From: Demequina oxidasica
GTDB taxonomy: Bacteria > Actinomycetota > Actinomycetes > Actinomycetales > Demequinaceae
Direction: 5' to 3'
Length of the DNA: 64,000 bases
NCBI RefSeq assembly: GCF_000975115.1
Contig: NZ_BBRE01000001.1
Location: 558,001 to 622,000 of the forward strand
The stretch's first letter is position 1. The number at the start of each line of letters is the position of its first letter. A program made the position numbers and the translations under genes. A model generated the notes under the pieces. It was not told the origin of the DNA. It did no database searches and worked only from the letters and a program-made list of their open reading frames with translations. Shown piece by piece: positions 1 to 64,000 of this stretch.

Positions 1-796
1 AGAATCCGGGCTCAGTGTTTGTGGGGAAGGTGCCTGCCACCGTTTCGAGGGTCACCATCGCGCAACTGCACGACACGGAGACCACGACGTCACCTGTCTG
101 CCACACGAGCTGAGCAGGTTCGAGGCGAACGATGTAGACATCGATGCCCGGCACGTCAGCACGCGGCAAGTCAGCCACACGCTCATGCACCAGATCACCA
201 TGCTGCTCGGTCACGACCACAGGGTCGATTCCCGCGAGCAGCGAGGCAACGAGCATGTGTGCGCCGCTGTCGCCGCGCACCACCCTCGCTTCGATAGGGA
301 CGAGTCCACTGTCCTGCCAGTCCGGATGGACCCACGCACGCATATTGTCTGCAGAACGCATGTCCTGCGGACCCATATACGCGACATTTGGGGCCGTACC
401 CTCTGCTGAGGCTGCGGCAAATTCAAGAGGAACCTGATCGGGGCCGCCCGCATAATATGCGGCGCCCACGCCAACTGCGGCGAAGATCAGAATCGAGAAA
501 GCAATAGTGGCGGAGCGATGTCGGCTCGGCCGGGCCCGAGCGGCACGGGCGCGGTGCTTTGACTCGCCCTGGGCGATCTGCGCCATGCGGTCGCGATCAA
601 GCAACTGCTGCGCAAAGCGCATGTCGATGCCGGCACTGGACGTGTTGAGCGCTTCTCGAGCTTCTCGTAATTCCGTCCACCGCGCGTTGCAGTCATCGCA
701 CTCTTCGAGGTGCGCCATTGCCTCCGCGGCGTCGGCTGTAGACATCCTGCCATCGAGCAGGTCGTGAAGGTTTTCTCCGAGGTGCTTTTGCGTCAC
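1..796 (-). CDS. Zinc-binding anti-sigma factor (partial, runs off window start)
   Basis: Membrane anti-sigma factor predicted to hold the upstream sigma factor inactive until envelope stress. I translated this from a GTG start at 796, whose GTGA overlaps the sigma-factor stop by 4 nt, so the two are translationally coupled. Residues 29-36 form the HxxxCxxC motif of the ZAS domain (H29, C33, C36). A single membrane helix lies near residues 96-115 ([20 protein letters not shown]). A long extracytoplasmic part follows and is still open at base 1, giving at least 265 residues. Mycobacterial RseA is about 154 residues, so this protein has an unusually large outer domain of unknown fold. The family assignment rests on the Zn motif, the single TM helix and its position after sigE; the outer domain is unassigned. 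Confidence 0.85.
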
Positions 797-1413
797 TCGC
801 CACCCCGCACCGGAGCGCGGTGCGCGAGAGACTCACGCAACTTCGCGCGGGCGCGAGACAGTCGAGAACGTACGGTACCCATCTTGATACCGAGTGTGGC
901 TGCAATTTCCTCGTACGACAGTCCCTCGATGTCGCTCAGCACAATGGCCGCGCGGTATTCGGGGGGCAGGTCGGCGAGGGCGGCCACAATGTCGTCACCG
1001 AAGTGGGACATCTCAAACGCGTCTTCCGGCTGGCCCGAGCGCTCGTGGCGGTCGAAACTGTCCGACGTGGACACAGCCGCGTCGTCGTCCGCCATGAAAT
1101 CGAAGCGAATTCGCTTCTTGCGGCGCATGCGATCGAGGAAGAGGTTTGTCGTAATACGGTGGAGCCAGCCCTCAAAAGTTCCCGGCTTGAACTGCGACAG
1201 TGAGTTGAACACGCGGATGAAAACATCCTGCGTGAGGTCCTCAGCATCGTGCTGGTTGCCGGTGAGGTGATACGCCAAACGGTATACGCGACCCGAGTGT
1301 TCCTCGACGATGCGCTCCCACGTGAGCTCGGGGGCGAGCTCAGGGGCATCGGTGACGGATGAAACAACGGCGTCTTTTATAGCGGTGTCTGTTGGCACGG
1401 CTGCAATAGTCAT
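793..1413 (-). CDS. sigE: ECF RNA polymerase sigma factor, SigE type
   Basis: Group 4 (ECF) sigma factor, 206 residues. Region 2 is visible around residues 50-110 ([20 protein letters not shown], then [17 protein letters not shown]) and region 4 near the C-terminus ([20 protein letters not shown], then [18 protein letters not shown]), the expected -10 and -35 recognition parts. An open frame extends upstream to 1581, but ATG at 1413 is preceded by a strong GGGAGGAAACC ribosome site and is chosen here. The longer form would run into the divergent methyltransferase gene. It overlaps the anti-sigma gene by 4 nt and is divergent from an O-methyltransferase, as in mycobacterial sigE loci, where this sigma factor controls the response to surface stress. 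The subgroup name is inferred from synteny. Confidence 0.88.
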
Positions 1414-1533
1414 GGTTTCCTCCCTCACAATCTGCTCAACGGTTGGACGTACCTCTATGTTCCCATGATTCGCACCGCGGCGGAAGAGGGATTGGTCGAG
1501 TGTGACCCATATCATGTCCCTAGGAGGTGTGCC

Positions 1534-2163
1534 ATGACTCACGAGGCCGCGAACTGGGCTTATGCCGAGGATTTTATCCACGAAGACCGGGTTCTACTGA
1601 GCGCGCGCGACGCAGCGGACGAGCTGGGATGCGTGCCGGTTTTGCCAGGCGCCGGACGCACATTGCAGATCCTCGCGCGAGCCATGAATGCCAAGTCGAT
1701 TGTCGAGATCGGCACCGGCGCTGGGGTGTCGACCACGTACCTGTTGCGGGGCATGCACCCGCAGGGCGTCATCACCACCATCGACGTTGAGGCGGAACAC
1801 CATAAAGCCGCCAAGCAGACGCTTGCCACGGGCGGGTTCGCGCCCTCTCGCGCACGCATGATCACCGGGCGGGCACTCGAGGTTCTCCCTCGGCTGACGG
1901 ACGGCGGCTACGACCTCGTGCTGATCGACGCCCGCAAGTCGGAGTACCCCGCGTACCTTGTGCAGGCCCTGCGCCTGCTGCGCAGCGGCGGCATGCTCGT
2001 GATTGACAACGCGCTGTGGCACGGCCGCGTGCCAGACCCGGCACAACGCGACGCTGACACCACCGCCGTTCGCGAGACTCTGAAGGCGATCCGCAACAAC
2101 GACAGCCTGACTCCCACGCTCTTGCCCTCCGGCGACGGCCTGCTGGTCGCCATCAAGGACTAG
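1534..2163 (+). CDS. Class I SAM-dependent O-methyltransferase (Methyltransf_3)
   Basis: Predicted cytosolic SAM-dependent O-methyltransferase, 209 residues, the usual length of the small caffeoyl-CoA/catechol-type family. The SAM-binding motif I is [15 protein letters not shown] near residue 55, followed by motif [12 protein letters not shown] and the acidic [17 protein letters not shown] segment that in this family supplies metal and SAM contacts. ATG 1534 follows AGGAGGTGTGCC at 7-nt spacing; an upstream in-frame ATG at 1465 lacks such a site. It is divergent from sigE, the same arrangement as Rv1220c/sigE in Mycobacterium. The substrate cannot be told from sequence. Confidence 0.9.
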
Positions 2164-2174
2164 CGCCACCCGCG

Positions 2175-2570
2175 ATGACCCCCGATATACGAGTCGTCAA
2201 CCCACCTGACTGCGGCAATGCCCCTCGCAAGGCCATTGTTCGCGACCTCGTCATGGCCCTTGCGGGCGGCGACTCGTCCGTACTCGATGCCTACCTGCAC
2301 GGTGACGCCATCTGGGCGCTCGTAGGTGATCAAACTATCCGGGGCGGCGACCACGTCAAGTCCCGCGCATCGTCGGCCGCTGTGGCCGCGGAAATTCGTT
2401 TCGAATCACTCCTCACCCACGGCCCCGCGGCGAGCGCATCTGGAACGGTGACCCACGCATCGGGCGCGCGCACGCACTTCAGCCACGTGGTTCGCTTCGC
2501 CTCGGCAGGCAAGGCTGCGCCTGTCATCTCGATGACCAGTTACCTCATCGCGGCCACGCCGACCGACTAG
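2175..2570 (+). CDS. Small NTF2/SnoaL-like protein (hypothetical)
   Basis: 131 residues, starting 11 nt after the methyltransferase stop, so probably co-transcribed with it. The sequence begins with a helical segment (APRKAIVRDLVMALAGGDSS) followed by YLHGDAIWALVG and later beta-rich stretches (SGTVTHASGARTHFSHVVRF). This pattern fits the cone-shaped NTF2/SnoaL fold found in many small actinobacterial proteins. No catalytic residues can be assigned and the family call is a pattern judgement rather than a clear motif match. Confidence 0.55.
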   Translation: MTPDIRVVNPPDCGNAPRKAIVRDLVMALAGGDSSVLDAYLHGDAIWALVGDQTIRGGDHVKSRASSAAVAAEIRFESLLTHGPAASASGTVTHASGARTHFSHVVRFASAGKAAPVISMTSYLIAATPTD

Positions 2571-2585
2571 GTCCGCGCATGCAAA

Positions 2586-2614
2586 AACCCGCGCACCTTG
2601 CGGTTGCGCGGGTT
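2586..2614 (-). terminator. Rho-independent terminator
   Basis: A 10-bp perfect inverted repeat (AACCCGCGCA / TGCGCGGGTT) with a 9-nt loop. Read on the minus strand the stem is followed by a T-run, so it terminates the DUF3117 gene. It may also stop plus-strand transcripts from the methyltransferase pair, since the genes converge here. Confidence 0.8.
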
Positions 2615-2639
2615 AGTGCCATTCAAACTAAGAACAGGC

Positions 2640-2807
2640 TCAAGCAATCGCACCGTTAAGTGCAGCGCCAAGCTCCTTGACCTCGTCAGCCGTGATCTCT
2701 ACGACCAGGCGTCCGCCACCTTCAAGCGGGACGCGCATGACGTAACTGCGGCCCTCTTTCACGACCTCCATGGGGCCGTCACCAGTGCGGGGCTTCATTG
2801 CAGCCAT
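2640..2807 (-). CDS. DUF3117 domain-containing small protein
   Basis: A 55-residue protein matching the highly conserved actinobacterial DUF3117 family: it starts MAAMKPRTGDGPMEVVKEGR and continues with VMRVPLEGGGRLVVEI. The family is nearly always 50-60 residues and its role is unknown. ATG 2807 is preceded on the minus strand by AAGGAGACACACACG, a clear ribosome site, which excludes the longer upstream frame. It lies downstream of a LOG-family gene, a neighbourhood seen in related genomes. Confidence 0.92.
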   Translation of the reverse strand: MAAMKPRTGDGPMEVVKEGRSYVMRVPLEGGGRLVVEITADEVKELGAALNGAIA

Positions 2808-2916
2808 CGTGTGTGTCTCCTTGGGGAAGTCGCTCGCCGCGGATTCGCGGCGTCTGCCCACTATTCTACGCGGACGCGAGGGCACTCCAAAATCAGTGTG
2901 ATTCTTTGAACTCCCG

Positions 2917-3690
2917 CTACATTCCCTGGCCCTCTTGTTCGGCCGCTGCAGCCGCCCGCTCCTGAGCACGCTTCTCGGAGTAGTCCTGCACAATCGCGAC
3001 TGCCTCGGCGGGATCATCGGTGACGGTGAAGAGCTCGAAATCGGCCTCAGAGATAGTGCCTTCGGGGAGCACGGTATTGCGCAGCCAGTCCACCAGCCCG
3101 TCCCAGTAGTGGTGACCAACCAGGACGATCGGAAAGCGGGTCACGGTCCGCGTCTGCACCAAGGTCAACGACTCGAACAGCTCGTCAAAGGTTCCGAAAC
3201 CACCTGGCAGAACAATGAAGCCCTGCGCGTACTTCACGAACATAGTTTTGCGGGCAAAGAAGTAACGGAAGTTCACCCCAAGGTTCACGTATTCGTTGAC
3301 TCCCTGCTCATGGGGCAGCTCAATGCCGAGGCCCACCGAGGTTCCACCTGCCTCGAAGGCACCCTTGTTGGCGGCCTCCATCACGCCGGGTCCGCCGCCC
3401 GTGATGACGGAGAATCCCGCCTCAACGAGCAACCTTCCTACCGTCTCTCCCATCTCGTAATCCCGAGTTCCGGGCTTGGTGCGCGCGGAGCCGAACACCG
3501 AGATCGCTGGCCCCACCTCCGCGAGCGCGCCAAACCCCTCCACGAACTCCGATTGAATGCGCAGCACCCGCCAGGGGTCGCCGTGGAGCCAGTCGGCCCG
3601 CCCTTGGTCGTCCAGCAGTCGCGAGGACGAGGAGTCCTGCGGAACGTGCTTGCCGCGCAGCAGCACGGGTCCCTTGCGATATTCACTCAT
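2917..3690 (-). CDS. TIGR00730 (LOG) family Rossmann-fold protein
   Basis: 257 residues with the LOG-family signatures GGGPGVMEAANKGAFEAGG and PGGFGTFDELFESLTLVQT, i.e. the PGGxGTxxE motif that forms the nucleotide-phosphate site. Characterised family members hydrolyse cytokinin riboside 5'-monophosphates or other nucleoside monophosphates at the N-glycosidic bond. Older annotations as lysine decarboxylase are wrong. The start ATG 3690 has AGGGAGACGCACC upstream. The C-terminal tail is Ala/Glu-rich and charged. The neighbours dapE/dapD are the same as in mycobacteria (Rv1205 region); a functional link is not established. Confidence 0.9.
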   Translation of the reverse strand: MSEYRKGPVLLRGKHVPQDSSSSRLLDDQGRADWLHGDPWRVLRIQSEFVEGFGALAEVGPAISVFGSARTKPGTRDYEMGETVGRLLVEAGFSVITGGGPGVMEAANKGAFEAGGTSVGLGIELPHEQGVNEYVNLGVNFRYFFARKTMFVKYAQGFIVLPGGFGTFDELFESLTLVQTRTVTRFPIVLVGHHYWDGLVDWLRNTVLPEGTISEADFELFTVTDDPAEAVAIVQDYSEKRAQERAAAAAEQEGQGM

Positions 3691-3759
3691 GGTGCGTCTC
3701 CCTGTGGGTTGTGGTTTCGCTGGTTAATTGACAGGCGCGGGGACGCCCGATGCTGTGGA

Positions 3760-4854
3760 TTAGCTGGTCAGCCAGGCCGCGAGTCCAGCGCGGCACTGGT
3801 TGATCTCGTCGATCGCGCACCACTCCAAGTCCGCGTGCGCGAGTTCAGGGTCACCCGGACCATAGTTCACGGCGGGGATGCCGAGCGCACCGAAGCGCGC
3901 GACATCAGTCCAGCCCAACTTCGCGCGCGGCTCGGGCGCACCCGTGCTCGCCACCGCGTCCACGAAGCCCTGCGCGAGAGGTGCGTCGAGACCCGGCCGG
4001 CAGGCGTCAGCACGATCAGTCACCACGGTTTCACACTCGCCCACGCCCGATGCCGCGATGACGTCGCGTACGTGCTGCACGGCTTCGTCCGTGGTCAGGG
4101 ATGGCGCGAAGCGGTAATTCACCGTGACGGTGCACTGGTCGGGGATGACGTTGCCGGCGATGCCACCCGTCACTCCTACGGCGTTGAGGCCTTCGCGGTA
4201 CTGGAGTCCGTCGACCTCGACAGTGCGGGGCTCGTACCTGGCGAGCGCGGCGAGCACCGGCGCGGCGGCGTGGATCGCATTCTCGCCCTTCCATGAGCGC
4301 GCCGAGTGCGCGGCCTTGCCAGGCAGCACGATGTCCATGCGTAGAGTGCCGTTGCAGCCGCCCTCGATCTGCGCCTGGGTGGGCTCGCACAGCACGGCGA
4401 AGTCGCCCTTAATCAATTCCGGATGGCGGCGCGAGAGTCGGCCCAACCCGTTCTTGGTCTCCTCGACTTCCTCATGGTCATAAAAGACCCACGTAATGTC
4501 GCGGGTGGGCTCGATGAGGTCCACCGCAAGCGACAGCATGACGGCCACCCCCGCCTTCATATCCACCGATCCGCGGCCAATGATTCCGAGGCCGTCGAGC
4601 GTCGGCACCGACGGCACGTTGCCCTTAATGGGAACGGTGTCGAGATGCCCGGCGATGATCACCCGCTGGTCACGGCCCAGGGTGGTGCGGGCCACGATCG
4701 CGTCGCCGTCCCGAGTGATTTCCAGGTGATCGCACTCGGCAAGGGCGGTCGCCACGGCATCGGCGATGGCGCCCTCTCCCCCGCTCACGGAGGGGATATC
4801 GATCAGTTGCCGCGTGATTTCGTCCACGGGCGCGGTCAGGTCGAGGGAGGTCAT
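3760..4854 (-). CDS. dapE: Succinyl-diaminopimelate desuccinylase
   Basis: M20-family zinc aminoacylase, 364 residues, that removes succinate from N-succinyl-LL-2,6-diaminopimelate in the lysine and peptidoglycan precursor pathway. Metal-binding motifs are visible: [12 protein letters not shown] (His and Asp), [15 protein letters not shown] (bridging Asp) and [15 protein letters not shown] (catalytic Glu and metal Glu). The dimerisation domain follows ([17 protein letters not shown]). It is divergent from dapD with only 36 bp between start codons, so both promoters overlap. Confidence 0.93.
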
Positions 4855-4890
4855 GCCGCCACCCTACCGATGCCCAGTATCCTTATGCCC

Positions 4891-5838
4891 ATGACTCGCA
4901 CTGCTTACGGATACGGACTTGCCACGACGGACGCGAACGGCACGGTGCTCGACACCTGGTATCCGTCGCCCACCCTGGGCGAACCGCCCGCTGACCACCG
5001 CGTACCCGCGGAGCTGGAGGGTGCGTCCCGCGTTGACCACCTTCGCGACGTGACCGTCTCCGTGGTCTTCACCGAGATCGACTGCGACGCCGCACCCGCA
5101 AGTGTCGAGGACGCGTACCTGCGCTTGCACCTGCTCAGCCACCGCATCGTCCGCCCGCACGGCATCAATCTGGATGGCGTTTTCGGCGCGCTCACCAACG
5201 TGGTGTGGACGTCCGAGGGACCGTGCGCCATTGACGGCTTCGAGTCCGCCCGACTGCGCCTGCGCGCCGCAGGTAAGCACGTGACTGTATACGGCGTAGA
5301 CAAGTTCCCGCGCATGGTCGACTACGTGGTGCCGTCCGGAATTCGCGTCGCCGATGCTGACCGCGTTCGCCTGGGCGCTCACCTCGCCGAGGGCACTACC
5401 GTGATGCACGAGGGCTTCGTGAACTTCAATGCCGGTACGCTCGGCCACTCGATGGTCGAGGGCCGCATCTCTGCCGGCGTCGTCGTGGGTGACGGCTCCG
5501 ACGTGGGCGGCGGCGCATCGATCATGGGCACTTTGTCCGGCGGAGGCAAGGAGACCATCACGGTGGGCGAGCGCTCGCTGCTGGGCGCCAACTCCGGCCT
5601 GGGCATCCCCTTGGGCGACGACTGCGTGGTGGAGGCAGGGCTCTACGTGACGGCGGGCTCCAAGGCGCTTCTGGTGGGAGTCAGCGACGACGACGGCAAG
5701 CCCGTATGGGTCAAGGCCAAGGAACTCGCTGGCAAGGACGGGATCCTCTTTCGCCGCAATTCCACCAGCGGCGTGATCGAGGCCGTGGCTCGCCAGGGCA
5801 ACGGCGTGGAGCTCAACGCCGCACTCCACGCAAACTAG
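4891..5838 (+). CDS. dapD: 2,3,4,5-tetrahydropyridine-2,6-dicarboxylate N-succinyltransferase
   Basis: Succinyltransferase of the diaminopimelate pathway, 315 residues, actinobacterial type. The N-terminal part ([20 protein letters not shown]) matches mycobacterial DapD. The C-terminal half is a left-handed beta-helix of hexapeptide repeats ([35 protein letters not shown]-type turns). Candidate starts are 4870, 4885 and 4891. None has a good ribosome site, and a TATCCT hexamer ends 7 nt before 4891, so a leaderless message from 4891 is my preferred reading. It supplies the substrate chain for DapC (8428-9549) and DapE. Confidence 0.92.
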
Positions 5839-5902
5839 GCGGTCGTCGCGGGCACCAAAGCGTCCGTCTAAGCGTTCACTAGAGACGGAATTGGAGGCGG
5901 AC

Positions 5903-6826
5903 TTGGCGCGACACGGTAGGGACGGCGCGGGCAACCGACGCCGCGGCGGAGGGCTTGTGGTCCTCGCGCTCATTGCCGCGGTTACCGTGACCGCAGTGAT
6001 CGTGGGTCCCGAACTGTGGCACCGCTACAGCGACCGCGTGTTTTCCTCCCGGTGCTCCGTCACCGTGGGCGATGAGACCGCGAGCCTGACCGCCGAGCAG
6101 ACCAACAACGCCGCGCTGATCGCCGCCGTGTCCGTGGAGCGCGGCCTACCCGCCCGCGCCGCGACGATCGGCATCGCCACCGCCATCCAGGAGTCGAGCC
6201 TGCGCAACATCGACTGGGGCGACCGAGACAGCGTGGGCCTGTTCCAGCAGCGGCCCTCACAGGGCTGGGGCGAGATCGAGGAGATCCTGGATCCCTATTA
6301 CTCGGTCAATAAGTTCTACGACGGACTCATCAAGGTGTCGGGCTGGCAGGACTTGCCGGTGACCGAGGCCGCGCAGGCGGTCCAGCGCTCGGGCTTCCCC
6401 GATGCGTACGCCGACCACGAGGGTGAGTCCCGCCTCTGGGCGTCCGCGCTCACCGGAAACGGCGGGCGGGTGAACTGCGACATCGGCGACGCGGATCCGA
6501 CCACCGCGCGCGCGTTCATCGAGCGCGTGGACCTGGACTTTGGCCCAGGTGCCTACTCCGTCGAGGTCCTCGACGTGAACTCCGACTCCACCGTGCTGGG
6601 ACTAAGTCCCGGCGATGGTGAAAGTGCGCAGACGCCGCAGCTCTCAGCTCAGTCGATGCGCGAGTGGGCGGTGTCGGTGTCTTCGGTACAGTCGGTCATC
6701 GAGTCTTCCTACGAGGCGGCCGGCTGGCTCCGCGAGGACGGTCTCGTGGAGGTTCCCACCGCAGAGGGCTCCCCCGTGGCCGGCTACGACGGGGCGATCG
6801 TTACCCTCCGCACGGCTCCACACTAG
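5903..6826 (+). CDS. Membrane-anchored lysozyme/transglycosylase-like protein
   Basis: About 307 residues. A basic N-terminus (RHGRDGAGNRRRG) is followed by one membrane helix (LVVLALIAAVTVTAVIVGPE), placing the rest outside the cell. The conserved core GIATAIQESSLRNIDWGDRD, then SVGLFQQRPSQGWG, is the signature of a widespread actinobacterial family often mislabelled heavy-metal or cobalt transporter. The ESxLxN/GLFQQRPSQGWG pattern resembles lysozyme-like (SLT/goose-type) folds, with Glu of QES a candidate catalytic acid. TTG 5903 after GGAGGCGGAC is preferred over TTG 5891. It is co-directional with dapD. A peptidoglycan role is inference. Confidence 0.7.
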   Translation: MARHGRDGAGNRRRGGGLVVLALIAAVTVTAVIVGPELWHRYSDRVFSSRCSVTVGDETASLTAEQTNNAALIAAVSVERGLPARAATIGIATAIQESSLRNIDWGDRDSVGLFQQRPSQGWGEIEEILDPYYSVNKFYDGLIKVSGWQDLPVTEAAQAVQRSGFPDAYADHEGESRLWASALTGNGGRVNCDIGDADPTTARAFIERVDLDFGPGAYSVEVLDVNSDSTVLGLSPGDGESAQTPQLSAQSMREWAVSVSSVQSVIESSYEAAGWLREDGLVEVPTAEGSPVAGYDGAIVTLRTAPH

Positions 6827-6880
6827 TGCGGGTTGCGGAACTGCTCCCGCGCTGCGAGTGACGGCTTTGCCGGGAACCCT

Positions 6881-6940
6881 ATGGCGCCTCACTGAGCCAC
6901 CTGGCGACTCACCGATACACCTGGCGCCCCACTGAGCCAC
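6881..6940. repeat. Three imperfect 20-bp tandem repeats
   Basis: Three consecutive units of the form CTGGCGCCYCACTGAGCCAC: the first and third are nearly identical and the middle is diverged. They sit in the 252-bp gap between two convergent genes, where no reading frame or clear terminator is seen. They could act in termination or simply be a replication-slippage product. Confidence 0.6.
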
Positions 6941-7078
6941 AGACCATCCCGCGGTGTCCCGTCGTGGAGGGCGATCCAGTGAAACACCCGCGTGGGGCGT
7001 CACCTCGTCCCCTCAGCCGGGCTGAACGAATAGGCGGGCCGCGCTAACGGACGCGCCAAGTGGGTAAAGGAGAAATGT

Positions 7079-8371
<1,293 letters not shown>

Positions 8372-8427
8372 TAACAACCTCCGGGTGCACGCCAAAGGCG
8401 CCTTCGTCCGTTTGCTTTGGCCTCAGT

Positions 8428-9549
8428 TTACCTGGCTTTGGCGAGCCGACGGGCCGCGGCGTCGATGCGCTCATCCGTCGCCGTCAATGCGATACGTACG
8501 TGATTCGCGGCGGCTGATCCATAGAACTCTCCTGGCGCTGCCACGATGCCGTTGTCCGCCAGAAAATCCAGTGTCTGCCAGCAGTTTTCATCTCTGGTGG
8601 CCCACAGATAAAGCCCCGCGTCGGACGCGTCAATCCGGAATCCAGCCTCACGAATTGCCGCGCTCAGAACATTCCGACGCGCCCAATACACCTCACGCTG
8701 GACCTCGACGTGAGTATCGTCACACAGGGCGGCAACCGTGGCCGCTTGCACCGGCGCGGGCACGATCATGCCCGCGTGCTTGCGAGTCTCGAGCAACCCG
8801 GCAATTAGCTGCGGGTCGCCGGCAGTGAACGCCGCCCGGTATCCGGCGAGGTTGGACTGCTTGGAGAGCGAGTAGACGGCGAGCAGGCCTTGGTGCGAGC
8901 CCCCGCACACGGCGGGGTCGAGGATTGAAGCCACACCGTCACGCACGTATTGCTCAACCCAGGGAAGTTCTGCGTAGCACTCGTCAGAAGCGACCACGGC
9001 GCCGATGCTGCGGGCGGCGGCCACGACATCGGCCAGGTACTCACGGCTCGCCACCGCACCGGTGGGGTTGGACGGCGAGTTGACCCAGATGAGTTTGACG
9101 GCGAGGTTGCCCTCCCAGTCGGCCACCGCATCGGCGGGCATTGGTGTCGCCCCCGCCAGCCGGGCACCCACGTCGTACGTGGGATACGCGGCCGTGGGGT
9201 GGACCACGATGTCGCCCGCACTGAGGCCCAAGAGCGCCGGCAACAGGGCAACGAACTCTTTGGAACCCACCGTGGGTAGCACTGCGGTGGGATCAATTCC
9301 GGACACGCCACGCCTACGCGCAAACCACGCCACCACTGCCTCCCGCAGGGCGAGGGTGCCGTGTGTGGTGGGGTAACCCGGAGCATCGGACGCCGCGGCA
9401 AGGGCCTCGCGCACCACCTGGGGAGTGGGGTCGACCGGAGTACCCACGGAGAGGTTGACGATGCCGTCGGGGTGAGCCGAGGCGCGCGTGATGTACGGGG
9501 TCAGCGAGTCCCAAGGGAAGTCTGGGAGCGCGCCGGGATGAAGACCCAT
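8428..9549 (-). CDS. dapC: Succinyldiaminopimelate transaminase (PLP aminotransferase class I)
   Basis: 373-residue fold-type I aminotransferase expected to convert N-succinyl-2-amino-6-ketopimelate and glutamate to N-succinyl-LL-DAP. Visible are the N-terminal DFPWDSLTPY typical of the actinobacterial DapC group, the substrate-loop WVNSPSNPTGAV, ASDECYAELPW (PLP ring contact) and the Schiff-base lysine in VYSLSKQSNLAGYRAAF. ATG 9549 lies 11 nt after the fdxA stop; no strong ribosome site is seen, suggesting coupling to fdxA. The fdxA-dapC pair is conserved in actinobacteria (Rv1177-Rv1178). Confidence 0.9.
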   Translation of the reverse strand: MGLHPGALPDFPWDSLTPYITRASAHPDGIVNLSVGTPVDPTPQVVREALAAASDAPGYPTTHGTLALREAVVAWFARRRGVSGIDPTAVLPTVGSKEFVALLPALLGLSAGDIVVHPTAAYPTYDVGARLAGATPMPADAVADWEGNLAVKLIWVNSPSNPTGAVASREYLADVVAAARSIGAVVASDECYAELPWVEQYVRDGVASILDPAVCGGSHQGLLAVYSLSKQSNLAGYRAAFTAGDPQLIAGLLETRKHAGMIVPAPVQAATVAALCDDTHVEVQREVYWARRNVLSAAIREAGFRIDASDAGLYLWATRDENCWQTLDFLADNGIVAAPGEFYGSAAANHVRIALTATDERIDAAARRLAKAR

Positions 9550-9560
9550 GTGAGTGGCGG

Positions 9561-9881
9561 TTAGCCGTTCTGCGGCGGGAGCGCCTTGATGATGTCGTGA
9601 TCGTGCTCGATCAGACCCATCTTCGCGGCGCCGCCGGGCGAGCCAATCTCGGAGAAGAACTCGACGTTTGCCGTGTAGTACTCGGCCCACTTGTCGGGGG
9701 TGTCATCCTCGTAGTAGATAGCCTCGACGGGGCAGACCGGCTCGCAGGCACCACAGTCGACGCATTCGTCAGGGTGAATGTAGAGGCTACGTTCGCCCTC
9801 GTAGATGCAGTCCACGGGACACTCGTCGATGCATGCCTTGTCCTTGACGTCGACACAGGGCAGAGCAATGACGTATGTCAC
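9561..9881 (-). CDS. fdxA: 7Fe ferredoxin (3Fe-4S/4Fe-4S)
   Basis: 106-residue bacterial ferredoxin for low-potential electron transfer in the cytosol. The N-terminal CVDVKDKACIDECPVDCIYEG and following DECVDCGACEPVCPVEAIYY supply the cysteines for one [3Fe-4S] and one [4Fe-4S] cluster in the order typical of 7Fe ferredoxins. I place the start at GTG 9881 (VTYVIALPC) because GGAGGAACCAAA lies directly before it; the longer frame to 9926 adds atypical residues. Confidence 0.95.
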   Translation of the reverse strand: MTYVIALPCVDVKDKACIDECPVDCIYEGERSLYIHPDECVDCGACEPVCPVEAIYYEDDTPDKWAEYYTANVEFFSEIGSPGGAAKMGLIEHDHDIIKALPPQNG

Positions 9882-9982
9882 TTTGGTTCCTCCTACTTGG
9901 ATGGTACGAACACCGCCATCATACAAGCGATAGGGCGCCGTTTGGTGCGGAGCCTGGTACTGGGCGAGGCGCGCCGCCGCGC

Positions 9983-12298
9983 CTATTTACACACGATCTT
10001 GTTGGTGGGCTTGTACGTCCACTTGAGGACGTTCGTGTCCACTAAGTCGCCGTCGAGATAGATGGTGCGTGTGTTGGTAATGGTGAAGCCCGCCTCGCCA
10101 GCGTTACTCGGTTGGCATTCGTCGCTGTCGAGCTCGACGGTGGTGGGCTGCACCACGTTGGTCTTGGGCGACGCCTTGGTCTTCACCTCGAAGTAAGGAG
10201 TGGACCACACCTGGACATACACCCGGTTGTCCTTAACGTAACTGCTCATGACCGCGGCGTATGGAGTGTTGTTCTTGAACACCATGTTGATCTGGCCCGT
10301 GTAGATGGTCGACTCGCGACCCGCGGGATAGCGTGGGAACCATTGGGAGTGCGGACGGTGATCGATGTCCTCATAACCGGCGAAGTAGCCAGCATTGAAT
10401 GTGGTGGTCGCCATCTGAGATAGACCTCCACCTACCGCCGTCTGCACAATTCCATTCTCGATCACGTGCGCCGGAAAATAGCCACCTTCGGTGGTGATGG
10501 GCAGCAACACGTCCGCCAGGTTAAATTCCTTGCCCGGCATGATGGTCACGCCCGTCACCTTCTCCGCGGCGCGCACCAAGTTCTTGGTACGGATGGGTTC
10601 GTTGGTAAGCGGAGTCGAGAACGAGGAGACTACCTCCTTGTAGTCGTCGATACCCAGGTCCGTTGACGACACCTTGGGGTAGACCTCGCTGTAGGCGATG
10701 GGGGCTGCACGATCAATAGCGAGTGTCGCGTCCACGAGCACCGGACCCATCGCGTCCTGATCGAGCGCACGGCCGTTCTTGCTCTCGGTGGTCACGAGCT
10801 TGTGGCTCGTGTCGAACTTCAGCGTCGCATCGGTCGGGTCATTCTCAAGATCGGGGTCCTCCTCGAGCATGGCTGCGGACAGCGCAGGACCATCGGCCAC
10901 GATCTCCAACCGAGAACCAGATGGCGTGGCCGCCACGAACGGAGCGAACTGATCGGGCTCGAGCGTCACATCTCCGTTGGGCCCAGTGAGGGTGACCGCG
11001 GTAGTGAGAACCGTGTCGTTGAGAGTCTCGACCATGCGGTCCGCCTCATAGTCAGAGATGTTCGCGTCGACGATGGCCGCAGCGGCGTCGAAGTTGGCCT
11101 GCGCGGGCCAACCCTTCTCGATCCTAGCCGCGGTGTCGTCGTGATCTACTGTGACCGACGGCTCACCGGGGTTCGCTGAAGCGACGGTGCCGGTGATGAC
11201 CACCGTGGCGTCCTTGGCGGAGGTATCGAGTTGCACGGAAGCGCTCTTCATCGCGGCATCCATCGCGTCATCGTCGACCACCACGACCGGGTCGAGCTCC
11301 GATCCAGTGGTGAAGTGAGCAATGATCGTGAGGGGATTGAGCGTGAAGCCCGTGGCCTCGTCGACCATCGCGCCGGTGTCGATACTCAGACCTGACTCGG
11401 AAGGAATCATTGTCGTGCCGACGCCACCCGCGGTCAGCGTGATGGGATCAGACTCCAACGCACTCGCCGCTTGGTCCAATGTCTTCGTGGCGGTCGCCAC
11501 GTCCATCTCGCCAATCTCCACGCCGAGAGCCTCGGTGTTCGCTGGAACCCGATCGCCAAAGTACGTCGCAAAGCCGTAGTATGCGGCAGCGAGCAGCAAC
11601 ACGAGCACCACCAGGATCCAGGGCCACCTGCGACGCTTCTTAGGTGTGGGCTCCACCGGCTCGTCGATCACGGTCGCCTCGAGGACGGTTTCCTCCTGCA
11701 CCGCGAACCGGTCAGCGGCATCGAGCCCTACGGGCTCCATGACCATCGTCGTCTCTTGCGCCGATGCCGAGGCGTCCTCGCGGTCGATGACCAGTTCGGC
11801 TTCGGCTTCGGCTTCGGCTACAGGGTCGGACTCGATATCCGCGTCGGCGTCGCCGTCGATCGGTTCCGCTTCGGATATCTGTTCTCCAGCGAGGTCCGCA
11901 GCGACCGCCGCGGCGGCGATGCCCGCGGCCGTCTCGTCATCGGAACCGTCTTCGACCTCAACATTTTGGTCTGCATCCGCTGCGGCATCAGCTTCTGAGC
12001 CGGAGTCCGTCTCGGGATCGCCCTCACCCTCGCCATCCGCGGTTTCGATCTCCTCCGAGGAGCGCAAAAACTCGGGTACGCGCGCAAACACCACGGTGTC
12101 GGTAGGCGCCTCGGCATCGCCCTTCGCCGTTTCGTCCGCGAGAACTCCGCTGGCAGTCGCTCCGCCGGCAACCCCGGCATCGGATGCTGCCTGACGCTTT
12201 TCCGCACGACGTCGCAGCGACCGGTGCGCGTTGCTACGCCGCCTAGCCTCCGCCTGTTGGTCCCGTAGCGCCCGTTCAGCGTCCCGCTTACGTGACAT
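9983..12298 (-). CDS. VanW family membrane protein
   Basis: 771 residues. The N-terminal ~235 residues are cytoplasmic, Arg-rich at the start and then strongly acidic and low-complexity (strings of Glu/Asp/Ala). One membrane helix follows basic KKRRRWPW (ILVVLVLLLAAAYYGFATYF). Outside are repeated beta domains of the peptidoglycan-binding type seen in VanW proteins (VANTEALGVEIGEMDVATAT region), and a C-terminal VanW domain with GGGLSQMATTTFNAGYFAG and HSQWFPRYPAGRESTI. VanW domains occur in some vancomycin-resistance clusters but their biochemical role is unknown; a cell-wall role is likely. ATG 12298 follows GGGAGGAACG. It overlaps the upstream membrane-protein gene by 11 bp. Confidence 0.88.
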   Translation of the reverse strand: MSRKRDAERALRDQQAEARRRSNAHRSLRRRAEKRQAASDAGVAGGATASGVLADETAKGDAEAPTDTVVFARVPEFLRSSEEIETADGEGEGDPETDSGSEADAAADADQNVEVEDGSDDETAAGIAAAAVAADLAGEQISEAEPIDGDADADIESDPVAEAEAEAELVIDREDASASAQETTMVMEPVGLDAADRFAVQEETVLEATVIDEPVEPTPKKRRRWPWILVVLVLLLAAAYYGFATYFGDRVPANTEALGVEIGEMDVATATKTLDQAASALESDPITLTAGGVGTTMIPSESGLSIDTGAMVDEATGFTLNPLTIIAHFTTGSELDPVVVVDDDAMDAAMKSASVQLDTSAKDATVVITGTVASANPGEPSVTVDHDDTAARIEKGWPAQANFDAAAAIVDANISDYEADRMVETLNDTVLTTAVTLTGPNGDVTLEPDQFAPFVAATPSGSRLEIVADGPALSAAMLEEDPDLENDPTDATLKFDTSHKLVTTESKNGRALDQDAMGPVLVDATLAIDRAAPIAYSEVYPKVSSTDLGIDDYKEVVSSFSTPLTNEPIRTKNLVRAAEKVTGVTIMPGKEFNLADVLLPITTEGGYFPAHVIENGIVQTAVGGGLSQMATTTFNAGYFAGYEDIDHRPHSQWFPRYPAGRESTIYTGQINMVFKNNTPYAAVMSSYVKDNRVYVQVWSTPYFEVKTKASPKTNVVQPTTVELDSDECQPSNAGEAGFTITNTRTIYLDGDLVDTNVLKWTYKPTNKIVCK

Positions 12299-12641
12299 CG
12301 TTCCTCCCAAAAAGCACCCGTCGCGGAATCAGACAGACCACAATGATGGCGAGCGACCCGCCAATAAGCCACCCGTATCCATAGCCGTCAGTCGCGATCA
12401 GCAGTGATCCGCCGGGTCCCTCGAGCGACAAGATATACGTCACCACGGCCCAAGCGCCGCCAAAAACAGCGATCCCCGACCATTCCTTCCAGGTGCGCGC
12501 GAAGACGGTCGCGACAAGCATCAACAGGATGCATAGGGCGATGCCGAAGGGCGGGATCGCACGGTAGGCGCTTGCCCCCACCAAGGCGGCGACCAACCCG
12601 ACGATCGCGAGCACCAGGTAGCCGAGGGCGGAGCGAATCAT
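12288..12641 (-). CDS. Small four-helix membrane protein (hypothetical)
   Basis: 117 residues with four hydrophobic segments: LGYLVLAIVGLVAALVGASA, PFGIALCILLMLVATVFA, WSGIAVFGGAWAVVTYILSL and YGWLIGGSLAIIVVCLI, ending in a short basic tail. It resembles short actinobacterial DUF membrane proteins but I cannot name the family with certainty. The 3' end overlaps the VanW gene start by 11 bp, so the pair is probably translated together. Confidence 0.75.
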   Translation of the reverse strand: MIRSALGYLVLAIVGLVAALVGASAYRAIPPFGIALCILLMLVATVFARTWKEWSGIAVFGGAWAVVTYILSLEGPGGSLLIATDGYGYGWLIGGSLAIIVVCLIPRRVLFGRNDVT

Positions 12642-12678
12642 GCTTCCCAGGATAGGCGGGAACTACGCACACCAACGA

Positions 12679-12725
12679 CAACGCGGCGGCGACTAGCCAC
12701 GTTTGTGGAAGTCGCCGCCGCGTTG
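12679..12725 (-). terminator. 16-bp perfect hairpin downstream of typA
   Basis: CAACGCGGCGGCGACT at 12679-12694 pairs perfectly with 12710-12725 around a 15-nt loop. It lies directly after the typA stop on the minus strand and has no T-run. Probable transcription terminator separating typA from the membrane/VanW pair. Confidence 0.75.
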
Positions 12726-12742
12726 AGTGGCAGGTAGGCGGA

Positions 12743-14641
12743 CTAGTTGTCGCGCTTAGCCTTCGATGCGCTGCGTGCACGCTCGCTGGCACCGAGAATG
12801 ACCTTGCGAATACGGGTCTTCTCCGGCGTCACCTCGACGCACTCGTCCTCGCGGGCGAACTCAAGGCACTCCTCGAGCGTCAGGTGGCGAGGGGGCGTCA
12901 GGTTCTCAAAGGAGTCGGACGAGGCTGCACGCATGTTGGTGAGCTTCTTCTCCTTGGTGATGTTGACGTCCATGTCCTCGTTGCGCGAGTTCTCGCCCAC
13001 GATCATGCCCTCGTAGACCTCCGACGTGGGGTCAACGAAGAACGAACCGCGCTCCTGCAGGTTGATCATGGCGAACGGCGTGACGACACCCGCGCGGTCG
13101 GCGACCAGCGAGCCGTTGACACGGAACTCGATGAAGCCAGCCCAGGGCTCGTAGCCGTGCGCGATGGACGACGCGATGCCGGTGCCGCGCGTGTCCGTGA
13201 GGAAGATGGTGCGGAATCCGATCAGGCCGCGGGCGGGCACAACGAACTCCATGCGCACCCAGCCGGTGCCGTGGTTCGACATGTTCTCCATGCGACCCTT
13301 GCGGGCCGCAAGCAGCTGAGTGACGGCGCCGAGGTGCTCTTCAGGCACGTCGATGGTGAGGTGCTCCATCGGCTCGTGCTTTTTGCCGTCGATCTCCTTG
13401 GTGACAACCTGCGGCTTGCCGACGGTGAGCTCGAAGCCCTCGCGGCGCATCTGCTCGACCAGGATGGCCAGCGCGAGCTCTCCACGACCCTGAACTTCCC
13501 ACGCGTCGGGACGCTCGGTGGGCAGGACGCGGAGCGACACGTTACCGACGAGCTCCTTGTCGAGGCGGTCCTTGACCTGGCGGGCCGTGACCTTGGCACC
13601 CTTGACGCGGCCGGCGAGCGGCGACGTGTTGATACCAATGGTCATGGAGATGGCCGGGTCGTCCACCGTGATGAGCGGCAGCGGGCGGGGGTCATCGACA
13701 TCGGTCAGCGTCTCACCAATGGTGATGCCCTCGATACCGGCAACGGCGACGATGTCGCCGGGGCCAGCCGACTCTGCGGGAACGCGGGTCAGGCCCTTGG
13801 TCTCCAGCAGCTCGGTGATCTTGACGTTCTTCATGGTGCCGTCGGCGCGAGCCCAGGCGACCGTCTGACCCTTGGTGATGGTGCCGTTGAAGACACGCAG
13901 CAGTGCGAGGCGACCAAGGAACGGCGACGCGTCCAGGTTGGTGACGTGAGCCTGAAGAGGCGCATCCTCGTCGTAAGACGGTGCGGGGATAGTGTCCATG
14001 ATGACCTTGAACAGCGGCTCAAGGTTTTCCTCGACAGGCAGCTCACCATCGCCAGGCTGCTCGATGCTGGCGCGGCCGGCCTTCGCGGACGCGAAGACGA
14101 CAGGCACCTCAAGTAGTGCGTCGACGTCGAGGTCGGGGACCTCGTCCTCGAGGTCTCCTGCGAGGCCGAGGAGCAGGTCGTGGCTCTCCTCGACTACAGC
14201 GCTGATGCGCGAGTCTGGGCGGTCGACCTTGTTGACGACGATGATGACGGGAAGCTTGGCCGCGAGCGCCTTGCGGAGCACAAAGCGGGTCTGAGGAAGC
14301 GGTCCTTCGGACGCGTCGACAAGGAGCACGACACCGTCAACCATCGACAGTCCACGCTCAACCTCGCCACCGAAGTCGGCGTGACCAGGGGTGTCAATCA
14401 CGTTGATGGTGACGCCGCCCTCGATCGAGTGCGCACCGGTGTAACGGATCGCGGTGTTCTTGGCGAGGATCGTGATGCCCTTTTCGCGCTCAAGGTCACC
14501 GGAGTCCATTGCACGGTCTTCGACGTGTGCGTGGTCACCGTAGGCGCCACCCTGCACGAGCATGGCGTCAACGAGGGTGGTCTTACCGTGGTCAACGTGG
14601 GCCACGATGGCGACGTTGCGCAGGTCTGAGCGCAAGGGCAT
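12743..14641 (-). CDS. typA: Translational GTPase TypA/BipA
   Basis: 632-residue ribosome-binding GTPase of the EF-G-like family, needed for ribosome assembly and stress or cold adaptation. GTPase motifs in order: AHVDHGKTTL (G1, residues 14-23), REKGITILAKNTAI (G2), VIDTPGHADFGGE (G3) and VNKVDRPDSR (G4). The C-terminal TypA-specific part with FVVPARGLIGFRTIFLTDTR and the charged tail follows. Length is normal for the family. The start has only a weak ribosome site. Confidence 0.96.
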   Translation of the reverse strand: MPLRSDLRNVAIVAHVDHGKTTLVDAMLVQGGAYGDHAHVEDRAMDSGDLEREKGITILAKNTAIRYTGAHSIEGGVTINVIDTPGHADFGGEVERGLSMVDGVVLLVDASEGPLPQTRFVLRKALAAKLPVIIVVNKVDRPDSRISAVVEESHDLLLGLAGDLEDEVPDLDVDALLEVPVVFASAKAGRASIEQPGDGELPVEENLEPLFKVIMDTIPAPSYDEDAPLQAHVTNLDASPFLGRLALLRVFNGTITKGQTVAWARADGTMKNVKITELLETKGLTRVPAESAGPGDIVAVAGIEGITIGETLTDVDDPRPLPLITVDDPAISMTIGINTSPLAGRVKGAKVTARQVKDRLDKELVGNVSLRVLPTERPDAWEVQGRGELALAILVEQMRREGFELTVGKPQVVTKEIDGKKHEPMEHLTIDVPEEHLGAVTQLLAARKGRMENMSNHGTGWVRMEFVVPARGLIGFRTIFLTDTRGTGIASSIAHGYEPWAGFIEFRVNGSLVADRAGVVTPFAMINLQERGSFFVDPTSEVYEGMIVGENSRNEDMDVNITKEKKLTNMRAASSDSFENLTPPRHLTLEECLEFAREDECVEVTPEKTRIRKVILGASERARSASKAKRDN

Positions 14642-14730
14642 AGAAAACTCGATTCAAAGATTGGGGGTCCGGTCCCTCATGGGCCAGCACTCCAGTCTAG
14701 CGGTTGTGGGCGCTTTTGGGGAGCAAGCCT

Positions 14731-15351
14731 CTACTCGCTCGCCTCATCAAGCCACTGCGCGCCTGCAACTCTGTCCCCTAACTCCGCAAATGACCAGCGA
14801 TCCACTACTGTGACCGCGCCATTGACGCTGTCTGCACTCCACTGGCTCTGCTGAACCGTGATTGTGCCCGCGCCGTCGGCATCGGCACATTCGACGTCGA
14901 AGACCTGCACCGTGCCCGTTCCGCCTGCCACGGTCGCTGGTTCTGCCGCTGCGAGGGTCGCGCTCACTGGCGTCAGCCCCTCTCCCCCAGGACAGCCGAT
15001 GCCGTCGTCGAGGATTGCTTGGTCGGCCGCCTGAGCGCCGGGTCCAGTAACGACGGCGAATGCCGGGCAGTTGACCCCGGCCTCACAACCACCAGCGGTC
15101 ACCACGGCCACCGTGTCCGTGTCCTCACCCTGTGCCCAGAAGTCTGCGGCAGGGATCGCGAGTGGGCCCACGGGCATCAGCGACGCTTCGGAGATCCGGT
15201 CGATCCCGGCATCGGCCGCTGCGGTGGTGTTGTCATGCTGAGTGCCGACGTCCGACGTTCCGGGCGCGGAGACGCCCCCCGCGCACCCGACCGTGAGCAA
15301 GCTCACGGCGAGTGCAACGGGGAGCATCCGCGCTGTGGTGCGAGTTAGCAA
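14731..15351 (-). CDS. Secreted lipoprotein (hypothetical)
   Basis: About 206 residues with a lipoprotein signal: hydrophobic LPVALAVSLLTVGC with lipobox LTVGC. I choose TTG 15351 because it adds the needed positive charges (LTRTTAR) and is preceded by GGAAGGACC at 9-nt spacing; ATG 15327 has no ribosome site and no basic N-region. The TTG start overlaps the upstream chitinase stop by 7 nt, implying coupling. The mature part has four cysteines (CEAGVNC, GIGC, VEC) that could form disulfides. No family is recognised. Position suggests a surface role in chitin use. Confidence 0.7.
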   Translation of the reverse strand: MLTRTTARMLPVALAVSLLTVGCAGGVSAPGTSDVGTQHDNTTAAADAGIDRISEASLMPVGPLAIPAADFWAQGEDTDTVAVVTAGGCEAGVNCPAFAVVTGPGAQAADQAILDDGIGCPGGEGLTPVSATLAAAEPATVAGGTGTVQVFDVECADADGAGTITVQQSQWSADSVNGAVTVVDRWSFAELGDRVAGAQWLDEASE

Positions 15352-17306
15352 GCGCCGAGGTCCTTCCACGGTCCCCACTGAGCAGCGCCGGGCTGGTCGC
15401 CCTGCGTCCACCACTTTGCCTCGTAGGTGTGGCCGCCGTAGGTTGCGGTGGCTCCTCCCACGTAGATGGCCGACGCGGACCATGCGGACGCGCACTGGTG
15501 AGGCGGGTCCGTGGGATCCGGGTCCGGCGTCACCGTCGGGTCGGGGTCAGGAGTGACCGTGGGATCCGGGTCCGGGATCGGGTCGCCACAGGCGTCTACG
15601 AGCTTCCACGGTCCCCACTGGGCCGCGCCGGGCTGGTCGCCCTGCGTCCACCACTTTGCCTCGTAAACGTTGCCGCTGTAGAGGACCTGCGCTCCACCGT
15701 TGTAGGCAGTAGCGGACACCCACGGGCTAATGGTGCAGGTGGTAGGCGGGTCAGTCGGGTCGGGGTCGGGAGTGACGGTGGGATCCGGGTCCGGCGTTAC
15801 GGTCGGGTCGGGATCGGGGGTCACCGTCGGGTCCGGGGTCGGGGTAGGCGTAACGATGGGCCCACCATCGATGGGGCCCGATGCTCCGGTGCCCAGCTTG
15901 TCCATGAGCGCGGTAGTCAGCACACCGTTGCGGTCGCCCGAGAGCTCCCACCACATGGCGCCGCCAAGGCCCTTCTCGCGGATGTAGTCAGCCTTGATCG
16001 CGACCGACTTGGGGTCATCGAGGCTCCACCACTGGTCGCCGTTGTAGCGCCATGAGGCTCCGATGCTGGCGTCGTAGTAACTGGTACCGAGGTTCTTGAG
16101 CTTGTCGTAATCCTCGTTGCCGGCCTCCCAAGTGCCAGGACCCGCCCCGTTGGCGGTAGTCCAAGCGTCGGCGCTTGTTGCGCCCTTCCAGCCTCGGCCG
16201 TACATGGCCATGCCCAGCCCCAACTGCTCGGGCGCGATGCCCGCGTTGATGTACTCCTTGACGGCCTTGTCGACCGAGAACTTCTTGGTGGCGGGTCGCG
16301 TGTCTGCCGGGTCGTCGTACAGGTTGCCCTGGTGACCGGTCAGCGTCGGGTCCCACGCGCCGTGGAGGTCATAGCCCTGCACGTTGCCGTAGTCGAGGTC
16401 CTCGAAGATGCGGGGGTCGTTCCAGCCGCCGGACGCGATATCCGCGGGGTTGGCGGGCAGGAAGGCGGACAGCACATAGTGCTTGTTTTGCGTGCTGCCG
16501 TAAGCGTCCAGCTGGTCGCGGAATTCCTGGATTAGGAGGCGGAAGTTCTCCTTGTCGTTGACGGCGTCTACGACGTTGCCCTCGAGCCCATTGGGCGATC
16601 CTGGCCACTCCCAGTCGAGGTCGATGCCGTCGAACACGCCGGCGGCGGCGCCAGGGCCACCCTTGCCGTCGATCTTGGGAAGGTTGCCCTTGATGTACAG
16701 GTCAATGCACGAGGAGACAAACGCCTTGCGCTTCGCGTCAGTCGACGCGACCGTGGAGAAGTTCTTTGACCACGTCCAACCGCCGAGCGAGATCACGGCC
16801 TTGACGTTGGGGTTGAGCTCCTTGATTTGCTTGAGCTGGTTGAACGAACCCGCGAGCGGCTGGTCCCACTTGTCGGCAGTTCCGTTGACCGAGTTGGCGG
16901 TGGTGTAACCCATGCCAAAGTCGGCCCAGGCGTCGCCTGCCCCATCCGAACCGTTAGGTCCGGTCCCTTGCGCCTTGTTGGCGATGAAGCACTTGCCCGT
17001 CTGGTGGTGGATATTTCCGAACGAGTAGTTGATGTGGGTGATGTCCTTGATGGTGCCCGAGTCCTGCAGCTGCTTGAGCTTGTAGTCACGGCCGTACACA
17101 CCCCACTGGGTGAAATAGGCGACGTTACGGAATCCATTGATGTTCGTGGAGTCCGCGGTCTGCTGCGTCGCCGTAGGAACCGCTGCGGGAGCTGGTGTCG
17201 CAGCTGACGCTGCAGTGGCTGCGGTGCCAATGAGCGCGAGCGACGCGACGACGGAACCAACGCGGCCCCATGGGCCGAGTCGACTTGTCCTCTTTGGTGA
17301 GGTCAT
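15345..17306 (-). CDS. Secreted GH18 chitinase with two C-terminal chitin-binding modules
   Basis: 653 residues. A signal peptide (residues 1 to about 36, basic RTSRLGPWGR then hydrophobic SVVASLALIGTAATAASA) is followed by a GH18 barrel. Its catalytic motif DGIDLDWEWPG (DxxDxDxE, Glu the proton donor) is near residue 225. Two CBM5/12-type modules lie at about 520-565 and 605-653, each with YNGG or YVGG, then YEAKWWTQGDQPG and AQWGPWK. Linkers are Pro-Asp-Thr-Val repeats. The modules are near-duplicates at DNA level. ATG 17306 follows GAGGAAGAGAC. It lies downstream of a second chitinase and has its own upstream motif at 17348-17383. Confidence 0.94.
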   Translation of the reverse strand: MTSPKRTSRLGPWGRVGSVVASLALIGTAATAASAATPAPAAVPTATQQTADSTNINGFRNVAYFTQWGVYGRDYKLKQLQDSGTIKDITHINYSFGNIHHQTGKCFIANKAQGTGPNGSDGAGDAWADFGMGYTTANSVNGTADKWDQPLAGSFNQLKQIKELNPNVKAVISLGGWTWSKNFSTVASTDAKRKAFVSSCIDLYIKGNLPKIDGKGGPGAAAGVFDGIDLDWEWPGSPNGLEGNVVDAVNDKENFRLLIQEFRDQLDAYGSTQNKHYVLSAFLPANPADIASGGWNDPRIFEDLDYGNVQGYDLHGAWDPTLTGHQGNLYDDPADTRPATKKFSVDKAVKEYINAGIAPEQLGLGMAMYGRGWKGATSADAWTTANGAGPGTWEAGNEDYDKLKNLGTSYYDASIGASWRYNGDQWWSLDDPKSVAIKADYIREKGLGGAMWWELSGDRNGVLTTALMDKLGTGASGPIDGGPIVTPTPTPDPTVTPDPDPTVTPDPDPTVTPDPDPTDPPTTCTISPWVSATAYNGGAQVLYSGNVYEAKWWTQGDQPGAAQWGPWKLVDACGDPIPDPDPTVTPDPDPTVTPDPDPTDPPHQCASAWSASAIYVGGATATYGGHTYEAKWWTQGDQPGAAQWGPWKDLGAC

Positions 17307-17347
17307 GTCTCTTCCTCTTCTCTGAGTGTTGAGTACCTGATCATGCA

Positions 17348-17383
17348 TAGGTTTTTGGGGTACTGCGGGTGGAGTACTACGTA
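17348..17383 (-). promoter_or_regulatory. Shared chitinase upstream motif, copy A
   Basis: On the minus strand: TACGTA, 11 nt, GCAGTA, 6 nt, AAACCTA, ending 41 nt before the chitinase start codon. The same three blocks in the same order occur upstream of the other chitinase (20319-20357). It may contain promoter elements or the binding site of a common regulator. This is seen by eye; function is inferred. Confidence 0.5.
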
Positions 17384-17463
17384 ATTGATGGTGCATGGGG
17401 CGCTCGGAGCAGGTGCCGCCGCGAGCGCGTCCCGGACTTGGTTTTGTCCGGAAGTTGAACGAG

Positions 17464-17497
17464 GTGGCGGGACGCCGGGCATCGGCGCCCCGCCCAC
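17464..17497 (-). terminator. Terminator-like hairpin after the distal chitinase
   Basis: An imperfect but long GC-rich inverted repeat (GTGGCGGGACGCCG paired with CGGCGCCCCGCCCAC) begins about 5 bp past the stop at 17502. It should separate the two chitinase transcripts, in line with the downstream gene having its own upstream motif. Confidence 0.6.
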
Positions 17498-17501
17498 TCA
17501 A

Positions 17502-20201
17502 TCAGCAGCTACCGGCGTCTGCCCACGGGCCCCAGGGGTCCGCGATGCTCGGCTCGTTGTTCTGCGTCCAGAAGCGCGCGGTCCACTCGTGACCGCTGTG
17601 GCTCACCTTGGCTCCGCCGTTGTAGACAGCGGCGCTGTCCCAGCCTGCTGAGGTGCACGCGCCGGGGTCACCGCCGTCGCCGCCATCACCGTCACCATCT
17701 CCGCCTCCGGTGTCGCCTCCTCCGGTCGAGGCATTGACCACGGTCACGCCGCGGGGGTGATCGTAGGTAGTGGCGTACTCGGTGCCGTCAACCGTGACGA
17801 TCACATTGGAGAACTGCGCAACCGGCAGTGCCCACTTGAGTTGGTTCGTGATGGACCCACCAGCGGGGATGCCGCCGGTCGGAACAGTGAAGGCCACGGT
17901 GTGGAAGTCGCCATCGAGGCCGCCCACGTTGTTTCCCGTATGACCCCTCTTGGTGACCTTGGTGCCGTAGCCGCTCCAGTCGCTCATCTCGCCGGTGTCG
18001 GTGGTGCCGTACTGGAACGAAATGGTCGAGCCTGCCGGGATGTCCGCCGAGCCGTTGTTGCTGAAGACGACCTTGGGAGAGATGGGGTAGTTGTTGTCTC
18101 CCAGGGCGAACTCCGTGTAGTCGATGCTGACGTCCAGAGCCTGCGACGGCATCGGCCGGTCGGCGTTTGCCTTGGTCGCGCCGTAAGGCGTGGAGCTCGT
18201 GAACTTGTCGTGCATGAGATCCACGAGGGTTTCGCCCATTTCGTACTGGCCCTTGGTCTGGTTGAAGTCGTAGTCGCCTGCGAGCTCCCAGATCATGAGG
18301 CCACCGAGACCGGTGTCGTTGACGTAGTCGGCCTTGGCCGTGATGGCGTCGGTCGAGTCGCCGGACAGGAACACCTTGGTCTGGGGGTTCCACCACCACT
18401 CGTTCTTGGTGACCGGGTCAAAGTGGTGCTCGTAGTCGCCCACGATGGTGGTGGGGACGTTGTACGCCTCGGCGTAGTCACCCACGATGTCGTTCTCGAG
18501 GTTGAGCGCGTGCCAGATGGGGTTGACACCGGCGGGAACCGCATTGCCCTGCGGGTCCGTGTCATACCAAAGGTTGTCGATGCCCTCGGCACCCCAGCCA
18601 CACTTACCGTTGGTTCCTGCCGGGCAGTTGAAGCCGGCGGGTGCTGCCGCTGTGCCTCCCATGCCGTTGGTACCGCCGGTCACGCCCTGGAAACCGCGAG
18701 TGTAGAACGGAACGCCCAGGTTGATGCGGCCACCCTGCATAGCGCCACGGAAGTAGTGCGAGGCCCAGTCGGCGTTGAGGTAGCCGATTCCCTTGTAGCC
18801 CGTGTAGACGCCGCCTGCGGCGAGCTCGGCGTCCTTGCCGTCGTCGTAGAGCGCAGCATTGCCGCCGACGAACTTGTTCCAGGCGCCGTGCAGGTCATAC
18901 GTCATCATGTTGACGTAGTCCGCGTACTCGGTGATCTGGAAGACCTCCATGCCGCGCAGGAGCCAGCCGGATGAGGGCGTTGCGGTGGTGAGCATGTAGT
19001 ACTCGCCATCCTCGGCGCCAGCCTTGTCGAGCTTCTCGCGAAGAGTCTTCATGAGTGCCACGTAGCCTTCGAACAACTCTCCACGCTTCGCGTCAGAGAA
19101 GGCGAAGTCGTCGGGGTTACCAGCCTGGTTGTTCGATGTGGGGTATTCGTAGTCGATATCCACGCCGTCGAACCCGTACTGGCGAATGAAGTCAACCGCG
19201 GAGTCAGCGAACGTGTCGATCTTGGCCTGCGATTCCGTCATCGTGTAGAAGCCGCCCGATGCGACGCGATCGCCGTTGCCGTCGAAGTAGCCGCCTGTCT
19301 CAGCCCAGCCTCCCACGGCGGGAAGGACCTTAACCCCGGGGTTGTCCTTCTTGTACTTGGCCAGCAGGTTGAAGTGACCGGTATACGGCAGCGACGGGTC
19401 CATTTCCGCGCCGGGAGTGCCCGGCCACGTCATGTCGGTCGACGAGTTGCCGGCCACGTTGGCATTCACCGAGACCTTGTTGTCCGGGCCCACGTGCGCA
19501 AACGCATAGTTGATGTGGGACAGCTTGTTCCACGGGATGTCACTCGCGAGGTACTGAGGGGCACCGTTCTTACCGGTCCTCCAGTTGGTGAAGTAGCCGA
19601 TCACGCGACGGTCCAGGCTGTTCGGCAGGATCTCGCGGCCGTCGGTGTCGTACACGTCGCAGTAGGGGGTGTCGATGCCTGGAGTCTGCGCCATGCCGTC
19701 GGGGCGGCACTGCTCATCGGGGTTGGCGTTGGGATCGGGGTCGGGAGTGACGGAGGGCTCCGGGTCCGGCGTCACGGAGGGTTCTGGATCAGGATCCGGA
19801 GTGACCGAGGGCTCGGGGTCAGGCGTCACCGAGGGCTCAGGGTCGGGAGTAACAGACGGCTCAGGATCGGGAGTTACGGAAGGATCCGGGTCTGGCACGA
19901 CGCCGCCGCAGTCCCCTTGCGACTTCCACGGGCCCCACTGAGCGGTACCGGGCGTGTCGCCGAGCGTCCACCACGAGGCGCGGTAATTCTCGCCGTCGTA
20001 GGAAGCGAGGTTGCCGCCCACATAAGTGGTGCCCGCAGACCAAGCGGGTTCGCATTCTTGGGTGGCGGCAGTCGCGCCGGTGGCGCTAGCTGTGACGGCC
20101 ACCGCCGTCAGTGTGGCCCCTAAGAGGCTAGCCATAACAGTCGCCGCGATACCCCTGCTGGGGCGGCGAACTGCTGGCGGTTGATGGGTGGGCAGGTGCA
20201 T
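17502..20201 (-). CDS. Secreted multidomain GH18 chitinase with N- and C-terminal chitin-binding modules
   Basis: 899 residues. A signal peptide with twin basic start (PAVRRPSRG) and hydrophobic core ends near ATGATAA. An N-terminal CBM5/12 module (about 48-100; YRASWWTLGDTPGTAQWGPW) precedes a long PDPEPSVT linker (about 100-165). The GH18 catalytic domain has DGVDIDYEYP near residue 344, with large insertions typical of the ChiD/ChiC-like subgroup. After it come a beta-sandwich domain (VVFSNNGSADIPAGSTISF), a Gly/Asp linker and a C-terminal CBM5/12 module (YNGGAKVSHSGHEWTARFWT). The enzyme is predicted to hydrolyse chitin outside the cell. Encoded 195 bp upstream of the other chitinase. Confidence 0.94.
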   Translation of the reverse strand: MHLPTHQPPAVRRPSRGIAATVMASLLGATLTAVAVTASATGATAATQECEPAWSAGTTYVGGNLASYDGENYRASWWTLGDTPGTAQWGPWKSQGDCGGVVPDPDPSVTPDPEPSVTPDPEPSVTPDPEPSVTPDPDPEPSVTPDPEPSVTPDPDPNANPDEQCRPDGMAQTPGIDTPYCDVYDTDGREILPNSLDRRVIGYFTNWRTGKNGAPQYLASDIPWNKLSHINYAFAHVGPDNKVSVNANVAGNSSTDMTWPGTPGAEMDPSLPYTGHFNLLAKYKKDNPGVKVLPAVGGWAETGGYFDGNGDRVASGGFYTMTESQAKIDTFADSAVDFIRQYGFDGVDIDYEYPTSNNQAGNPDDFAFSDAKRGELFEGYVALMKTLREKLDKAGAEDGEYYMLTTATPSSGWLLRGMEVFQITEYADYVNMMTYDLHGAWNKFVGGNAALYDDGKDAELAAGGVYTGYKGIGYLNADWASHYFRGAMQGGRINLGVPFYTRGFQGVTGGTNGMGGTAAAPAGFNCPAGTNGKCGWGAEGIDNLWYDTDPQGNAVPAGVNPIWHALNLENDIVGDYAEAYNVPTTIVGDYEHHFDPVTKNEWWWNPQTKVFLSGDSTDAITAKADYVNDTGLGGLMIWELAGDYDFNQTKGQYEMGETLVDLMHDKFTSSTPYGATKANADRPMPSQALDVSIDYTEFALGDNNYPISPKVVFSNNGSADIPAGSTISFQYGTTDTGEMSDWSGYGTKVTKRGHTGNNVGGLDGDFHTVAFTVPTGGIPAGGSITNQLKWALPVAQFSNVIVTVDGTEYATTYDHPRGVTVVNASTGGGDTGGGDGDGDGGDGGDPGACTSAGWDSAAVYNGGAKVSHSGHEWTARFWTQNNEPSIADPWGPWADAGSC

Positions 20202-20318
20202 GGTGGCTACCTTCTCTTCCTTACCGCGACAACGTTGTGCGGATGGTTCGGGCCCTCAGCCGTAGAACCAAAATAAGGACAGAGGTCACGCCAGCGCTAT
20301 GCGCATTCACCACATTGT

Positions 20319-20357
20319 TAGGTTTCCTCACATACTGCACGTACGTGGAAATACGTA
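20319..20357 (-). promoter_or_regulatory. Shared chitinase upstream motif, copy B
   Basis: On the minus strand: TACGTA, 13 nt, GCAGTA, 7 nt, AAACCTA, ending 117 nt before the chitinase start codon. It includes the perfect palindrome CACGTACGTG (20338-20347) and a second TACGTA-type half site. Same block order as at 17348-17383. Candidate promoter/operator; function inferred. Confidence 0.5.
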
Positions 20358-20376
20358 CGAAACGATGCGAGTGTGA

Positions 20377-23313
20377 CTAGTGGCCCGTGTCGGGGGAGTG
20401 CGCGAGCACAACAAGCTCGAAACGCGACCGCAGATCGAGCTTGCGATACACCCGCCCCAGGTGCACTTCGACCGTTCTGACCGAACAAAAGAGGCGGGTG
20501 GCTACCTCCCGATTTGCTAGGCCCTGCGCCACCAGAAGCGCTACTTCAAGCTCGCGTTCGGTGAGTTCCGCAGCCCAGTCCTCGTGACCAAGTGGCTGGG
20601 CTTCGGGCGGCAAAGTGCCGTACTCGTTCTGGGGAACGGACGCCGCGGCAGTTCGCGGCGCCGGACCCTGTCCGCCAGAGGTTCGGGCCGACGCACCGCG
20701 CCCCGCCCGCTCTCCCTCTAGCCCCACGAGCGCTACCCACGCCTGCGCTCCTGACTCCTCAAACAGGTCCTGCGCCGCCATCAGATGAGCCAAGGCGGAC
20801 TCGCGAATATCGAGGCGGGCCATCGCCCGCCCGATGCTGAGCTCCACCTTGCCGCGTTCATATGCGGACTCCAGTTGACGGCCAGCCAGCGTCGCCGACG
20901 AAGCCAATTGAGCCACATCCGCCCGGGTTGCAAGCGCCAGGCGGGCCCGGGCAAGCGCCGCGTCACGCACGGCCGGCGAGAGTGCCGTCAAGGTAAGCTG
21001 AAGTCGCTCCAATGCACGTCGAGCCTCGTCAGGACGGCCGGCCATCGACCAGGTCTCAACGGCGTCGAGTCCGGGGACCGCCATCACGACGCCACGCTCG
21101 CGCGTCTCGCGCTCTGCAGCAAGCTCGAGCAACGTAGCCGCCTGGACATGCTCTTCACGGAACGACGCGGCGAGCGCCCGGTCCACGAGCATCCCTAGCC
21201 GCATCGGGGCCCCTGCCGCACATGGCGACGACGCGGCGAGTGCGGCGGAGGTAGCGCCGATGCGTCCGTCGCGTACGGTATCGAGTCTGCGACTCAGGGT
21301 GACGCCGAGACCCGCGAAAACCATCCCCACGGGCAAACTTGCCGCGGCGTCGCGGAGCGTCGTCGCGGCTCGGGAAATATCACCCGCGCGCATCTCCACG
21401 AGCGCCTGAACCACACGAAGATGAGCTTCTACCAGCGGTGACACCGCGCGGTCAGGGCCGTCGAACCATCGACCACCGTGTCGCAACTGCGTGAGCTCCG
21501 CAACCGCGCTCGCAAGTACACGAGCCGCTGCGGAACTCTCGTCCCTGTGCATCAGTGTCACGGCGCGAGCCACTGCGCCCAGGGCCTCGTCGTCTACGAG
21601 TCTTGCGTGCTCGGGAAGGTCGACCTCCGCGGCGAACTCGTTCGAATACATCGCGAGCCATGCCCGAGCCAGCGACGTCCCCTCATGTGCGCAGAGTTCG
21701 GCAACACCTACTAGACCGCTCGCCTCGGCCATGCGATCCTGGGCAGCGTCAATGTTCCCGCGTTCAAAATGTAGGCAAGCGGCCACCGTGAGGCCACGAG
21801 CCACATCGGTCGCCACACGTTGATCCGCTTCACTCTGGCCGTCCAGTCGCGCCGCCTCGGCGCGCGTGCGCTCAAGTAGATCGTCGGGCACTCGACCTTC
21901 AGTGAGTGTCAGCGTCACGGCGAGCCCCAGCAACGTTCGAGCTCTGGCCGTGAGGTCGCCGCTCCGGGCAGCATGAGGTAGCCAGTGCGCCGCATCGTGT
22001 ACGTGACCGCTCAACACGGCCGCCAGCCCCGACAACTCGCAAGCTCGCAACCGCTCGTCGCCCGTGGCGTGTCCCACAGCCTCACGGGCCACGGCGTGTG
22101 CCCACTCCGTGTCTCCTCTGATGAGGTGACGATGCGCCAAGTTCAGTAAATCGGCGACCACGGCGGAATCGCCCACCAGCGTGGCGAGTGCCGTGTGCCA
22201 GGCGGCGATCTCTCGGTCTCCCGCCTCACGGTGGGTCTTAGCGAGCGCGACGTGTGCGGTAGTACGCTCGGCAAGGCTCGCATCGCCGTGGATGAGAGCT
22301 CGCATGCGCGGGTCAGCAAAGGCAAAACGCCCGGCGATGGGGTCCAGTTGTTCCGCCAACTTGCCTTGGGTGAGCGCCACGATGGACACTCCAGTGGCGG
22401 AGGTGAGAATGTCGAGTCGATCCACCACCGCGACAGCGGCCGCGAGTAGCACTCCCCTGTCGCGCGCCGTCAGCCCCTGGACCTGGGGCCCGAGTGCACC
22501 CCGCACCGCAGGAACGACGGGCAGCGGATCCGGCAACAAGGACGTCCCCGCCAACTGCTCGCTCGTCAAGACGCGGGCAGTTTGGATAAGACACGCCGGA
22601 TTGCCGTTCAGCCTGTCCACCAACCGCCTTGCCACGTGAGGCGCGACCGGCAGGCAACCTGCGCTAGCCAGCACCAGAAGGGCAGCCTCGGTCGTGAGCG
22701 GCGGCAACTGCCGCAGGTCGACGTCATGAGGTGGCCGCTGTCCAAAGGGCGAGCACATCGATGTCGCGAGGAGGACTATTCGCAGCGATTCGCTACGCAA
22801 GATCAGCAGCAGCCGCTCCAGAACTACGGGCGCACACTCTTCGAGGTCATCGACCACCAGCACCAGCGTGTGGTCGCTTACTAGTGACTGCAGGGTCACA
22901 GAACTAGTCGCGCCGTCGCCAGGATCAAAACCCGAGAGCATTTGGGTCAACGTGCGTGCAATCCCATCTCGCGGAACCCCGTCAGGCCCCTCCGTCTGGA
23001 ACGCGACCAGGTCACCGATCGAGCCGTGAGCGCCACCGCGTGCCGTCGCCCGACCCTCCACGGTCAACCTCGCGAGCACCACCTCGCGACCGTCACCACG
23101 GCGGCGGATACGCTCGCAAATTGCATCGAGAAGTGTGGAGCGACCCATTCCGTACTCGCCATTCCAGACGATGCTGCCGTGGCCGGAATCAACTGCGCCG
23201 AGTGCGCGGTCAACCTCAACCTGGCGAGCATCGGGAAGGATCTCGCTAACCTGGGCGCCTGCGCTGTCGGAGGCGCGCGCAGCGAGCGCGTTCAGTTGGG
23301 TACTCGACTCCAA
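20377..23313 (-). CDS. Large ATPase LuxR-family transcriptional regulator (LAL type)
   Basis: About 978 residues, the size of LAL (MalT-like) regulators. Near residues 50-60 is a P-loop-like GEYGMGRSTLL in which the usual Lys of GK[ST] is Arg. A Walker B-like LVLVVDDLEE is near residue 150. The middle is a long helical, TPR-like region rich in Ala, Arg and Leu. The C-terminal LuxR helix-turn-helix is clear: LTERELEVALLVAQGLANRE then CSVRTVEVHLGRVYRKL. I place the start at TTG 23313 because GGAGGGCGAGG precedes it; the frame continues to a GTG at 23421 inside the giant gene's terminator. It sits directly upstream of the chitinase pair on the same strand and may control them. Confidence 0.88.
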   Translation of the reverse strand: MESSTQLNALAARASDSAGAQVSEILPDARQVEVDRALGAVDSGHGSIVWNGEYGMGRSTLLDAICERIRRRGDGREVVLARLTVEGRATARGGAHGSIGDLVAFQTEGPDGVPRDGIARTLTQMLSGFDPGDGATSSVTLQSLVSDHTLVLVVDDLEECAPVVLERLLLILRSESLRIVLLATSMCSPFGQRPPHDVDLRQLPPLTTEAALLVLASAGCLPVAPHVARRLVDRLNGNPACLIQTARVLTSEQLAGTSLLPDPLPVVPAVRGALGPQVQGLTARDRGVLLAAAVAVVDRLDILTSATGVSIVALTQGKLAEQLDPIAGRFAFADPRMRALIHGDASLAERTTAHVALAKTHREAGDREIAAWHTALATLVGDSAVVADLLNLAHRHLIRGDTEWAHAVAREAVGHATGDERLRACELSGLAAVLSGHVHDAAHWLPHAARSGDLTARARTLLGLAVTLTLTEGRVPDDLLERTRAEAARLDGQSEADQRVATDVARGLTVAACLHFERGNIDAAQDRMAEASGLVGVAELCAHEGTSLARAWLAMYSNEFAAEVDLPEHARLVDDEALGAVARAVTLMHRDESSAAARVLASAVAELTQLRHGGRWFDGPDRAVSPLVEAHLRVVQALVEMRAGDISRAATTLRDAAASLPVGMVFAGLGVTLSRRLDTVRDGRIGATSAALAASSPCAAGAPMRLGMLVDRALAASFREEHVQAATLLELAAERETRERGVVMAVPGLDAVETWSMAGRPDEARRALERLQLTLTALSPAVRDAALARARLALATRADVAQLASSATLAGRQLESAYERGKVELSIGRAMARLDIRESALAHLMAAQDLFEESGAQAWVALVGLEGERAGRGASARTSGGQGPAPRTAAASVPQNEYGTLPPEAQPLGHEDWAAELTERELEVALLVAQGLANREVATRLFCSVRTVEVHLGRVYRKLDLRSRFELVVLAHSPDTGH

Positions 23314-23422
23314 GTGCCACCTCGCCCTCCGCGCATCATCGCAACGATGTTCACAGGGTAACAACGTCGACGGCCCACAAACGCCCTGGGACGTCTCCGT
23401 TGCGCAACGGCGCTTCAGCACA

Positions 23423-23458
23423 CACGTGGGGCCCCACCAGTTGGTAGGGCCCCACGTG
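23423..23458 (-). terminator. 12-bp perfect hairpin terminator
   Basis: CACGTGGGGCCC at 23423-23434 pairs with 23447-23458, loop 12 nt, starting 12 bp after the stop of the 11.3-kb gene. No T-run. Probable terminator for the giant gene, protecting the LuxR gene from read-through. Confidence 0.75.
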
Positions 23459-23470
23459 CCTCAGGTTGTA

Positions 23471-26400
23471 CTAGTAGCGCCTACGGCGAGCGGCCATCAA
23501 CAGCATCAGCGCACCAAGCCCGGCGAGGCCAAGTGCGGCCGCGATCTGCAGGCCCGAGTCCGCTCCCGTCCCTGACAGCTCGGGGACCGAGGTCGGTACC
23601 GGAGTCGGCTCAGGGGCTGGCGTGATACTCGCTGCAGGCGTGGGGTCCGGATCCGGCGTGACGGAAGGATCCGGCGCAGGCGCCGGTGGCTCCTCCGTGG
23701 GCGGCGAGTTCTGGGGACTCGTCGCGCACTCGGGCGTGGCTGGCGGGTATTGCAAAGTCACCGTGTACTCGGGGTTGACCTTGAACAGCACCTCGACACC
23801 TTCGCGGGTCCAGGCGTAGTTGCCATCCGTCTCGACATACGAACCATCGGCCAACTGCTCCCAGCCAGGCCACTGCAGCGGCTCGGTGGCCGATGCGCCC
23901 GGCCACAGGATTTCTCCCGAAAGCGGCTGGTTCTCGATCATGTGGTTCTGCGACGGATCCGTCGGGTGCTTGAACGTAATGGTCAGCGGGGCGGCATCCT
24001 GGGTGGTGAAACCTTCCGGAAGCTGCAACGAGTAGTTGAGCCACGGGATGTCTCCCACACACTGAGCGACGATGTCTCCCGGCAGAAGCTCGCGCTCGCC
24101 CGGTGGTATCTCGAATACGAGGAAGTCGATCGACATATTCGAGAAGTCCTGCGACTGACCGGTGCGCGACTCGGGATCGGTGGTGGGCTCGGTGTCCGCT
24201 CCGAGGGTAAAGACGAGTGAACGGACGGCGCCCTTGGAGTACGGGTCCCCAGACACCGGATAGCCGTTGTCGTCCAGGACCGTCTCGTCGTCATCAGGAT
24301 CGAAGGCCGTGGAACCCTCCCGGTTTCCGGGAGCCGCGGCGAGCGTCGGCCACGTGGACGACACCGTGTACTGCAGGATGTCACCAATCGCGAAGTAGCT
24401 AGCCGGGATCTCGATGTAGTAGTCCCCGTTTGGCAGGCCAGTGAACAGGTAGCTACCGTCGGCCGCCGATGTCGCAACGCGTGGGCTACCTTCCGCATCG
24501 ATCACCGGCGAACCATCGGCGTTGTACAGGCGCAACGTCACACCCGCGTAGCGGCGAGTCTCATCGGCCTCAAGGTGGCCACTGTTGTCCTCGTCGTAAC
24601 CCAGGACACCGCCCACCTCGACGGAGTAGAACGCGAAGTCAAAGTACAGATGACTGTTAGTGTCCGGCCGCACATCGTCGTTGACAGGGTTCCCCTCGGA
24701 ACCTTCGCCGGTGGGGAAACTGCCAGCGTCGGTGGTAAACCATGCGCCGTAGATGTCAGCAAATGCTGGAGCATCCTCGCCACGGTCACGACCATCGGCG
24801 TCGTACGTCGGGTACTCGCCCGACGCACCATAGGCGCCTTCGAGCACGCCGCCGCTCGCAAAGTTCGATGCGGGGAGCTTGACACGATACTCAGTGCCAT
24901 CGATCAGCCCCGTGAACAGGTAGAGACCGTCAGCGTCAGTGGTGGTGGTCTGCACCACTGCGCCCGACGAGCGCTCGATGAGTTGCACCGACACACCCAC
25001 TACGGGAACGTCGACGCCAACGTCGTAGACGCCCACGTTGTCGCGCTCGATCCAGATCTGGTTGCCGACCGATGCCGAGTAGAAGCCGAAGTCAACCGTG
25101 AAGTCGGAGCGGTCGTCATCGATTCGGAAGGTGGCCTGCCCGTTGTCCTCTACGGTGTCGTCGTCTGTACGCGACTCCTCGCCAGTGGGCTCGTCATCAC
25201 CCCGCTCGCCCACGGTGAACTGGCTGGAACGCCAGCCAATCTGCGTGGTCGGGTTGGACGGGTCGAACGCCACAATCGCGTTGGAATCGTTGTTGTTCTC
25301 ATTGTTCGCGTCCGCAACGCTCACTGTCGTGGCATAGAAGCCAGACAGTGCGCCGGGGACGACAACCTGGGCGCCGGAGACGCCGGTATCGACTTGATTA
25401 GCCGGGATGAAGACTGAATACGATCCCGCAGCAAGGTTGGTAAACACGTAACCGCCGTCCTCGTCGGTGACGGTCTCTGCAATCACGGCGCCTGTGTCAT
25501 CGAGCAACTGAACCAGCACGCCCTCGATTCCGTCCTCGCCTGCCTCGGCGATTCCGTTGTTGTTCCAGTCCTTCCAGACCAGGTTGCCGATGCGGTACAG
25601 CGGCACATTCATGAAGCCAAAGTCCACCGACAGGTAGGAGTTGGCGTCAGGCACGCGTCCGGTCACAGCATCCGCAGCGACCTCCGCGGTGCCATCCTCG
25701 ACGCCGATCACGTCCGCCTCGTCGAGTAGTGCCTCGCCTGTGGCGGGCTTCAGCGCCTTGGATACCGACAGGTAGGAGCCAAGCGTGGCGCCGTCGTTGT
25801 CGTTGTCGACGCTCAGCGGCGCAGCACCGGGGCTACGGGGATCCGAAGGCTTGACGGGGTTGCCGTCATAATCGGGAACTTCCTCGATCGCCACAAAGTA
25901 TGTGTCGCCGTCCTCGAGGTTGCTGAAGTAATAGGTGCCCTCGGCGCCCGTGGTAGTGAAGGCCACGAAGGTGTCCTCCGCCGTGCTGAACACGTCGTCC
26001 GCGTCAGCGTCGCGCCACAATTCCACACGTAATCCAACGATTCCGGCTTCGTCAGCGTCGAAGAGGCCGTTGTTCTCGTGGTCGCCAGCGCCCTCGTCGA
26101 GCCAGACGACGTTACCGATGCGCAGACCCGTGGTGAAGCCCAGGTCGACCGAGAGATTGGACCTGTCATCGCGAATGTCGGTCCCAGGCTCGTCGCCCTC
26201 ATCCTCATCTACTGGCTCGTTGTGGTCCGCGGGACCCGCTGCGCCACCGAGCGTGACGACGCCGGTAGCAAAGCCTCCGAGACCCGCATTCGCCACCGCG
26301 TTGTTGTCGGAGTCGACATCGTCGTTGGGGCTAGCCACGCTTGCCCCACCCGGACGAATATCCGCGGGAAGCTCCCCGCTCGCGACAAACACGCGGTAGT

Positions 26401-29400
26401 CGCCCGCGACAAGATCCGCAAAGCGATACTCGCCATCCGAGTCGGTCACCGCCGTGATGGGGCCGGAGCTATCGCTCACCGCTGCGCCCGATCCGTCACG
26501 GAGTTCGACGGTGATGCCGGCGATGCCGGACTCATCAGCCGAGTCGAACACACCGTTGTCGTTGTCGTCCCACCAGACGCGGTTTCCGAGTTCGTAGGTC
26601 GGCACCGGCGAGAAGCCAACATCCGCGAGTAGGAAGGAGTTGTTATCAGCGATGTCGATGCCCGATGCATCGGCGGAGTCAGCGAGGGCTTCCTCGCCTG
26701 CCGCCTCCGCAGTCGCCATACCGCCCGCAGACATGGTCACGCTGGTCGCTACTGCTGCATACGACAGCACGCCATATGTGCCCTCAGCCGCCGTATCGCG
26801 GTTATCGACAGTGCCCGATGAGAATGTGGGCGTCGAGTTGCGCGTAGCCGTCGGCGCGTTGGCCACCACCACGATGTACGTCACGTCGTCACGCAAACTC
26901 GTGAAGTAGTAGTCACCGATCGCGTTCGTGACCGTCGACGTGACGAGCGGGTCGCTGGCGTCGAGCCCATTGGCCGTGACGTCCTGGAAGAGCTGCACCG
27001 TCACGTTGGCAATGCCTGCCTCGTCGCCGTTCAGCTTACCGTCATCCTCTAGCGAGGCGTCGATTTCGCCGTCATCGATGCCGTTGTCAAGGAACACCTT
27101 GGAACCCAGGCGGAGCGCCGGGTAGAAGGCGAAGTCCACCGTCAGATCTGATCGACCATCGGCATACGTTGCGCCTGCGGCGTCAGCTGCGGACTCGGCC
27201 GAACCCAGCGTCTGGTCAGCGGCGTTGGTATCCGTTTCACCCTCAGGCTCGGCGGAAGCATATTCATCGCTTGAACTACCGAGCGTGAAGACACCGCTGC
27301 GTACTGCTGCTCCTGCTACCGGGCCTCCGGTCTCGACACCGACGTTCAGGTTGTCGTCGTCCAAAGTGGCGTCAGGATCGGCGATCACCGTGGTCGACGC
27401 AAAATAGTCGTCAAGCACGTCGTTGGTACCGACTCCGAAGGTCGCGTCGGGGATCACTACGTAGTAGTCACCCGCAACAAGACCATCAAAGTAGTAGTGC
27501 CCCGTGGCGCTTGTCGTGGTGAATTTCACAAACCCATCCGTGGCGGAGTAAAGCTCTACTCGTACGCCCGCGATCCCTAGTTCGCTGAGGTCAAGGGCGC
27601 CGTTGTTGTTGGCGTCCACATAGACCATGTTGCCTACGCGATAGACCGTCGCGTCCACGAAACCGAAGTCCACTGTGAGGTCAGACAAGGCGTCCGCGAC
27701 ATCGAAGGATCCCAGCGCGTTCGCATCGGACTCGTCGAAGCTATCCACTCCCTGGCCCTCGCCGTCGGAGGCAAGTGCGGCATCGGCAGTCAAGGACAGC
27801 GTGAACTTCGCGCTCACCGCGATGAATCCCGTCGCCACAGCACCATCGTTGACGCCGTCCGACTTGGCGGTTGAGACCTGCACGGGCGTGACCTTGCGGC
27901 CGTCGACCTCGGAACCGCTGGGCTGCGAGCTAGGCACTGCCACCGAGTAGGCACCCGGGGCGACGCCCTCGAATAGGTAATGTCCGTTCGCGTCAGTCGT
28001 GGTGGTCTGCGCCACGTCACCGAGGCCATCCAGCAGCTGAACTCTCACACCTGCCAGTACCGGCTCGTCGTCATTCATGACGCCGTTCTCCGCAAGCGAG
28101 GGATCACCGTTGCCGTTGTCGAGCCACAGTGTGGAACCCACGCGCATGAGCGGCGAGAAGCCAAAGTCGACTGAGAAGTTGGAATGCGCGTCTGAGCCAT
28201 TGGCCCAGTCCCCATCTGACTCCTCGTCGGCTCCCTCAAGTACCGTCGTTTCGTCGGTGGGCTCGCTCGCTCCAGCGCGCACGGCACCACCCAGGGCAAT
28301 CTCGGCACTCAACACGGTCGCATTGGTGGCGATTCCATTGTCGTCGTTGTCGCCGTCCTGCACGTCCGTGCTGTAGACGTCCACCGAGGATGAGCGCAGG
28401 TTGGCCAGAGCGTCCGCATCGAACAGGTCACCCTCTGCCGTCGTGATCCACCCGTCGGTATCTGCCGCGTCAAATGACGCCTGCTGATCCAGGTTGATGT
28501 AGACGCGGTAGCCACCAGCGACGAGGTTCTCGAATGAGTAGTAGCCATCTGCATCGGTCACCGTAGCGTCGATCGTCGACCCGAGCGTATTGCGTAGCTC
28601 AACGACAACGCCCGCGATGCCCGCCTCCTCGGCGGTGAACTTGCCATCGTCATCGCGGTCGTACCAAACCTTGTTGCCAATTCGGTAGACGGGCACCTCA
28701 ACAAGACCCAGATCTACGGTGAGGTTCGAGTTGTTGTCGGCGAATTCGTGCGACGATCCGGCATTGGCGAGCTCCTCGGCCAAGTCCGCCTTGTCATCAT
28801 CCTGCTCCCCAGTGGGCTGAGCGCCCACCGCGAGTGTGACGAGGTTGCTTACTGCGACGTATTCGGTGGCCGAGGTGCCGTGATCGCCGTTGTCAGTCAG
28901 ATCGGTGCCAGTGGAGGATAGCGCGGGACCTGACCACGATGCGTTGGCTCCACCGGACGGAATCACCACAAAGTACTTGGCTGCGCGGAGGTGTTCGAAC
29001 AGGTAGTTTCCCGTCGCATCAGTCTGCACGGCGCCGATGCTGGCACCGGACTGATCAATGGTCACCTGAGCATCGGAGGATGCATCGAACACGCCGTCGC
29101 CGTTGTCTGCGAAAAGCTGAACGGTGAGGCCGGACAGCGGCACTTCGCCAGCTGCGGAGTCGAAATCAGCGTCATCGTCGGTGGAGGCCACCGCCGTGGC
29201 GTTGCCGTCCTGGTCGCGGAACACGAGGTTGCCCAGGCGGAGTCCGTAATAGAAACCAAAGTCGACCGACAAGTTAGAGCGGTCGTCGCGCAGGACTCCG
29301 TCCTCGTCGAGCGTCGCGACGCCGTCTCGCAGGGTCTCACCTGTGAGCTCGGAGTGGTCGTCGTCACCGTCTCCCACCACAATCGCGCCGGAGGTCCAAC

Positions 29401-32400
29401 CGGCCGGGCTAGTCAATACCGAGCCGTTGTTGTCGTTATCGACACTGGGCTCGCCGGCAGTAGCATCGTCCGTTGTCACGGCACCCCCGAGGACGGCTGC
29501 GTTCGCGCCTGCCTTAGAGATCACCGCCCGGTAGGTCCCAGCGGGAAGGTTATCGAACACATAGTGGCCGTCCTGGTCCGTCACCACTGCGGTGACGGCA
29601 TCGCCATCGAGGTCGACAACCGCAGCACCCGAGAGCGTCTGCAATTGAACAGTGACGCCGGGGATCCCCGGCTCACCCGAGTCGGCGGCGCCATCATTGT
29701 TGAAGTCTGACCACACCAGGTTTCCAATGCGGTAGCCGGGCACCGGCGAGAAACCAAAGTCGACCTCAAGCTGCGAGTTGTAGTCCAACTTAGCGACTCC
29801 AGTGACAGCCGTGGCGAGAGCCTCAGAGTCACCAGCGCCAAAGTCACCGGCTTCGTCCGTGGGTTCGGTGCCGTAGTTCAGCACGATCGGGCCAGAGACG
29901 GAGTAACCGCTGCTCAAGGCACCGTCATTGTCGTCATCGTCGGTCTCGGCAGTCGCCGCTCGCGTAGCGGTCGACGGGCGTAGCCCATCGAGTCCGTCCT
30001 GATCCATGTCAACCCGAACAAAGTACTGCCCGGCGTCCAGCCCGTCGAACACGTAGGTGCCGTCCTCGTTGGAGGTCACGGTCCCGACCTCACCCGTCGA
30101 GTCGTCTCCTGCAGGCTCAAACACGCCGTCGCCATCCACGTCACGCCACAGGTTGACGTCAACGTCGTCGATACCGAACTCGCCGTCTTCGGCCAACCCG
30201 TTGTCCTCGTTGGCCCAGTCAAACGTTGAGGAGTCAACGCGACCGTTGTCGAGCCAGACCAGCGAACCTAAGCGAAGCGGCTGATAGAAGCCCAGGTCGA
30301 TGCTCAGATTGGAGCGCGCGTCGCCATGCGCCCAACTATCGGAATCCGTCTCGTCTGTGGGCTCAGAGGCGTCGAAAATGTCATCGTCCGCACCCAGTGT
30401 GAACGTGTTGGTGACCGTCTTCGCGCCCGCGGCGGCCTGGAGGCCGTTTGCATTGTTGTCACCGTCAGAGTCCGCGTCCGACTCGAAGCCCGCGCCGGTG
30501 GAGGCGCGCAGCCCCTCGAGCACAGCCGCATCATCGAACTGACTCGCCGGGATCTCGACGTAGTACTCGCCCGCGTCGAGACCCTCAAAAACATAGGCGC
30601 CGTCATCGGTGGAAGTTGACGCCACGAGGGAGTCGTCGGATGCCCGGCGCAGGTCTACCGTGACGTCGTCGATGCCGTCTTCGCTGGCATCCTTGACACC
30701 GTCATTGTCGAGGTCTTCCCACACCAGGTTGCCCACGCGATAAGTCGGCACGGCGGTGAAGACAAAGTCAATGTTGAGATTCGCTTGCTCGTCAGAGTAC
30801 TGCGCCGCAGGGTCGCCCCAGGTGGGAACCACGAGAAGGTCGGAATCCGACGAGCCCGCGTGGCCCTCGTAACTCATGGCAAAGGACTTGGTCACGGCAG
30901 TCCAGCCATTCGCGATGTCTCGCACACCGTCATCGTTCGCGGCGTCCGAGCCAGACTCAGAGATCTCAGTGTTGGTAGCGCTCGGGTTGGTACTTGCGCC
31001 CGGAACTGAGGCGTAGCCAGCAAGAGCTGAGGGCTCCGAAGCCGAACTCTGGTCTGCAGGAACCCCCACTTTGTAGGTTCCTGGCTTGACGTTCGTGAAC
31101 CAGTAGTCGCCGTTGCTGTCGGTCTCGGTGCTGCCGATTACAGCATCCTCATCCGCCGCGTCGAGAAGTTCAACCAGGATGCCCTCGCCTGCCACGTCAT
31201 CGGCTTCGTTGTCGCCGTCCGTGTCCAGGAACAGCGTGGATCCAATGGCGAGCGGACGGGTGCCGATCTCGGCATCATCCTCGTCGTCCTCGTACTTCAC
31301 GAAGGGGTCGCGGTCGAGGTTGTTCGGGGTGGAGTCGACGTCCTGCACGTACGCCGGCGGCGTGTTGTCGCCGTCAGCGTCATTGTCGAATGCCCAAATG
31401 TGCGCCTGGTTAACCCAGGTAGTCAGGGTGGCGGGGGTGATGTCGATCAGCACAGTGAATTCGACCGACTCGCCTGACTCCAAGGTATCGATGGTGAACT
31501 GATCGGCGCCGTCGAAGGCTACTTCGCGGTCATTTGAGGCATCAGACGCGATGGTCGCGGGGTAGAGCGATCCCGTGGCTGCCGTGTCGATCGTCATCTC
31601 GGCACCGGGAAGATCCTCGACCACGATCTCGTACGCCTGATTTTCTCCCTCGTTGGTGACGGTAATCACGAACGGCACCTGGTCGGGATACGGGGCGCCA
31701 ACCACGTCATTGGGATCCGCGAGGCTCTTGCTCAATGCGAGGTCGTAGAGCGGCACGGACGCAACATCGTGGTCGTCCTCGTCCAGTACTCCGGACGTGT
31801 TGACAACAGAGGCGACCCCCGTGTTGGTGAAGTGCTTGCCAGCCGTCTCATCGTCCTCGACGGCGCCGTCGTTACCCAACGCGGAATCCGCGATCGAGTC
31901 GACGTCATAGACAAGGCCAGAAGTGGAATCACCGTTGGCGGGATTGCCGTCGGTGTCGTAGTAGCTGATCTCGCTGTTGTTGACCAACGGCGAGTCGGCG
32001 GCGGTCACCCCCGCGGCGACCTGCAAGGTGATCGAGAACGTGACGCTCTCGCTGGCAGCCAGCTCCGGAATAGTAATCGACGGAACGGCGGCAGAGCCAT
32101 TGCCCGTCACTACCCAATCAACCGTCGAGGAGCTTGTGGTGCCGCTGAAGGCGAGGCTCGTGGACTGCGCCTCGGTAAGCGGCGTGAATGAATCGGTGTC
32201 GATATAGTCCACCACACGCACCGGCTTGATGGCCTGCGAGGTCTGGTTGATCACGGTGACGTCAAACGTCACGGCGGCGTTGCCTGCGACGTATGAGCCA
32301 GTCATCGTCTTGTACTTCTTCGTCAACGCCAGGTCCACCGGCACGTACCGCACAAACCCGGTGTCGAGGGTGTGGTCGTTCTCGCCGGGATTAGTATCCG

Positions 32401-34753
32401 CCGCGGAGATGCTGATGCCCGGGAACCACCCCGAGCCGAGCACGCCGGTTCCGGAGACCGTGGCGTCGGAGTCAATAGCATTCGACTGACCCGGGTATGC
32501 GTTCGAGGCGAGCGCCACGTCCTTCTTGGTAGGCACCAGGTCAAAGAGCTTTCCGCCGCTTTGGTAGTCAGCTGACTTGCCGACCCGTACGGTGAACCCC
32601 TCGCGGAACTTGAGGCCGCCGCCGATGCTGTCCGAAGAAGACGCGTTGGCCTGCGTCGTGTCGGTGGTGAAGCGGTACGCACCGGCGCCGTCGGTAATCG
32701 CGGTGCCCACGACAGCGTTGGACGAGTTGACAAGCTGAACCGTGACGCCGGAAATCCCAGCCTCGCTCGGGTCCTGAATGCCGTTGCCGTTAAGGTCGCG
32801 CCAGACCAGATTTCCTACTTCCAGGGGTGCGGAGTCGCACAGCGCCTCGAGGTCTCCGAGTCCGTTGGCTTTGCCCCAGTACGTTTGTGGGTTGGTGGCC
32901 AGGTTCGGGTCGGCGCTCGCAGGATTGATCTTTCCAGAGTTGTTGTAGACAGCATAGGAGCCCAACTGCCCACCGTTGTCGCTCTTCTTGAGGTTGATGA
33001 CACCGTTCTCGTCGTAGCGGTTGTTGACCTGAGCCGCTGCGGCGTTGCTGGTGTAACCGCGCGGGTCGTAGGACGTGGACAATACGCCGGCCTTGAGAGG
33101 CAGGTTCACGAGTGCGCCCATGGCGCCCTCTTCCCAGCTGTCGGAGGCGTCGTCTCCGTTGAAGTACTCGGTCCCGGAGTGCGAACAGCCCGCGGCTCCC
33201 TCGATGACGAAGCCTCCGCCGCTCACCGCGCACGCCTGGAGCGTGTCGCCGAGGCCACGGGGGTACGGGTTCGAGGCTTCCAACTTGCCGTTGCCAGGAA
33301 CCTGGTCGCCATACCGGTCACGGATACCCAGGATGAGGTTCGCGCCATCGAACTCGATGTCTGAGAGCATCGGCTGGGGCTGAATCTCGCGCCCCTGGTT
33401 GTTGTTGGTCGGCGAGGTCTTGCGATCCGAGTCGGCCCACGCCTGTTCGAAGTGCCACGCGTTCCAGCGGTCGATGTCCTGGCTACGGTTGTCCCTGATG
33501 TTCACTTCGTCATTGCGGCGAATCTGCTGTTCGTTGTCGACATCCGCGTTGAGAACCATGGTCCATGCCCCTGCGCCTGAGTTTCCGGCGGGGTCAAGGG
33601 TCCACACGTAGTACCTGAGCTTGTCGTTCGCGGCGTCGTTGAACGTCTCAGACTCGCCGGAACACACGGCGCCCACGTGTAGCACTCCGCCGGGGCTCAT
33701 CCCTAAACCAAAGGGACGGACATCCGCCGCGGCGCAGCCGGCGACCGTAGTCGGAACAGCGAAGGACTTGATGTCACTTGCGACCAGCGCGGACGTCTTG
33801 GTGGTGGGCACCTGGTAGACCTTGCGGTCGTTGAGTCCCACCACGTAGAGCAGGCGGCCGTCGTGAGAAGCCTCGAGGTCACCGAGGCCACGCTTACCGA
33901 TCAGATCTGCCGTGGCAGAGTCGTTGATCCAGGTGGTGCTCGACTTGGGGTGCGGGTTCGCTCCGCCGGGACTGTTCGAGAACAAGGTGTTGAGATTGAC
34001 GAGAGTCGAGAATGTCGAACCGCTCTGGCGGTAAATGGTCGCGACGCCGTTGTCCGTCAGGAATGGAGCCTTGCGGCGCAGATACGACGAGGTGAACACG
34101 TCCCCGGTCACCGGGTCCGAAGCGATGCCGTACAGCGCGCCAGTATTGTCGCCCCTGGTCAGAGTGGTATTCGCGTTGCTGGCGTTGGCGTAGCTCTCCG
34201 CCTGGCTGTAGCTAAAGCTCAGCAGGCCCGTGTTGTTGAGGTACGACTTGTTGGCGTCGGACACCGCCCAGGGAAACACCGTGGTGCAAAGTGTGGGGTT
34301 GTTCTGGCAGTAGTCGCCAGGCTGTTCGACAGCGAAGTCGACCCCCGAGGCGGAGCTGTCGCCCGCGAGGGGCACAATCTGGACTGAGGTCTTGTTGTTG
34401 GTGCCGATGCGTGAGGATTCGTAGCCGGAGGGGACGGCCATCTCAACTCGTAGGGGGCCGGCAGCGCTACCGGTCGCGATTGTGTAGGTACCGTTAGCGG
34501 CGGTGGTCGCGGAGTACGAGGTCCCCGCGTCGTCGTACGCGTAGATCTTGACGCTGCCGACGCCCACGTCCTCGGCATCCTTGACACCATCGTGGTCATA
34601 GTCGTTGAACACCGTGCCCGTCAGTTGGGACGCAGCCGCCGATGCGGGGACTGCGACCAACGTCAACCCAAAACTAGCGAGCAACAGCACCAAGGCGCCG
34701 GCAACAACGGGACGGACCATATAGGCGCGCGACAACAGACCAGAAAAGTTCAC
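23471..34753 (-). CDS. Giant wall-anchored SdrD-B repeat protein (3760 residues)
   Basis: Start GTG 34753 follows GAGGGAGTGTT. A signal peptide (GALVLLLASFGLTLVAVPASA) is followed by an SdrD-B module (GTVFNDYDHDGVKDAEDVG), then a ~500-residue region with a beta-propeller-like look (about 130-640). DUF11-like beta domains are near 800 and 1000 (VDLALTKKYKT, YDLALSKSLADPND). About sixteen SdrD-B modules can be counted, with GNLVWxDxNNDG Ca-binding-type loops and YxFxxLxxGxY cores. From about 1340 to 3235 they form six A+B super-repeats of ~345 residues. The C-terminus has a Pro-rich linker, LSGTG (non-canonical sortase motif), a hydrophobic helix and RRRRY. The protein is very acidic. Likely a rigid cell-surface stalk or adhesin; ligand unknown. 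Confidence 0.9.
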   Translation of the reverse strand: MNFSGLLSRAYMVRPVVAGALVLLLASFGLTLVAVPASAAASQLTGTVFNDYDHDGVKDAEDVGVGSVKIYAYDDAGTSYSATTAANGTYTIATGSAAGPLRVEMAVPSGYESSRIGTNNKTSVQIVPLAGDSSASGVDFAVEQPGDYCQNNPTLCTTVFPWAVSDANKSYLNNTGLLSFSYSQAESYANASNANTTLTRGDNTGALYGIASDPVTGDVFTSSYLRRKAPFLTDNGVATIYRQSGSTFSTLVNLNTLFSNSPGGANPHPKSSTTWINDSATADLIGKRGLGDLEASHDGRLLYVVGLNDRKVYQVPTTKTSALVASDIKSFAVPTTVAGCAAADVRPFGLGMSPGGVLHVGAVCSGESETFNDAANDKLRYYVWTLDPAGNSGAGAWTMVLNADVDNEQQIRRNDEVNIRDNRSQDIDRWNAWHFEQAWADSDRKTSPTNNNQGREIQPQPMLSDIEFDGANLILGIRDRYGDQVPGNGKLEASNPYPRGLGDTLQACAVSGGGFVIEGAAGCSHSGTEYFNGDDASDSWEEGAMGALVNLPLKAGVLSTSYDPRGYTSNAAAAQVNNRYDENGVINLKKSDNGGQLGSYAVYNNSGKINPASADPNLATNPQTYWGKANGLGDLEALCDSAPLEVGNLVWRDLNGNGIQDPSEAGISGVTVQLVNSSNAVVGTAITDGAGAYRFTTDTTQANASSSDSIGGGLKFREGFTVRVGKSADYQSGGKLFDLVPTKKDVALASNAYPGQSNAIDSDATVSGTGVLGSGWFPGISISAADTNPGENDHTLDTGFVRYVPVDLALTKKYKTMTGSYVAGNAAVTFDVTVINQTSQAIKPVRVVDYIDTDSFTPLTEAQSTSLAFSGTTSSSTVDWVVTGNGSAAVPSITIPELAASESVTFSITLQVAAGVTAADSPLVNNSEISYYDTDGNPANGDSTSGLVYDVDSIADSALGNDGAVEDDETAGKHFTNTGVASVVNTSGVLDEDDHDVASVPLYDLALSKSLADPNDVVGAPYPDQVPFVITVTNEGENQAYEIVVEDLPGAEMTIDTAATGSLYPATIASDASNDREVAFDGADQFTIDTLESGESVEFTVLIDITPATLTTWVNQAHIWAFDNDADGDNTPPAYVQDVDSTPNNLDRDPFVKYEDDEDDAEIGTRPLAIGSTLFLDTDGDNEADDVAGEGILVELLDAADEDAVIGSTETDSNGDYWFTNVKPGTYKVGVPADQSSASEPSALAGYASVPGASTNPSATNTEISESGSDAANDDGVRDIANGWTAVTKSFAMSYEGHAGSSDSDLLVVPTWGDPAAQYSDEQANLNIDFVFTAVPTYRVGNLVWEDLDNDGVKDASEDGIDDVTVDLRRASDDSLVASTSTDDGAYVFEGLDAGEYYVEIPASQFDDAAVLEGLRASTGAGFESDADSDGDNNANGLQAAAGAKTVTNTFTLGADDDIFDASEPTDETDSDSWAHGDARSNLSIDLGFYQPLRLGSLVWLDNGRVDSSTFDWANEDNGLAEDGEFGIDDVDVNLWRDVDGDGVFEPAGDDSTGEVGTVTSNEDGTYVFDGLDAGQYFVRVDMDQDGLDGLRPSTATRAATAETDDDDNDGALSSGYSVSGPIVLNYGTEPTDEAGDFGAGDSEALATAVTGVAKLDYNSQLEVDFGFSPVPGYRIGNLVWSDFNNDGAADSGEPGIPGVTVQLQTLSGAAVVDLDGDAVTAVVTDQDGHYVFDNLPAGTYRAVISKAGANAAVLGGAVTTDDATAGEPSVDNDNNGSVLTSPAGWTSGAIVVGDGDDDHSELTGETLRDGVATLDEDGVLRDDRSNLSVDFGFYYGLRLGNLVFRDQDGNATAVASTDDDADFDSAAGEVPLSGLTVQLFADNGDGVFDASSDAQVTIDQSGASIGAVQTDATGNYLFEHLRAAKYFVVIPSGGANASWSGPALSSTGTDLTDNGDHGTSATEYVAVSNLVTLAVGAQPTGEQDDDKADLAEELANAGSSHEFADNNSNLTVDLGLVEVPVYRIGNKVWYDRDDDGKFTAEEAGIAGVVVELRNTLGSTIDATVTDADGYYSFENLVAGGYRVYINLDQQASFDAADTDGWITTAEGDLFDADALANLRSSSVDVYSTDVQDGDNDDNGIATNATVLSAEIALGGAVRAGASEPTDETTVLEGADEESDGDWANGSDAHSNFSVDFGFSPLMRVGSTLWLDNGNGDPSLAENGVMNDDEPVLAGVRVQLLDGLGDVAQTTTTDANGHYLFEGVAPGAYSVAVPSSQPSGSEVDGRKVTPVQVSTAKSDGVNDGAVATGFIAVSAKFTLSLTADAALASDGEGQGVDSFDESDANALGSFDVADALSDLTVDFGFVDATVYRVGNMVYVDANNNGALDLSELGIAGVRVELYSATDGFVKFTTTSATGHYYFDGLVAGDYYVVIPDATFGVGTNDVLDDYFASTTVIADPDATLDDDNLNVGVETGGPVAGAAVRSGVFTLGSSSDEYASAEPEGETDTNAADQTLGSAESAADAAGATYADGRSDLTVDFAFYPALRLGSKVFLDNGIDDGEIDASLEDDGKLNGDEAGIANVTVQLFQDVTANGLDASDPLVTSTVTNAIGDYYFTSLRDDVTYIVVVANAPTATRNSTPTFSSGTVDNRDTAAEGTYGVLSYAAVATSVTMSAGGMATAEAAGEEALADSADASGIDIADNNSFLLADVGFSPVPTYELGNRVWWDDNDNGVFDSADESGIAGITVELRDGSGAAVSDSSGPITAVTDSDGEYRFADLVAGDYRVFVASGELPADIRPGGASVASPNDDVDSDNNAVANAGLGGFATGVVTLGGAAGPADHNEPVDEDEGDEPGTDIRDDRSNLSVDLGFTTGLRIGNVVWLDEGAGDHENNGLFDADEAGIVGLRVELWRDADADDVFSTAEDTFVAFTTTGAEGTYYFSNLEDGDTYFVAIEEVPDYDGNPVKPSDPRSPGAAPLSVDNDNDGATLGSYLSVSKALKPATGEALLDEADVIGVEDGTAEVAADAVTGRVPDANSYLSVDFGFMNVPLYRIGNLVWKDWNNNGIAEAGEDGIEGVLVQLLDDTGAVIAETVTDEDGGYVFTNLAAGSYSVFIPANQVDTGVSGAQVVVPGALSGFYATTVSVADANNENNNDSNAIVAFDPSNPTTQIGWRSSQFTVGERGDDEPTGEESRTDDDTVEDNGQATFRIDDDRSDFTVDFGFYSASVGNQIWIERDNVGVYDVGVDVPVVGVSVQLIERSSGAVVQTTTTDADGLYLFTGLIDGTEYRVKLPASNFASGGVLEGAYGASGEYPTYDADGRDRGEDAPAFADIYGAWFTTDAGSFPTGEGSEGNPVNDDVRPDTNSHLYFDFAFYSVEVGGVLGYDEDNSGHLEADETRRYAGVTLRLYNADGSPVIDAEGSPRVATSAADGSYLFTGLPNGDYYIEIPASYFAIGDILQYTVSSTWPTLAAAPGNREGSTAFDPDDDETVLDDNGYPVSGDPYSKGAVRSLVFTLGADTEPTTDPESRTGQSQDFSNMSIDFLVFEIPPGERELLPGDIVAQCVGDIPWLNYSLQLPEGFTTQDAAPLTITFKHPTDPSQNHMIENQPLSGEILWPGASATEPLQWPGWEQLADGSYVETDGNYAWTREGVEVLFKVNPEYTVTLQYPPATPECATSPQNSPPTEEPPAPAPDPSVTPDPDPTPAASITPAPEPTPVPTSVPELSGTGADSGLQIAAALGLAGLGALMLLMAARRRRY
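25050..30760 (-). repeat. Six protein-level tandem super-repeats of about 1.03 kb
   Basis: Within the giant gene, codons for the A-type signature (YRxGNxVWxDxNNDG) recur near 30735, 29720, 28680, 27635, 26590 and 25590. B-type signatures (LRLGSxVWLDNG) recur in between, near 30265, 29245, 28150, 27115, 26125 and 25060. The spacing is 1.0-1.05 kb. DNA identity between units is moderate, so the array is old enough to have diverged. Confidence 0.8.
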
Positions 34754-34843
34754 AACACTCCCTCAGCATTCGTAAGAACCGAGTGAAATGTATCCGAGTA
34801 GCAGGATCAATCCCTAGTGAAAGTGTGACCTAGGCCACTTCCT

Positions 34844-35572
34844 TTACTCAATCGTTATGAGGATGTCCGTTATGTCTTGGATGGGAGTCACTTCCGTGGC
34901 GGCCGGCAGAACGATGTCTCGCGGTCCCTGGTCGGCTAGCTCCACGACCACCGGGCGAGTGCCATCGGAGTTATTGCCCTCAAAACGCACCATCACCGTA
35001 CCGTCAGCCTCGAGCCAGACACGCGTGGCGTCGCCGTACTGAAACACGTCAGCCTCGATGCCGGTGGAGTCGTCGGTGCGCAGCCACTGCACGCCATTCT
35101 GCTGGATCAGGAGCGAGTTCTCGCGTTGAGGTGCAGCCAGAGCCGTAACCACCGCGATGAGCGAGTCAAGCTCGTAGGTCGCGGGGTCCGCCGGGCGTCC
35201 CACCCAGGGCTGCGCGTCGCGGCCAAAGGCCGCCGCGGCATCGGGCAGGTCCGGGTAGTTCACCAGCACCGAGTCGCCCAACCAGGCAACCTCATCAACC
35301 CCGGCAAGGTCGCCATCGGCCTGCACGAGCGCGCGTCCCGCGCCTCCCACTAAGTCGACGTCGCCGTCCAGGGTAATGCTCTGGCCATCGGGCATCACCG
35401 CGCGCACCACAAAACTCGCGCCGCCCGCATCGTAGTTCTCAAAGAACGTGTCCGCGATGCGGTCCGCCTCGTCGTTGGTCACGGGACGCGGCCCCTCGTC
35501 CGCGGGGGAGCACGCCGCGAGTGCGAGCGCAGCCACCACGGCAAGCGCGCCGGCGCGCATCATTGACTTCAC
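34844..35572 (-). CDS. Lipoprotein, LppX/LprG-like beta-sheet type (hypothetical)
   Basis: 242 residues. Signal peptide MMRAGALAVVAALALAAC with lipobox LAAC; the mature protein begins CSPADEGPRP. The rest is alternating beta strands (ITLDGDVDLVGGAGRALVQA, EVAWLGDSVLVNYPD) reminiscent of LppX/LprG lipid- or precursor-binding lipoproteins, but I see no decisive motif. GTG 35572 overlaps the stop of the upstream beta-helix gene by 4 nt (GTGA), so the two are coupled. It lies 90 bp before the giant repeat-protein gene on the same strand. Confidence 0.7.
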   Translation of the reverse strand: MKSMMRAGALAVVAALALAACSPADEGPRPVTNDEADRIADTFFENYDAGGASFVVRAVMPDGQSITLDGDVDLVGGAGRALVQADGDLAGVDEVAWLGDSVLVNYPDLPDAAAAFGRDAQPWVGRPADPATYELDSLIAVVTALAAPQRENSLLIQQNGVQWLRTDDSTGIEADVFQYGDATRVWLEADGTVMVRFEGNNSDGTRPVVVELADQGPRDIVLPAATEVTPIQDITDILITIE

Positions 35573-36840
35573 GCGGACGGCACCGTGATGGCATCTAGAT
35601 CGGGGAACGTGGGCTCCGCGGGCAACCGAGCGGGCGCGACCGTCAGATCTCCCGGCATGGTGGTCTGCGCCGGTGGCGCATCCATGGCCCGGTAGTCCAC
35701 TCCCGCGGGGTCACGCGGATAGCGGAGGTCCACCTCTTCAAGGGTGTGTTCCTGGCCGTCACACGGCATGAGCGTCTCGATGTCCTCGGGAAGCGACGTG
35801 GTGAAGTCATTGTCCTGGAAGCAATTGCCTGCGCTAGTCGTCACGGCGGACGATGGCCCATAGATTAGATCCGTCCCGTTGTCGCGGAGCACGTTGCCCT
35901 CGATGACGTTGCCCTCGGGGTCAAACGGATTGAACCCCACCACGCCAATGCCGAACACGTCGTGTCCGGTCACGAGGTTGCGTGCGACATAGTTCGCGAT
36001 GCCGCCGCCAATCGCGATGCCCCCACCAAAGAAGCCGCGCGAGATGGGCGGGGTGTCCTCGTTGTCGTTGTCCTCAATCACGTTGCCCACGACGAAGGTC
36101 TCTCGCTGCGGGCTGAGGAGTTCCTGCGTCTGCGAGTTGGGGGTGAGACCCAGGCGGTTGCCACGGAACGTCGAGTTGACTACGTAGACCTTGCCCGACG
36201 CGTTGGTGCCGTAGTACCCGATCGCGTTGTTCTCCATGGTGACGCCGTCGATCACGGTATTGCACGGGTCGCATTGGCCCACATACAGACCGGAATCTGG
36301 GTGACCGCTGGCGTACACGTTTTCGATCACGCCGTTACGGCTTTGGAAGGCGTAGATGCCATACAGGCCGTTGTTGTAGCTAGTGACGTAGTCCACGTGG
36401 AAGCGTTCGAGGTGAGGAACCGTGCCGTCGTCATCGGTCTCCGGGGGGTCCCGGTAGTCGTCCTCAAAGTGCCCGAGCTCCCCGGTGCCGGTGAAAATGA
36501 CCCCGTTGTGGCGGTACGAGTGCACTGTCAGGTTCTCAATGCTCACGCCGTCACCGGTCACGATGAACGCCGAGCGCAGGTCGTCGCCGCCATCAAAGAT
36601 CACCTCGTTGCGGTGAAGCCCCCGCACCGTCACGTCATCGACATCCACCGAGATCTCCTCGGTGTACGTGCCAGGCGAAATCAGGATGAGGTCGCCGGGT
36701 ACCGCGTCATCAACCGCGTCTTGAACTGTGGCGTAGTCCCCCGGCACCTCGATCGTGCCAGGGTCGCGCGACGATGAGCAGGCGGACAGTCCGACTGCGC
36801 AGAGCAGTGCGCAGACGGCGGCGGCAATCGAGCGAATCAT
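35569..36840 (-). CDS. Lipoprotein with right-handed parallel beta-helix
   Basis: 423 residues. Signal peptide IAAAVCALLCAVGLSAC with lipobox LSAC. The body opens with VPGDYATVQDAVDDAVPGD and ILISPGTYTEEISV, the typical first turns of pectate-lyase/NosD-type parallel beta-helix proteins. Repeated turns follow (VTVRGLHRNEVIFDG, GVSIENLTVHSYRHNGVIF, GVIENVYASGHPDSGLYVG, GNVIEGNVLRDNG). Such folds bind or cleave polysaccharides, but no catalytic triad could be assigned. Probably the first gene of an operon with the lipoprotein at 34844 and perhaps the giant surface protein. Confidence 0.88.
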   Translation of the reverse strand: MIRSIAAAVCALLCAVGLSACSSSRDPGTIEVPGDYATVQDAVDDAVPGDLILISPGTYTEEISVDVDDVTVRGLHRNEVIFDGGDDLRSAFIVTGDGVSIENLTVHSYRHNGVIFTGTGELGHFEDDYRDPPETDDDGTVPHLERFHVDYVTSYNNGLYGIYAFQSRNGVIENVYASGHPDSGLYVGQCDPCNTVIDGVTMENNAIGYYGTNASGKVYVVNSTFRGNRLGLTPNSQTQELLSPQRETFVVGNVIEDNDNEDTPPISRGFFGGGIAIGGGIANYVARNLVTGHDVFGIGVVGFNPFDPEGNVIEGNVLRDNGTDLIYGPSSAVTTSAGNCFQDNDFTTSLPEDIETLMPCDGQEHTLEEVDLRYPRDPAGVDYRAMDAPPAQTTMPGDLTVAPARLPAEPTFPDLDAITVPSA

Positions 36841-36943
36841 GCTGACAGTGTAGGCAACGCCACGGTGCAGCCCGCCCGCCCTGTTCGCTCAGCCCCATCG
36901 GCCGATGCCGCGGCGAGCTACCGGGCGGGGGCAAACCACCGCG

Positions 36944-38014
36944 TCACACCGGAACGGCGACCACCGGGTCGGTCACGGCGCGCTTGCGCTTGCCGCGTGG
37001 CTTCTCGCCCACCTTCACTAGCACCACGCCCGCGAGCACCAACGCAGCTCCGCCCATTTGAATCGGCATGGGCGCCTGACCCAGAAGCAGCCACGCGAAG
37101 ATGGCGGCGGCGATCACCTCGGAGAGCGCCACGAAGGAACCCAGCCGCGAGCCCAGACGACGGGTCGCAGCGATGCCCGTCACGTAGGACACGGCACCGG
37201 TAATCACTCCCAGCACCAGTAGTACTGCCCACCAGGGCGCCGCGAAGGTCACGAACTGCACGTCGCCAAAGCCCACCGTGATCGGGAGAACGCCGACGAG
37301 AGCGGCTGCGCCAAGCACCACGAGAGCCACCAACAGCCCGCCAGCGGCGAGGGTCATAGGCGGAAGGCCGTTGCTCTCGTCCCCAGAGATCACAAAGTAA
37401 ACCGCGGCGCCGACCATGGCCGCCAGCGCCCACGCCACGCCCACCAAGGAGATGCGACCGCCGCCTAGGACATCGAGCAGCAGCACCAGGCCGAATGCCG
37501 CTACGCCCGCCCCCATCACCGTCAAAGCGGAGGGGCGCGCGCCTTGGCGCACCCACAGCCACAACACCACGGCGACCGGTGCCGTGTACTCAATGAGGAG
37601 CGCGACGCTCACATCCAGGTAGCCGATGGCCAGGAAGTAGCAGAGTTGTGCGCCGGCCACGGCGAAGACGCCATAGGCGACCACGGTGCCGATGCTGCGC
37701 CTCAACAGGCCCCAGCGTCCGCGAAGGGCGAGGATACCAGGCACGATGAGCACAGCGGTGGCGATGGCCACGCGCACCAGAGTTGCCGCACCCGCGCTCC
37801 AACCCAAATCCATCAGGCCACGCGCGAGGCTGCCCGACAAGCCGAACGATGCTGCGGCGGCGAGCGCGAAGAGCAGGCCCGAACCCAGGCGCGACGGCGC
37901 CCCAGAGACCGGCGAGCCGGGCGCGCCAGCTGCCGGCAACGACGCCGCCTGGCCACTAGCGGGCGCAATGATCCGCGGTGCCTTAGTCATGCTTGATTTC
38001 GTCGCGCTTTTCAT
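36944..38014 (-). CDS. EamA/DMT-family transporter
   Basis: 356 residues with ten predicted membrane helices, organised as two EamA repeats (LLFALAAAASFGLSGSLARG begins the first, VGVAWALAAMVGAAVYFVIS the second). The C-terminus is cytoplasmic and basic (KVGEKPRGKRKRAV). EamA proteins are drug/metabolite exporters; the substrate is unknown. ATG 38014 follows GGGAGGCGACA, so the 10 codons upstream in the frame are not used. It is divergent from a CGNR zinc-finger regulator that is the likely controller. Confidence 0.88.
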   Translation of the reverse strand: MKSATKSSMTKAPRIIAPASGQAASLPAAGAPGSPVSGAPSRLGSGLLFALAAAASFGLSGSLARGLMDLGWSAGAATLVRVAIATAVLIVPGILALRGRWGLLRRSIGTVVAYGVFAVAGAQLCYFLAIGYLDVSVALLIEYTAPVAVVLWLWVRQGARPSALTVMGAGVAAFGLVLLLDVLGGGRISLVGVAWALAAMVGAAVYFVISGDESNGLPPMTLAAGGLLVALVVLGAAALVGVLPITVGFGDVQFVTFAAPWWAVLLVLGVITGAVSYVTGIAATRRLGSRLGSFVALSEVIAAAIFAWLLLGQAPMPIQMGGAALVLAGVVLVKVGEKPRGKRKRAVTDPVVAVPV

Positions 38015-38092
38015 TGTCGCCTCCCTAGATGAGTCATTAGTCAAAGTCCGTATGGCTCATTACGATAATCGCCCGAGTGGTAATGTGTCAAC
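38015..38092. promoter_or_regulatory. Shared divergent promoter with repeated TCATTA boxes
   Basis: The 78-bp gap between the EamA and CGNR genes carries TCATTA at 38034-38039 and 38057-38062, 23 bp apart, and TAATGT at 38081-38086. The last is a plausible -10 element 7 nt before ATG 38093, which would make the CGNR message leaderless. Boxes about two helical turns apart fit binding of a dimeric autoregulator. Confidence 0.45.
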
Positions 38093-38626
38093 ATGACGTT
38101 TGCCAATGACACGCGCGAGGCGCTGGAGTCTGGCGTACTGCTGTCGAACTCGGAACTAGAGCCCGACACCTTGACCACCATGGACGAGCTCGTGGAGTAC
38201 TTTGACGGCTTCACTTACACGGGCTCGCGGCCCACCGCACGCGACCTCGAAGAGGTGCGCGCGATCCGCTCAACCTTGCGCTCACTGTTCACCGCGTCCC
38301 GCGACGGAGCCGTCCCGCTGGTGAACGAGATCCTCGCCGACCAAGGCGCCCTGCCGCAGCTGGTTCGCCACGGCGACGTCGACTGGCACGTGCATGCAAC
38401 GGACGACGACCGCCCGCTCGCGGAGCGCATTTTGGTGGAGTCTGCGATGGCGATGATCGACGTCATTCGCGCGGACGAGATGAGCCGCTTTGGCCGCTGC
38501 GAGATGGACGACTGCGACGGGATCGTGCTGGACCTCTCGCGCAACCGGTCACGCAAGTACTGCTCCACCACGTGCACCAATCGCGCCGCCGTCAGCGCCT
38601 ACCGCGCCCGTCAGGCCGACGAGTAG
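38093..38626 (+). CDS. CGNR zinc-finger domain transcriptional regulator
   Basis: 177 residues. The N-terminal helical ABATE-like domain contains DLEEVRAIRSTLRSLFTA. The C-terminal zinc finger is RCEMDDCDGIVLDLSRNRSR then KYCSTTCTNRAAVSAYRARQ. The name-giving CGNR reads CTNR here, a tolerated variant. Four cysteines (C-x4-C and C-x3-C) should hold the zinc. These proteins are presumed DNA-binding regulators. No ribosome site is visible, in line with leaderless translation. It is divergent from the EamA exporter gene and probably represses or activates it. Confidence 0.88.
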   Translation: MTFANDTREALESGVLLSNSELEPDTLTTMDELVEYFDGFTYTGSRPTARDLEEVRAIRSTLRSLFTASRDGAVPLVNEILADQGALPQLVRHGDVDWHVHATDDDRPLAERILVESAMAMIDVIRADEMSRFGRCEMDDCDGIVLDLSRNRSRKYCSTTCTNRAAVSAYRARQADE

Positions 38627-38653
38627 CCACCGCCCGGCCCCGCTCTTGTCCTG

Positions 38654-38702
38654 GCAGTACATGAGTGCGGATTGAGCGCCAAATTCCGCACTCATGTACT
38701 GC
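38654..38702. terminator. 18-bp perfect hairpin between convergent genes
   Basis: GCAGTACATGAGTGCGGA at 38654-38671 pairs perfectly with 38685-38702 around a 13-nt loop. It sits between the 3' ends of the CGNR gene and the RamB-like gene, so most likely a two-way terminator. The stem is less GC-rich than most here and there is no T-run, so a repeat element is the alternative. Confidence 0.65.
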
Positions 38703-38742
38703 TAGGAAGTAAGCGGCAGCAACGGGCGGCGAGGAGATCGCG

Positions 38743-40185
38743 CTAGACGTGCCCGCCGTCCCCCGCATGTGCCTCAAGAAACTCGTAGAGTTCGCGGTCG
38801 TCGACTCCGGGGTACGTGCCGTGCGGCAACGGCGAGAAGATGTGCGCGTGCACGCGAGCGCTGGCCCACGCCTGACCCGTCCACCTTTGTGCGAGACCGT
38901 CGTCGGGACGCCGGCAGCAGGTGAGGTCCGGGCACCGCGACGTGGCACGGTGCGGCGACTCGCGCCCGCGGAACCACTTGGACTCGCGGTACGGAACCCC
39001 CAGGGTGATCGCGAATTCATCGTTGGAACCAATGCCGGTTTGCGTGGACTCGAAAAAGGTGCCGTGCGGGGTGTCCGTGTACTGGTAGTGCTCGGTGGTG
39101 CGTGTGGTCCGCCCCAGCGCCTGACGCGCACCCCAGTACCGGCACACAATCTCACCTTCGGTGGACCCGGTGGCGTCCAGAGGAAGCGGGAGGCCGTCAT
39201 TTTCGTACGCGCGCACCACCGCACCGTCGCCGCTAACCCGCAGAAAGTGCAGTGGGATGCCCAAGTGCTCGGTCGCGAGGTTGGTGAAGCGCAGTGCAGC
39301 CGCCTCGTGGGTCACGCCGAACGCGTCGCGAAAGTCCTCGATCGCGATGGTGCGGTTGTCTTTCGCGGCCTGCAGGAAGTCCACCGAGGCGCGACGAGGC
39401 ATCAGGCATGCAGCCGCGTAGTAACTCGCCTCGAGTCGCTGAAGCAGAAAATCCCGGTAGCTGGTGGGGGCCTTGTGCTCGAGCACGACGTGGGCAACGG
39501 CCTGCAGCGCCAGGGATCGCAACCCGTGCCCCCCTGGGATGGACGCCGGCGGGATGTAGATGCGGCCGTTCTCGAGGTCCAGCACCGAGCGCGCGGAGTG
39601 CGGCAGGTCATCCACGTGGATGATGGACAGCCCCACTCGGTCCGCCATCTCTGCCACCGTACGGTGTGTCAGCGCGCCCGTAGCGTGACCCACGGCCGCG
39701 GTCGCCTGGTCCGCCAGCACCTCGATGTCCGGCAGATAGTTGTTCTGCTCGCGTAGCCACCAGCGCATCTTGGTATTCGCTCGCCGCGCCTCCTCGGGCG
39801 TCGCGATCGCCAACCGCGCGCGCCGGTCCAGTTCGCGGTGCATACCCACGATCGCACGCAGCGTCTGGTCATTCATGCCGCGGGTCGCCTTGATCGTCGG
39901 CAGACCCAACTCGCGGTAGGCCGAATTCGACTGGGCCCGATGCAGGTCCAATTCAAGCGCGGCGCGCTCCGTAGGCGGGGCCTCGTCAAGCAGGTCCGTG
40001 ACCGACACATTGAACGCGTCCGCGAGCGCGGTGAGCACCGACAGCCGCGGCTCGCGCTTGCCGTTCTCCATGAGTGACAACTGACTGGCGGCCACATCGA
40101 TGCGCTCGCTCACCTGGTCAAGCGTGAGCCCGGCCGCGGAGCGGAAGTGGCGAATTCGTAGGCCGATCATCGCAATATCGGGCAT
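38743..40185 (-). CDS. ScfR/RamB-family transcriptional regulator (XRE HTH plus IrrE-like domain)
   Basis: 480 residues, the normal size of the short-chain fatty acyl regulator family to which RamB belongs. The N-terminal helix-turn-helix spans about residues 5-60 (IGLRIRHFRSAAGLTLDQVS, ASQLSLMENGKREPRLSVL). The middle IrrE/ImmA-like domain has LALQAVAHVVLEHK in place of the zinc-protease HExxH, so it is catalytically dead. The C-terminal ScfR domain contains a Cys-rich CPDLTCC. ATG 40185 is chosen; the frame upstream overlaps pckG. RamB controls acetate and anaplerotic genes in Corynebacterium and Mycobacterium. Being divergent from pckG fits a gluconeogenesis/acetate switch. Confidence 0.87.
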   Translation of the reverse strand: MPDIAMIGLRIRHFRSAAGLTLDQVSERIDVAASQLSLMENGKREPRLSVLTALADAFNVSVTDLLDEAPPTERAALELDLHRAQSNSAYRELGLPTIKATRGMNDQTLRAIVGMHRELDRRARLAIATPEEARRANTKMRWWLREQNNYLPDIEVLADQATAAVGHATGALTHRTVAEMADRVGLSIIHVDDLPHSARSVLDLENGRIYIPPASIPGGHGLRSLALQAVAHVVLEHKAPTSYRDFLLQRLEASYYAAACLMPRRASVDFLQAAKDNRTIAIEDFRDAFGVTHEAAALRFTNLATEHLGIPLHFLRVSGDGAVVRAYENDGLPLPLDATGSTEGEIVCRYWGARQALGRTTRTTEHYQYTDTPHGTFFESTQTGIGSNDEFAITLGVPYRESKWFRGRESPHRATSRCPDLTCCRRPDDGLAQRWTGQAWASARVHAHIFSPLPHGTYPGVDDRELYEFLEAHAGDGGHV

Positions 40186-40201
40186 TAACTTCTCGCAATC
40201 T

Positions 40202-40219
40202 AAAGAATTGCAGTTCTTT
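40202..40219. promoter_or_regulatory. Candidate operator between RamB-like gene and pckG
   Basis: AAAGAATTGCAGTTCTTT is an 18-bp palindrome with two mismatches, 16 bp upstream of the RamB-like start and 85 bp upstream of the pckG start. It could serve autoregulation and pckG control. It contains TTGCA as RamB sites do but is not a clean match to the published consensus as I recall it. Confidence 0.45.
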
Positions 40220-40303
40220 CGCCCAATAGTGCCACGACGTGGTGCAAAAGTCACCGTAACGTCGAGAACACGAGCAAGTTTAGTTGGAACTAAAGGAGAC
40301 GAC

Positions 40304-42160
40304 ATGACCTTCACCGACATCCGCCCCCACACCTCCCACCGCGCACCCCGCATCGCGACGCCGTCCGTCGTGGCCTGGGTCGAGCGCATCGCTGCCCTCA
40401 CTGAACCCGACGCAATCTACTGGTGCGACGGCTCCGACGCCGAGCGCCAGCAACTCTTCGCGGGCATGGTCGACTCCGGCACCCTGACCGCACTCAACCC
40501 GAACTTGCGCCCCGGCTCCTACCTCGCTCGCTCCAACCCCGACGACGTCGCCCGCGTGGAGTCCCGCACCTTTGTGTGCCCCAAGAACGAGGCCGACGCT
40601 GGCCCCACCAACAACTGGGTCGAGCCCGGTGAGATGCGCGACAAGATGAAGGACGTGTTCGAAGGCTCGATGCGCGGACGCACCATGTACGTGGTGCCGT
40701 TCGCGATGGGCCCCGTGGGCAGCCCCATGGCCCGCTACGGCGTCCAGGTCACGGACTCCCCCTACGTGGTGGTGAGCACCGGGACCATGACCCGCATGGG
40801 CGCCGCAGCGCTCGGTCAGATCAGCGAAAACACCGCCTGGGTTCCCGCCATTCACTCGGTGGGCGCTCCGCTGGCCCACGGCGAGCAGGACGTCGCCTGG
40901 CCGTGCAACCCCACCAAGTACATCGTCCACTTCCCTGAGACTCGCGAGATCTGGTCCTACGGCTCGGCCTACGGTGGCAACGCGATCCTCGCGAAGAAGG
41001 CCTTCGCGCTGCGCATCGCCTCAACCTTGTCCCGCTCCGAGGGCTGGATGGCGGCCCACATGCTGCTGCTCAAGGTGACCGATACGGCGGGAACCGTCTC
41101 GCACGTCGCCGCCGCCTTCCCGAGCGCATGCGGAAAGACGAACTTCGCGATGATGACCCCCACGGTTCCGGGCATGAAGGTGGAGACGATCGGCGACGAC
41201 ATCGCCTGGCTAGCCCCCGACTCCGACGGCAAGCTTCGCGCCATCAACCCCGAGGCAGGGTTCTTTGGTGTTGCCCCTGGCACCGGCGTGGATACCAACC
41301 CCATCGCGATCGACACCCTGACGCACGACACGATCTTCACGAACGTCGCGCTCACCGACGATGGTGATGTCTGGTGGGAGGGTCTCACCGAGGAGGCCCC
41401 CGCGCACCTCATTGACTGGAAGGGCAACGACTGGGCCCCTGGCTCGGCCACCCCCGCCGCGCACCCCAACTCGCGCTTTGCAGTCGCCGCGGCGCAGTGC
41501 CCCACCATCGCCGATGACTGGGAGGCTCCCGAGGGCGTCGTGGTGGACGCCCTCATCTTTGGCGGCCGCCGCGCCACCAACATTCCGCTCGTCGCGCAGG
41601 CCCGCAGCTGGGAGCACGGCGTGTACATCGGCTCCACGCTCGCATCGGAGCGCACCGCCGCGGCCGAGGGCACCCTCGGCGAATTGCGCCGCGACCCGTT
41701 CGCAATGCTCCCCTTCGCCGGTATGCACATGGCTGATCACTGGCAGCACTGGCTGGACCTCGGGGATGTACTGAGCAAGAGCTCGACTCCTCCGCCCATC
41801 TTCCAGGTGAACTGGTTCCGCAAGGGCTCGGACGGCTCGTTCCTGTGGCCGGGATTCTCGGAGAACTCGCGCGTGCTGGAATGGATCCTCGCCCGTGCCC
41901 ACGGAGAGGTCGCCGCGGATTCTGGACCCTTTGGACTGGTGCCGCGTGAGGGCCAGATCGACTTCGAGGCCGCCGGCATCGACCGCGACGCCTGGCTCGA
42001 GCTGTTCGCGCTCGACCACGACGCGCTCCGTGCCGAGGCCCGCGACACCGTTGGCTACCTCGACAGCATGGGCTCGCGGGTGCCTCACGAGCTTCACACG
42101 GAGCACCGCCTCATGCAGGACAGGCTCGCGAACGCCCGTCGTCTCAGCAGCGAGGGTTAG
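40304..42160 (+). CDS. pckG: Phosphoenolpyruvate carboxykinase (GTP)
   Basis: 618-residue GTP-dependent PEPCK converting oxaloacetate and GTP to PEP, CO2 and GDP; the first step of gluconeogenesis. Signatures: the P-loop FPSACGKTNFAMM near residue 275, followed by IGDDIAWL (metal Asp pair) and AINPEAGFFGVAPGT. The substrate-binding RSNPDDVARVESRTF and GPVGSPMARYGVQVTDSPYV are in the N-terminal half. ATG 40304 follows AAAGGAGACGAC. Length and motifs match the animal/actinobacterial GTP class, not the ATP class. Confidence 0.97.
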   Translation: MTFTDIRPHTSHRAPRIATPSVVAWVERIAALTEPDAIYWCDGSDAERQQLFAGMVDSGTLTALNPNLRPGSYLARSNPDDVARVESRTFVCPKNEADAGPTNNWVEPGEMRDKMKDVFEGSMRGRTMYVVPFAMGPVGSPMARYGVQVTDSPYVVVSTGTMTRMGAAALGQISENTAWVPAIHSVGAPLAHGEQDVAWPCNPTKYIVHFPETREIWSYGSAYGGNAILAKKAFALRIASTLSRSEGWMAAHMLLLKVTDTAGTVSHVAAAFPSACGKTNFAMMTPTVPGMKVETIGDDIAWLAPDSDGKLRAINPEAGFFGVAPGTGVDTNPIAIDTLTHDTIFTNVALTDDGDVWWEGLTEEAPAHLIDWKGNDWAPGSATPAAHPNSRFAVAAAQCPTIADDWEAPEGVVVDALIFGGRRATNIPLVAQARSWEHGVYIGSTLASERTAAAEGTLGELRRDPFAMLPFAGMHMADHWQHWLDLGDVLSKSSTPPPIFQVNWFRKGSDGSFLWPGFSENSRVLEWILARAHGEVAADSGPFGLVPREGQIDFEAAGIDRDAWLELFALDHDALRAEARDTVGYLDSMGSRVPHELHTEHRLMQDRLANARRLSSEG

Positions 42161-42208
42161 TGAAACCAGGCCGAGCCCCTACAGTGGCGACGGTCGTACG
42201 CTGACTGA

Positions 42209-42583
42209 ATGACAGCATCGGCCGCCGTGCGCATTAAGCGCATCTACGAGGACCCGTCCGACGACGACGGCGTGCGGGTCCTCGTAGACCGACTGTGGCC
42301 GCGCGGCGTCTCCAGGGAGCGTGCGGGGCTCGACGAGTGGATGAAGGACGCCGCACCTAGCCCCGAACTTCGCAAGTGGTGGGACCACGACCCGGATCGC
42401 ATGGATGAGTTTGCGCGGCGCTATCTCGCGGAGATCTCGGACCACGGCAACGCACCGGCGGCCGATGCCGTGGTCACCTTGCGCTATCTCGCGTCCCGAC
42501 CTGGTGGGCTCACCCTGTTGTACGCAGCAACAGATCCCGAGATCAACCACGCGAAGGTACTGCGAGACCACCTCGTCGAGTGA
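42209..42583 (+). CDS. DUF488 domain-containing protein
   Basis: 124 residues of the YeaO-like DUF488 group. The conserved VLVDRLWPRGVSRERAGLDE and WWDHDPDRMDEFARRYLAE, then LTLLYAATDPEINHAKVL, are diagnostic. Structures of relatives show a metal-site or nucleoside-binding fold, but the function is unknown. It lies 48 bp after pckG and 12 bp before the DUF1801 gene, so the two small genes are probably co-transcribed. Confidence 0.9.
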   Translation: MTASAAVRIKRIYEDPSDDDGVRVLVDRLWPRGVSRERAGLDEWMKDAAPSPELRKWWDHDPDRMDEFARRYLAEISDHGNAPAADAVVTLRYLASRPGGLTLLYAATDPEINHAKVLRDHLVE

Positions 42584-42595
42584 TTGACTGACCCT

Positions 42596-43048
42596 ATGGC
42601 TACTAATGACAGTAACAAGGGCGGCTTCACCGACGACGAGAAGGCCGCGATGAAGGAGCGAGCGGCGGAGACTCGACGCGAGGCAAAGGCGGCCAAGGGC
42701 GCGAAGGCTCGCGAGGCCGACCTCCAGGCAGTCCTCGACAAGATCGAGGCGATGGAACCCGCGGACCGCAAGCTCGCTAAAAAGGTGCACGAGATTGTCA
42801 CCTCGACTGCGCCGGAGTTGAATGCTAAGACCTGGTACGGCATGCCCGCCTACGCGAATGAAGACGGCAAGATCGTGTGTTTCTTCAAGGATGCCGCCAA
42901 ATTCAAGTCGCGCTACAGCACGCTGGGCTTCGAGGAGGCCGCCAACCTGGACGACGGCACGATGTGGATCACCAGTTACGCGATCACCGCTATTGGTGCG
43001 GCCCAGGAGAAAACCATCAAGGCGCAGGTAAAGAAGGCCGTGAGCTAG
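42596..43048 (+). CDS. DUF1801 (YdhG-like) domain protein
   Basis: 150 residues. The N-terminal third is a charged Lys/Ala/Glu helix. The C-terminal DUF1801 domain has TWYGMPAYANEDGKIVCFFK and FKSRYSTLGFEEA. Members include the Bacillus iron-delivery protein Fra/YdhG, but the group is broad and the role here is unknown. ATG 42596 is taken; an in-frame TTG at 42584 would touch the DUF488 stop. Confidence 0.82.
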   Translation: MATNDSNKGGFTDDEKAAMKERAAETRREAKAAKGAKAREADLQAVLDKIEAMEPADRKLAKKVHEIVTSTAPELNAKTWYGMPAYANEDGKIVCFFKDAAKFKSRYSTLGFEEAANLDDGTMWITSYAITAIGAAQEKTIKAQVKKAVS

Positions 43049-43176
43049 GCGGCTTTACTGTGTAGCGCCTCTACAGCGGCCGCTACCGCTCGTAGCTGCG
43101 AGATGTCCAGGGTCCTCAGTGACGAGCGCCACCGTGAAGCATGCGCCGGTGCCGGACCTATACGTACGATGACGAT

Positions 43177-44403
43177 ATGGCGAACACTCCTCCCGCACGG
43201 TTCCGACTCACCCGCATGGTGCCGCGCAGCGCGGACGAAGAACACCGGGCAGCGACACCCCTCGAGCTCTTCTTCGACCTCGTATTCGTGATCGCGGTGA
43301 GCATCGCGGCCTCCAACCTCCACCACTTGATCTCCGAGGGGCACGCCGCATCGGGCCTGTACTCGTACGTGTTCGTGTTCTTTGGCATCTGGTGGGGGTG
43401 GATGAACTTCACGTGGTTCGCCACGTCGTTCGGCACGGACGACTGGTTCTACCGAGTGCTCACCTTTGTCCAGATGGGCGGTGTGCTGGTCTACGCAGCG
43501 GGGATCGGTCGGGCCTTTAACGATCACGACTACCGGCTGCTGGTCGCGGGCTACGTCCTCATGCGCATAGGGATGGTCGCGCAATGGCTACGTGCCTCCC
43601 GCAACGCCGGCGAGTTGCGCCGCACCACCCTGATCTACGCCTTTGGCATTGCGACCGCACAAGTGCTGTGGCTGCTGTGGCTACTGTTGCCCGAGTCGCC
43701 GCTGTCGAGGGGGGCCGTACTGCTTCTCATCGCAGCCGAGCTCGCAGTCCCCATTCTTGCTGAGCGCGAGACCAGCACACCCTGGCACCCGCATCACATC
43801 ACCGAGCGCTTTGGTCTGTTCACTATCATCGTGCTGGGCGAGAGCCTGCTCGCCTCAGCCAACGCCATCATTGAGGCGCTGGAGGGCGATGGCGAACTAG
43901 CCACGCTGATCTCACTATCCGTCTTGACGCTGGTGGTGACGGCATCCCTATGGTGGGTCTACTTTTGGCCACCGCATCACCGCGAGATTGGCTCGTTCTC
44001 CCGCTCCGTTCGCTACGGTTACGGGCACTACATCATTCTCGCTGCGGCGGCCGCAGTCTCGGTGGGCGTAGAGGTCGAGATCGATGCGCTGACTGATGAG
44101 GCGCACATCGGCGAGACGGCGGCGTCACTCACTATCGCGATCCCCGTCGCAATCTTCATGCTCACGGTGTGGTGGATCACAGTGCGCGAGCACGCGGATC
44201 GCACCGTGAACATCGCCGTTCCGGTGGGCGCGGCGCTGGTACTTGCCGACCCGATCATGCCGATCCCTATCGCGATCACCTCGATCGTGCTGGTGGTCCT
44301 GGTGGTGATCCTGGTGCGCCATCCACCGCTCGAGGAGGACGAGGAGCGCGGCCACATTACGGGAGATGACTCTGGCGAGCAGAGCCTCGCTAGCGGCTCC
44401 TAA
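43177..44403 (+). CDS. Low temperature requirement protein A (LtrA) family membrane protein
   Basis: 408 residues, about eleven or twelve membrane helices. The family signature ATPLELFFDLVFVIAVSIAA is near the N-terminus, followed by FFGIWWGWMNFTWFATSF and ERFGLFTIIVLGESLLASAN, all typical of LtrA. Named after a Listeria mutant that grows poorly in the cold; transport substrate unknown. ATG 43177 has no ribosome site but follows TATACG/TACGAT boxes, so leaderless expression is possible. The C-terminal tail is acidic. Confidence 0.9.
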   Translation: MANTPPARFRLTRMVPRSADEEHRAATPLELFFDLVFVIAVSIAASNLHHLISEGHAASGLYSYVFVFFGIWWGWMNFTWFATSFGTDDWFYRVLTFVQMGGVLVYAAGIGRAFNDHDYRLLVAGYVLMRIGMVAQWLRASRNAGELRRTTLIYAFGIATAQVLWLLWLLLPESPLSRGAVLLLIAAELAVPILAERETSTPWHPHHITERFGLFTIIVLGESLLASANAIIEALEGDGELATLISLSVLTLVVTASLWWVYFWPPHHREIGSFSRSVRYGYGHYIILAAAAAVSVGVEVEIDALTDEAHIGETAASLTIAIPVAIFMLTVWWITVREHADRTVNIAVPVGAALVLADPIMPIPIAITSIVLVVLVVILVRHPPLEEDEERGHITGDDSGEQSLASGS

Positions 44404-44404
44404 A

Positions 44405-44557
44405 CTGAGCAACCTGGACGCCATACCTCGCGAAGTAGTGGTCGTTCCTGCGGAGTCCACCGGCGACGTCGAGTTGCTGACTCCCCGACAAGTCCCCCTG
44501 GGCGGCCTGCGCGCTATGAACGTCCGGCGCACTTTGCCGCAGTCAGGCGCACCCTGA
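44405..44557 (+). pseudogene. Pirin-family N-terminal remnant
   Basis: Translated from 44405, the segment reads LSNLDAIPREVVV, then VELLTPRQVPLGGLRAMNVR and RTLPQ, which is the start of actinobacterial pirin proteins (SNL...ELL.PR.VPLGGPRAMTVRRTLPQ). After TLPQ the similarity ends and a stop follows at 44555. The expected continuation (SLIGAWCF..DHYGP and the cupin His residues) is absent. The first codon is CTG where ATG is expected. About 45 of roughly 300 residues remain, so this is a decayed or deleted pirin gene, directly after ltrA. Confidence 0.75.
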
Positions 44558-44659
44558 GTACGCCACTCACTGACGTGGAACTTTTTGGACTCAGAGGGGA
44601 CCAGACTCGCGGCCTAGACTGGCCTCCAAATGGCATCCAGAACGTAGGAAGCGGGATTC

Positions 44660-45271
44660 GTGAAGATCACCATCATCGGCGGCTCGAAAGGCACCGGAGC
44701 CCAGCTCGCGTCCCTTGCCCACGCAGCCGACTTTGACGTCACCGCACTTTCGCGCTCTGGCACCGCACCGGACGGCGTCCGAGCAATTGCCGGCGACGCG
44801 ACCAATCCAGCCGTCGTCGCGGACGCCGTGTCCGGAGCCGATGCCGTGGTGGTCACCGTGGGCGGCACCAAGGGCGCCGCCCAGCCGCGCACGGCCATCA
44901 CCGAAAGCGTCATTGCCGCCATGCAGGAAACGGGAGTCCGCAGGCTCGTGATCCAGTCCTCTCTGGGCGCGGGCGAGTCCATCACCCAGCTGCCGGCACT
45001 AATGCGTCCCATCATCAAATTGCTGCTGGGGAAGGCGCTGGCCGACCACACCGAACAGGAGGCTGTGGTCAGGGCATCGGGGTTGGACTGGACCATCGTC
45101 CGGCCCACGAGCCTCAACGACAAGCAACCGACCGGTTCCTGGACCGCGCTGAGGGTAGGAGAAGAGGGAAAGATCTCGGGTTCAATCTCCCGTGGCGATC
45201 TTGCCGCCTGCATCCTGGAGAGCGTCACCGACCACTCCACCATCGGCGGCGCGCTCGGCGTGAGCGGCTGA
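44660..45271 (+). CDS. NAD(P)H-binding atypical SDR protein
   Basis: 203 residues with the Rossmann start MKITIIGGSKGTGAQLASLA (GGxxGTG), VVVTVGGTKGA and a C-terminal TIVRPTSLND typical of NmrA/NAD(P)H-binding atypical short-chain dehydrogenases. The catalytic Tyr-Lys pair of classical SDRs is not seen, so a sensor or flavin-reductase-type role is possible. Start is GTG 44660 after AGGAAGCGGGATTC. Confidence 0.85.
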   Translation: MKITIIGGSKGTGAQLASLAHAADFDVTALSRSGTAPDGVRAIAGDATNPAVVADAVSGADAVVVTVGGTKGAAQPRTAITESVIAAMQETGVRRLVIQSSLGAGESITQLPALMRPIIKLLLGKALADHTEQEAVVRASGLDWTIVRPTSLNDKQPTGSWTALRVGEEGKISGSISRGDLAACILESVTDHSTIGGALGVSG

Positions 45272-45285
45272 TAGCGTCGGAAGAC

Positions 45286-45753
45286 ATGAAACGCACAGGA
45301 GTTGCCATCGCCACGATCGCGCTTTGCGGCGCGTTCCTCGCGGGCTGTTCGCCATCGTCCGATGAGAGCGTGAGCGGCGACCAGTCATCGGCGCCTACGA
45401 CTACCAGTTCCGCCACGTCGAGCGGCCCGCCGAGCGATGCCGTGGAACAACAGTTCCCGGACGTGCTGGAAGCTGAACTCAGCGCCAGCGGCGACGAGTT
45501 CACCGTCGCGGTGACTATCTCCTCGCCATACGACTCCGCGAGCAGGTATGCCGACGGATGGCGAGTGCTCTCACCAGACGGCGACGTACTTTCCGAGCAC
45601 CAACTGGGCCACGATCACGCGAGCGAGCAGCCCTTCACCCGCACCAGCGCCGCGTTCGCGATTCCCGATGACGTCACCGAGGTCACGGTCGAGGGTCGCG
45701 ATCAGGCCAACGGCTATGGCGGCGGAACCGTCACCATCGCCGTTCCGCGCTAA
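45286..45753 (+). CDS. Secreted lipoprotein (hypothetical)
   Basis: 155 residues. Signal peptide MKRTGVAIATIALCGAFLAGC with lipobox LAGC, then a Ser/Thr/Pro-rich linker and a single beta-sandwich-like domain (FTVAVTISSPYDSASRYADG). The C-terminal VTVEGRDQANGYGGGTVTIA pattern is common in small actinobacterial exported domains. Its stop shares one base with the next gene (TAATG), so the two are co-translated. No function assigned. Confidence 0.82.
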   Translation: MKRTGVAIATIALCGAFLAGCSPSSDESVSGDQSSAPTTTSSATSSGPPSDAVEQQFPDVLEAELSASGDEFTVAVTISSPYDSASRYADGWRVLSPDGDVLSEHQLGHDHASEQPFTRTSAAFAIPDDVTEVTVEGRDQANGYGGGTVTIAVPR

Positions 45754-46697
45754 TGCCGCCACGCTCTCCGCTGCCACAGCGAGATGGACTGGATGCGGCA
45801 TGGCTACGGACGCCGGGCATTGAGGCCGGCGCGGGGCCGCCCTGGACGACGATGCGCGAGTTTCTCATGGAACGCCTCCCCGCCAAAGCGCTCGTTGGGG
45901 AAATGCTGGAGGCTGGCGAGTTCGTCGACCAGTCAGGGCGATCGTTAAGTGGCAACGAGGGCTACCGGCCGCATAGTTTTGTGTGGTTTCACCGCCCCCT
46001 CGCGCCCGAGGTCCCCGTGCCGTTCCCTGTCAACGTTTTGGAGGTGAACGAGCGCTTTGTGGTGGCCGACAAGCCTCACTTTATGGCCACTACCCCGCGC
46101 GGGGCGCACGTGCAGGAGACCGCACTGGTCAAGATGCGGCTGGCGTTGGACCTACCTGAACTGGCTCCGGCGCATCGGCTGGATCGACTCACCGCTGGCG
46201 TGCTGGTGTTCAGCGCGCGTCGTGAGTTTCGCGGCGCCTACGCCGGGGTGTTCCAGTCACGCAGCGCGGTCAAGACGTACGATGCCGTGGCCCCCTTCGA
46301 CCCGTCACTCAAGTTTCCCCTGCGTCTGGTTGGGCGCATAGAGAAGCGACGCGACAGTCTGCAGGCCAAGCTAGTCCCTGGGGAGCCCAACGCGGAGACT
46401 CTGGTTGAACTCATGGAGACTCGCGGCCAGTACGCGCGCTACCGGCTATCACCCATCACCGGCAAGACTCATCAACTACGCCTGCAGATGTCCGATATTG
46501 GACTTCCCCTCGTCGGCGACTCGCTCTATCCCGACATTCTGAAGGTTGACCCGGGCGATTTCTCGAGTCCACTGCAACTCGTCGCCCGGCGCCTGCAATT
46601 CACGGACCCGATTGACCATGCCCCCCGGGACTACCTGAGCGGGTGTCCTCTTCAGTGGCCTTGCCATGAACCGATCCCGCATGACAAAAACTTCTGA
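45753..46697 (+). CDS. RluA-family pseudouridine synthase
   Basis: 314 residues. The RluA/RluD catalytic motif is PAHRLDRLTAGVLVFSA, with Asp of HRLDR the nucleophile that isomerises uridine in rRNA or tRNA. Flanking motifs VNERFVVADKPHFMATTPRG and YRLSPITGKTHQLRLQMSDI are present. The N-terminus lacks an obvious S4 domain. Which RNA position it modifies cannot be told. It overlaps the lipoprotein stop by one base. Confidence 0.92.
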   Translation: MPPRSPLPQRDGLDAAWLRTPGIEAGAGPPWTTMREFLMERLPAKALVGEMLEAGEFVDQSGRSLSGNEGYRPHSFVWFHRPLAPEVPVPFPVNVLEVNERFVVADKPHFMATTPRGAHVQETALVKMRLALDLPELAPAHRLDRLTAGVLVFSARREFRGAYAGVFQSRSAVKTYDAVAPFDPSLKFPLRLVGRIEKRRDSLQAKLVPGEPNAETLVELMETRGQYARYRLSPITGKTHQLRLQMSDIGLPLVGDSLYPDILKVDPGDFSSPLQLVARRLQFTDPIDHAPRDYLSGCPLQWPCHEPIPHDKNF

Positions 46698-46705
46698 GGG
46701 GGTAA

Positions 46706-47047
46706 AGGAAGAAGCGCACGCGAAGTACTCTGGCATTCTTCGCAGGGCCGCTGACGGCCATTGCCCTGGTGGCGTGTTATCCAACAGACCCGACGGAGGA
46801 ACGCGGCCCGCAAGCCATTACCGGCTGGTCGAACGGTGGCGACGTTTTGATCCTCAACGTCGGCACATGTCACGGCGACCCTGAGGCGGAGGTCGTCGAG
46901 GACGTCACCGTCACCGTCACCTCGACGCTTCGATCTCCTGGGGATGCCTGCGAGGACACGCTTCAGGTCGCGCTCGATACACCCCTTGGCGACCGCGCAG
47001 TAATCGACGGCGTGACCGGAGACGCACCTCCGGGAATCGAAGGCTAG
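46706..47047 (+). CDS. Putative small lipoprotein frame lacking a normal start codon
   Basis: The frame after a TAA at 46703 reads RKKRTRSTLAFFAGPLT then AIALVACYPTDP: a basic N-region, hydrophobic core and lipobox LVAC, so a complete lipoprotein signal. The mature part (GDVLILNVGTCHGDPEAEVV, DACEDTLQVALDTPLGDRAV) looks like a real exported domain with two cysteines. Yet there is no ATG, GTG or TTG before the lipobox; the first GTG (46769) lies inside it. CTG 46730 is the only near-start. Either a rare start, a mutation that killed the gene, or a sequence error. It begins 8 bp after the pseudouridine synthase. Confidence 0.5.
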   Translation, partial: RKKRTRSTLAFFAGPLTAIALVACYPTDPTEERGPQAITGWSNGGDVLILNVGTCHGDPEAEVVEDVTVTVTSTLRSPGDACEDTLQVALDTPLGDRAVIDGVTGDAPPGIEG

Positions 47048-47134
47048 GGAAGCTCCGGCGCCCGTCAATGCGGCACTGAATTCTGTCCGCAAGAGGGCTG
47101 CCCCAAGCCAGAGCCGTGCCCCGGCAGGCCTTTT

Positions 47135-47626
47135 CTATGCGCGGTACTTGTCCAGCAGTTCCGCAGGGAGGTGGCAGGAATCTTCCGGGAACCGAGCGAG
47201 CCGATGCTGATGCTCGTCCGCGCTCGGCACATAGTTGGCACGCGGAAGTACCTCGACCACGATGCGGTCAGCGTCGTCTCTGGCCTCGATGAAGGCCCGC
47301 GCCGCGTCGAGGTGGGCCGGATCGTCGGAGTATAAGCCGGTCCGATACTTCTCGCCGATGTCCGGTCCCTGCCGGTTCACGCTGTACGGGTCGATGATCT
47401 CAAAGAGGTAAGCCATCAACTGCTCGACGATCACCACTGTTGGATCAAACCGTGTCTTTACGCATTCCGCATAGCCGTCATAGTCCCCATCGAGACGCTG
47501 ACTGGTGCCGTTGACACGCCCAGCCTCGGTGGACGTCACCCCTGGCAGGGTCGTAACGAACGCTTGCACACCCCAGAGGCAGCCGCCTGCAAGATAGAGC
47601 TCCTCGGACCTACGCTCCACATCCAC
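47135..47626 (-). CDS. msrA: Peptide-methionine (S)-S-oxide reductase MsrA
   Basis: 163 residues. The active-site motif is GGCLWGVQAF (GCFWG in most; Phe to Leu here), with Cys the catalytic residue reducing methionine S-sulfoxide in proteins. Further family motifs: VNGTSQRLDGDYDGYAECVK and YRTGLYSDDP. The pattern of the C-terminal half matches short MsrA forms. I choose GTG 47626 (VDVERRSEELYLAGG); the open frame to 47695 passes through the direct repeat at 47653 and is unlikely. The ribosome site is weak. Confidence 0.85.
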   Translation of the reverse strand: MDVERRSEELYLAGGCLWGVQAFVTTLPGVTSTEAGRVNGTSQRLDGDYDGYAECVKTRFDPTVVIVEQLMAYLFEIIDPYSVNRQGPDIGEKYRTGLYSDDPAHLDAARAFIEARDDADRIVVEVLPRANYVPSADEHQHRLARFPEDSCHLPAELLDKYRA

Positions 47627-47652
47627 GACGCAATCGTACGCGCCCGCGGAAT

Positions 47653-47700
47653 CAGACGTTAAAGCGGAACTCGAGCGCGTTCCGAAGCCGATCAACGTCG
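47653..47700. repeat. Direct repeat A next to selO
   Basis: About 48 bp (begins CAGACGTTAAAGCGGAACTC) with roughly 40 of 48 positions the same as 49376-49424, in the same orientation. On the minus strand it encodes RLRNALEFRFNV followed by a stop. Confidence 0.6.
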
Positions 47701-47790
47701 TACCGCGCGGCCTGAGAGATACACGTGAGTTTCACCTTCGCCGTCTTCCCCCACGCTCTTTTCCTCTGGAGATACCCGCGAGGATGAGTT

Positions 47791-49254
47791 TCAGGTTCCG
47801 CAGAAGGTCTTGTAATCACCAAAGTCGGCGGGAGCCGATGCGGCATAGCGTTCTAGCCCCGGGCGCTCCTCGTAGGGGCGGGTCACAGCGTTCAAAAGCC
47901 GATGCAAGGGGGCGAGATCACCCTCGGTAGCCGACGCAAGCGCCTCTTCGACGAGGTGGTTACGAGGAATATAGATGGGATTGACCTGGCTCATCAACTC
48001 GCCGTCGGGTCCAAGTCGCAGCCAGCGCTCCATCCAGTCATCGAAACCTGCCGCGCCCCCGAAGAGGGACCTAGCCCGCTCGGCTGAACCCGAGGCGGCG
48101 GCACCGAGGTGGCGGAAGGCCAAGGTGAGATCTACCTGGTGCGCCTCGAGAACCACCAAGAACTCTTGCATCAGAACTGACGCGGCATCGCCGTCTACGT
48201 CGTGGCGTAAACCGATCTTCTCACTCGCACCTCTCGCCCAAGCGGCCGCGTAATCGGCCGCGAAGCCGTCGAGTGCATCGGTGGCAATCTCTACTGCTTG
48301 CTGCTCATTCTCGTGTAGGAGGGGCAGCAATGACTCTGCGAGACGGGCGAGATTCCACTCGGCCGCGGCGGGCTGGTTGGCGTAGGCGTAACGCGCTGCC
48401 TGGTCGATTGAGCTGTAGACCGTAGAGGGATCAAAGGCGTCCATGAACGCACAGGGCCCGTAGTCGATGGTCTCTCCCGAGATGGTCATGTTGTCGGTGT
48501 TCATCACGCCGTGGACAAAGCCAGCCAGCATCCATTGAGCCACCAGCGACGCCTGCGCAGTGATGACAGCCTTGAGCAACGCAATGTAGGGATTCTCGGC
48601 GTTCGCCGCAGCTGGGTAGTGACGGGCGATGGCGTGATCCGCGAGTCTGCGCAGCAGCTCAGTGTCACCCGTGGCTCGCGCGTACTGGAAAGTTCCTACG
48701 CGAAGGTGGCTGCTCGCCACCCGCGTCAGCACAGCTCCCGGAAGTTCCGTCTCACGGTGAACGGGCCTCCCGGTGCTGGTCACGGCGAGCGACCGTGTCG
48801 TGGGGATACCCAAGGCGTGCATCGCCTCGCTGAGAATGTACTCGCGCAGCATCGGCCCCACGGCCGCTTGTCCATCTCCGCCACGGGCGAAAGGCGTCCG
48901 CCCAGATCCCTTCAGATGAACGTCCCGCAGGCGTCCGTTGGCATCGGTGATTTCACCTAGCAGCAGCGCGCGCCCGTCACCTAGCCGAGGAGAGTAATGG
49001 CCGAATTGATGCCCTGCGTAGACCTGCGCGACCGGAGCGGCGCCCTCGGGGACGAGGTTGCCGGTCAATAGGAGTAATCCATCTGGACCTTGCAGTGCCG
49101 TTGGGTCGAGGCCCAGCTCTGCAGCCAGGGGCTCGTTGAGCGCAAGCAACCGGGGTGTGAGAACCTTTTGCGCCTCCCATGGGGTTCCCAGTTCCGGAAG
49201 CGCCTGGGCGAAGTGACTGTGGAAGGTAATTGTGAACTGTGCGGAAGCACTCAT
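47791..49254 (-). CDS. selO: Protein adenylyltransferase SelO (YdiU/UPF0061)
   Basis: 487-residue pseudokinase-fold enzyme that transfers AMP to Ser/Thr/Tyr of target proteins in redox stress. Conserved blocks: [60 protein letters not shown] (catalytic loop with the metal Asp/Asn) and the C-terminal DYKTFCGT, where the Cys near the end corresponds to the selenocysteine/cysteine site. No frame damage is seen. It is bounded by the direct repeats at 47653 and 49376 and followed by msrA, another oxidative-stress gene, on the same strand. Confidence 0.93.
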
Positions 49255-49375
49255 CTCACGAGACTACCCGCGCGCTGGGGAGAGTCTTTCGTCTCGGGTA
49301 GCCCCTTCATGAGTACCGCACCCACCGGCCACCATGGGCCCCTACAACTGATTTCGTTCGACGTCCGGTTCGGAG

Positions 49376-49424
49376 CTAGACGTTAAACCGGAACTCGACC
49401 ACGTTCCGTAGCCGACTAACCTCA
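49376..49424. repeat. Direct repeat B next to selO
   Basis: Begins TAGACGTTAAACCGGAACTC and is about 83% the same as repeat A. On the minus strand it encodes RLRNVVEFRFNV and a stop. The ychF 3' end (from 51085) also encodes VVEFRFNV with related DNA, so this may derive from a ychF-like 3' end. Confidence 0.6.
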
Positions 49425-49620
49425 GTGTGCTGTTCGGATGACCAGCATTGTCTCAAATGGATGACCGGCTGCCGCGGCGATCAAGTCGAAGTCCTTGTCG
49501 ATGGCGAGCACAATCAACCCTCCGCCGTCGCTGCAATGAGGAGGTCCGGAACTGACGGCTCGCGGTGCTTGCCGTGATCGGCGAGGACGTCCGCCGACCG
49601 TTCACCCAGGCGATCTCGGC
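49422..49620 (-). pseudogene. PIN-domain (VapC-type toxin) C-terminal remnant with frameshift
   Basis: On the minus strand one frame gives GERSADVLADHGKHREPSVP then DLLIAATAEG, and the next frame continues GLIVLAIDKDFDLIAAAAG to a stop at 49422. Together they match the C-terminal half of VapC PIN toxins (PDLLIAA...GLTVLHxDxDFDLIA), including the acidic DKDFD. A frameshift separates the halves and the N-terminal half with the first active-site Asp is missing. It fills part of the 456-bp gap between selO and the amidotransferase gene; nothing else is recognised there besides repeat B. Confidence 0.65.
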
Positions 49621-49710
49621 GCAACCGCCACCGGCGCGGATTCGCCACCGCGACCAGCACCGGCTCCCTGCGACGAGGATAGGATGGCAGGAGTCCAACG
49701 AAGGAGACGT

Positions 49711-50667
49711 ATGTGCCGCGTGCTCGCCTACCTCGGTCCTGAGACACCCCTGGAGAACCTCCTACTCAGGCCAGAGAATAGCCTGATCAACCAGGCACTC
49801 GACCCGGAACGGCACCCCGAGCTCCAGTTGGCCGGATGGGGATTCGGGATCTGGGGCAAGCACTTGCTGAAGCCCGAAGAGCCCTTCATCTACCGCCGAC
49901 CCATGGCGGCCTTTTACGACGACAATGCCAGTCGGATCATCCCCAGCCTCCAGGCCAGCACCATGCTGGCGCATGTGCGAGCCGCGGCGTACGACTCGAA
50001 GGTCGTGATGGTCGACGAGAACTGCCACCCGTTCTCCTTCGAGGAGACCCCGTGGATCGTCGCCCAGAATGGCTACCTGCCCAACTGGCAGCTGTTGCAG
50101 CGCGAGCTGCTGCAGCACTGCGAGGATCGGTATCTAAAACAGCTGCGCGGGAACACGGACACCGAGTTCATCTACGTGCTATTCCTCTCGCTGCTCGAGG
50201 GTGACAGCAACGAGGACGTCCAACGAGCGATCGAGAAGCTCATCGAGCTGATCGCCCAGGCCATGAAGGACCTCGACCTCGGCGCTCTGACCAAGCTGAA
50301 GATGGCCCTCGTGTCGGCCGGCCGCATCATCGGTGTCAACGTCGGCCTCGGTCACCACGGTGAGACTCACCCCGCCGGCGACTGGAAGGAGCTGCGGAAG
50401 TCGGCCCCCGACAGCGACGACTTCGCGCTCTCGATGCTCCTCGAACCGATGTACCTACTGATGGGGCGCAACTTCGAACACGACGCAACAACCTATGACT
50501 TTGAGGAGTGCGGCGAGGATGACGCGACTGGTGTCATATTCGCCTCCGAGCCCTTGACCGAGGGTGACGACTGGTCGCATCTCGAGTTCGGCGAGATCGT
50601 CTTCCTCGAGAAAGACGGTGAGCGCATCACCAGAACCATCAACACACTGAAGGTCTCAGCGCGCTAG
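49711..50667 (+). CDS. Class II glutamine amidotransferase (EgtC/YafJ-like)
   Basis: 318 residues. MCRVLAYLGPETPLENLL puts Cys at position 2, the N-terminal nucleophile of class II (Ntn) amidotransferases after removal of Met. LAGWGFGIWGKHL and LAHVRAAAYDSKVVMVDENC HPF match the glutamine-binding and HVR motifs (written here with a gap). No synthase domain is fused. EgtC, a relative, acts as a gamma-glutamyl hydrolase in ergothioneine synthesis, but no other egt genes are near. Its start follows AAGGAGACGT. It is flanked by two decayed toxin genes, so it may be cargo of an accessory insertion. Confidence 0.87.
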   Translation: MCRVLAYLGPETPLENLLLRPENSLINQALDPERHPELQLAGWGFGIWGKHLLKPEEPFIYRRPMAAFYDDNASRIIPSLQASTMLAHVRAAAYDSKVVMVDENCHPFSFEETPWIVAQNGYLPNWQLLQRELLQHCEDRYLKQLRGNTDTEFIYVLFLSLLEGDSNEDVQRAIEKLIELIAQAMKDLDLGALTKLKMALVSAGRIIGVNVGLGHHGETHPAGDWKELRKSAPDSDDFALSMLLEPMYLLMGRNFEHDATTYDFEECGEDDATGVIFASEPLTEGDDWSHLEFGEIVFLEKDGERITRTINTLKVSAR

Positions 50668-51059
50668 GTGTTCTTCTCACGGAGTTTGTGAGCAGCCTGG
50701 CGTGACGGAATAGGTGAGGACCTCCTGTGCCGATGTGAGGCACCCATCGACTGACCGACGAGCGTCACGCGAAAGATCGTCGGGCCCGTGAGTGCTTTCG
50801 CCGCGCCCGCGCTGGTCCACACGAAGCAGATCCGTTGCCGGTCTTTGATCGTGATGCTCTGTTGCCCAATCCGATCGCCTTTCAGCGCTTCGAGCCGGTG
50901 TCCGGGTGGGATTCGAAGGTCATCGAGCGATCCGGCGGATCCCACCTGGCGGAGCTTGCGTAACGCCACCTAATGAATCCGAAGATCGATAGAGGGCACC
51001 CGCTCACGCCACCACAGTCGTTCGGTGTCGTTGCTGCCGAACGATCTGATCGCGCTCAC
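50664..51059 (-). pseudogene. HigB-type toxin gene broken by an in-frame stop
   Basis: From GTG 51059 the frame reads IRSFGSNDTERLWWRERVPS and IDLRIH, hits TAG at 50970-50972, then continues VALRKLRQVGSAGSLDDLRI, PPGHRLEALKGDR and RICFVW. This is the RelE/ParE-fold HigB toxin from start to near end, in one frame apart from the stop. The usual C-terminal VEIVDYH is replaced by unrelated residues up to 50664. Downstream, another frame has LTYSVTPG and LREE-like codons of a HigA antitoxin, also broken. It occupies the 417-bp gap between the amidotransferase and ychF genes. Confidence 0.8.
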
Positions 51060-51084
51060 TGCATAACGAAGAGTGTTATTACGG

Positions 51085-52170
51085 CTATACGTTAAAGCGG
51101 AACTCCACCACGTCGCCGTCGTGCATCACGTACTCTTTGCCCTCGATGCGCACCTTGCCCGCGGCCTTCGCGTCGGCCATGGAGCCGTGCTCGACGAGGT
51201 CGTCAAACGAGACCACCTCGGCCTTGATGAATCCCTTTTCGAAGTCCGTGTGGATGACTCCGGCGGCCTGCGGCGCGGTCCAGCCCTTGCGGATGGTCCA
51301 CGCGCGCGACTCCTTGGGCCCGGCGGTCAGGTAGGTCTGCAGGCCGAGAGTGTCAAAGCCCACGCGTGCGAGCTGGTCCAGCCCCGCCTCCTCCTGGCCC
51401 GAGTCCGCGAGCATCTCCGCGGCCTCTTCCTCGGTGAGGTCAACGAGCTCGGATTCGAACTGAGCGTCTAGGAAAATAGCCTCCGCGGGCGCAACCTGTG
51501 CGGCGAGTGCAGCGCGCTTGTCGGCGTCCATGAGCCCCGCATCGTCCGTATTGAAGACGTAGATGAACGGCTTGGCCGTCAGCAGCGACAGCTCCTTGAC
51601 GTCCGCGAGGTCGAGCCTTGCGTCCTTAGCGCCGGCGCTCAGCGCCTTGCCGGACTCGAGGATCTCCTTGGCGGTCAGCACCGCGGCTAGGAAGCCCGGC
51701 TCCGCGCGCTTGATCTTGACTTCCTTCTCGAGGCGCGGGATGGCCTTCTCGATGGTCTGCAAGTCCGCGAGGATCAATTCGGTGTTGATGGTCTCGATGT
51801 CGGAGGCGGCGTCCACTTTGCCGTCGACGTGCACCACGTCGGGGTCCTCGAACGCACGGGTCACCTGGCAGATCGCGTCCGCCTCGCGGATATTCGCGAG
51901 GAACGCGTTACCCAGTCCCTCACCCTCGGAGGCTCCCTTGACGATGCCGGCAATGTCTACGAAGGACACGGTCGCGGGGAGAATCTTCTCCGAGCCGAAA
52001 ATTCCGGCCAACACGCCCAGCCGCGAGTCAGGCAACGAGACCACTCCGACGTTGGGCTCGATGGTCGCGAACGGATAGTTCGCGGCGAGCACCCCCGCAC
52101 GGGTCAGCGCATTGAACATGGTGGACTTGCCAACGTTGGGCAGTCCGACGATTCCGATAGTTAAGGCCAC
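51085..52170 (-). CDS. ychF: Redox-regulated ATPase YchF (Obg-related)
   Basis: 361 residues, the normal YchF length. P-loop GLPNVGKSTMFNAL at the N-terminus, followed by FVDIAGIVKGASEGEGLGNA (G3) and the ATP-specificity NTDD in place of NKxD. A helical hairpin and a C-terminal TGS domain end in VVEFRFNV. YchF binds ATP and ribosomes and dampens the oxidative-stress response. The start is GTG 52170 (VALTIGIVGLPNVGKS); the ten codons before it are not conserved. Confidence 0.95.
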   Translation of the reverse strand: MALTIGIVGLPNVGKSTMFNALTRAGVLAANYPFATIEPNVGVVSLPDSRLGVLAGIFGSEKILPATVSFVDIAGIVKGASEGEGLGNAFLANIREADAICQVTRAFEDPDVVHVDGKVDAASDIETINTELILADLQTIEKAIPRLEKEVKIKRAEPGFLAAVLTAKEILESGKALSAGAKDARLDLADVKELSLLTAKPFIYVFNTDDAGLMDADKRAALAAQVAPAEAIFLDAQFESELVDLTEEEAAEMLADSGQEEAGLDQLARVGFDTLGLQTYLTAGPKESRAWTIRKGWTAPQAAGVIHTDFEKGFIKAEVVSFDDLVEHGSMADAKAAGKVRIEGKEYVMHDGDVVEFRFNV

Positions 52171-52218
52171 GGGAGTCAAGTCTAGTTGCCATGTGAGCAC
52201 TCATGGCACGATGACTGC

Positions 52219-52911
52219 ATGAAACAGTTCCGGGCCCGCTCCTCGCTCATCTACTCCAGCATCGTCATGGGTGCATGCGCCGTCATCGGCATCATGGTTC
52301 TGATTGGCGGCGGCTGGTACGAAGCCCGCCCAGCGCTCGGATTCCTCGCGGCCCTGGCGGCACTCGCCTTCGCCGCGTACTTCCGACCCAGCGTCGACGT
52401 CTACGACGACCGCGTGGTGTTGGTCAACGTGCTCACCATCGCCGAGGCCCCCTTCGCCCGCCTCTCGTCAATCAGCACCCGTTGGGCGCTCGAGTTGCGG
52501 GCGGACGACTCTTCCAAGGCCACGGCCTTCGCCGCTCCCGCCCCCGGGGCCATGAAGTCGCGAACGGTCACCAAGCACCGTGACCACGTCGACCCAGACA
52601 TCGCGTCCATCATCTACGAAGGCGGCCCAAGCACGTCTTCCGACACCGCCTCCGGCGCGGCAGCACACTTGGTCGATGACGCATATCAAGCCTGGAAGAT
52701 GGCGGACACCACGCCTTCGGTAAGCGCCACGGCCCAGCCGGCCGATGCATCGGCCGGCTTGGGTAGACAGGTCACCCAGGCATCGGGCGCAGAAAATATC
52801 CTGTCGCCGCAAACGGCGACAGCCAGCGGGAGGGCGATTACTCGCCGACCCAACTGGCTGTCGATAGCCGTGCTGGTCGCAGGGCTGGGACTGTTCGCCT
52901 TTAGCTTCTAG
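52219..52911 (+). CDS. PH-like domain membrane protein (hypothetical)
   Basis: 230 residues. Two helices at the N-terminus (SSIVMGACAVIGIMVLIGGG; LGFLAALAALAFAAYF) lead into a short bacterial-PH-like segment (VDVYDDRVVLVNVLTIAEAP). A low-complexity Ala/Ser/Thr region and a C-terminal helix (LSIAVLVAGLGLFAFSF) follow. The DDRVVLVNVL pattern is typical of PH-domain proteins of actinobacteria, whose function is not known. It is convergent with the peptide ABC genes; only 9 bp separate the stops. Confidence 0.65.
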   Translation: MKQFRARSSLIYSSIVMGACAVIGIMVLIGGGWYEARPALGFLAALAALAFAAYFRPSVDVYDDRVVLVNVLTIAEAPFARLSSISTRWALELRADDSSKATAFAAPAPGAMKSRTVTKHRDHVDPDIASIIYEGGPSTSSDTASGAAAHLVDDAYQAWKMADTTPSVSATAQPADASAGLGRQVTQASGAENILSPQTATASGRAITRRPNWLSIAVLVAGLGLFAFSF

Positions 52912-52920
52912 CGCGACCGC

Positions 52921-54699
52921 CTAGACGTCGCCCCACTCGATGCCGGCGCCGGGAATAGCCTCCAGCAGCTTCTGGGTGTACTCGGTCTGAGCGTTGCTGA
53001 AGATTTCATCAGCGGTGCCGGACTCGACGATCTTTCCCTGCTCCATGACTGCGATCTCGTCCGCCACCACACGCACTACTGCGAGATCGTGTGTGATGAA
53101 CAGGTAGGTGAGGTCGAGGTCGGACTGCAAGTCAGCGAGAAGTTGCAGGATTTGCGCCTGAACGAGCACGTCGAGGGCGGAAACCGCCTCATCGAGCACC
53201 ACAATCTCCGGCTTGAGCGCCAAAGCGCGAGCAATTGCCACACGCTGACGCTGACCGCCGGACAGCTCATTGGGGTAGCGCTTAGCCACTGCCGTAGGAA
53301 GCGAAACCTGATCGAGAAGCTCCTTGATGCGGGCGTCTCGCGAGGCGTTGTCCCCCACCTTATGCACCTTGAGCGGCTCACCGATGATCGCTCCGATGGA
53401 GCGCTGCGGGTCAAGCGAGCCGTACGGATCCTGGAACACCGGCTGCATCTTGCGACGAACCTTGAAGAGCTCGCTGCGCGAGGCGCCCGCCAGGTTGGTG
53501 CCATCGAGGAAGATGTCACCACTTGTCGGCTTCTCGAGTCCCAGCACCATCTTGGCGGCCGTCGTCTTGCCCGAGCCCGACTCCCCCACCAGGGCGAGCG
53601 TGCTGCCCTTGGGAATCTTGAATGAAATGTTGTCCACTGCGCGCAGCGGCTCAGACTTGAAGTTGCCCTTGCGGATCGAGTAGATCTTGGTGAGATCCTT
53701 AACCTCGACCACTGGCGTGGCCGCCTGGTTAGCCTTGGCGCGCTCGTGCTTGGCCGCGAGATCCGCGACATCGATGCCGGCCTCCTCCCCGCCCACGTGA
53801 TCAACGTGGGTGCCGGAAATGCGCTGCGACGCGAGCGACGGCGCCGACGCAATAAGGCGCTTGGTGTACGGGTGCTGGGGATCCTGCAGGATCTTTAGGC
53901 TGGGGCCAGCCTCGACGATCTTGCCCTGGTACATCACAATGAGCTTGGTGGCGCGCTCAGCTGCCAGACCCAGGTCGTGAGTGATCAACAGCAACGCCGT
54001 GTTGCGCTCACGTGTGAGGGCCTCGAGGTGGTCGAGGATCACACGCTGCACGGTCACATCGAGTGCGGAAGTCGGCTCATCCGCGATCAGCAATTTAGGG
54101 TTGGCTGCGAGGCCGATGCCGATCAGCACGCGCTGACGCATTCCGCCCGAGAACTGGTGCGGGTATTGAGCCATACGGCGCTCTGCATCCGCGAGCCCAG
54201 CCTCCTTGAGCACCTCAATGGCGCGGGCGTTCACATCCTTTTTATTCGTGGCGAGACCGTTGGCCTTCACCGCTTCGCGAACCTGGAAGCCAACCGACCA
54301 GACAGGGTTGAGGTTGGACATCGGGTCCTGAGGCACGAATCCGATATCACGTCCGCGCACCTTGTAGAGCTCGGACTTCTTGGCGTGCGCGAGGTCCTTA
54401 CCCTCGAACTTCACGCTACCGCCGGTGATCTTGCCGTTCTCCGGAAGCAGGTTAATGATGCCGTGCGCCGTCGTTGACTTGCCGGAACCCGACTCGCCCA
54501 CAATAGCGACGGTCTCGCCGGGGAAGATGTCGAAAGACACGCCCTTGAGCGCCTCGACAACGCCGCCCTGCGTCGTGAACCCGATCGCGAGGTCGCGGAT
54601 TTCTACCAACGGCTTGTTCGGGTCGACATTGTGGCTGTCGTGCACGAGGACATCCGTATCTTGATTCAGGTCTACCGCGGTCACTGGTGAGTCGCTCAT
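52921..54699 (-). CDS. Peptide ABC transporter, fused double ATP-binding protein (DppDF-like)
   Basis: 592 residues with two complete nucleotide-binding domains in tandem. Walker A motifs GESGSGKSTTAHGI (N half) and GESGSGKTTAAKMVLGL (C half); signature motifs FSGGMRQRV and LSGGQRQRV; Walker B LLIADEPTSALD and IVVLDEAVSALD. The second half's Walker B reads DEAVSALD where DEPTSALD is usual, as often in DppF/OppF. A single fused gene replaces separate dppD and dppF. It overlaps the permease stop by 4 nt (ATGA), the last gene of the permease-ATPase operon. Confidence 0.95.
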   Translation of the reverse strand: MSDSPVTAVDLNQDTDVLVHDSHNVDPNKPLVEIRDLAIGFTTQGGVVEALKGVSFDIFPGETVAIVGESGSGKSTTAHGIINLLPENGKITGGSVKFEGKDLAHAKKSELYKVRGRDIGFVPQDPMSNLNPVWSVGFQVREAVKANGLATNKKDVNARAIEVLKEAGLADAERRMAQYPHQFSGGMRQRVLIGIGLAANPKLLIADEPTSALDVTVQRVILDHLEALTRERNTALLLITHDLGLAAERATKLIVMYQGKIVEAGPSLKILQDPQHPYTKRLIASAPSLASQRISGTHVDHVGGEEAGIDVADLAAKHERAKANQAATPVVEVKDLTKIYSIRKGNFKSEPLRAVDNISFKIPKGSTLALVGESGSGKTTAAKMVLGLEKPTSGDIFLDGTNLAGASRSELFKVRRKMQPVFQDPYGSLDPQRSIGAIIGEPLKVHKVGDNASRDARIKELLDQVSLPTAVAKRYPNELSGGQRQRVAIARALALKPEIVVLDEAVSALDVLVQAQILQLLADLQSDLDLTYLFITHDLAVVRVVADEIAVMEQGKIVESGTADEIFSNAQTEYTQKLLEAIPGAGIEWGDV

Positions 54700-55637
54700 C
54701 GACGTGCCCTCGCCTTCGGGTCAAGCGCATCTCTAATGAGCTCACCAAGCACGATGAACGCGAGCACGGTGAGAGTCAGCGCAAGGGATGGCCACACGAG
54801 TGACATGGGAGCGGTGCGGATCGACGTCTGCGCCTTGGAGATGTCGTTACCCCAGGACATGACGGTATCGCCGAGCCCAACGCCGAGGAAGCTCAGAGTC
54901 GCCTCCGCAACAATGGCTGCGCCCAGCGCAATAGTCAGTGTCACAATCACTGGCGTAAGCGAGTTAGGTAGCGCGTGACGCATCAGCGTGGACATCCGCC
55001 CCCGACCCACGGCCTCTGAAGCCATGATGTAGTCGCTGTTCTTCACCTGAAGAATCTCGGCCCGCAAAATGCGAGCCAGAGAGGCCCATGCGAAACCACC
55101 GATCGCAAGCGCGATGGTCCAGACGCTACGCAGGTCCGACAGGACCGACATGACGACGACTGCCGCGAGGAAGTAAGGGATGGAGAAGAAGATGTCGCCA
55201 ATGCGTGAGAGGAACGAGTCGATCTTGCCCCCAAAGAAGCCAGCGATCGCACCCATCGGAATACCGATCACGGCGGTAATGGCGACGACAAGCACACCAA
55301 CGGCGAGCGACGTGCGCGCGCCCCACACCACACGGGCATAGATGTCACATCCTTGACGGGTGAACCCCATCGGGTGACCAGCAACCGCGCCACCATTGCT
55401 GTTCGACAGTGAACAGTCCGAGTTAGGCGGGACATCAGTGAACAGGGTGGGCCACAAAGCCATGACGGTGACGAGTAACACCATCGCGACCGCCGCGTAG
55501 AACAGCGGGCGCCGGCGGAGGTCACGCCACGCGTCGAGCCACAGATTGCTCTTGCGCTCCTTGAGCTTGAGCGCGTCTACCTCGACATTCGCGTCCTCAA
55601 TGGGCGCGACGTAATGCTCAGATGAACGGTTAGACAT
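54696..55637 (-). CDS. Peptide ABC transporter permease, DppC/OppC type
   Basis: 313 residues. A charged cytoplasmic N-terminus and first helix (LFYAAVAMVLLVTVMALWPT) precede an extracytoplasmic loop with Cys residues, and then a five-helix BPD_transp_1 domain. The EAA loop contacting the ATPase is EAVGRGRMSTLMRHALPNSL. DppC-specific features such as the N-terminal OppC_N extension are present. It overlaps both neighbours: dppB-like stop by 8 nt and ATPase start by 4 nt. Confidence 0.93.
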   Translation of the reverse strand: MSNRSSEHYVAPIEDANVEVDALKLKERKSNLWLDAWRDLRRRPLFYAAVAMVLLVTVMALWPTLFTDVPPNSDCSLSNSNGGAVAGHPMGFTRQGCDIYARVVWGARTSLAVGVLVVAITAVIGIPMGAIAGFFGGKIDSFLSRIGDIFFSIPYFLAAVVVMSVLSDLRSVWTIALAIGGFAWASLARILRAEILQVKNSDYIMASEAVGRGRMSTLMRHALPNSLTPVIVTLTIALGAAIVAEATLSFLGVGLGDTVMSWGNDISKAQTSIRTAPMSLVWPSLALTLTVLAFIVLGELIRDALDPKARARR

Positions 55638-56556
55638 AGCGAATCCTTGGGTCGAGGACGGCGTACAGAAGATCGACGAGGATGTTGACGATCACATAGA
55701 TCACAGTCAGGATCGTGACGAACGTGACCACGGTGGGCACTTCGCTCTGCGTGATGGCCTGGTAGAGCACCTGACCGATTCCGGGGATGTTAAAGATTCC
55801 CTCCGTCACGGTAGTACCGGCGATCAGCGCGCCAAAACTAGCGGCGGTGTTAGTGATCACGGGAATGAGTGAGTTGCGGGCAATATGCACCGGAACTATG
55901 CGCTTGTGCGTCAGACCTTTCGCATAAGCGGTGCGGACGTAGTCAGCCTGTCGTGACTCAATCACCGAGCCGCGCATCAACCTCATCCCGGTGACATACA
56001 CGGTTAGGGCGATCACCGCAGCGGGGAGGAACATCGCCCCCCAGGTGGTGTCGGCACCAACCGTTACCGGCGCCAGCCCCCACTTAATACCGACAAAGTA
56101 TTGCGCCACGAACATCGCGACGAACACTGGGACCGAACTGAGTACCAACGCGACAACCAGGCTGATGTTGTCAAAGAACTTGCCCTTACGAAGACCTGAG
56201 ATGAGACCGATCACGACGGACAAGATGAACTCGAGCACCACGGCCATGAGGACGAGCTTGAGGGTGACGGGGAACGCCCGTGCCAACACATCACTCACTT
56301 GCTGGCCAGAGAACGTGACACCCAAGTTGCCGGTGAAAAAGTCCTTCATGTACAGGAGGTACTGCATGATGAACGGCTGGTCCAGGTTGAACTGCGCACG
56401 CAAAGCGTCGGCTACCGCCGGGTTCGGTGTCTTGTCACCGAACAGTCCAGCAATGGGGTCGCCAGGCATAGCAAAGACCATGAAGTAGATCAGGAAAGTC
56501 GTGCCAAAAAATACAGGGATCGCTTGAAGCACGCGACGAAGGATGTACGTCAGCAA
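55630..56556 (-). CDS. Peptide ABC transporter permease, DppB/OppB type
   Basis: 308 residues and six helices starting LTYILRRVLQAIPVFFGTTF, the standard DppB N-terminus. The EAA loop is YVRTAYAKGLTHKRIVPVHI, and FNIPGIGQVLYQAI is the typical TM5-loop signature. Start TTG 56556 after GAGGCGCGCAC is chosen; upstream codons of the frame do not look coding. First of three overlapping genes downstream of the binding-protein gene and the hairpin at 56712. Confidence 0.92.
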   Translation of the reverse strand: MLTYILRRVLQAIPVFFGTTFLIYFMVFAMPGDPIAGLFGDKTPNPAVADALRAQFNLDQPFIMQYLLYMKDFFTGNLGVTFSGQQVSDVLARAFPVTLKLVLMAVVLEFILSVVIGLISGLRKGKFFDNISLVVALVLSSVPVFVAMFVAQYFVGIKWGLAPVTVGADTTWGAMFLPAAVIALTVYVTGMRLMRGSVIESRQADYVRTAYAKGLTHKRIVPVHIARNSLIPVITNTAASFGALIAGTTVTEGIFNIPGIGQVLYQAITQSEVPTVVTFVTILTVIYVIVNILVDLLYAVLDPRIRYV

Positions 56557-56711
56557 GTGCGCGCCTCGTTTCTTCGTTGAATGTTGAGAACAGTGTGAAA
56601 AGTCTAAACCGACATTACCGCGCGTCACACCGCTAGGTCGCGGCAGGGCAGTTACGTCGTGACTACGTGTAGGGCGCTTAGCGCTCACACAAGTTGTAGC
56701 AAGCGGGCGTC

Positions 56712-56752
56712 AGAACGGCCCGCCTCACCACGATGGGGAGGCGGGCCGTTCT
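56712..56752 (-). terminator. Hairpin between binding-protein and permease genes
   Basis: A perfect 15-bp inverted repeat (AGAACGGCCCGCCTC and its complement) with an 11-nt loop, 6 bp after the binding-protein stop. Because the permease genes follow on the same strand, it probably acts as a partial terminator or mRNA stabiliser that gives more binding protein than permease. Confidence 0.8.
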
Positions 56753-56757
56753 CATGA

Positions 56758-58401
56758 CTAGCCCTTGGTGATCTCGTAGTACAGCGGGACGGAGTTCCAT
56801 CCGAACTGCACGTTGTTCACGCCTTCGGCGTAGCCGCCGTTGACGTTGGAGTACCAAAGCGGGACCGCAGGAAGGTCCTTGAGGAGGATCTCCTGTGCGT
56901 CCTGGTAGAAGCCGTTCGCAGTAGCCGCGTCCGCAGCAGTGTTTCCCTGCTGGAGAAGGGCGTCGAAGTCGGCGTTCGAGTAGTCACCATCGTTGGAACC
57001 AGCGTTGGTGGCGTATAGCGGGCCGAGGAAGTTGAACAGACCCGGGTAGTCCGCCTGCCAACCGGTACGGAACGCAGTATCAATAGTGCGGTCCGTCACG
57101 TCGGTACGGAATTCACCGAAGGTCGGGTAGGGGTTACCCGATGCCTCGATGCCGAGGGTGTTCTTGATTGAGTTGTTCACAGCGTCAACCCAGGCGTCGT
57201 GCCCGCCGTCAGCGTTGTAAGCGATCTGGAAAGTACCTTCCCAGGGGCTCATCGCATCGGCCTCGGCCCAAAGCTTCACAGCTTCGTCGGGGTTGTATGC
57301 GAGAACCTCTGCACCCTCTAGGGTGTCGGACCAACCGTCGATCACGGGAGACGTGAAGTCGCTCGCGGGGGTACGGGTGCCGTTGAAGATCACGTCGGTG
57401 ATCTCGTCGCGGTTGATGGCCATCGACAGCGCCTGACGACGCAGCATGCCCTCTTCGCCCTCAAAGTGCTCGAGGGACTGCGGGATCGTGAAGGACTGGA
57501 AGATGGCGGCGGGCTGGTTCACAGCGCGCTCACCGAGGTCAGCCTCGTACGTCTGCAGTGAAGAGTCCGGGATGCCGTCGATGACGTCAACCTGGCCAGC
57601 AAGGAGGTCTGCGTAAGCAGCGTCCTGCGTCGCGTAGAAGACGATGGTCAGACCATCGTTTGCGGGCTTGCGCTCACCGGTGTAGTCCGGGTTCGTCACG
57701 AGCTCAATCTGGACGTCGTGCTGCCAAGCGTCAGGGCCGGCAAGCATGTACGGGCCGTTACCGACAGGGTTGGCGCCGAACGCTTCCATGTCCTCAAACG
57801 CAGATGCGGGAAGCGGGTAGAAGGCCGAGTAGCCCAGACGCAACGGGAAGTCAGAGGCTTCCTTGTTGAGCTTGACGTCGAAGGTCAGGTCGTCGACCAC
57901 CGTGAGTCCGGTGAGTTCGCTGTCCTCGTCATAGCTAAAGCCTTCGATGTCCTCGAAGAAGTAGCTGGAGTTCTGTGCGTTGCTCGCGAGCGCGCCGTAG
58001 TTCCAAGCGTCCACAAAGGAGCTTGCGACAACGGGCTCACCGTTGGTGAACGTCTGGTCGGGCTTGATCTTGATCTCGTAAGAGGTCGGGTCCACCTGGG
58101 TGATGGACTCAGCGAGGTCGTTGTGGGCGGCGCCAGTGCCGTCGTAGTAAACGAGTCCCGCGAACATCGCGTCGAGGATCTTGCCGCCGCCGGTCTCGTT
58201 GGTGGCCGTGGGGATCAGCGGGTTCTCGGGCTCGGAACCGTTGGTGCGGATGACTCCGCCGCTGGCCATCGCGTCGCCTGACGTGGCGGTGGACGAGGTG
58301 GGCGTGCTGTCGGTGTCGTCAGATGACGAGCAACCTGCAAGCACGAGGCTTGCCACTGCGGTAGCAGCGAGTCCTGCGAGGACTGCCTTACGTACCTTCA
58401 T
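56758..58401 (-). CDS. Peptide ABC transporter substrate-binding lipoprotein (DppA/OppA-like)
   Basis: 547 residues. Lipoprotein signal VLAGLAATAVASLVLAGC with lipobox LAGC, a Ser/Thr/Asp linker, then an SBP_bac_5 fold. The opening GGVIRTNGSEPENPLIPTAT and EIKIKPDQTFTNGEPVVASS, and later DVKLNKEASDFPLRLGYSAF, match the family. It captures oligopeptides or similar outside the membrane and passes them to the permease pair at 54696-56556. A clear CRP/GlxR-type site lies 167 bp upstream. Confidence 0.94.
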   Translation of the reverse strand: MKVRKAVLAGLAATAVASLVLAGCSSSDDTDSTPTSSTATSGDAMASGGVIRTNGSEPENPLIPTATNETGGGKILDAMFAGLVYYDGTGAAHNDLAESITQVDPTSYEIKIKPDQTFTNGEPVVASSFVDAWNYGALASNAQNSSYFFEDIEGFSYDEDSELTGLTVVDDLTFDVKLNKEASDFPLRLGYSAFYPLPASAFEDMEAFGANPVGNGPYMLAGPDAWQHDVQIELVTNPDYTGERKPANDGLTIVFYATQDAAYADLLAGQVDVIDGIPDSSLQTYEADLGERAVNQPAAIFQSFTIPQSLEHFEGEEGMLRRQALSMAINRDEITDVIFNGTRTPASDFTSPVIDGWSDTLEGAEVLAYNPDEAVKLWAEADAMSPWEGTFQIAYNADGGHDAWVDAVNNSIKNTLGIEASGNPYPTFGEFRTDVTDRTIDTAFRTGWQADYPGLFNFLGPLYATNAGSNDGDYSNADFDALLQQGNTAADAATANGFYQDAQEILLKDLPAVPLWYSNVNGGYAEGVNNVQFGWNSVPLYYEITKG

Positions 58402-58567
58402 ATTTCCTCCTGTTAGCCCAGATGCGGGCCGTCACTGGTAAGTCGATTCGGGGTGAATAACCGACCGGAATTCTCACGGAGAGTTTCTCCGCTGTGTGAT
58501 AAGCCTAGGAAACGGAAGGTAACAAACGCATTTCGAAGAACCCTTTGTACCGGTTTCGTGACTCAAA

Positions 58568-58583
58568 TGTGATGAATGTCACA
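58568..58583. promoter_or_regulatory. CRP/GlxR-type operator
   Basis: TGTGATGAATGTCACA has both perfect TGTGA/TCACA half-sites with 6-bp spacing, flanked further by CAAA/TTTG. It lies in the 276-bp gap between the divergent substrate-binding-protein and rmuC genes, nearer to rmuC. Matches the CRP-family consensus used by actinobacterial GlxR. Confidence 0.75.
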
Positions 58584-58677
58584 TCCATTTGGCCGCTTTG
58601 TCCGGCTATTTTGTGGATTTTGCACCCCTGAGAGTGCCAATGCGACACGTGTCAGACCCTCATGCCACAGTGAGCCC

Positions 58678-60129
58678 ATGGTCGAAGTCATCGTTGGTTC
58701 ACTTGCCCTGATAGTCGGCATCGTCGTCGGATTCCTGATTGCGTCCTTGCGGGCAGCTCAGGGTGGGTCCGACGACTCAAGTTTGCGGACTGCGGCTGCC
58801 GTTGAGCGCGCGCGAGCAGACGCCCTCGAGGCGCGGGTGCGCGAGGTCGCAGATGCTTCCGTGGTGCGGGAACGGGAAATCCGGGCCGACCACGAAAGAT
58901 ACGTCGCACGAGTGACCGCTGACCAGGCGGCGCTGAAGGAGCAATTCAAGTCACTTGCCTCCGATGTGCTCAAGTCAAACAACGAGCAGTTTCTCGAGGT
59001 CGCGGGCGAGCGCATCAAGCGAGCTCAGCAAGTCAGCGATGCCGAGCTCGCCAAGCGCGAGGAGTCCGTCAAGCAACTCGTCGAGCCGATGGCCAAGGCG
59101 CTCGACGATGTGCGCCGCCAGACCACCGAGGCAGACAAGGCCCGAGCGGAGGGCCAAAGCACGCTCAGCGAGCAGGTACGCCAGATGGTCGCTGCGTCAG
59201 AAAAACTCGACAAGAAGACTTCGGACTTCATCAATACGCTGCGGCGCTCTGACGTGCGAGGCAACTGGGGCGAGGTTCAGTTGCGGCGCGTGGTCGAGTT
59301 GGCCGGAATGGTCCAGCATGTGGACTTCGAGGAGCAAGAAAACGTCCGCGACTCCGAGGGCAAGAACCTCCGCCCCGACATGACCGTGAAGCTCGCCGGC
59401 GGGCGCACCATCGTGGTGGACTCCAAGGTTGCGCTGTCCGCCCTTCTCGAGGCATTTGAGACTGAGGACGAGCTAGTGCGCGCCGACCGCCTCGTGGCGC
59501 ACGCGCGCCACGTCAAGAAGCACGTCGACGACCTCTCAGCCAAGAAATACTGGGACCAGTTCGACTCCGCGCCCGAATTTGTGGTGATGTTCCTGCCGTC
59601 AGAGGCCTTTTACCAATCCGCCGTCGAGCAGGACCCGGCACTACAGGAGTACGCCTTCGGCAAGAATGTGGTGATCGCCACTCCGACCACGCTCGTCGCA
59701 ATGCTGCGCACAGTGGCGCACGCCTGGCGCGAGGACACCCTTGCCCAGAACGCACAGCAAGTGCTCGCTACCGGCAAGGAACTGTACGAGCGTCTATCCG
59801 TGATGGGTGGGCACCTGTCCAAGGTCGGCAAAGCCCTCGACAGCGCCAGCAGGTCCTACAACGCGACCGTCGCCTCCATGGAGTCGCGAGTGCTAGTGAG
59901 TGCACGCAAGTTCGGCGAGATGCAGGCAATCTCCGCCGAGATCGCCCCCAGCATCCCCTCCGAGGAGTACATCCGGCCGCTGTCAGCACCGGAGTTCACG
60001 GAGCAAGCGACTGTCCGGCCCCCGGAGCACGCAGGTGCCGTGGACATCCCCAGTTCCGCAGTGCAGGAGAAGTCTGCACCGTTAAGACTGGGCCGCGCCG
60101 AGCCAGTCCTACCAAACGACTTCGCCTAG
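58678..60129 (+). CDS. rmuC: DNA recombination protein RmuC
   Basis: 483 residues. One N-terminal membrane helix (SLALIVGIVVGFLIASLR) is followed by a long coiled coil (about 30-170). The RmuC nuclease-like core contains LRRSDVRGNWGEVQLRRVVE, LRPDMTVKLAGGRTIVVDSK and FVVMFLPSEAFYQSAVEQDP. RmuC limits inversions at repeats; its core belongs to the PD-(D/E)xK-like restriction fold. The start is ATG 58678; an upstream frame to 58576 runs over the CRP-type site. Confidence 0.93.
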   Translation: MVEVIVGSLALIVGIVVGFLIASLRAAQGGSDDSSLRTAAAVERARADALEARVREVADASVVREREIRADHERYVARVTADQAALKEQFKSLASDVLKSNNEQFLEVAGERIKRAQQVSDAELAKREESVKQLVEPMAKALDDVRRQTTEADKARAEGQSTLSEQVRQMVAASEKLDKKTSDFINTLRRSDVRGNWGEVQLRRVVELAGMVQHVDFEEQENVRDSEGKNLRPDMTVKLAGGRTIVVDSKVALSALLEAFETEDELVRADRLVAHARHVKKHVDDLSAKKYWDQFDSAPEFVVMFLPSEAFYQSAVEQDPALQEYAFGKNVVIATPTTLVAMLRTVAHAWREDTLAQNAQQVLATGKELYERLSVMGGHLSKVGKALDSASRSYNATVASMESRVLVSARKFGEMQAISAEIAPSIPSEEYIRPLSAPEFTEQATVRPPEHAGAVDIPSSAVQEKSAPLRLGRAEPVLPNDFA

Positions 60130-60268
60130 ACCTCCCGCGAGCTCCAAACCCCGCACACGGCTCGCCGCGACTCGCGACCAGGCACCACACGCCTCGCCCT
60201 GTCCACTCCTCTTGTGGAACCGGGACGTAGGCACCTCGACGACGTCGCTGGACGGGGACCTCAGTTTC

Positions 60269-60294
60269 CTTGTTCCAGGAATTCCTAGAACAAG
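60269..60294. promoter_or_regulatory. 26-bp palindrome centred on GAATTC
   Basis: CTTGTTCCAGGAATTCCTAG followed by AACAAG is a palindrome with one mismatched pair and no loop, in the 237-bp gap between convergent rmuC and ispH. The lack of a loop favours a protein-binding site over an RNA hairpin; a terminator role is possible. No target gene starts here. Confidence 0.4.
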
Positions 60295-60366
60295 AAGACG
60301 CCATCGCCCGCTCAGCCACGGACCGCTAGAAAAATTGCAGTGCGCAATACGTACGTTGGGGGACCG

Positions 60367-61350
60367 CTAGGCGCGCATCGCGTTTTCTGCCTGCTTCTCC
60401 TTGAGATCCGCACGAATCTCGCGAGGCAGCGAGAACATCAGGTCCTCGGTCGCGGTGCGAACCTCTTCAACCGTGTCGAAGCCGCGGCCAGCAAGCAGGT
60501 CCAGCACGTCGCGCACCAGAATCTCCGGCACCGAAGCACCAGACGTCACACCAACCGTAGAAACACCCTCGAACCACGCCTCGTCGATCTCGGTCGCGCG
60601 ATCCACGCGATACGAGGTGCGCGCTCCGTACTCCAGCGCCACCTCAACGAGCCGCACCGAGTTGGAGGAGTTTGCGGAGCCGACCACGATCACCAGATCG
60701 CACTCGGGCGCGAGCTTCTTCACGGCGACCTGACGGTTCTGGGTCGCGTAGCAAATGTCATCGCTGGGCGGATCCTGGAGTTTGGGGAATCGAGCGCGAA
60801 GCCGTTTCACGGTGTCCATGGTCTCGTCCACCGACAGCGTGGTCTGCGAGAGCCACACGACGTTGTCGGGATCCGGGACCTCGACCGTGTCCGCCTCCTC
60901 GGGCGAGTTCACGATGATGGTGTGCTCGGGAGCCTCACCCGCGGTGCCCTCAACCTCCTCGTGGCCCTCGTGGCCAATAAGCAGAATGGTCTGGTCCTCG
61001 CGAGCAAAGCGCACCGCTTCTTTGTGCACCTTGGTGACAAGTGGGCAGGTGGCGTCGATGGATAGCAGGTTTCGATCATCGGCTGCCTGACGCACCGCTG
61101 GCGAGACTCCGTGAGCCGAGAACACGACGCGCGCGCCCTCCGGCACCTCATCAGTCTCGTTCACAAAAATCGCTCCGCGTTCGGAAAGCGTCTCCACGAC
61201 ATACTTGTTGTGAACGATCTCCTTGCGCACATATATGGGTGATCCGTGCAGCTCGAGAGCCTTCTCGACCGCGATCACCGCCCGGTCTACGCCGGCACAG
61301 TATCCGCGCGGCGCGGCTAGTAGGACTCGCTTTTCAGTGGTGTCGGGCAT
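60367..61350 (-). CDS. ispH: 4-hydroxy-3-methylbut-2-enyl diphosphate reductase
   Basis: 327-residue [4Fe-4S] enzyme for the last step of the MEP isoprenoid pathway, forming IPP and DMAPP. The three cluster cysteines are in [24 protein letters not shown] and [11 protein letters not shown]. The catalytic region [16 protein letters not shown] and [14 protein letters not shown] are present. ATG 61350 follows GGATGGAGAAC. Divergent from xseA (31 bp between starts), the usual actinobacterial arrangement. Confidence 0.97.
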
Positions 61351-61381
61351 GTTCTCCATCCTACGTGGCACGCTAGGGGGC

Positions 61382-62839
61382 GTGACCGAAGCTTCCATGG
61401 CCCACGTGGGCCCGTCCAAACAAGGCAACGCATCCACCCGCGGGTCCGTTCCCGGCACGGAGTCGAGCGCGGGATTGACGTCGCCAAAGGAAGTCCCCGG
61501 CGCCCCGCAAGGAAGTGTCATCCTGCCGACCGTTGCCGCGGACACCACCCCCGAGAGTCCTTGGCCGGTGCGCCATCTCTCCCCCAAGATCGGCGCCTAC
61601 ATCTCGAAGATGTCCCCGGTGTGGATCGAGGGCCAGGTGCTCAACGTCAAGCGTTGGAAGCACATGGTGTTCCTCACCCTGCGCGACACCCAGGAGAACA
61701 TGTCACTCAAGGCCACCCTCCCCGCCAAGGAGGTCGACGCGCTAGGAATCGACCTCACCGACGGCGCCCGCGTCGTCATCCACGCCAAGCCCGACTGGTG
61801 GACCAAGAACGGCGACCTTCAGATGGCCGGCAAGCAGATCCGCACCGTGGGCCTTGGTGACCTGCTGGCCCGCATTGAAATGCTCAAAGAAGCCCTGGCC
61901 ACCGAGGGGCTATTCGCCGAGGACCGTAAGGTCCCGCTCCCCTACGTCCCCACGCTCGTGGGCCTGGTGTGCGCCAACCAGGGCGATGCGGAGCACGACG
62001 TCATCGAGAACGCGCAGCGCCGGTGGCCGTCGGTCCAGTTTGAGATTCGTCGGGTCACTGTTCAGGGCGCACGATGCGTCCCCGAGACCACCGCAGCCAT
62101 CGCCGAGCTCGATTCTCACCCCAACGTCGACGTCATTGTGGTCGCACGCGGCGGCGGCTCGCTCGAGGACCTCCTGCCGTTCAGCGACGAGAATATGATC
62201 CGCGCGGCTGCCGCTTGCCGCACCCCCCTGGTCAGCGCCATCGGGCACGAGAAGGACTCGCCGCTGCTGGACCTGGTGGCCGACTATCGCGCCTCGACCC
62301 CCACGGACGCCGGAAAACGCATCGTCCCCGACGCCGCCGAGGAGGCACGCGCCATCGCCCGAGCACGGTTGCTCATGCGCGCCGCGATCGAGACTCAGTT
62401 GGACCGCGAGGCGCGCGGCCTCGAGTCGTTCCTCACGCGCCCGGTCCTACGCAACCCGCACGCGCTCATCACCCCTCACTTGGAGCAGCTCGGGCGCGCT
62501 CGACACGCGGCGGGCGCCTCGCTCGTCAACATCTTGAGCCGAGCAGATGCCCAGACCCGCGAGCTCGCCGCCAGCATGCGCGCATTGAGCCCGCAGTCCA
62601 CGCTGGATCGCGGATACGCGGTGGTGCGCGACGCAAACGGAGATGTGGTCCGCGACGCCGCCGAGGTTGCGGAGGGGCAGCACGTCAGCGTCAGGGTCGC
62701 CCGCGGCGAGTTCGCCGCCGTCACAGCAGCCGATGCATCGGCCGGCAAGAAGCCCACCTCACCGCAAAAGCCCACGGCAAAAAAGGCAACGACCAAGAAG
62801 TCAGCCGCAACGAAGCCTGCTACTAGAAAGAAGCAATAA
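61382..62839 (+). CDS. xseA: Exodeoxyribonuclease VII large subunit
   Basis: 485 residues. N-terminal OB domain ([20 protein letters not shown]), catalytic domain with [20 protein letters not shown] and [20 protein letters not shown], coiled coil, and a Lys/Thr/Ala-rich tail ([18 protein letters not shown]) that is longer than usual. With XseB it degrades single-stranded DNA to oligonucleotides. GTG 61382 after a G-rich site is chosen; ATG 61397 is an alternative. The normal partner xseB lies 600 bp downstream, separated by an opposite-strand gene. Confidence 0.95.
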
Positions 62840-62919
62840 CACGCCTACTACCAGGTAAGACGCACGCGTCACGCCGTTGTGACACGTACGCCAGCTTGGA
62901 GGCCGGCGACGCGCTATCC

Positions 62920-63357
62920 CTACCTGGAACCCAGTCCCACCATACCGAGGATGCCGGACTTGCCCTTCGAGGCGGACAGGCGCTGGCGTGCGGAGGCCGA
63001 GTAGTCCTTGCCACGGTGGCGAGCCAACTTTGAGATGACCTTGTCAGGTACCGAGGGGTTGGCGATCAGGGCCGCGATGACCTCATGAGCCTTGTCGCCG
63101 GCCAGGTCTTCCCAAATTTCGACGGGCATGTCGTGGCGCTCGTTGCGGGCGACGCCGGCGCGGACGGCGGGCGACTCGTCGGTCAGCAGACGAAGGATCG
63201 ACGTCAGTGGAGTCTTGGTGCGGGCGGCAACGGTGGCGCGCACCTTAGCCTCGGGAGAGCGTGCGAGCTGGGCCAGTTCACCCTCGGAAATTTCGTCTGG
63301 GACGGCGCCGCTCGCACTCGCATTGGCGGTCTGCCGTGAATAGTTTTCGCTGAACAT
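62920..63357 (-). CDS. LRV/HEAT-like repeat protein (hypothetical)
   Basis: 145 residues with alpha-helical repeats of about 25 residues: LARSPEAKVRATVAARTKTP, LTDESPAVRAGVARNERHD, and HEVIAALIANPSVPDKVISK. These resemble variant leucine-rich repeats (LRV) or HEAT-like units used for protein binding. The C-terminus is basic and Gly-rich. A strong GAGGTGAAGGAAC site precedes ATG 63357. Inserted in opposite orientation between xseA and xseB. Confidence 0.72.
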   Translation of the reverse strand: MFSENYSRQTANASASGAVPDEISEGELAQLARSPEAKVRATVAARTKTPLTSILRLLTDESPAVRAGVARNERHDMPVEIWEDLAGDKAHEVIAALIANPSVPDKVISKLARHRGKDYSASARQRLSASKGKSGILGMVGLGSR

Positions 63358-63442
63358 GTTCCTTCACCTCATTGTGAATAGAAGACTCTGTACTAGGTGA
63401 GAGGGCTACCCCCGCTAGTTATGACGCGGTAGCGTGGAAGTC

Positions 63443-63739
63443 GTGAAAAATACCACGGACGATGTTGCCGCCCTCAGCTACGAGGACGCCCGCGACGAAC
63501 TGATCGCAATCGTAGCGAAGTTGGAAACCGGCTCCGCCACCCTCGACGAGTCACTGGGCCTGTGGGAGCGAGGCGAGGCGCTGGCTGCCCGCTGTCAGGA
63601 TCTCCTCGATGGCGCACGCGATCGCATCACCGAGACGCGCGGCGACGCCGATTCGGCCGATGCTGGGGTCATCGGGGTAGTCCAAGCGGACGATTCATCT
63701 CTCGCTGAGGCGACCGACACGGAAGAAGCTCATGACTGA
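63443..63739 (+). CDS. xseB: Exodeoxyribonuclease VII small subunit
   Basis: 98 residues. The conserved XseB core is SYEDARDELIAIVAKLETGS then ATLDESLGLWERGEALAARC, a helical hairpin that wraps the large subunit. An acidic C-terminal tail extends beyond the usual 70-80 residues. GTG 63443 is preferred; GTG 63434 is possible. Its stop overlaps the next gene's ATG by 8 nt. Confidence 0.93.
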   Translation: MKNTTDDVAALSYEDARDELIAIVAKLETGSATLDESLGLWERGEALAARCQDLLDGARDRITETRGDADSADAGVIGVVQADDSSLAEATDTEEAHD

Positions 63740-64000
63740 CGCCCCCCGCACACCCATCGCAATCCACGCCCTGGTGATCGGCGAGGCACTCGTCGACGTC
63801 GTGGTGCGTCAGGACGGCACCACGAGTGCCCACCCGGGTGGATCACCCGCGAACGTAGCGATCGGCCTGGGTCGCCTGGGCCGCGACGCCGAGTTGCTGT
63901 GCTTCATGGGACTCGACGACAACGGCGCTATCGTGCGCGACCACGTCGAGGCCTCGGGCGTACACCTGGTTCCCGGCTCACAGTCAGCGGCGCGCACGTC
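63732..64000 (+). CDS. PfkB-family carbohydrate kinase (partial, runs off window end)
   Basis: The first 89 residues are seen from ATG 63732, which overlaps the xseB stop by 8 nt. ALVIGEALVDVVVRQDGTT and HPGGSPANVAIGLGRLGRDA are the N-terminal PfkB signature (GE.L.D plus GGSPAN sugar-binding glycines), typical of fructokinase-like sugar kinases. The C-terminal anion-hole and catalytic Asp motif (DTxGAGD) lies beyond the window, so substrate and completeness are unknown. Confidence 0.9.
   Translation, partial: MTDAPRTPIAIHALVIGEALVDVVVRQDGTTSAHPGGSPANVAIGLGRLGRDAELLCFMGLDDNGAIVRDHVEASGVHLVPGSQSAART

Follow-up and report, generated by a model that had tools for sequence, protein, structure and literature searches.

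A gene cluster containing three genes on one strand was located and translated within a 64,000-nucleotide stretch of the Demequina oxidasica genome (the window). Two of them encode lipoproteins, lipo1 (a beta-helix protein) and lipo2, and the third encodes a giant surface protein (Table 1). The layout proposed in the initial annotation was confirmed, including a 4-nt in-frame overlap (GTGA) between lipo1 and lipo2 at positions 35569-35572. The signal peptide and the lipoboxes (..LSAC and ..LAAC) are legible directly in the sequence. No unusual structure was found in the lipo2-giant gap when its folding was compared with that of shuffles (z -1.2), so that read-through from lipo2 into the giant gene is possible. 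The hairpin located 3' of the giant gene (z -4.6) was matched by none of 200 shuffles. Pattern scans gave 3 promoter-like sites versus 2.5 in shuffles, i.e. no excess, and 5 terminator-like sites versus 9.4 in shuffles, i.e. fewer. The hairpin, the C-terminal domain, the sorting-type signal and two DUF11 stretches had been missed in the earlier reading.

Table 1. Features of the locus and of the genes downstream, with positions in the window
Feature	Size or residues	Position	Strand	Basis or note
lipo1 gene	423 aa	35569-36840	(-)	ORF and translation
lipo2 gene	242 aa	34844-35572	(-)	ORF and translation
Giant surface protein gene	3760 aa	23471-34753	(-)	ORF and translation
SdrD_B module 1, ahead of propeller	residues 43-140	34334..34627	(-)	module mapping
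Propeller head, six-bladed YWTD-type by prediction	residues about 152-645	32819..34300	(-)	AF2, structure comparison
Rod, SdrD_B modules 2-16	residues 645-3549	24107..32821	(-)	Pfam, module mapping
Six A/B super-repeats	residues 1339-3378	24620..30739	(-)	module mapping, identity comparison
C-terminal wall-proximal domain	residues 3559-3683	23705..24079	(-)	sequence comparison, structure search
Sorting-type signal (LSGTG, hydrophobic stretch, RRRRY)	residues 3726-3760	23474..23578	(-)	translation
Terminator-like hairpin 3' of giant gene, no T run	17-bp stem	23405..23474	(-)	-42 kcal/mol
LuxR-type regulator gene		20377-23421	(-)	downstream of giant
Two GH18/CBM5_12 chitinase genes		17502-20201, 15345-17501	(-)	downstream of LuxR

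The giant protein contains 16 stretches matching SdrD_B (PF17210; E 5e-196; 639 bits versus a gathering score of 29.7), as many as the initial annotation had estimated, and all 16 places at which this family occurs in the genome lie inside the giant-gene frame. By sequence, the closest proteins of solved structure are SdrD (10ps, 4jdz and 8vdk) and UafA. The score against the NCBIfam SdrD adhesin model NF012181 was 354 bits, which does not reach the cut-off of 2500. A Foldseek search with a model of residues 41-805, which includes two SdrD_B modules, ranked SdrD top at low TM-scores (0.15-0.24). The SdrD-B fold anticipated for the repeats was therefore upheld mainly through sequence, by Pfam and the solved relatives. 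Most of 79 relatives also have an SdrD_B module ahead of the head. The DUF11 part (two Pfam stretches, the best at residues 1004-1130) is placed between modules 2 and 3. The loops are acidic, and the net charge over the region 1340-3235 is about -15 per 100 residues.

The modules of the super-repeat region start at residues 1339, 1494, 1675, 1839, 2024, 2204, 2372, 2548, 2721, 2878, 3054 and 3229, and the following module starts at 3379. Six full pairs of 325-349 residues were delimited, in keeping with the six repeats of about 345 residues described earlier, but the array ends at residue 3378 and not at 3235. The alternation of A and B types is real but weak, with a mean identity of 34.9% within type versus 31.6% between types, and 4 of 924 balanced labelings were equal or better. 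An insertion in the first loop is present in five of the six B modules and absent from the sixth (3229). Because the modules are only about 35% identical, the super-repeats are old, and recent amplification by tandem duplication was rejected.

Of 47 genomes of the family, 32 encode the C-terminal wall-proximal domain. In the window protein this domain is matched by no Pfam family, and the matches listed by structure searches are weak and FnIII/Ig-like (best Z 5.8; none by Foldseek at E <0.001). A sorting-type signal was found in 19 of 26 sampled relatives, and six Streptomyces relatives with one or two SdrD_B modules have no anchor. The genome encodes one class E sortase (248 bits versus a cut-off of 160), one class F sortase and one closest to class F but under its cut-off. 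Class E sortases are described as specific for LAXTG (PMC5148588); at the C-terminus of the giant protein LSGTG replaces this motif, and the hydrophobic stretch and basic tail are present. A frameshift-split anchor was considered for proteins with this C-terminal domain that end in TYTG and was rejected, as no anchor was seen past the stop in three frames at 11 loci.

The propeller-like part suspected at residues of about 130-640 was borne out by prediction. The AF2 model of residues 41-805 has a pLDDT of 85.6 and a pTM of 0.91, and its head aligned with nidogen (1npe_A) at Z 23.0 and rmsd 2.8 over 258 of 263 residues. Comparison with YWTD propellers in general (nidogen, LDL receptor and LRP6) gave Z 21-23 over about 250-280 residues. 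The head is thus predicted with good confidence to be a six-bladed YWTD-type beta-propeller, which is like these proteins in fold but differs from them in sequence (10-14% identity), in its long insertions and in its bacterial SdrD_B context. In the window protein, the head lies outside all Pfam matches, and no Pfam propeller family matched any of 66 members (E 0.01). The 15 Pfam families matched by 66 relatives, counted per protein irrespective of match position, are SdrD_B, other Ig- or transthyretin-like families or minor ones, and none is a propeller. Eight charged head residues (R478, D479, D483, D503, E518, E529, K628 and D634) are near-invariant among 34 sequences from several phyla.

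The lipo1 protein is a right-handed beta-helix lipoprotein with a GQCDPC motif (Pfam Beta_helix, E 1.3e-11), and 10 relatives are 38-93% identical to it. It scored 72.9 bits against the beta-helix family TIGR03805 (two relatives, 77.6 and 83.9), where the cut-off of 141.5 was not reached, and 32 bits against the NosD copper-insertion family TIGR04247, where the cut-off of 300 was not reached. The CxPC motif occurs at 15 of 23 lipo1 loci, including all of Demequina and Streptomyces. For lipo2, neither a convincing Pfam match nor a meaningful match of its profile in the PDB was obtained; from its sequence, the protein may have a LolA/LppX/LprG-type fold. Where both genes occur (23 loci), they lie on the same strand at 14, all with the 4-nt in-frame overlap, and on opposite strands at 9, so that their coupling is not general. 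In other genomes the set commonly has a third partner encoded nearby, a DyP-type peroxidase whose N-terminus is of the twin-arginine type. Two Streptomyces DyPs of the set reached the cut-off of superfamily TIGR01413 but not that of the EfeB deferrochelatase TIGR01412 (186.7 and 181 bits; cut-off 428), and one DyP is related to DtpA at family level only (131 bits).

Recurrence of the genes was surveyed in 394 evenly drawn actinobacterial genomes. A strong propeller match was found in 24 genomes; the 23 besides that of the window provided 26 propeller neighbourhoods, since three have two places. With partner queries taken from other genomes, 23 of the 26 were found to contain one or more of the partners within about 10 kb (lipo2 in 20, DyP in 19 and lipo1 in 11). 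Two of the remaining three belong to genomes with a further copy of the propeller gene that does have partners, and in the third (G111) the partners are grouped about 102 kb away. When 421 open reading frames of 39 actinobacterial loci were clustered, only the propeller, lipo1, lipo2 and DyP occurred in at least three lineage labels. All 24 strong-propeller genomes contain lipo2, 23 of them within about 10 kb, versus 5 of the 370 others (Fisher 8e-34), a value that is partly circular, as the 26-row lipo2 profile includes rows from 19 of the 24 genomes, which match by construction. The independent parts are the neighbourhood counts above and the five propeller genomes absent from the profile (G202, G111, G263, G272 and G421), all of which still match. 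Of the five genomes in which lipo2 occurs and a strong propeller match does not, G255 carries lipo2 together with DyP where a contig begins, and G159, G173, G259 and G448 have lipo2 alone in 19.5 kb.

The gene link is genuine and extends beyond the genus Demequina, and the survey establishes the composition, conservation and gene proximity of the set. The expectation that the genes would be neighbours elsewhere held in Demequina aurantiaca, where lipo1, lipo2 and the giant gene are adjacent in the same order, and outside the genus, where Streptomyces, Phytohabitans and members of other families carry the two lipoprotein genes in the vicinity of the propeller gene. Gene order and strand are shuffled between genomes, so that a single operon is not general. 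At 64 non-actinobacterial propeller loci no partner was seen in flanks of up to 10 kb, some of them on short contigs; the propeller can thus occur without partners. Searches of the open-access literature listed no description of the four-gene set.

Demequina sp. Soudan_13_1 (G033) is a counter-example within the genus, as the lipoprotein pair and the giant gene lie on separate contigs; there the giant gene abuts efeO-like and efeB-type DyP genes. The lone pair had suggested that the lipoproteins are unrelated to the giant protein, a reading dropped after the neighbourhood survey and the clustering. No DyP was found in the window or in the searched stretches of D. aurantiaca. The rod of D. aurantiaca contains two super-repeats versus six in the window, and its giant protein as a whole has 8 SdrD_B modules versus 16; the propeller is 86% identical to that of the window, whereas the rod modules are only 39-59% identical. 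Among partnered heads, the modules behind the head range from 1 (Streptomyces) to 15 (window). By these comparisons the propeller is the conserved part, together with the lipoproteins and often a DyP gene, and the long rod is a variable add-on.

Since the rod varies in length and sequence and the propeller is kept, conserved partners should act on the head and not on the rod. With 15 modules between head and wall, a membrane lipoprotein could hardly reach the head once it is displayed, and action during export is accordingly favoured. The reading that we tentatively prefer, and rate as somewhat short of probable, is that the locus represents, in Demequina, a surface system conserved among actinobacteria. 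Its components would be a secreted, often wall-anchored propeller framed by SdrD_B modules, lipo1, often translationally coupled to lipo2, and commonly a DyP peroxidase. The lipoproteins, with the peroxidase where present, would act on the propeller during export, folding or cofactor loading, before the protein is fixed to the wall, and the rod, variable in module number, would only set the display distance of the finished head. In this Demequina lineage, the DyP gene is absent from the locus and the rod has grown to 15 modules behind the head. The presence of lipo1 in only 11 of the 26 neighbourhoods, and of CxPC at only 15 of the 23 lipo1 loci, stands against this reading, as do the lack of DyP at the two Demequina loci, the opposite strands of lipo1 and lipo2 at 9 loci, the three neighbourhoods with no partner and the propellers outside actinobacteria that lack partners.

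The maturation step draws on the reach argument and on an analogy with GlxA, a Streptomyces oxidase that contains a propeller. Maturation of GlxA is served by the DyP DtpA and the lipoproteins Sco and ECuC, in a source that terms the physiological role of DyP peroxidases unclear (PMC4736821). Both systems combine a Tat-exported DyP and extracytoplasmic lipoproteins with a secreted, surface-associated protein. They differ in that lipo1 and lipo2 gave no Sco or ECuC match in the libraries searched (a library comparison, not a pairwise one), and in that the presumed client here combines a six-bladed propeller and SdrD_B modules.

The arrangement of N-terminal head, long repeated beta-sandwich stalk and C-terminal wall anchor fits that of Gram-positive fibrillar adhesins (as described in PMC8286594 and PMC9210967), and the propeller could accordingly be a ligand-binding tip on a calcium-stiffened, sortase-anchored SdrD_B rod, with the lipoproteins as accessory adhesion or wall factors that lie near the propeller without acting on it. 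The SdrD_B stalks in staphylococcal adhesins are reported to bind three Ca ions per module and to withstand more than 2 nN (PMC6232131), YWTD propellers occur in protein complexes (nidogen/laminin and LRP6, by structure titles), and the sorting-type signal is frequent among relatives. The giant protein shares SdrD_B modules (by sequence), an N-terminal functional head and a sorting-type signal with the staphylococcal MSCRAMMs SdrD and SdrG; its predicted propeller, however, takes the place of their Ig-like A region, the SD-repeat region is absent, and lipoprotein and often DyP genes lie nearby. It has stalk domains but no recognised adhesive family among Pfam matches to E 1. We consider a plain adhesin unlikely, as the head with its near-invariant charged residues is strongly conserved, unlike an expected fast-evolving tip, the short Streptomyces relatives are unanchored, and the association with DyP and lipo2 is left unexplained.

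Capture of metal or haem, in which the displayed propeller takes up the source and passes it to the lipoproteins and DyP shifts its redox state, like EfeB beside EfeO, appears still less likely. DyP-lipoprotein clusters elsewhere handle iron (EfeB/EfeO) or copper (DtpA/Sco/ECuC) (PMC4736821), and the CxPC motif, the weak likeness of lipo1 to NosD and the efe-type neighbours in Soudan_13_1 are in keeping with such a role. EfeUOB resembles the set in pairing a DyP peroxidase with a lipoprotein, but neither a permease nor an imelysin-type lipoprotein recurs with the set in the 39 clustered loci, the two DyPs fall under the EfeB equivalog cut-off, and CxPC is not general among lipo1 loci. The LuxR-type regulator and two chitinase genes that come next on the giant gene's strand, both here and in D. 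aurantiaca, would suggest joint attachment to and degradation of chitin. This reading is largely refuted and highly improbable: the cassette stands in the same place without the giant or lipoprotein genes in five other Demequina genomes and was rejected as the main link, the window chitinases match no head locus except that of D. aurantiaca, no chitinase family recurs in the clustering, and the strong hairpin separates the giant gene from the LuxR gene.

A bolder reading, which we regard as doubtful, is that the four genes constitute an undescribed actinobacterial machine in which the lipoproteins and DyP build or load an active site of the propeller, which is then displayed on an adjustable rod. 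If true, this would be a new wall-anchored oxidoreductase-like system, of which long-rod giants such as this one would be an extreme form. The set occurs in Streptomyces, Phytohabitans and other actinobacterial families, some of them easily manipulated; neither its central propeller nor lipo2 yielded a Pfam family, and the set itself has no description in the literature searched. One more group of DyP peroxidases gains a gene context. The rod changes quickly in length and sequence while the head and its partners stay, so that the function of the head can be studied separately from its display distance.

The three genes reported in the initial annotation, encoding a beta-helix lipoprotein (lipo1), a second lipoprotein (lipo2) and a giant SdrD_B surface protein, are present as described and all lie on the minus strand of the window genome (2.62 Mb on 8 contigs). 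The giant carries a predicted propeller (the head) with a rod of SdrD_B modules behind it.

Features of the window locus and of the giant
Feature	Position	Strand	Remark
EamA-typA interval	12743-38044		variable slot
EamA transporter gene	36944-38044		upstream of lipoprotein pair and giant
lipo1	35569-36840	minus	423 aa; ORF and translation
lipo2	34844-35572	minus	242 aa; 4-nt overlap with lipo1
Giant	23471-34753	minus	3760 aa; ORF and translation
LuxR-type regulator gene, two GH18 chitinase genes, then typA			downstream of giant
Signal peptide	N-terminus of giant
SdrD_B module 1	residues 43-140
Head	residues 152-645
Module 2	residues 645-803
DUF11 part	residues 1004-1130		best match
Module 3	residues 1170-1335
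Twelve modules	residues 1339-3378		six pairs
Module 16	residues 3379-3549
C-terminal domain	residues 3559-3683; 23705-24079
Pro-rich linker			between C-terminal domain and sorting-type signal
LSGTG signal	residue 3726

The head was modeled with AlphaFold2 (residues 41-805, 66 aligned sequences; pLDDT 85.6, pTM 0.91). In VIA-align the model matched the nidogen propeller (Z 23.0), LRP6 and megalin (21-22) and TolB (about 20), so the part described earlier as propeller-like is a propeller by prediction. Foldseek placed SdrD entries (10ps, 8vdk, 4jdz) among the top rows because the model includes SdrD_B modules, though at low TM-scores of 0.15-0.24. All 66 relatives have a Pfam SdrD_B match, and none of the 15 Pfam families that they match is a propeller family. 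The head has charged residues that hardly vary among the sequences; they are compatible with an active or metal site, which they do not prove.

Head relatives occur in Acidobacteria, Chloroflexi including Herpetosiphon, Saprospiraceae, Spirosoma and kin, Streptomyces and others. The best 80 of 267 stretches encoding one were kept, giving 79 loci. By our own SdrD_B profile, most of these have one module ahead of the head and 1-19 behind; no module was seen in L169, L175 or L177, and the L133 sequence breaks off behind the head. Four Herpetosiphon genomes (L134, L135, L136, L150) encode a 3023-3047-aa relative with 17 modules, and partner genes had no match in the flanks of these loci.

The head profile was run against 394 genomes drawn evenly from the class and matched 37 of them at E 0.001. 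Strong matches (E 2e-12 or better) were found in 24 genomes and weak ones (E 4e-5 or worse, covering about 60-110 residues only) in 13, the cut being chosen after the gap was seen. The 23 strong genomes other than the window genome, three of them at two places, provided 26 neighbourhoods, in which lipo2 was found in 20, a DyP-type peroxidase (DyP) gene in 19, lipo1 in 11 and at least one of these partners in 23. The remaining neighbourhoods (L218, L222, L234) contained none. L218 and L222 are second head copies in genomes whose other copy has partners (G124, G202), and the L234 genome (G111) carries all three partners together about 102 kb from the head. Lipo2 and DyP lie just beyond the first fetched stretch in G263 and G272. 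Gene order and strand vary among lineages. Of the 26 head proteins, 19 have a sorting-type signal at their end, and among the remaining seven two run off the fetched stretch.

Clustering of 421 ORFs, selected by length and codon composition in 39 loci other than the window, left only four groups in at least three lineage labels, which are mostly families, one being split into two genera: head (13), lipo1 (7), lipo2 (7) and DyP (6). A 26-row lipo2 profile matched 29 of the 394 genomes, namely all 24 strong-head genomes and five others (Fisher 8e-34, or 2e-24 taking all 37 head matches; nominal p, as the genomes are related), and in 23 of the 24 strong-head genomes no more than about 10 kb separated lipo2 from the head. 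This co-occurrence calls for caution, as 19 of the 24 had contributed rows to the profile; lipo2 was also found in all five that gave no row.

Both lipoprotein genes occur at 23 loci, on the same strand in 14 and on opposite strands in 9. In all 14 same-strand loci the lipo1 stop reads ATGA or GTGA; the start codon overlapping it belongs to the lipo2 reading frame and leads into a signal-peptide-like stretch, an arrangement read as translational coupling.

Among the 79 named loci (tblastn, flanks up to 10 kb), lipo1 was found in 9 of 15 actinobacterial and 0 of 64 non-actinobacterial ones, and lipo2 adjoins it in all nine (D. aurantiaca, an uncultured actinobacterium, six Streptomyces and Phytohabitans maris). 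DyP is also present in the six Streptomyces loci and Phytohabitans (profile; Pfam for four). In four Streptomyces DyPs that were examined, the protein begins with a twin-arginine-type start and contains the DyP motif GxxDG. In Phytohabitans maris, a sortase gene (L205:19056-20216) adjoins the four-gene set and the propeller protein ends in LPVTG.

Within Demequina, lipo2 occurs in 3 of 44 genomes; the head search covered 37 genomes and gave these same three. In Demequina sp. Soudan_13_1 (G033) the lipoprotein pair and giant are on separate contigs; its giant gene end abuts efeO-like and efeB-type DyP genes (L023:4677-7214, L057). Stretches of 34 genomes (loci including L021, L022 and L037-L069) showed that the EamA-typA interval holds the lipoprotein pair, SdrD_B giant, LuxR and chitinase genes in the window genome and D. 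aurantiaca NBRC 106265 (L129), the closest named relative having the locus; the LuxR and two-chitinase cassette without giant in G008, G010, G015, G059 and G065; the pair alone in G033; an unrelated giant with cadherin-like repeats in G016 and G032; and other genes in the rest. When that region is compared by BLAST, what the cadherin-repeat giants (2867 aa, L037:3687-12290, minus; 2323 aa, L045:3083-10054, plus) share with the window giant is its C-terminal domain, at 44-52% identity. In G030 (L208, L209) the EamA gene is apparently split across two contigs; on the far side of the CGNR gene lies a giant of 1933 aa that has this domain. Of the 47 genomes of the family, 32 have the domain (WPGA..WPGW..WTR, two conserved Cys), often in tandem. 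In 24 of the 30 loci inspected (L070-L099) the protein stops after a conserved ...YTG or ...YAG and lacks a membrane anchor.

The six super-repeats of alternating A and B modules proposed from about residue 1340 correspond to the six pairs, with 34.9% identity within a type and 31.6% across types; of 924 labelings, 4 do as well or better. Between the window and D. aurantiaca, identity is 86% for the head and for module 1 ahead of it, 93% for lipo1, 88% for lipo2, 90% for the C-terminal domain and 95% for the chitinases; D. aurantiaca rod modules are 39-59% identical to their best window match, and modules total 8 vs 16 in the window. These identities point to a fast-evolving rod and a slow-evolving head. 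PMC6232131 describes staphylococcal B domains as binding three calcium ions, and by analogy the modules of the giant may bind calcium.

The earlier idea of a coupled assembly is supported by wider evidence than expected, and the genes very probably form a functional set in Actinobacteria. Searches of open-access PMC papers listed none that links a DyP peroxidase to surface proteins having SdrD_B modules or a propeller. Since the partners are kept with heads carrying 1 to 15 SdrD_B modules, they would be expected to interact with the head, most plausibly during export, because a head on a 15-module rod would be far from the membrane. As described in PMC4736821, the DyP DtpA and the lipoproteins Sco and ECuC serve maturation of the secreted enzyme GlxA; by this precedent, the partners may, tentatively, serve maturation of the head likewise.
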